A stretch of DNA of 17,357 nt from Peptococcaceae bacterium BRH_c23 (GTDB lineage Bacteria; Bacillota_B; Desulfitobacteriia; Desulfitobacteriales; Desulfitobacteriaceae): assembly GCA_000961805.1 (NCBI GenBank), contig LADV01000306.1, positions 1 to 17,357 on the forward strand, given 5' to 3'. Positions within the stretch are counted from its first letter, which is position 1; the number at the start of each line of letters is the position of its first letter. A program made the position numbers and the translations under genes. The notes below the pieces were generated by a model. That model did no database searches. It was given only the letters and a program-made list of their open reading frames with translations, and was not told where the DNA came from. Positions 1 through 17,357 of the stretch are shown here, piece after piece.

Positions 1-7
1 AATTCAT

Positions 8-44
8 CCCCCACTTAAACACTGCGGAGTTTTGAAGTCGGGGG
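8..44. repeat. Imperfect hairpin at left edge, IS200/IS605-end-like
   Basis: An inverted repeat pairs CCCCC at 8-12 with GGGGG at 40-44 and ACTT at 13-16 with AAGT at 35-38, leaving C39 bulged. Inner pairing AAACACT / AGTTTT closes a GCGG loop. There is no T-run at the proper place on either strand, so it is not an obvious intrinsic terminator. The long C/G-topped stem resembles the 3'-end hairpins of IS200/IS605 elements and their guide RNAs, but no transposase or TnpB reading frame is next to it. I see it as a possible element remnant. The neighbouring bases 45-141 hold no gene that I can support. Confidence 0.35.
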
Positions 45-141
45 TCTTCTTGCTGACTTTGATAAATCAACTTGGAATTCCTGGGAAGCTGGATGGTATG
101 TACTTATGGTTGACAGGATAGTGCAAAATCAGTGGGATTTT

Positions 142-193
142 TAAAACAAAAGAAGGCCCATTAACGATCTTATCAATCGGCAATGGGCCTTCT
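142..193 (-). terminator. Rho-independent terminator after the small Cys-protein gene
   Basis: A perfect 12-bp inverted repeat (AGAAGGCCCATT at 151-162, AATGGGCCTTCT at 182-193) encloses a 19-nt loop that can add a further CGAT/ATCG pairing. Read on the minus strand the stem is followed by TTTTGTTTT. It lies about 24 bp beyond the stop codon of the last gene and probably ends the whole methyl-transfer transcript. Confidence 0.85.
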
Positions 194-216
194 ACTTCTT
201 CGTTAACGTTTCAAAC

Positions 217-537
217 TTACTCCCTAGTAACACTGATACTAGCATTTTGGGGCAAAGCCAACCCTGCAGCCACTTCTATGGTTTTTATAATCCCGGAAAC
301 ACCCGGGCAACTGGGATGTGGGCTATATTTGGCAAAAACTTCATACACTTTCCCCATATGAAGTTTTTTAAAAATCTCTTGGAAAGCATCGACTTCGACT
401 AATTCTTGAGCAATCTTTTGGTAATTCGGACAGTCACTAGTAATCTCCAATTTTACTTTATGCCCGTCCTCGCTTAGCGCTTTTACATTAATTGTAAAAC
501 CACATGCCCCCGCTTTAATAACTCCTGTTGCCATCAT
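217..537 (-). CDS. Small conserved-looking protein with three cysteines, function unknown
   Basis: I cannot assign a function to this 106-residue soluble protein. It has no signal peptide or membrane segment. Three cysteines lie in small turn-like motifs, A-C12-G-F, D-C36-P-N and S-C77-P-G, which could bind a metal or form thiol chemistry. The reading frame continues upstream to an ATG at 597, but the start at 537 (or the next codon, 534) is preferred. GAGGTGA sits just upstream of it, and the upstream extension would overlap a hairpin and be poorly supplied with a ribosome binding site. It is the last gene before a strong terminator, directly after the metF-metV fusion, so it is probably co-transcribed with one-carbon genes. 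I infer, without proof, an accessory role in methyl transfer or corrinoid handling. Being real is likely; the role is open. Confidence 0.75.
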   Translation of the reverse strand: MMATGVIKAGACGFTINVKALSEDGHKVKLEITSDCPNYQKIAQELVEVDAFQEIFKKLHMGKVYEVFAKYSPHPSCPGVSGIIKTIEVAAGLALPQNASISVTRE

Positions 538-539
538 AT

Positions 540-546
540 TCACCTC
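540..546 (-). promoter_or_regulatory. Ribosome binding site setting the small-protein start
   Basis: GAGGTGA on the minus strand lies 5 nt (from GAGG) before the ATG at 537 and 8 nt before the adjacent ATG at 534. This supports the shorter start over the ATG at 597. Confidence 0.6.
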
Positions 547-596
547 GAACTTTAAATTTAGATTCTGAATCAAAGGGAGCAATCGCAATTTGACCA

Positions 597-633
597 TTAA
601 AGAAATAATTAATTAAATCAATTATTTCTTTAA
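597..633 (-). repeat. A+T-rich hairpin over the metF-metV stop codon
   Basis: A 14-bp perfect inverted repeat (TTAAAGAAATAATT at 597-610 and its complement at 620-633) with a 9-nt loop includes the TAA stop and last codons of the upstream gene. With almost no G/C it would be weak. It could attenuate or protect transcript between metF-metV and the small gene, but it is not a convincing terminator. Confidence 0.4.
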
Positions 634-2187
634 TTTACTTTCTGGGCGCTTGATACCTAAGATAGGTGCTGAATGGTCTTTTCCTAAGAAGAAATTAGAC
701 CATGAGGACGTCTGATAGAAATCCCAGTTAGCGGGTGGCACCGGAGGAACATCTAAAGATGCTTCTTCACCATATTTCTTGAGTCTGGCATAAGCTCTGA
801 CCCAGACACATTTCTTCTCTTTTGGATAAACCTCACACCAACCGTCCAGGCTCCCGCCACAAGCCCCATTACGCTGATTTTTTGGACATTGGGACATAGG
901 GCAAAGATAGGCTAAATCCAACATAGCACAATCGCCGCAATCCTTGCAATCAAGCATGACGACTTTGGCAAGATGCTCAACAGCATGCAGCCTCTTTTCA
1001 GTTTTCTTCTTACCCTCTGCTGCACGGTACATACTGCGCATCATGGGGAACAACTTCTTATCAGGTGTGAACATGAGACCATGCATTCCACGCATCAACG
1101 AATACATCGCTCCAGCTGGGGCATCTAAGGGGAGATTGGCTCGATTTGTAGGTCGATCTGTGTTCAAACCAGTTTTCTCATCTTTTTCAAAGTAGTAGAA
1201 TCCATTCGTTTGAGGATAATCAAACTCTTTGACAAGATCTTGCCAATTCGGGTAAAGTTCTTCCCCTTTGTCAAGAATGTATTCTAATTGTTCGTATTTA
1301 AGGTTATGCCCGCCAATATGAACTCCGGCACAGCCTATGCCTTTCAAGATCGCGTACAATTTGGCGGCCCTCAACATCCGTTGACCTACCCCTTTATCCG
1401 CGGCGCCCTTTTCCTCATTGAGTTCTGCCAAAAGTTTGTCTGTGACGACACAACCAGGCAACTTGTTTTGATTCATGACATTAGCTGCTCCATAAGGCAG
1501 CACGTAAATATTTCCCACAACCGGAATATCTAACTTATTAACCTTCAGGAATTGGATGACTTCATGACATTTCCGAGCATCATACCCTAGTTGAGTGACG
1601 ACAAATTGAGCGCCGCCTTCGATTTTCTTTTTCAGCTTGTAGTATTGAACCATCAGTTCAGCCTCTGTAGACTTGAACGGGGAAACAGCCGCTCCGGCAA
1701 AAAAGTCACTGGGTGCGTGATAAGTTGGTCCCTTCATTCCTTGAACTTCTAAGCCCTTATTCATTTCAGCGATCAGTTGTAAGGTATTAGAGGGATCGAG
1801 ATCAAAGACTGGTTTAGGGCGTCCTTTAAATCCAGAATAGGTGTAGTCTCCTGTCATCACTAAGAGATTGCGAACTTTTGCACGATCTAAAGCGTATAAC
1901 TGACTTTCCATCTGATTACGATTCTTATCTTTACAAGTGAAATGTACCAAGGGTTCAATCCCCATTTTGAGAATCTCCATGCCCAAATAATCAGCTAGGA
2001 TTGCCGGATTACCACCAGGGTTATCTGTAATGGTGAGTGCATGGACTCTACCACCTTTAGCAGCTTGTTCTGCCGATGCGATAGCACTCTCTTGGGCCTT
2101 TTCATTGGCACCTCTTCCGGGTACAAGTTCCCAAGTTACAGAAAGTGTGTTTTTGTCAAGTATCGACTCTTTAAACTTATTTAACAT
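622..2187 (-). CDS. metF: Methylenetetrahydrofolate reductase, MetF-MetV fusion
   Basis: This 521-residue protein joins two units. Residues 1 to about 300 are a MetF-type TIM barrel (start LSVTWELVPGRGANEK; LTITDNPGG near 51; VMTGDYTYSGFKGRPKPVFDLDP near 110-132). Residues about 360-500 match the MetV-like C-terminal methylenetetrahydrofolate reductase domain, with eight cysteines at 414, 417, 420, 429, 434, 443, 451 and 460 suited to Fe-S or zinc binding. The enzyme interconverts 5-methyl- and 5,10-methylene-tetrahydrofolate. In this context it probably oxidises methyl groups delivered by the neighbouring methyltransferase, although the reaction could run in the other direction. In Moorella-type acetogens MetF and MetV are separate genes; here they are one chain. 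No electron-transfer partner (HdrABC, RnfC-like) is in the window. GGGAGAGG precedes the ATG by 8 nt. Confidence 0.9.
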   Translation of the reverse strand: MLNKFKESILDKNTLSVTWELVPGRGANEKAQESAIASAEQAAKGGRVHALTITDNPGGNPAILADYLGMEILKMGIEPLVHFTCKDKNRNQMESQLYALDRAKVRNLLVMTGDYTYSGFKGRPKPVFDLDPSNTLQLIAEMNKGLEVQGMKGPTYHAPSDFFAGAAVSPFKSTEAELMVQYYKLKKKIEGGAQFVVTQLGYDARKCHEVIQFLKVNKLDIPVVGNIYVLPYGAANVMNQNKLPGCVVTDKLLAELNEEKGAADKGVGQRMLRAAKLYAILKGIGCAGVHIGGHNLKYEQLEYILDKGEELYPNWQDLVKEFDYPQTNGFYYFEKDEKTGLNTDRPTNRANLPLDAPAGAMYSLMRGMHGLMFTPDKKLFPMMRSMYRAAEGKKKTEKRLHAVEHLAKVVMLDCKDCGDCAMLDLAYLCPMSQCPKNQRNGACGGSLDGWCEVYPKEKKCVWVRAYARLKKYGEEASLDVPPVPPANWDFYQTSSWSNFFLGKDHSAPILGIKRPESKLKK

Positions 2188-2236
2188 TTAACAGACCTCT
2201 CCCTTTTCTCCAATATCGATCTTGTTTTCTTATTTC

Positions 2237-2265
2237 ATTATAACCCTTCTTGGACTATAATTTAA
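2237..2265 (-). promoter_or_regulatory. Candidate sigma-A promoter for metF-metV
   Basis: On the minus strand a perfect -10 TATAAT (2242-2237) is preceded after 17 nt by TTAAAT, a poor -35 (3 of 6). It lies in the 108-bp gap after the RACE gene and would give a leader of about 45 nt. Read-through from upstream is equally possible. Confidence 0.35.
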
Positions 2266-2295
2266 GATGTTTTCCGGCAATTTTAAAAGATTCAA

Positions 2296-4128
2296 TCAAC
2301 TTAGGCGCTCTAAATACATGCTATTCATGAAGTAACTGGAAAATGTGGAATTTCCGCCCAGTTCCACATGGCGAATTTTAAGATATAACTCCTTGGCCTT
2401 CGTTAATTCTTGGTAATTCAGAAGAGCTCGTATAGCTCCTACATGCGCCGCATTACCAACCGATTTAATCTTATCTGGGGATATATCTGGAACAAGACCA
2501 ATATTTAAAATGTTATTTGCTTTAAGATAGGTTGCAAAGGTCCCTGATAAAATAACTGAATCAAGCTCAGGTACTGTAATATCAGCCATTTCAACTAAGG
2601 TTTTAATTCCTGCGCAGACAGCTCCTTTGGCTAACTGCATTTCGCTAATGTCTTTTTGACTTAAGGTCACATCTATTCCTTGATCCGTACCATAAGCCAA
2701 GACAAATTCACGCCCTTTTTCACCTTTGCGAATCCGATTGGCTAGTTCTAGGGAAAGCCCTTCTCCCTTTTCAGGATCATAAAGTTTCCCTTGTTTGTTG
2801 ACAACACCAGACTTTCTCATCTCATCGATCCCCTCAATGAGACCTGAGCCGCAAATGCCGACTGGTTTATGTCTGCCGATCACTTCAAAGGTTACTCCAT
2901 CGTCCGTGATCGTAACTCCTTCAATGGCTCCCTGTTTTGCTCTCATTCCATGGGCAATGCCAGCACCTTCGAAAGCTGGTCCTGCCGCCGTAGAGCAGGC
3001 AATCATCGTGTTCTCGGTTTTTAAGAACAGTTCGCAATTCGTACCTAAGTCAATGAGTAAATGATTCCCTTCTCCCAAAACTTCAGGCGCTCCTACAATA
3101 GCCCCCATGGTATCTCCCCCAACAAAGCTTCCGATGTTTGGGAAGAGATGAACCTTAGCTTGAGCATTGATTTCCAGTCCTAATTCCCTCGCCGTGAACG
3201 TCAAGGGTCGATTACAGACTGAAACAAAGGGAGAAACTGCAAGATGAGAAACATCCAAACCTAGAAGAAGATGTTGCATCGTCGTGTTACCCACGATCGT
3301 CATTTTATAGATCTCGCTTTGTTGGATATCCGTCTTAGAAGCGAGTTCTTCAAGTAAGTGATTAATCGTTCTCCTCACAGCACTGCGTAAAGTCAAGGCA
3401 TTCTCTCGACTTTCCGTAGCAAAGGAAATACGAGAGATTACATCCGCACCATAAGCTGTCTGTTGATTTTCCGTAGATACAACTTTCAGGACATCTCCTT
3501 GTAATAGATCGACTAGGGCGACTGCTACGCTGGTGGTTCCAATATCAATGGCTACACCATAAAGTCGTTTTGTCGTATCTCCCGCTTCGATATCCATAAT
3601 CTCATCGTCAGAAGCTGTAATCGTTAAGGCGTACTTATCTGCCCGTAAAACGTCCGGAACCTTACCTAGGACATACAAGCTGGCCTTAGTATAACTCTTA
3701 CCTGTGATCGTGCTTAGGGTATCTACGATACGATCCCAGTCCCCTCGTTCATCAGCAAGGGTTGGCTTGCTGGCCTGAATATATACCTTTTCCACCTTGG
3801 CATCTAAGGCAGTCGCCTTCATTCCGAGGAGAGCCCCTTCTTTTCGATCCTGGCTCTCGACAAAGTCCAGTTCAATAACCATACCCTCAGCAGGTACAAC
3901 GGTACAGGCAAGCCTTATACCTGTCTTTAATTCAATGTCATTGAGATGCGCTAAATCTCGCTCACTTGGCGAAGAGACATGCCCAGTCATTCGAACTTTA
4001 CATTTACCACAGGTTCCTTTGCCATTACAAACATTTTGCACGGGAAGACGATTACGGATGAGGGCTTCCATTAAGGTTTCATTTTCCTCTGTTGTTATGA
4101 CTTGATTGGGGTAAATTGTTATCTCCAT
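2296..4128 (-). CDS. RACE-type corrinoid activation protein (2Fe-2S ferredoxin + ASKHA ATPase)
   Basis: This 610-residue protein reactivates corrinoid proteins whose cobalt has been oxidised to Co(II), using ATP and a low-potential electron. Residues 1-90 are a 2Fe-2S ferredoxin domain with ligands C34, C40, C43 (CNGKGTCGKC) and C75 (RLACTV). A linker follows, then from about residue 189 an ASKHA/actin-fold ATPase, starting with the phosphate-binding GVAIDIGTTSVAVALV and continuing with MTIVGNTTMQHLLLG, LLIDLGTNCEL and GICGSGLIEGI. This is the RACo/RACE layout known from acetogens and from Desulfitobacterium methyltransferase clusters. The [2Fe-2S] version is typical of bacterial activators, whereas RamA of methanogens carries 4Fe-4S centres. 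AGGAGG lies 7 nt before the ATG. Its targets are presumably the two corrinoid proteins upstream. The family call is firm; which partner it serves is inferred. Confidence 0.93.
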   Translation of the reverse strand: MEITIYPNQVITTEENETLMEALIRNRLPVQNVCNGKGTCGKCKVRMTGHVSSPSERDLAHLNDIELKTGIRLACTVVPAEGMVIELDFVESQDRKEGALLGMKATALDAKVEKVYIQASKPTLADERGDWDRIVDTLSTITGKSYTKASLYVLGKVPDVLRADKYALTITASDDEIMDIEAGDTTKRLYGVAIDIGTTSVAVALVDLLQGDVLKVVSTENQQTAYGADVISRISFATESRENALTLRSAVRRTINHLLEELASKTDIQQSEIYKMTIVGNTTMQHLLLGLDVSHLAVSPFVSVCNRPLTFTARELGLEINAQAKVHLFPNIGSFVGGDTMGAIVGAPEVLGEGNHLLIDLGTNCELFLKTENTMIACSTAAGPAFEGAGIAHGMRAKQGAIEGVTITDDGVTFEVIGRHKPVGICGSGLIEGIDEMRKSGVVNKQGKLYDPEKGEGLSLELANRIRKGEKGREFVLAYGTDQGIDVTLSQKDISEMQLAKGAVCAGIKTLVEMADITVPELDSVILSGTFATYLKANNILNIGLVPDISPDKIKSVGNAAHVGAIRALLNYQELTKAKELYLKIRHVELGGNSTFSSYFMNSMYLERLS

Positions 4129-4278
4129 GACGACCTCCTATTAGCATATCGACTATCTGTCTTCCCCCAAGGCAAACAGTTCACCTGTCCCCTTGTTCTC
4201 CCACAGATACTTTCTCCTATAATTAATATTCGCCTCGTTTCATGGTTATCCTTCAAGATAACTCAGACTTATCTGTCA

Positions 4279-4902
4279 TTATTCTACCTTTTCTAAGAAA
4301 TTCGCCAGTTCTTTAGGAGTATTAAAGAGATGATCTGGAGAACCTTCCTGGAGTTTAGCGGGTGAATGCCATCCCCACGTGACTGCAATGGTCTGGGTTC
4401 CAGCATGTTTACCTTCGATCATATCTCCTTTAGTATCCCCCACATAATAGGCGGGGATTCTGGGATGTAAGGACATTGTGTTTTGAATCTTTTTAATTTT
4501 ACTCTTTTCCTTTTCTGCCCCAATGACATCGATAAAACAAGTAATTCCGTTTTGGCTTAATATCTTTATCGTAGCACTGGACAGATTTGAGGTTATGACA
4601 TAAACTAAGTGTTTTTCAGAAATACGTTGTAATGCTTCTCCTATGTCAGCAAAGAGTTCAAGATCTGCCAATTGTTCACCTTGTAAAATTTCATATCGCT
4701 TTAAAATAGTGTCAATCGTTGATTCATCCATACCGCGCTGCATCATAGTTTCGTAGACATTCCCTTCAAAAAGCCCGATCACATCATGCGGCTCTTGGAT
4801 CCCTGTGAACCCATTCTCCAGACAGGCTTGTGAAAAGCGAGCTATAAAAACCTCAAGGGAATCAACGATAACTCCATCATAATCAAACATTACAAGCGCC
4901 AC
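4279..4902 (-). CDS. HAD-superfamily phosphatase, phosphoglycolate-phosphatase-like
   Basis: This 207-residue protein has all four HAD motifs: motif I D7-Y-D9-G-V (nucleophile and acid/base Asp), motif II T104-S-N, motif III Lys in GAEKEKSK (about 131-133) and motif IV G-D156-TKG-D160. An alpha-helical cap (about residues 15-85) between motifs I and II makes it a subfamily I enzyme like Gph or beta-phosphoglucomutase. The start is GTG, with AGGAGG 7 nt upstream. It sits between the terminator after the MtgA-like gene and the corrinoid activator. The substrate cannot be read from sequence. It might clear a dead-end phosphorylated metabolite or undo the action of the APH-fold kinase encoded 3.6 kb away; both are guesses. 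Confidence 0.85.
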   Translation of the reverse strand: MALVMFDYDGVIVDSLEVFIARFSQACLENGFTGIQEPHDVIGLFEGNVYETMMQRGMDESTIDTILKRYEILQGEQLADLELFADIGEALQRISEKHLVYVITSNLSSATIKILSQNGITCFIDVIGAEKEKSKIKKIQNTMSLHPRIPAYYVGDTKGDMIEGKHAGTQTIAVTWGWHSPAKLQEGSPDHLFNTPKELANFLEKVE

Positions 4903-4986
4903 GTTCTACCTCCTAGCTTGCCAGTAGAATTCCTACTATTCTTAAGCGTACTGACTTGTCCATCAAGCATAGTACCCCTATTAAAG

Positions 4987-5020
4987 ATGATCCCCTCCTC
5001 AAGCGAGAGAAGGGGATCAT
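4987..5020 (-). terminator. Probable terminator after the MtgA-like gene
   Basis: A 10-bp perfect stem (ATGATCCCCT at 4987-4996, AGGGGATCAT at 5011-5020) can be lengthened by a G-U pair and three more pairs to about 14 bp with a 6-nt loop. Downstream on the minus strand comes CTTTAAT, a weak U-tract. It lies about 20 bp after the stop codon. Confidence 0.65.
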
Positions 5021-5041
5021 TCACTGATTTGCAGTTTAAGA

Positions 5042-5845
5042 TTAGCCTAAGAAATCGAATTGTTTATTGCGGAAGGCCTTAAGATATTTGACACAATAGT
5101 CATCTCGTCCAGCCAGAGCCTCGGCAGTCACCAAGCTCGCCATCATCATCTTATCCAGCGGGTTGATGATGAGTCCATCCAACCCTTTGCCGATGGCCAT
5201 AATAGCAAAGGCATGGTTCATGAATTTTCGAACTGGCAAGCCATAAGACACATTGGAAAGTCCGCAAATCGTATGGACCCCTTTAAAGCGAGTCATGATG
5301 GCTTCCACAGAGTTAATGAACTCAACTGCAAAGGTACTGTTGGTAGAAACAGGCTGAACCAACGGGTCAACATAAATATTATTAAGCGGAACATTATTTT
5401 TGACTAAGCCGTCAATCAGTTTTTCGGCAATTCTAAGCCGAGCATCCATTGTTTCGGGCATCCCTTCGTCACTCATGCAAAGGGCCACAACTTTTAAGTC
5501 AGTTCCGGCAACGACAGGAATTAAGGCATTATAACGTTCTTTTTCCAAAGATATAGAGTTAATCATCGCGATGCCTTTGTGCACAGACAGAGCCGCCTCG
5601 ATGGCCTTGGGATCTGGACTATCAATGCAGCAAGGGGCGTCAACTGCTTCTTGAACTGTTTTCACTAGCCATTGCAGGTATTCAGGTTCTTTGCCCACAA
5701 AGATACCGGCATTCACATCGATAAAGTCCGCTCCTGCTTCATATTCGTCCTTAGCCACCTGTTGGATATATGCAGCATCCTGTGCTTTGATGGCTTCCCC
5801 AACAGCCTTGCGGCTTGCATTAATTAATTCTCCAACTACTAACAT
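5042..5845 (-). CDS. Methylcorrinoid:tetrahydrofolate methyltransferase, MtgA/AcsE-like pterin-binding protein
   Basis: This 267-residue single-domain protein has the pterin-binding TIM-barrel fold shared by AcsE, MtgA and the dihydropteroate synthase family. Visible family motifs are MLVVGELINAS at the N terminus, GADFIDVNAG near 40, CIDSPDPKAIEAAL near 74, MINSISLE near 94, YVDPLVQP near 159 and the ICGLSNVSYGLP strand near 195, whose Asn corresponds to the pterin-contacting Asn of AcsE. It should transfer the methyl group from the corrinoid protein to tetrahydrofolate. The length fits the family and AGGAGG precedes the ATG. It is separated from the upstream corrinoid gene by 336 bp holding its own sigma-54-type promoter, and is followed by a terminator, so it may be regulated apart from the methyltransferase gene. 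Physiological substrate pairing is inferred from context. Confidence 0.88.
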   Translation of the reverse strand: MLVVGELINASRKAVGEAIKAQDAAYIQQVAKDEYEAGADFIDVNAGIFVGKEPEYLQWLVKTVQEAVDAPCCIDSPDPKAIEAALSVHKGIAMINSISLEKERYNALIPVVAGTDLKVVALCMSDEGMPETMDARLRIAEKLIDGLVKNNVPLNNIYVDPLVQPVSTNSTFAVEFINSVEAIMTRFKGVHTICGLSNVSYGLPVRKFMNHAFAIMAIGKGLDGLIINPLDKMMMASLVTAEALAGRDDYCVKYLKAFRNKQFDFLG

Positions 5846-5895
5846 TGACTTTTCCTCCTCATATTTCAGTTCAACTTAATCCTCTTAGTGAATAC

Positions 5896-5912
5896 TGCAA
5901 ATTCTATGCCAA
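5896..5912 (-). promoter_or_regulatory. Sigma-54 (-24/-12) promoter of the MtgA-like gene
   Basis: The minus strand reads TTGGCATAGAATTTGCA. It matches the consensus TTGGCAC-N5-TTGCA at all positions but one, with the invariant GG and GC spaced correctly. Transcription would begin near 5885, leaving a leader of about 40 nt that contains the AGGAGG before the ATG at 5845. Sigma-54 promoters need an enhancer-binding ATPase; none is encoded in the window. Confidence 0.7.
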
Positions 5913-6022
5913 CAATTATACTGGCAACAATCCCTCTTAATGACCTGACTCAAGCAAAATATTATCCCAAAAGGTCACTAATTAAATGGATCGGTATAAA
6001 TATTCACTAACTTGTTACATGT

Positions 6023-6128
6023 CTCCTAAGTCAGCATCGACTTAAGTCTATCTGACTTAGATCCACTTAAGTCATTCACCCATTGAAAGGTCGTCATTCA
6101 AACTCAGATAACGGTAATGACTTAGTCA
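6023..6128. repeat. Cluster of GACTTAAGTC-like palindromic sites, candidate enhancer
   Basis: This lies in the 336-bp gene-free stretch 5846-6181. One perfect palindrome GACTTAAGTC occurs at 6039-6048. Related copies are CACTTAAGTC (6064-6073), GACTTAGATC (6054-6063), CTCCTAAGTC (6023-6032) and the 9-base GACTTAGTC (6119-6127). GTCATTCA also occurs twice (6071-6078, 6093-6100). The sites lie about 140-240 bp upstream of the predicted sigma-54 start, the usual distance for an enhancer-binding protein. Some copies could also pair into RNA stems if the region is transcribed. Binding is an inference. Confidence 0.5.
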
Positions 6129-6135
6129 AGAATAA

Positions 6136-6164
6136 ACTATAGTATAAGCTGAGATAAAATTCAA
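6136..6164 (-). promoter_or_regulatory. Possible sigma-A promoter just after the second corrinoid gene
   Basis: On the minus strand TTGAAT (6164-6159) and TATAGT (6141-6136) are separated by exactly 17 nt. It would transcribe through the palindrome cluster toward the MtgA-like gene. In an A+T-rich region such a match can arise by chance. Confidence 0.3.
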
Positions 6165-6181
6165 ATCTTTAAAAAATGTTT

Positions 6182-6808
6182 TTATTTAGCAGTAAGTCGG
6201 CGAGCCGTCTCCACTGCTCCGGGAGCGTCAGTGCTCCAACCATCTGCCCCAATTTTGTTAGCAAAATCTTCTGAAACAGGTGCGCCGCCGACCATCGTCT
6301 TAAGGCTTAAACCCTGTTCGCGGATTGCTTTAACCGTGACTTCCATAAACGGCATCGTGGTGGTTAAGAGTGCGGACATGCAGATCACATCGGCATTTTT
6401 CTCCTTAGCCGTGGCCAGGAATTTTTCTGTATCTACGTCTACACCGAGGTCATAGACTTCAAAGCCGGCACCTTCCATCATCATGGAAACCAGGTTTTTG
6501 CCAATGTCATGTAAGTCACCTTTGACAGTTCCGATAATAATGGTTCCCTTTTTCTCGTTTTCCCCTTGAGACAACAATGGCTTAAGTACTTCAAGTCCGG
6601 CTTTCATAGCTTTAGCCGCCATGAGCATTTCCGGCACAAAGAATTCTCCTTCAGAGTAGCGTTGGCCAACTTCATCCATGGCTGCGATCAGACCATCACT
6701 AAGAATTTCAGAAACGTCAGTCCCACTAGCTACCTCTGCATTAACGAGAGTCACCACTTTGTCGATATCAAATTCAACCACTGCAGCAAAAATGTCTTGT
6801 ACGCTCAT
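6182..6808 (-). CDS. Corrinoid (methyl-carrier) protein, MtgC/MttC family
   Basis: This 208-residue cobamide-binding protein acts as methyl carrier between the MttB-family methyltransferase encoded just upstream and the MtgA-like enzyme. Residues 1 to about 85 form the helical cap domain (B12-binding-2, motif VPEMLMAAKAMKAGL). Residues about 88-208 form the Rossmann-like B12-binding domain with the base-off/His-on signature D98-L-H100-D-I-G103, the S-A-L strand (MSALLTTTM) and GGAP near 175. H100 would ligate cobalt from below. AAAGGGAGAG precedes the ATG, and the gap to the methyltransferase gene is 86 bp, so the two are likely one transcript. The family is certain; the exact substrate system (glycine betaine or another methylated amine) depends on the partner. 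Confidence 0.92.
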   Translation of the reverse strand: MSVQDIFAAVVEFDIDKVVTLVNAEVASGTDVSEILSDGLIAAMDEVGQRYSEGEFFVPEMLMAAKAMKAGLEVLKPLLSQGENEKKGTIIIGTVKGDLHDIGKNLVSMMMEGAGFEVYDLGVDVDTEKFLATAKEKNADVICMSALLTTTMPFMEVTVKAIREQGLSLKTMVGGAPVSEDFANKIGADGWSTDAPGAVETARRLTAK

Positions 6809-6894
6809 TATTCTCTCCCTTTCCTATCGGCCGCTCTTGGCCGTCACGTTAAATTTCATGATTATGAATTAGTGATAAACTATTTACAATTAAA

Positions 6895-8337
6895 TTATAG
6901 GCTCCATTTAGCGTCTCCCGCGACTAGTCCCTTAAAATGGTCACGAACTTTAGCATCCATTTCGTCGGTGAAGCGCGACTTATTAGGTTTGCTCAGAATT
7001 TTATTAGCTTCTTTCATCGCTCGGCTATGGGCATCCGGCTTACCTTGATCTTCCCAACGACGACGCATTTCTCTCGTCGCAACTTTAGGGAGAACTGCGA
7101 TAGTACGCATATTCTTCATAGTATGGTCGGTGTCCATATAACTACCACCAGGTCCAATTTTAGCAATTAGATCTAAGCAGAGGTTCTCTTCGCTGTATTC
7201 ATAGCCCTTTTTCATTCGTTTGAGCATTAAGGCGATTTCATTATCGATAACCGCTTTAGCAAAGTCAAAGGCCATCAGACTTCCTAAGAGACCACCCATA
7301 TTGAAGAGGTCTGCCCCTGCCAGCAAGGCACCTGTGGTATTCATACCCGTCTCATAGCCGGATTGAGCATCATTTGAATGAGCATTCGTCAAGCCAATGT
7401 ATCCACCGGAAGGAACATTGTAAAATCTTGCCATCTCTGTATGAGCCATTTGCATCATTCCGGTCTCGATAGCACCAGGTGCATAAGCCCCTGTCCGCAT
7501 ATCAGCAACCGTTGACAATACCGCATAAATCATAGGGGCACCCGGACGAATCATTTGGATTAGAGTTGCCAATCCCAAGAACTCAGCATTACCAAGCGTT
7601 AATGTTCCCATCAAGCTAAGTGGTGAGGTCATCCCTGCATTAGGCACAATCGTTCCATAGACTGGTAAACCTTGTTCAATCAGGTAGATAACTGCTTCCG
7701 TCGACTCCACATCAAAGGTCAAGGGAGAAACAACTGGGCAGTAGTGGTGGTTGATGAAGGGACGCTTACGATATTCTTCTTCGCTTCCTGCGATCAGGGC
7801 GCCTAACTCTAAGACTGTTTTGAGGTCCTCCATGTTGGGAGTATTACTACGGACAGGTTTTTTGCAGTTTTTCAAAGCAGGGTAAAAACGAGATATACTG
7901 AACTGCCCTTCTGGGGCATCATCAGCTAAGGTAGAAATTGAAAAAACATCAAAGCCTGGCAGTTCATTAATCAAATAAGCAATATTGGCAATATCGTCAG
8001 ATGTTGCTCGACGTTCTTCGCCTGTTTTAGGATCGATAATATTAGGTGCTGAACTTCCTGTTACGACGATCGGTCGGTCTCCGGGCATTGTGACATCGAA
8101 TTTAGGATCTTGGGCCGTAAAAGTATAAGTAGGAACAAACGACTTTCTAGCGTTCTCGACTACTTCTCTTGGAAACTTGACCATCATTGTCTCCATGTCA
8201 ACTTGGCAGCCATTCTTAGCAAAAATTGCAAGTGCTTTCTCATTGCGAACCAGCATCCCAACGTTTTCAAGAATTTCCAATGAGGCTTCGTGAACGCGTT
8301 CTACTTCTACCTGACTAAATAATTTTGTAAATTCCAC
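6895..8337 (-). CDS. MttB-superfamily amine methyltransferase without pyrrolysine (MtgB-like)
   Basis: This 480-residue member of the trimethylamine methyltransferase superfamily is a TIM barrel that should demethylate a quaternary or tertiary amine and methylate the cognate corrinoid protein encoded next. The frame is open throughout, with no internal amber codon, so unlike methanogen MttB it has no pyrrolysine. It belongs with the non-Pyl group that includes glycine betaine methyltransferase MtgB of Desulfitobacterium and the carnitine, proline-betaine and gamma-butyrobetaine enzymes of Eubacterium limosum. Family-typical stretches include VHEASLEILENVGM, GSSAPNIIDPKTGEERRATSDDI (in part), SNTPNMEDLKTVLEL, NHHYCPVVSPLTFD and MAFDFAKAVIDNEIALML. 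I chose the GTG at 8337, which has AAAGGGGA 7 nt upstream; the longer frame would start with TTG at 8364 without a good site. Sequence reading cannot tell which betaine or methylamine is used; being followed by mtgC- and mtgA-like genes is the betaine pattern. Confidence 0.9.
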   Translation of the reverse strand: MEFTKLFSQVEVERVHEASLEILENVGMLVRNEKALAIFAKNGCQVDMETMMVKFPREVVENARKSFVPTYTFTAQDPKFDVTMPGDRPIVVTGSSAPNIIDPKTGEERRATSDDIANIAYLINELPGFDVFSISTLADDAPEGQFSISRFYPALKNCKKPVRSNTPNMEDLKTVLELGALIAGSEEEYRKRPFINHHYCPVVSPLTFDVESTEAVIYLIEQGLPVYGTIVPNAGMTSPLSLMGTLTLGNAEFLGLATLIQMIRPGAPMIYAVLSTVADMRTGAYAPGAIETGMMQMAHTEMARFYNVPSGGYIGLTNAHSNDAQSGYETGMNTTGALLAGADLFNMGGLLGSLMAFDFAKAVIDNEIALMLKRMKKGYEYSEENLCLDLIAKIGPGGSYMDTDHTMKNMRTIAVLPKVATREMRRRWEDQGKPDAHSRAMKEANKILSKPNKSRFTDEMDAKVRDHFKGLVAGDAKWSL

Positions 8338-8344
8338 AATACTG

Positions 8345-8352
8345 TCCCCTTT
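8345..8352 (-). promoter_or_regulatory. Ribosome binding site setting the methyltransferase start
   Basis: AAGGGGA on the minus strand lies 7 nt before GTG at 8337 and lies inside the longer alternative frame (TTG at 8364), favouring the shorter protein. Confidence 0.65.
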
Positions 8353-8399
8353 CCATACTATCAATTTTTCTTTTACATCTCATTTATCGAGTGTAAGGT

Positions 8400-8421
8400 C
8401 TCCCGTTTCTATATGCGGGAG
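8400..8421. other. Small hairpin in the methyltransferase leader
   Basis: CTCCCG (8400-8405) and CGGGAG (8416-8421) can form a 6-bp stem with a 10-nt loop. No U-run follows on the minus strand, so it is not a terminator. It may be a leader structure or chance. Confidence 0.25.
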
Positions 8422-8475
8422 AAAAATTGGCACAATTCAATTTAGTGGTAGGGCAAAGACCCTTACTATATTACC

Positions 8476-8489
8476 GAGTGAATTCACTC
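8476..8489. promoter_or_regulatory. 14-bp perfect palindrome upstream of the methyltransferase gene
   Basis: GAGTGAATTCACTC is a perfect palindrome in the 169-bp gap between the kinase stop and the methyltransferase start. Its symmetry suits a dimeric repressor or activator site. No second copy is seen in the window. Confidence 0.35.
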
Positions 8490-8506
8490 TAATATGATTT
8501 AAACCA

Positions 8507-9709
8507 TTATAAGGAGTTAGCAACGTCTGCAATCTCTGCTTTATGGTTTTCAATCCAATTCATCAAACGAACATTATGCTGTAAATAAGCAATGTACTCA
8601 TACTCGTTCAAATTCGTTCCGGCATAGTAGGCTAATACATCCCAGTTAATCAAATAGATATTGGCAGCGGCAATCATCGTTGGCAGATACTCTAACTCCA
8701 CTGCATTGAGCGGTTCAAGTCCTTTCAATTTAACCAATCTTTGTTGATATGCTTTTAGAAAGATTGCACATTTATCGAGAAGTAATACACCATCCTCGTC
8801 ATCTTTCCAGGAGCAACAACAATAGGCTAGAGCAAGCGAAACATCAAAGAGCCGATGATCAATTTTAGACCAATCAAAATCAAAGATTCCCACAACCTTG
8901 TTATCCTCGTATTTTAAGTTGCCGGCATGAAAGTCATTGTGACAAGGTGTGTATGGCATTTTTTCTAGTATTTCATTGGGGATTCGCGAACTCTCAATAA
9001 CCTCTAATATTGAGTCAAGCTTACTTTTATAATAGGTGTGAAACTTTGTGTCAATATCGGTCTGTGCTAAAGTCTTATATTTTTCCGGTAGAGCCAAGAG
9101 TAAATCCATGATCTTAGGTTCTACCCGCTCTAAACCATGTGAATTAAAATCTCTGGCAGCGTTATGGAACGTTGCGAGAACTTCTCCAGCGCTGGCACAT
9201 TCTTCATCATTTAAATTAGGAGTATCCCAGGTGTATAAGTCCTCTCCTTTCAGAAATTCATACACCGCAAAATAGATATCCTTCTTCTTTTCTTTCGCTC
9301 CCTCGACTTTCTTGACAAATGTTGAACCATCTTTAGTACGAATTAATCCTGCCGCAATATCTAAGCCATGAGCTTTTGAGTATTCAATCATTAAATGTTC
9401 AAATGTTATTTCTGACTCTGTAATTCCGTATTTATATTTCCTCACAAAATATTCGTTCTTCTGTCCGTCTTTTTCAGTATAAATGCCAAAACTACGATTA
9501 ACATATCCACCAAAAATTTCGTAAACAGCAGTAACACTCCCAAGATTATAAGGTTGAAGAGCATCAACGATTTGATTTCGGAGCAGGACTGATTCCATAG
9601 ACTCAAAGAAATGAGCAGCAGCTTTTTTTAGTTCTTGACTTTGGGTAAACATGGAAAACGTTTGATCCACACTAGGTTCTTTAAGAAGTCTCATCTTTTT
9701 TGTGTCCAC
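8507..9709 (-). CDS. APH/choline-kinase-fold phosphotransferase, substrate unknown
   Basis: This 400-residue protein of the APH (aminoglycoside/choline/homoserine kinase) fold transfers a phosphate from ATP to a small molecule. With the GTG start, the catalytic loop is H257-N-D259-F-H-A-G-N264 and the metal-binding motif is D277-F-D279. The N-lobe includes GGYVNRSFGIYT and FVRKYKYG with the ATP-binding Lys region. I chose GTG at 9709 because GAGGAGG lies 6 nt upstream; the longer frame (TTG at 9724) would contain that site itself. It lies between the first corrinoid gene and the MttB-family gene. Relatives include choline/ethanolamine kinases, ThrB-like homoserine kinases and CotS-like spore proteins, so a link to choline or ethanolamine is attractive but unproven. 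An antibiotic-resistance role is unlikely given the context. Confidence 0.82.
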   Translation of the reverse strand: MDTKKMRLLKEPSVDQTFSMFTQSQELKKAAAHFFESMESVLLRNQIVDALQPYNLGSVTAVYEIFGGYVNRSFGIYTEKDGQKNEYFVRKYKYGITESEITFEHLMIEYSKAHGLDIAAGLIRTKDGSTFVKKVEGAKEKKKDIYFAVYEFLKGEDLYTWDTPNLNDEECASAGEVLATFHNAARDFNSHGLERVEPKIMDLLLALPEKYKTLAQTDIDTKFHTYYKSKLDSILEVIESSRIPNEILEKMPYTPCHNDFHAGNLKYEDNKVVGIFDFDWSKIDHRLFDVSLALAYCCCSWKDDEDGVLLLDKCAIFLKAYQQRLVKLKGLEPLNAVELEYLPTMIAAANIYLINWDVLAYYAGTNLNEYEYIAYLQHNVRLMNWIENHKAEIADVANSL

Positions 9710-9715
9710 AGGCAC

Positions 9716-9722
9716 CCTCCTC
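9716..9722 (-). promoter_or_regulatory. Ribosome binding site setting the kinase start
   Basis: GAGGAGG lies 6 nt before the GTG at 9709. It overlaps codons 1-3 of the longer alternative frame, which argues against that start. Confidence 0.7.
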
Positions 9723-9882
9723 AAAATTATTACTCTCTAAATCGCAACCCTTCTCTATTTAAATATTATTTACTCTTTAATGCGCGATTAGTTTGACTAT
9801 TGTTATAATAATAGCATCTAATGAAAACTTTTTTATAACACATTCCTGCTCGTTTTGACGCATTACAACCAATTGAATATTC

Positions 9883-9896
9883 GTACTATTTAGTAC
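9883..9896. promoter_or_regulatory. Inverted repeat upstream of the kinase gene
   Basis: GTACTATTTAGTAC has 6-bp arms and a 2-bp centre. It lies in the 280-bp gap between the first corrinoid gene's terminator and the kinase. It could be an operator. I see no convincing promoter in this gap, though several TATTAT/TATAAC-like strings occur in its A+T-rich part. Confidence 0.35.
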
Positions 9897-9952
9897 ATAT
9901 TGCTATTCTTTGTTGATATTAGCCAAAGAAGACTCTACCCTCACCTAAGCAA

Positions 9953-9985
9953 ACTACAAAACACCCACTTGCAAGAAGTGGGTGT
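9953..9985 (-). terminator. Rho-independent terminator after the first corrinoid gene
   Basis: A 10-bp perfect stem (ACACCCACTT and AAGTGGGTGT) with a 5-nt loop is followed on the minus strand by TTTTG and more T-rich sequence. It lies about 20 bp after the stop codon and separates the regulator-corrinoid pair from the kinase gene. Confidence 0.8.
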
Positions 9986-10004
9986 CTTAATTGCGGCTAG
10001 AAAT

Positions 10005-10658
10005 TTAGCGACTTTTTCTACTAATGATCTTAGCTAGATTTTCTTCTAAGAAGACTCGAACTTCAAAAGCATCTTCAAAATAATAATCAGCCCCGATTGT
10101 CTTAGCATAACCTGAGTCGACAGGTGCACCTCCCACAATGATGACCAAGTTTTTACGAATCCCCATTAGCTCTAATTCGTCAATCACTTCTTTCATCACC
10201 GTCATCGTGGTTGTAAGCAAGGCAGACATCATAAGAATATGGGGTTTTTCTTTGCGAACGACACTGGCAAACTTTTTGGGCGTTACATCCACTCCCAAAT
10301 TAATAATCTCTGCTCCGGTGCTGATGACTAACATCTTCACTAAGCTTAAACCAATATCATGAAGATCCCCAGCTACCGTTCCCATGACAATTTTAGCGGC
10401 AATTTTTTTATCAGAATCCTTTAGCAAGGGTTCTACAAGGCTTAACCCGGCATGCATTGCCCGAGATGCCATGAGAACCTCGGGGACCATCACCCTTTGC
10501 TCACGAAACTTCTCAGCTACACGATCCATTCCTGCGATTAAACCCTTTTCCAGAACAGACTCTGCCGAAAAACCCTGAGCTAACGCTTGTTTCGTTAGGG
10601 CCATGGTATTTTCTGCTTCTCCAGAAATAATGGATTTAATGATAGCTAGAAAAACCAT
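10005..10658 (-). CDS. Second corrinoid (methyl-carrier) protein of the MtgC/MtbC type
   Basis: This 217-residue cobamide-binding protein has the same two-domain plan as the other corrinoid protein here. It has a helical cap to about residue 85 (VPEVLMASRAMHAGL), then a B12-binding domain with D98-L-H100-D-I-G103, MSALLTTTM and VGGAP followed by GADYYFEDA. Spacing of the signature is identical to that of the other copy, but the overall sequence is clearly diverged, so this is not a recent duplication. It starts 13 bp after the stop codon of the PocR-type regulator and is probably translationally coupled to it. No methyltransferase gene is directly attached. It may serve the MttB-like enzyme downstream, a methyltransferase elsewhere, or act as a corrinoid-bound sensor partner of the regulator. 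Confidence 0.9.
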   Translation of the reverse strand: MVFLAIIKSIISGEAENTMALTKQALAQGFSAESVLEKGLIAGMDRVAEKFREQRVMVPEVLMASRAMHAGLSLVEPLLKDSDKKIAAKIVMGTVAGDLHDIGLSLVKMLVISTGAEIINLGVDVTPKKFASVVRKEKPHILMMSALLTTTMTVMKEVIDELELMGIRKNLVIIVGGAPVDSGYAKTIGADYYFEDAFEVRVFLEENLAKIISRKSR

Positions 10659-10671
10659 TCATACTCACCCT

Positions 10672-11955
10672 CTAATACAAACTGTTTTTGTAGATCAGGG
10701 GTGTAACCCCGATATACTTACGGAAGACTTTAGAAAAATAACTTTGGTTTTGAAAGCCAACCGCTTTCGAAACTTGAGCAACACTAAATTCAGGTTTTTT
10801 CATCATTTCAACCGCTTGCTCCACTCTCACTCTGGTTAAGTAATCATTAATCGTACAATCGAGTTCTTCTCGAAACAAGCGAGAGAGATGCGAAGTACTT
10901 ACAAAGAGATGCTCAGCCACATCCGCAACAGTAAGGGGCAAAGCGTAATGTTCCATGATGAAATCCCGAGCATTTTTAACAATGGCCAGGTGTTTTTTAT
11001 CTGCTAAGGTAAAAATCCCTTCTAAGAAGGTTTCAACAATATGCTGAATCTTGTAAAAAAACTTTTCTACTCTCTCAATACCTTCGATTTCCTTGTTAAA
11101 TTCTTTTAGATGCATCATAATACGTTCCGCGTTAGCTCCACCTTCGACGGCCGCCCTAGATGTTAAGGTTGCCAATTCCAAGATACGCACTTTGACCGTT
11201 TCCAGATCCCCTACAGTTTTGGTATAGAGGTCTGTTAAAAGACTTTGAAGCGTTTGGTTTGCTCTCGTTCGATCCCCAAGGCGTATATAGCGCAAAAATT
11301 TACGTTCTTTCTTTAGATAAGTGTCATAATCACTAATATCCGGTAAATTCTTCCGCTTTCTCTCCTCGATTTCCCGGCGTATCTGCTGTTGTTGCAAACG
11401 GGTGGCATCAATTTCTGCTAAGCTATTAATATTTCGTTTCACGATATGATTGACTACGACGAAAAGCATATCTGCAGCCGCTTGGGAACGAGCCGGAGAG
11501 ACAACCTCAAGCTTACAGGCTTTGGACTTTAATTCCTCGAAGTTCTTGATCCCAACATTCAGCTTCTTCAGTTCTTGAAAGAAGAAGTGATCAGGTTCCC
11601 ACATTAAAACTTGTCCACAGATAATGCTTCCCCTGGAAACCCCTTGAATCGTGATTGGAACGGCCCAAATCACCAATCCTGCATGACAACGAAAAAAATA
11701 GGGTTCCTCCCATTTTGCAGCTTCCAAGCTGGCTCGTTTATAGGAATCTTGACATTTTTTTTCTCCTTCAGGTTGGCAGCGAATATAACGACAAAAATCG
11801 CTGCGTTCTAATTCTCCAAGTACAGAAAAGGTTGCTCCCTCGTTATTAATCGCCTCGATATGCAAACCAGTAGCGTTGTGAAAACTACCTAGGATTTCTT
11901 CAAGATAGTTAGGGTCCAGTAGGTTAGCCTCAAATGTTTTGCGCATCGAACCCAT
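10672..11955 (-). CDS. PocR-domain AraC-family transcriptional regulator
   Basis: This 427-residue regulator has an N-terminal PocR-type ligand-sensing domain (about residues 14-180) with the cysteine pattern C55-x4-C60-x7-C68, then C90 and C113. A coiled-coil-like helical middle follows (about 185-310). The C-terminal AraC-type double helix-turn-helix (about 325-427) contains VADVAEHLFVSTSHLSRLFRE and VSKAVGFQNQSYFSKVFRKY. The founding protein PocR activates the propanediol and cobalamin genes of Salmonella; relatives often sit next to corrinoid methyltransferase genes in anaerobes. Here it lies between the eut operon's terminator and the corrinoid gene and could control either side. Start: ATG at 11955 or the in-frame ATG at 11946; AAGGA before the second makes the choice uncertain. 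Confidence 0.9.
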   Translation of the reverse strand: MGSMRKTFEANLLDPNYLEEILGSFHNATGLHIEAINNEGATFSVLGELERSDFCRYIRCQPEGEKKCQDSYKRASLEAAKWEEPYFFRCHAGLVIWAVPITIQGVSRGSIICGQVLMWEPDHFFFQELKKLNVGIKNFEELKSKACKLEVVSPARSQAAADMLFVVVNHIVKRNINSLAEIDATRLQQQQIRREIEERKRKNLPDISDYDTYLKKERKFLRYIRLGDRTRANQTLQSLLTDLYTKTVGDLETVKVRILELATLTSRAAVEGGANAERIMMHLKEFNKEIEGIERVEKFFYKIQHIVETFLEGIFTLADKKHLAIVKNARDFIMEHYALPLTVADVAEHLFVSTSHLSRLFREELDCTINDYLTRVRVEQAVEMMKKPEFSVAQVSKAVGFQNQSYFSKVFRKYIGVTPLIYKNSLY

Positions 11956-12057
11956 CCTTACCTAAAGGGGTCAGTAATTCCCCTCAAGTTCATTGTTCAT
12001 TATCTCTTCTATTCGTCAGAACTATTGCAAATCCTGCCCTAAACTGCACGATTTTAA

Positions 12058-12090
12058 AAGCGACTGAACATTGTTAAACTTCAGTCGCTT
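12058..12090 (-). terminator. Rho-independent terminator ending the eut operon
   Basis: An 11-bp perfect stem (AAGCGACTGAA at 12058-12068, complement at 12080-12090) with an 11-nt loop is followed on the minus strand by TTTTAAAAT. It lies 120 bp after the eutA stop, within the 254-bp gap to the regulator gene. The regulator therefore needs its own promoter in 11956-12057, where I see no strong match. Confidence 0.8.
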
Positions 12091-12209
12091 AGGAAATGTC
12101 ACTTTAATATTATGTCAAATTTACGTCTAGTGAACTCGTTCAGTTAACGTCAAACCGAACATCGAGACTTCAAACTAAGATAGTCTCCAATAAAGGTTTG
12201 AAACTTGGC

Positions 12210-13667
12210 TCAACGATTGAAGACTAAGGTTTTCAAGACCACTGGAACAACTCTGCCACCCATAAGGGGTTTCCCAATATCAATATAATCACAATTCTCC
12301 ACTTCCAGCTGATCAATGCAAACCAATTCTAAGTGGCGATTGGCTAAAGCATTAATACACTGTCCTAAGACTTTCCCACAGTCCGCTTCGATAACCAGAA
12401 TAAGGGGTTTATCTGTACACAAGTAGTCTTCCAGCCCCCATAGCAGCCCTTGTGCCAAACCATTGATATCTGCAAAGGACATTGTGCGGGGACCTTTCAT
12501 GGCTAGGGCTATGACTCCCTCTGAGTGATCCACTTGAAGGCGGAGAATCTCGTTTTTAACGACTTCAGCTATGCTTATTGGTGTATCGGGAATCCCGGCT
12601 GTGAAGGGAGAAATAACCATGACATTGCGCAATGGCAAGGTATTTTCCTGAAGATGGATGGTACTGCCACTTAAATTGACCGACTGAGTTCCAGTCCCAA
12701 TGACGGTTGCTCGAACTGTTTCATTCGGCTTTTCTAAGACAAACCCAGCTGTTTCTAAGCTTACTTTAAGCTCCCAGCCTAAAAGCGGACCGAAATCTCC
12801 AAAAGCAGTCACTTCTGCCATAGTTGCAGGCCCATTTGAAGCATAGACATAGTCTGCTACCCCGCCAGAAATCATCACTTTTCGAATCGGATGTTCTAAC
12901 TGCAAAGGAGGGGTCATCAGAAGTTCCTTGGTTAACCCAGCGTGTATAGAGGTCTTGAGCACCTCCACAACACACTCAGCCATTGCTTTAACCAAGGGGC
13001 GAAATTGAGCAAGGGTCACTCTCTCTCCTACTTGAAGCCTTTGTCCAGTGGCTTGTAAGGCAATTCTTGCCGGCTCAGAAATGTAAGTGATCCGGTCCCC
13101 TTGTCGTTCAAACTCGATTAAGTGTCCGCCGACGTTTAGGCATGAAGAATCGACTGCCTTGCCCTCCCGAAACGTAGCATAGTTGGAGGTTCCACCACCC
13201 ACGTCGATATTGACGACGACTTGGTGTCTTTGGGCAGAGAATAACGCAGCACCCGATCCTTTGCCTGCAAAAATAGCCTCCAAATTGGCACCGGCAGTGG
13301 CCACTACAAAGTCTCCAGCAAACCCAGCTAAAGCATCAATAATTGCTTTAGCATTTTCCTTTTTTGCCGTCTCTCCAGTGATAATCACAGCTCCAGTGTC
13401 AATCATTTCTGGCGTTAGCCCAGCAGCCTGATATTCGCTTTCCACAATCTTGGAAACTGCAACCGCATTAATCAAGTCGCGGTCTAAAAGCGGCGTAAAA
13501 TAGATCTGGCTGCGGTGGATCACTTCCTTATCCGTGATTTCCACACGAGGAACTAAGGTTCCGGAAGCCGTATTCTCAATGGTCAAGCGGCTGATCACCA
13601 GTTGTGTAGTCGTGGTTCCAATATCAATGCCCACACTCGTGATCTGTTGATTAGTCGATTCGGGCAT
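12210..13667 (-). CDS. eutA: EutA, ethanolamine ammonia-lyase reactivating factor
   Basis: This 485-residue actin/ASKHA-fold protein uses ATP to release damaged cobalamin from ethanolamine ammonia-lyase so that fresh adenosylcobalamin can bind. The phosphate-1 loop VGIDIGTTTTQLVISRL is at about residues 12-28, VIITGETAKKENA near 93-105, VVNIDVGGGTSNYATF near 150-165 and MISGGVADYVYAS near 270. Length is slightly above the E. coli protein (about 467). In transcription order it is the last eut gene, following eutC, whereas in most eut operons eutA comes before eutB and eutC. It is separated from eutC by 121 bp holding three hairpins. GGGGTGGTG is the nearest purine-rich stretch before the ATG, with GGAGG further up, so translation initiation may depend on the hairpin next to it. 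Confidence 0.94.
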   Translation of the reverse strand: MPESTNQQITSVGIDIGTTTTQLVISRLTIENTASGTLVPRVEITDKEVIHRSQIYFTPLLDRDLINAVAVSKIVESEYQAAGLTPEMIDTGAVIITGETAKKENAKAIIDALAGFAGDFVVATAGANLEAIFAGKGSGAALFSAQRHQVVVNIDVGGGTSNYATFREGKAVDSSCLNVGGHLIEFERQGDRITYISEPARIALQATGQRLQVGERVTLAQFRPLVKAMAECVVEVLKTSIHAGLTKELLMTPPLQLEHPIRKVMISGGVADYVYASNGPATMAEVTAFGDFGPLLGWELKVSLETAGFVLEKPNETVRATVIGTGTQSVNLSGSTIHLQENTLPLRNVMVISPFTAGIPDTPISIAEVVKNEILRLQVDHSEGVIALAMKGPRTMSFADINGLAQGLLWGLEDYLCTDKPLILVIEADCGKVLGQCINALANRHLELVCIDQLEVENCDYIDIGKPLMGGRVVPVVLKTLVFNR

Positions 13668-13695
13668 TTTTCACCACCCCTATCTACCTCCGTGG

Positions 13696-13787
13696 CTCCC
13701 ACTTCTATAAGTGGGAGTTCCATGCTCTGCTTCGGTGGGGGTAGACTCCCCCACCGAAGTCTCGATGTCCAGCTTTAGCTGGTCGAG
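13696..13787. repeat. Three consecutive hairpins between eutC and eutA, possible IS200/IS605-derived remnant
   Basis: Hairpin A (13696-13717) has a 9-bp perfect stem, CTCCCACTT with its complement, and a 4-nt loop. Hairpin B (13730-13759) has a 12-bp perfect stem, CTTCGGTGGGGG with its complement, and a 6-nt loop. Hairpin C (13761-13787) has stems of 5 and 6 bp around a 3-nt bulge and a TT turn. None is followed by a U-run on the minus strand, so they are not classical terminators. Together they fill the gap almost exactly from the eutC stop to the eutA ribosome-binding region. Dense subterminal hairpins are typical of IS200/IS605 ends and of palindrome-associated elements derived from them. 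Alternatively they stabilise or process the eutBC part of the transcript. Confidence 0.6.
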
Positions 13788-13788
13788 T

Positions 13789-14697
13789 TCACTTTTGCTG
13801 GTTCAGCTTAACACCACTAGCTTTGGCAGCCAGAATTTGTTTAATGACATCCGTGAGGTGTGCCCCTGCTTCAGCAGGTGGGATTCCGCCCTTGTGAATA
13901 TTGGAGATAACCGTACGGTCCGCTTCAACCGTGTTTTGATCGGGTCGGTAAATCATGTAGGCACTAAGGCTCTCCGCCGTTCCTAGTCCTGGACGCTCTC
14001 CAATCAAGGAAATGATCACATCTGAATTGACGATAGATGCTACATGGTCTTGAACCCATACCCTGCCATTCTTCACGAAGAACGGGGCTCCGACTTTGAT
14101 TCCTGCAGCTTTCAATCCTTGCATTAAGGCAGGCAGTAAGTCGGGGATGTTGGCTTCAATCGCACTTGAACTCAGTCCGTCGACGATTAGAATCTGGACC
14201 TGGACATTCTTTTCACACTTCTCCGAAATCATTTTCACTGCTTCTGAGGATAAACGACGCCCCAGGTCTGGTCTTTGCAGAAACTCGTCCTTACTAGTAG
14301 CAGCACTTTGAACTGACATTAAGTTCATCCGTTGGAGAAATTGCTCAGAAACATCGAGGAATACGGCATCTTGGGCTACGGCATGATCCGCCAAAAACCT
14401 TAATAAGGCCATGGTCTTGGGTCGTGCTCCGGCTCTGCCAATTCCAATCCGGGCTGGGGTTGATTTCATCATAGCCTTTACCGCATCCGCATTGAACGGG
14501 TTGGAAATCTGCATTTCATCTAGGGGAGGGAACGTCACCATCTCCTCTGATTCTCTGCTAGGGAGTAGGGACGGATCCATCATCGCTGCCGACATCACGT
14601 GGTCTTTCCCCTTCTGTGAAAGCAGCCCTTTCTTAGCCAGTTCTTCCATAACACTTTGGATAATGACTTTTTCTAATTCGTTATTCGCAACTGCCAC
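13789..14697 (-). CDS. eutC: EutC, ethanolamine ammonia-lyase small subunit
   Basis: This 302-residue small subunit pairs with EutB to form the adenosylcobalamin-dependent lyase that turns ethanolamine into acetaldehyde and ammonia, normally inside a microcompartment. Family motifs are RIGIGRAGARPKTMALLRFLADHAVAQDAV (near 82-111; seen in two parts), QILIVDGLSSSAIEANIPDLLPAL (near 167-190) and LIGERPGLGTAESLSAYMIYRP near 231. Length is close to that of E. coli EutC (295). The N-terminal 75 residues are variable, as usual. The start is GTG with GGGAGG about 9 nt upstream. The eutB stop is only 14 bp away, so the subunits are translated as a pair. GRAGAR replaces the GRAGPR I recall from enteric EutC, a minor change. 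Confidence 0.95.
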   Translation of the reverse strand: MAVANNELEKVIIQSVMEELAKKGLLSQKGKDHVMSAAMMDPSLLPSRESEEMVTFPPLDEMQISNPFNADAVKAMMKSTPARIGIGRAGARPKTMALLRFLADHAVAQDAVFLDVSEQFLQRMNLMSVQSAATSKDEFLQRPDLGRRLSSEAVKMISEKCEKNVQVQILIVDGLSSSAIEANIPDLLPALMQGLKAAGIKVGAPFFVKNGRVWVQDHVASIVNSDVIISLIGERPGLGTAESLSAYMIYRPDQNTVEADRTVISNIHKGGIPPAEAGAHLTDVIKQILAAKASGVKLNQQK

Positions 14698-14711
14698 CTC
14701 GATTCGCCTCC

Positions 14712-16076
14712 CTATTTATCAAATATCGATGGGTCTCCGGCTCTCTCAGTCAGTTTGCCGTTTTCTAAAATCCCCATCTTCTCTAACCATTGCTCAAATT
14801 CAGGAAGCGGTCGCAAACCCAAAATTTCCCGGGTACTTGCATCATCATGGTAACTAGTATCCTGATAGCTCAACATGACATCATCACCGCCAGGAACTCC
14901 CATGAAGAAGTTCGAACCAGCCATGGCGCAAAGCAGGGTTCCCATTTCCTGATCATTCTGATCTGCTTTCATATGGTTGGTATAACAAGGTGCGATTCCC
15001 ATCGGCAAACCATGCAGCTTACCCATAAATAGATCTTCCAAGTCTGCCCGGATCACTTCTCGACCTGAATAGATCGTCTCTGGTCCAATAAATCCAGAAA
15101 CGTTGTTGGTCATAAATGGCCGATAACCACGTGCATACCCATAGGTTCTTGCTTCCAAGGTCATCATATCAACACCAAGATGGGCATCTAGAGAGACCTC
15201 GGAGCCTTGGCCAGTTTCAAAGTACATAAGATTAGGACCTGTCGCCGTTCCTTGGCGCTGTGCTAAAGCAAAAGCCTCATCCAGAATGGTCGCGCTTACA
15301 CCAAAGGCATCATTCGCTTTTTGCGTTCCAGCGATACTTTGGAAAACCAAGTCAACAGGAGCCCCTTTTTCAATCGCTTTCATTTGGGTTGTCACATGAG
15401 CCAACACACAGTTTTGAGTTGGAATTGCCCATTTCACCATGAAATTTTTGACCGTATCTAAAAGTCGAGTAACCGTCTCTACATTGTCTTCCACAGGATT
15501 AATTCCAATTACGGCATCTCCCGAACCATACGATAACCCTTCTTTAAGGGATGCCAGCATTCCTTCGACATTGTCTGTGGGGTGATTGGGTTGACAACGA
15601 AAAGCAAGTGTTCCAGGTACACCGAGTGTGGTATTACAGTGTGACTGAATGCGCATCTTCTTCGAGCCAAAGACTAGGTCCATGGTGGACATTAACTTAG
15701 CTACTGCAGCAATCATTTCGCTCGTCAGCCCTCGACTGATATGAGCCAAGTCCTCTCCCGTTGTTTTATGGTCTAAGATATACTCACGCAAGTAGCCGAC
15801 CGTCCAGCTTTTGATCTCTTGATAGATTCTCAAGTTAAGTCCGTCATAGATTGCTCGAGTGACTTCATCCTCTTCATAAGGAATGACAGGGTTATTATAA
15901 ATATCCTCAAGGGTAAGATTACTCAAGACTAATTTTGCTGCCACTCGCTCAGAAGCAGATTTTGCGGCAATTCCGACCAATTCATCACCAGACTTCTCTT
16001 CATTGGCCTTAGACATAACTTCCTTGAGACTTTGGAATGCAAAAATTTTATTATAAACTTTTGCTTTTAAAATCAT
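14712..16076 (-). CDS. eutB: EutB, ethanolamine ammonia-lyase large subunit (with altered Asp362 position)
   Basis: This 454-residue TIM-barrel catalytic subunit binds adenosylcobalamin and substrate. From the ATG at 16076 it numbers like E. coli EutB (453 residues): the substrate-binding residues R160 and Q162 (AFRCQPNHPTDN), N193 (GINPVEDN) and E287 (MYFETGQGS) all fall at the same positions. At 362, where I recall Asp in E. coli (MGCDVCYTNH), this protein has Ala (MGIAPCYTNH). Other conserved stretches are MRIQSHCNTTLG and GVPGGDDVMLSYQDTSYHD. I prefer ATG 16076 over TTG 16091 because GGGGGAT lies 6 nt before the ATG and inside the longer frame. The eutQ stop is 30 bp upstream and eutC follows 14 bp downstream. 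The lyase-family assignment is secure; whether ethanolamine itself is the main substrate is open because of position 362. Confidence 0.96.
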   Translation of the reverse strand: MILKAKVYNKIFAFQSLKEVMSKANEEKSGDELVGIAAKSASERVAAKLVLSNLTLEDIYNNPVIPYEEDEVTRAIYDGLNLRIYQEIKSWTVGYLREYILDHKTTGEDLAHISRGLTSEMIAAVAKLMSTMDLVFGSKKMRIQSHCNTTLGVPGTLAFRCQPNHPTDNVEGMLASLKEGLSYGSGDAVIGINPVEDNVETVTRLLDTVKNFMVKWAIPTQNCVLAHVTTQMKAIEKGAPVDLVFQSIAGTQKANDAFGVSATILDEAFALAQRQGTATGPNLMYFETGQGSEVSLDAHLGVDMMTLEARTYGYARGYRPFMTNNVSGFIGPETIYSGREVIRADLEDLFMGKLHGLPMGIAPCYTNHMKADQNDQEMGTLLCAMAGSNFFMGVPGGDDVMLSYQDTSYHDDASTREILGLRPLPEFEQWLEKMGILENGKLTERAGDPSIFDK

Positions 16077-16082
16077 GGATCG

Positions 16083-16089
16083 ATCCCCC
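16083..16089 (-). promoter_or_regulatory. Ribosome binding site setting the eutB start
   Basis: GGGGGAT lies 6 nt before the ATG at 16076. This supports the 454-residue protein, whose numbering matches E. coli EutB, over the TTG start at 16091. Confidence 0.65.
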
Positions 16090-16106
16090 AATCTGACTTA
16101 ATGTCC

Positions 16107-16781
16107 TTAATCGCAAAAATCTGCCCAGTTCGCAGGGTAGGTAGCATAGAATACTTTACAAAACGTGGGAGAGGAAAAAACCACTTGGCTTCCCTTAGGA
16201 ATATAGACCACATCTCCTGGTTTAGCGCGAAAGACTTGCCCCTCAACTTCTAAGACAAACTCGCCCTCTATAACATAATCGACTTCATCATAATTTAAAA
16301 ACCAAGGCAATCTGGAATGATCAAAGGTCATAAAACCCGAGGCGAGGTTGCCCACCCGTGAGTCAATCACATCAACGAGTCCCACCTTTTGCCCTGGAGG
16401 AGCTTCCAGAAAAGGCTGGATGACTACGGTTTCCCCTTTGACATGAGTGGCTTTGGGATTCTCACAGGCTGGTTTGAGCACCTCACCCAGAATCTTCTGC
16501 ACCGCTCTTTTCAGGTCTTCACTCTGGCTTCCTGCATCTGTTGAGTTTCCAGAGGAAATGCTGACTTCTTTAACACTAGACGGTTGATTCACCTGTTGTC
16601 CGACTGATTGACCAATAACACTGCGACTAACAATTTCCTGTCTCCCTTTGCTAATCGTGATCCCTAATTCTTTAGCAAGATCTTTGGCGGAGGGAGTTAG
16701 AACACTATCTTCTTCTAAAACTACATTTTTATCCAGCTTAGCCAAATCTCGTAATACGGCCGCCGAAATAAATCGTCCCAT
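16107..16781 (-). CDS. eutQ: EutQ, ethanolamine utilisation cupin / acetate-kinase-like protein
   Basis: This 224-residue protein has an N-terminal region (1-50) carrying the sequence LTPSAKDLAKELGITI, a motif shared by N termini of several Eut/Pdu accessory proteins. A variable, Ser/Gln-rich linker (about 58-85) follows. The C-terminal EutQ cupin barrel (about 110-224) contains GFMTFDHSRLPWFLNYDEVDYVIEGEF (seen in two parts), AKPGDVVYIPKGS and FCKVFYATYPANW. EutQ of Salmonella has been reported to have acetate kinase activity and to be needed for ethanolamine growth under some anaerobic conditions. AGGAGG lies 6-7 nt before the ATG. It comes right after a 320-bp heptad-repeat region and before eutB; a eutQ-eutB-eutC-eutA order is unusual. 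Confidence 0.92.
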   Translation of the reverse strand: MGRFISAAVLRDLAKLDKNVVLEEDSVLTPSAKDLAKELGITISKGRQEIVSRSVIGQSVGQQVNQPSSVKEVSISSGNSTDAGSQSEDLKRAVQKILGEVLKPACENPKATHVKGETVVIQPFLEAPPGQKVGLVDVIDSRVGNLASGFMTFDHSRLPWFLNYDEVDYVIEGEFVLEVEGQVFRAKPGDVVYIPKGSQVVFSSPTFCKVFYATYPANWADFCD

Positions 16782-17102
16782 AACACACCTCCTTTTCGAT
16801 GTTCGAAGTTCGAGGTTCGATGCTCGATTTTTAAGTTTTCGTTACTAGTTTTCTCTGGCTCAAACTTAGCGCTTCGCACCTCGTTTTAGTCTCCTTTAGT
16901 ACTTCGTATTCAATAGATGCGTAGTTCAGGTCGCGTTTCGAGCCTCGAAACTCGCTTCAATTAGTCCTCGCGCCTCTTGTCTCCCACCTCATGCTTCGTT
17001 CTTCGCCATCCAGTTCGTTATCCTTGTTTCGAACCTCGTGCTTCGTATCTACCAGTTCGTGATCCTCGTTCGAACTTCGAACTTCAAACCTCGAACCTCG
17101 AT
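16782..17102. repeat. Degenerate heptanucleotide repeat array between shell-protein gene and eutQ
   Basis: This 321-bp gene-free stretch is dominated by a degenerate 7-bp unit. On the minus strand after the shell-protein stop, successive units read TCGAGGT, TCGAGGT, TTGAAGT, TCGAAGT, TCGAACG. Near eutQ they read ATCGAGC, ATCGAAC, CTCGAAC, TTCGAAC, ATCGAAA, running in phase into the AGGAGG of eutQ. In between, CGA/GGA/AGA cores keep spacings of 7 or 14 nt over long runs, with a few phase shifts. Both strands are rich in short palindromes (TTCGAA). I see no gene, promoter or terminator in it. Seven is not a multiple of three, so a coding origin is unlikely. Confidence 0.75.
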
Positions 17103-17357
17103 TCAAGCCAGGCTTTCGATGAGTTGCTTCGCGGGCCTTGGGATGACAACTTGACGAATGAGGAGGCCCTTTTCACTGGCTATGGCGCTTCCCTCTTCGA
17201 CCGCTGCTTTCACGGAGGCGACTTCTCCAGTCAGTACGGTATAGCTTTTGCCTCCGATTCCAAAGGCCAGATGGATCAGCATTGGCTCCACATCTCCTGC
17301 TTTTACCGCAGCATCGGCTGCTTCGATTAAGGATGCCACGCTGTATGTCTCGATAAT
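17103..17357 (-). CDS. Bacterial microcompartment shell protein, PduT-like, C-terminal BMC domain (partial)
   Basis: The frame is open to the window end, so the N-terminal part is missing; 84 residues are visible. They form one BMC domain: IIETYSVASLIEAADAAVKAGDVEP, then HLAFGIGGKSYTVLTGEVASVKAAVEEG, ending GLLIRQVVIPRP. The combination of IVET-S-VA, H-AFGIGGK-Y and EKGLL-----VIPRPH matches the second BMC domain of PduT-type tandem (trimeric) shell proteins, as I recall it from Salmonella PduT. In PduT the first domain carries a cysteine that holds an Fe-S cluster at the trimer pore; that part is off the window, so it cannot be checked. A GTG internal to the frame at 17339 is not the true start. 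It precedes eutQ and the lyase genes and indicates an encapsulated pathway. Confidence 0.88.
   Translation of the reverse strand: MIETYSVASLIEAADAAVKAGDVEPMLIHLAFGIGGKSYTVLTGEVASVKAAVEEGSAIASEKGLLIRQVVIPRPAKQLIESLA

Follow-up and report, generated by a model that had tools for sequence, protein, structure and literature searches.

Choline is a major source of the trimethylamine formed in guts and, in sediments, of precursors of methane. In the ethanolamine ammonia-lyase of E. coli, Asp362 of the large subunit EutB reportedly touches the amine of the substrate, as Shibata in 2010 and Mori in 2014 are said to have found, and R160, Q162, N193 and E287 are further residues that we take to belong to the substrate site.

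A choline system described in E. limosum in 2025 consists of the choline kinase MthK, the phosphocholine:corrinoid methyltransferase MthB, MthC and MthA. According to the available text of that paper, MthB stops at dimethylaminoethanol phosphate, the organism excretes dimethylaminoethanol, and linked mthK and mthB go together with growth on choline in Desulfitibacter alkalitolerans, Sporomusa malonica and Ca. Formimonas warabiya; the paper names ethanolamine once in its main text and Desulfosporosinus nowhere there (PMC12155760). For DCMF growing on choline, the available text reports that each choline gave 3.1 acetate and 1.3 methylamine, neither trimethylamine nor dimethylamine being detected, as well as no growth on trimethylamine, and proposes a route from choline through glycine betaine to sarcosine (PMC8163858). 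Two DCMF papers, this one included, were searched for the word ethanolamine, and neither has it in its main text. Among the titles and abstract openings listed, we found no lyase for N-methylated ethanolamine and no link between EutB and choline demethylation, which is weak evidence of absence, as the lists show part of the matching papers and subscription journals lie mostly outside that search.

Gene content of the window and substrate site of its EutB

The window, that is, the whole analyzed stretch of 17,357 nucleotides, comes from a Desulfosporosinus or a near relative (98% to D. lacus) and joins a eut operon to genes of methyl transfer (Table 1). Between 5042 and 9724, a kinase, a non-pyrrolysine MttB-superfamily enzyme, a corrinoid protein and a tetrahydrofolate methyltransferase lie side by side, as in the MthKBCA system. 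The window was likened to the E. limosum proteins (WP_052237066.1, WP_341455952.1) by gene set and families, hence our term MthK/MthB-like. The kinase has the motif HNDFHAGN...FDFDW and, like its E. limosum counterpart, is encoded next to an MttB-family gene. The product of this gene, the only one of the MttB family within the window, scores 377 bits against TIGR02369, below the cut-off of 525. The shell fragment at the window edge matches the end of a PduT-like ORF in another Desulfosporosinus locus (L002), and its homologue in Sporomusa acidovorans (L010) has two BMC domains. Short repeats of 7 bases, TTCGATG and TTCGAAC with about five copies each, lie between eutQ and the PduT-like gene (16795-17101). 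A DUF6951 protein (217-597) ends the cluster after the methylenetetrahydrofolate reductase gene and is also found beside this gene in L163.

Table 1. Features of the window and of the eutB codons discussed in the text
Feature	Coordinates	Strand	Basis or remark
Methylenetetrahydrofolate reductase (MTHFR) with C-terminal domain	622..2187	-	PF02219, PF12225
RACo-type reductive activator of corrinoid proteins	2296..4128	-	PF14574, PF17651, PF17650
HAD hydrolase, candidate phosphatase for demethylated choline phosphate	4279..4902	-	PF13419; travels with MthK and MthB
MthA-like methylcorrinoid:tetrahydrofolate methyltransferase (MtgA-like)	5042..5845	-	NF005719 over cut-off, PF00809
MthC-like corrinoid protein 2	6182..6808	-	PF02310, PF02607
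MthB-like MttB-superfamily methyltransferase, no in-frame stop (non-pyrrolysine)	6895..8364	-	PF06253
MthK-like kinase (choline kinase candidate), APH-type	8507..9724	-	PF01636 over cut-off, PF01633 under cut-off
Corrinoid protein 1	10005..10658	-	PF02310, PF02607
PocR-AraC regulator	10672..11955	-	PF10114, PF12833
eutA, reactivating factor	12210..13667	-	PF06277
eutC, small subunit	13789..14697	-	PF05985, NF003971
eutB, Ala362-Pro363 clade	14712..16076	-	start at 16076 (MILKAK...); upstream TTG at 16091 also possible
eutB codon 406, Asp	14859..14861	-	266/266 clade rows; Cys, Thr or Ser in 61/61 Asp362 rows
eutB codon 363, Pro	14988-14990	-	
eutB codon 362, GCA, Ala (Asp in E. coli)	14991..14993	-	alignment, translation
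eutB codons 325 (Asn) and 327 (Ser), flanking kept Val326	15096..15104	-	Thr and Val in 61/61 Asp362 rows
EutQ-like cupin protein	16107..16781	-	PF06249
PduT-like microcompartment shell protein, C-terminal part, cut by window edge	17103..17357	-	translation

The window EutB exceeds the curated cut-offs of PF06751 (682.4 bits versus 25) and NF011649 (658 versus 554) over its full length, and its fold agrees with solved EutB. PF06751 is its only Pfam family, which sets it apart from glycyl radical enzymes such as CutC, and it has an EutC partner encoded next to it. HMMER aligned the protein gap-free with E. coli EutB (3abo_A, residues 2-452); R160, Q162, N193, E287, V326, M392 and L402 are identical, and E257 of E. 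coli is replaced by Ala. The aspartate of ordinary ethanolamine ammonia-lyases at position 362 is likewise Ala here. Thus, the alignment bears out two claims of an earlier sequence-only reading, namely Ala362 within MGIAPCYTNH and the retention of R160, Q162, N193 and E287 in the E. coli register. That reading had also given MGCDVCYTNH as the enteric motif: the aspartate is correct for E. coli, but the E. coli motif is MGCDCCYTNH, and MGCDVCYTNH belongs to the Listeria protein 2qez_A.

A clade of EutB proteins with joint changes around position 362

Homologues were collected in two lists, each the best 120 of 7998 matches. By motif, Ala-Pro occupies positions 362-363 in all proteins of one list and in 115/120 of the other (235/240 in total). 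The exceptions among these best-listed proteins are P0195 with Val-Pro, P0201 with Gly-Cys and P0209 with Asp-Cys (603 aa, E. coli-like); P0238, missed by the motif, has Ala-Pro in the alignment, and P0240, a fragment of 332 aa, was kept out of the Ala-Pro count. A private mutation or sequencing error at codon 362 was rejected, since nearly all best-listed homologues have Ala-Pro.

In a tree of 113 rows, 24 of them hand-chosen from the two lists, all 51 rows without Asp362 form one clade (SH-aLRT 99), composed of 49 Ala-Pro rows, the Val-Pro row and P0201; the tree retained the trait columns themselves, an effect that can only favour the grouping. Asp362 was therefore lost once in this sample, whose Asp362 rows are 60 from genome loci plus E. 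coli; further losses may have occurred in the wider family. The clade has a branch I, with the window, other Desulfosporosinus, Sporomusa, DCMF, Thermincola and others, and a branch II, with L020, L022, L025, L026, L028, L033, L049, L054 and their kin. P0201, from Desulfitibacter alkalitolerans, has the motif MGMGCVYTNH and sits on a long branch.

The clade was further compared, as an alignment of 266 rows that left out P0209 and P0240 by length, with 61 Asp362 rows (60 from the best 80 loci and E. coli). Asn325 (263/266) and Ser327 (261/266) stand opposite Thr and Val in every Asp362 row, Thr334 (265/266) opposite Tyr or Phe (61/61); Gly338 and Gln376 are each found in 265/266 clade rows versus 1/61 and 0/61 Asp362 rows, respectively, and Asp412 in 256/266 clade rows. 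The segments 322-327 and 359-363 are predicted strands. Because positions 325, 327, 334, 338, 376 and 406 differ jointly with 362, the alignment indicates that the clade carries a coordinated change. A broken enzyme is unlikely, as the other site residues are conserved across the 266 clade rows (R160 in 265). The sequence-only reading had assumed the loss of a negative charge. Asp362 is indeed gone, but a net loss is unproven, since Asp406 is new and constant in the clade (266/266 versus 0/61). An acidic replacement for Asp362, which that reading would have counted against itself, is thus present as a candidate, and the acidic residue may have moved, Asp406 taking over from Asp362, rather than vanished.

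An Asp362-type motif is present in 29 of 35 clade genomes and was not found in the other six (G007, G012, G014, G121, G132, G414). All 20 motif places that were fetched are EutB genes, eight of them in Desulfosporosinus. Both types occur, for instance, in L003, L015 and L150; in L015 (DCMF) and L150 the Ala-Pro and Asp362 eutBC pairs lie within about 4 kb, and the Asp362 eutBC of L150 has the Ala-Pro eutBC on one side and the gene of a predicted ethanolamine permease (TIGR00908) on the other. In seven branch-II loci (L022, L025, L026, L028, L033, L049, L054), an Asp362 eutB is followed by an Ala-Pro eutB and then by a single eutC. Judging by these paralogues, most clade genomes have another enzyme for ethanolamine, so that ordinary ethanolamine cleavage is usually covered. 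With one clade, joint changes and frequent Asp362 paralogues, the distinct EutB subfamily proposed from the window sequence holds within this sample. In the branch-II tandem pairs, one small subunit may serve both large subunits, or the large subunits may assemble into mixed complexes.

Linkage and co-occurrence with choline-demethylation genes

The window gene order is shared by 8 of 9 Desulfosporosinus loci; in L007, from a metagenome bin, MthA directly follows eutA, the intervening genes being absent. Outside Desulfosporosinus, relatives of the window MthB-like protein (72-80%) also lie beside MthK. In S. acidovorans, on a map joined from the overlapping L010 and L102, the genes MthK-MthB-MthC-MthA-HAD-PocR-corrinoid follow the lyase microcompartment operon, with two opposite-strand ORFs between. 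A set MthK-EamA-c32-MthB-HAD directly precedes the lyase in G121 and G159 and lies 12 kb from it in G185, where EutVW, a permease and an Asp362 eutBC intervene. In G132 one MthK precedes the lyase, a set MthK-MthB-MthC-MthA-HAD comes about 18 kb behind it, and in G181 MthK-MthB-MthC-MthA is some 21 kb away. G012 has MthB on the lyase contig. Across the loci the HAD hydrolase gene keeps company with MthK and MthB. The lyase operon and MthK are not linked in DCMF (G015) or G014; these linkage calls cover genomes other than the draft-contig genomes G011, G013 and G016, and leave aside the MthK of G012. Linkage in other lineages rejects a gene accident confined to Desulfosporosinus.

Several further genes were noted around these loci. 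The c32 protein (L010:6309-6614 and homologues; ~100 residues) follows an EamA transporter gene in Desulfosporosinus, Sporomusa, DCMF and others and has no Pfam or NCBIfam match. A second kinase family occurs near the module, beside pyrrolysine genes (L010:1700-2671, L146:16934-17893, L147:4820-5794, and further L148:7858-8901, L109:9130-10125, L161:8709-9500); its L010 member exceeds the cut-off of Choline_kinase PF01633, and the family might phosphorylate another amino alcohol. S. acidovorans has a second Ala-Pro eutBCA (L019:8216-15036) in a different neighbourhood. By eye, we named an aminotransferase-like gene ahead of this copy, an EutH-like one after it and ETF-like genes upstream.

MthK, called at E below 1e-70, was found in 15/19 branch-I genomes, 0/8 branch-II genomes and 0/48 genomes with Asp362 EutB only; MthB relatives were found in 14/19, 0/8 and 0/35 of these groups, respectively, and in 5/6 genomes with MthK only. 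In these counts G042 was moved from the Asp362-only group (49 to 48) to branch I (18 to 19), as it also has an Ala-Pro EutB, branch-I-like by its identity of 73% to the window protein. Of 398 genomes drawn evenly from the G015 phylum, 13 have Ala-Pro EutB, 14 have MthK and 8 have both, versus 0.46 expected (Fisher 2.5e-10, a value that ignores kinship); thus, MthK occurs in 8/13 Ala-Pro genomes versus 6/385 others. Five of the pairs lie within 22 kb. Ala-Pro EutB stands without MthK in G017, G152, G203, G352 and G414, and MthK without Ala-Pro EutB in G141, G144, G149, G215, G339 and G428. A phylum search around G010 listed MthK in 12/239 genomes; it is not counted as a repeat, since its genomes are largely those of the 398 sample.

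In several Ala-Pro genomes the module is accompanied by a pyrrolysine-type MttB. An MttB gene with one in-frame TAG lies beside it in G121, G159, G132, G181 and Sporomusa, and with TAG read as a residue the L147 protein exceeds the trimethylamine-methyltransferase cut-off of TIGR02369 (637 versus 525 bits). The Desulfosporosinus loci L161 and L162 overlap with L002 and L003; in both, this MttB and a corrinoid protein precede the microcompartment operon, accompanied by a pylC-like gene in L161, which also has a radical-SAM gene in the pylB position, and a pylD-like gene in L162; S. acidovorans has pylS at the corresponding place. Relatives of this MttB (67% or more), which make up a tight group, were found in 18/80 genomes, each of which also has Ala-Pro EutB and MthK. 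None turned up in 8 searched genomes of branch II, in 44 with Asp362 EutB only or in the MthK-bearing G014 and G016. MthK, MthB and the pyrrolysine-MttB group are all absent from the eight branch-II genomes tested, despite their Ala-Pro EutB, and from seven further Ala-Pro genomes (branch-I G007, G009, G017 and G042; G203, G352 and G414 of the phylum sample). Therefore, these members either meet the substrate otherwise or have a different one.

The methylamine enzymes of the 18 module genomes are divided. TAG-type MtmB (methylamine) without MtbB is found in eight (G001, G003, G004, G005, G018, G010, G011, G181), on the contig of the module in G003 and G181, and MtbB (dimethylamine) without TAG-type MtmB in seven (G002, G008, G012, G013, G121, G159, G185); G015 has both, and G006 and G132 have neither. 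With 8 versus 7 of 18, the inventory does not single out methylamine and was dropped as decisive evidence.

Proposed choline route and comparison with known systems

With the substitution, the clade, its co-varying residues, the gene linkage and the co-occurrence in hand, we infer the substrates, the step order and the pocket geometry as follows. The sequence-only reading had suggested a shift toward N-methylated amino alcohols, and linkage and co-occurrence with choline-demethylation genes favour that direction, the substrate itself being our deduction. We think it somewhat probable that choline is demethylated and that the clade EutBC cleaves an N-methylated ethanolamine, N-methylethanolamine being the favourite, to methylamine and acetaldehyde. 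Choline would be imported by a transporter, as found in relatives, and phosphorylated by MthK; MthB, MthC and MthA would pass one methyl group of phosphocholine to tetrahydrofolate, leaving dimethylethanolamine phosphate, from which the HAD enzyme would release dimethylethanolamine. The pyrrolysine-type MttB of relatives, encoded outside the window, would convert this to N-methylethanolamine; it is a candidate for removing the second methyl group because dimethylethanolamine is, like trimethylamine, a tertiary amine. EutBC would then yield methylamine and acetaldehyde, and a microcompartment aldehyde dehydrogenase would turn the latter into acetyl-CoA.

The clade would accordingly have split from ordinary ethanolamine ammonia-lyase with a pocket remodelled for N-methylated ethanolamine, the loss of Asp362 leaving room for the methyl group while Gln162 and Glu287 stay. 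Presumably, ethanolamine offers three N-H to three acceptors and N-methylethanolamine two to two, so that Asp362 could be dispensable, a secondary amine having one N-H fewer than ethanolamine. Against this reading count the lyase operon of DCMF, which is apart from MthK, the betaine route published for DCMF, Asp406 as a possible substitute for Asp362 that may offset the lost charge, the published account of Dehalobacterium formicoaceticum given below, the module-free Ala-Pro genomes and the divided methylamine inventory. More tentatively, the clade may be a B12-dependent N-methylethanolamine methylamine-lyase and the pyrrolysine MttB a dimethylethanolamine methyltransferase, which with MthKBCA, the phosphatase and the microcompartment could make up a complete anaerobic choline pathway free of trimethylamine in Desulfosporosinus, Sporomusa, Formimonas and other Bacillota.

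The single MttB-family gene of the window, and an MthB known from the available E. limosum text to stop at dimethylaminoethanol phosphate (PMC12155760), would also suit a lyase that acts on N,N-dimethylethanolamine right after one demethylation and releases dimethylamine and acetaldehyde. The seven module genomes with MtbB and without TAG-type MtmB agree with this, but the eight of the opposite type do not, the linked TAG-type MttB would be left without a role, and dimethylamine was not detected with DCMF according to the available text, although the MtbB relatives of DCMF could consume it; we regard it as rather unlikely. An ordinary ethanolamine ammonia-lyase, with choline fully demethylated or ethanolamine imported and Ala362 tolerated through Asp406 or water, would explain why the other substrate-site residues are all kept, why Asp406 is new and constant, and why the operons are standard ones with EutC, EutA and shell genes, some with EutH-type permeases beside the Ala-Pro gene (L014, L017, L153). 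We nevertheless consider it unlikely in view of the retained Asp362 EutB, which directly precedes the Ala-Pro gene in seven branch-II loci and adjoins the predicted permease in L150, the several jointly changed positions and the linkage to methyl-transfer genes.

The score of the linked MttB over the trimethylamine-methyltransferase cut-off would fit a B12-dependent choline lyase forming trimethylamine and acetaldehyde, with the pyrrolysine MttB demethylating the trimethylamine. This is highly improbable: a quaternary amine lacks the N-H that the kept Gln162 and Glu287 presumably contact, the linked MthK and MthB would be redundant, and for DCMF the available text reports neither detected trimethylamine nor growth on it. 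On a further reading, the clade cleaves another substituted amino alcohol, such as diethanolamine or an aminopropanol, and part of branch I became associated with choline genes only later. The module-free branch II and branch-I members and the second Sporomusa copy in its different neighbourhood speak for it, as does the B12-dependent cleavage of triethanolamine that Frings and Schink are said to have described in an acetogen, but the repetition of the linkage in several lineages makes it very unlikely.

If N-methylethanolamine is the substrate, the route would give choline a further fate beside CutC and beside the excretion of dimethylaminoethanol, some anaerobes could use choline without making trimethylamine, and a pocket change would have moved ethanolamine ammonia-lyase to a new amine. 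The methylamine of DCMF could then come from choline by a route different from the published proposal, and dimethylethanolamine is suggested as the substrate of the pyrrolysine-MttB group of DCMF, which is reported not to grow on trimethylamine. The DCMF stoichiometry was dropped as support for methylamine made by the lyase: by redox count, the lyase route and the betaine route alike give 2.75 acetate and 1 methylamine, and because the counts are equal the yields exclude trimethylamine and dimethylamine as end products and neither of the routes. S. malonica and Ca. F. warabiya, named above as choline growers, have Ala-Pro EutB, and D. alkalitolerans has the Gly-Cys clade member P0201. Dehalobacterium formicoaceticum carries both Ala-Pro EutB and MthK (P0095, P0345); the available text of a paper on strain EZ94 reports that choline genes are lacking and gives DCM as the only known substrate of this species (PMC10344839).

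Compared with MthKBCA of E. limosum, the locus adds a candidate HAD phosphatase and a B12 lyase, to which relatives join a TAG-type MttB. The clade differs from the EutBC of E. coli (3abo) and Listeria (2qez) by Ala-Pro in place of E. coli Asp362-Cys363 and by Asn325, Ser327, Thr334 and Asp406, by its usual company of an Asp362 paralogue and, in part of branch I, by its linkage to choline demethylation. Like CutC with its GRM1 microcompartment, as far as the available text describes that system (PMC4207490), it is predicted to break the C-N bond of a choline-type amino alcohol, with acetaldehyde and an amine as products and a microcompartment involved; CutC, however, is a glycyl radical enzyme, whereas the window lyase belongs to a B12 enzyme family and its predicted amine is methylamine.
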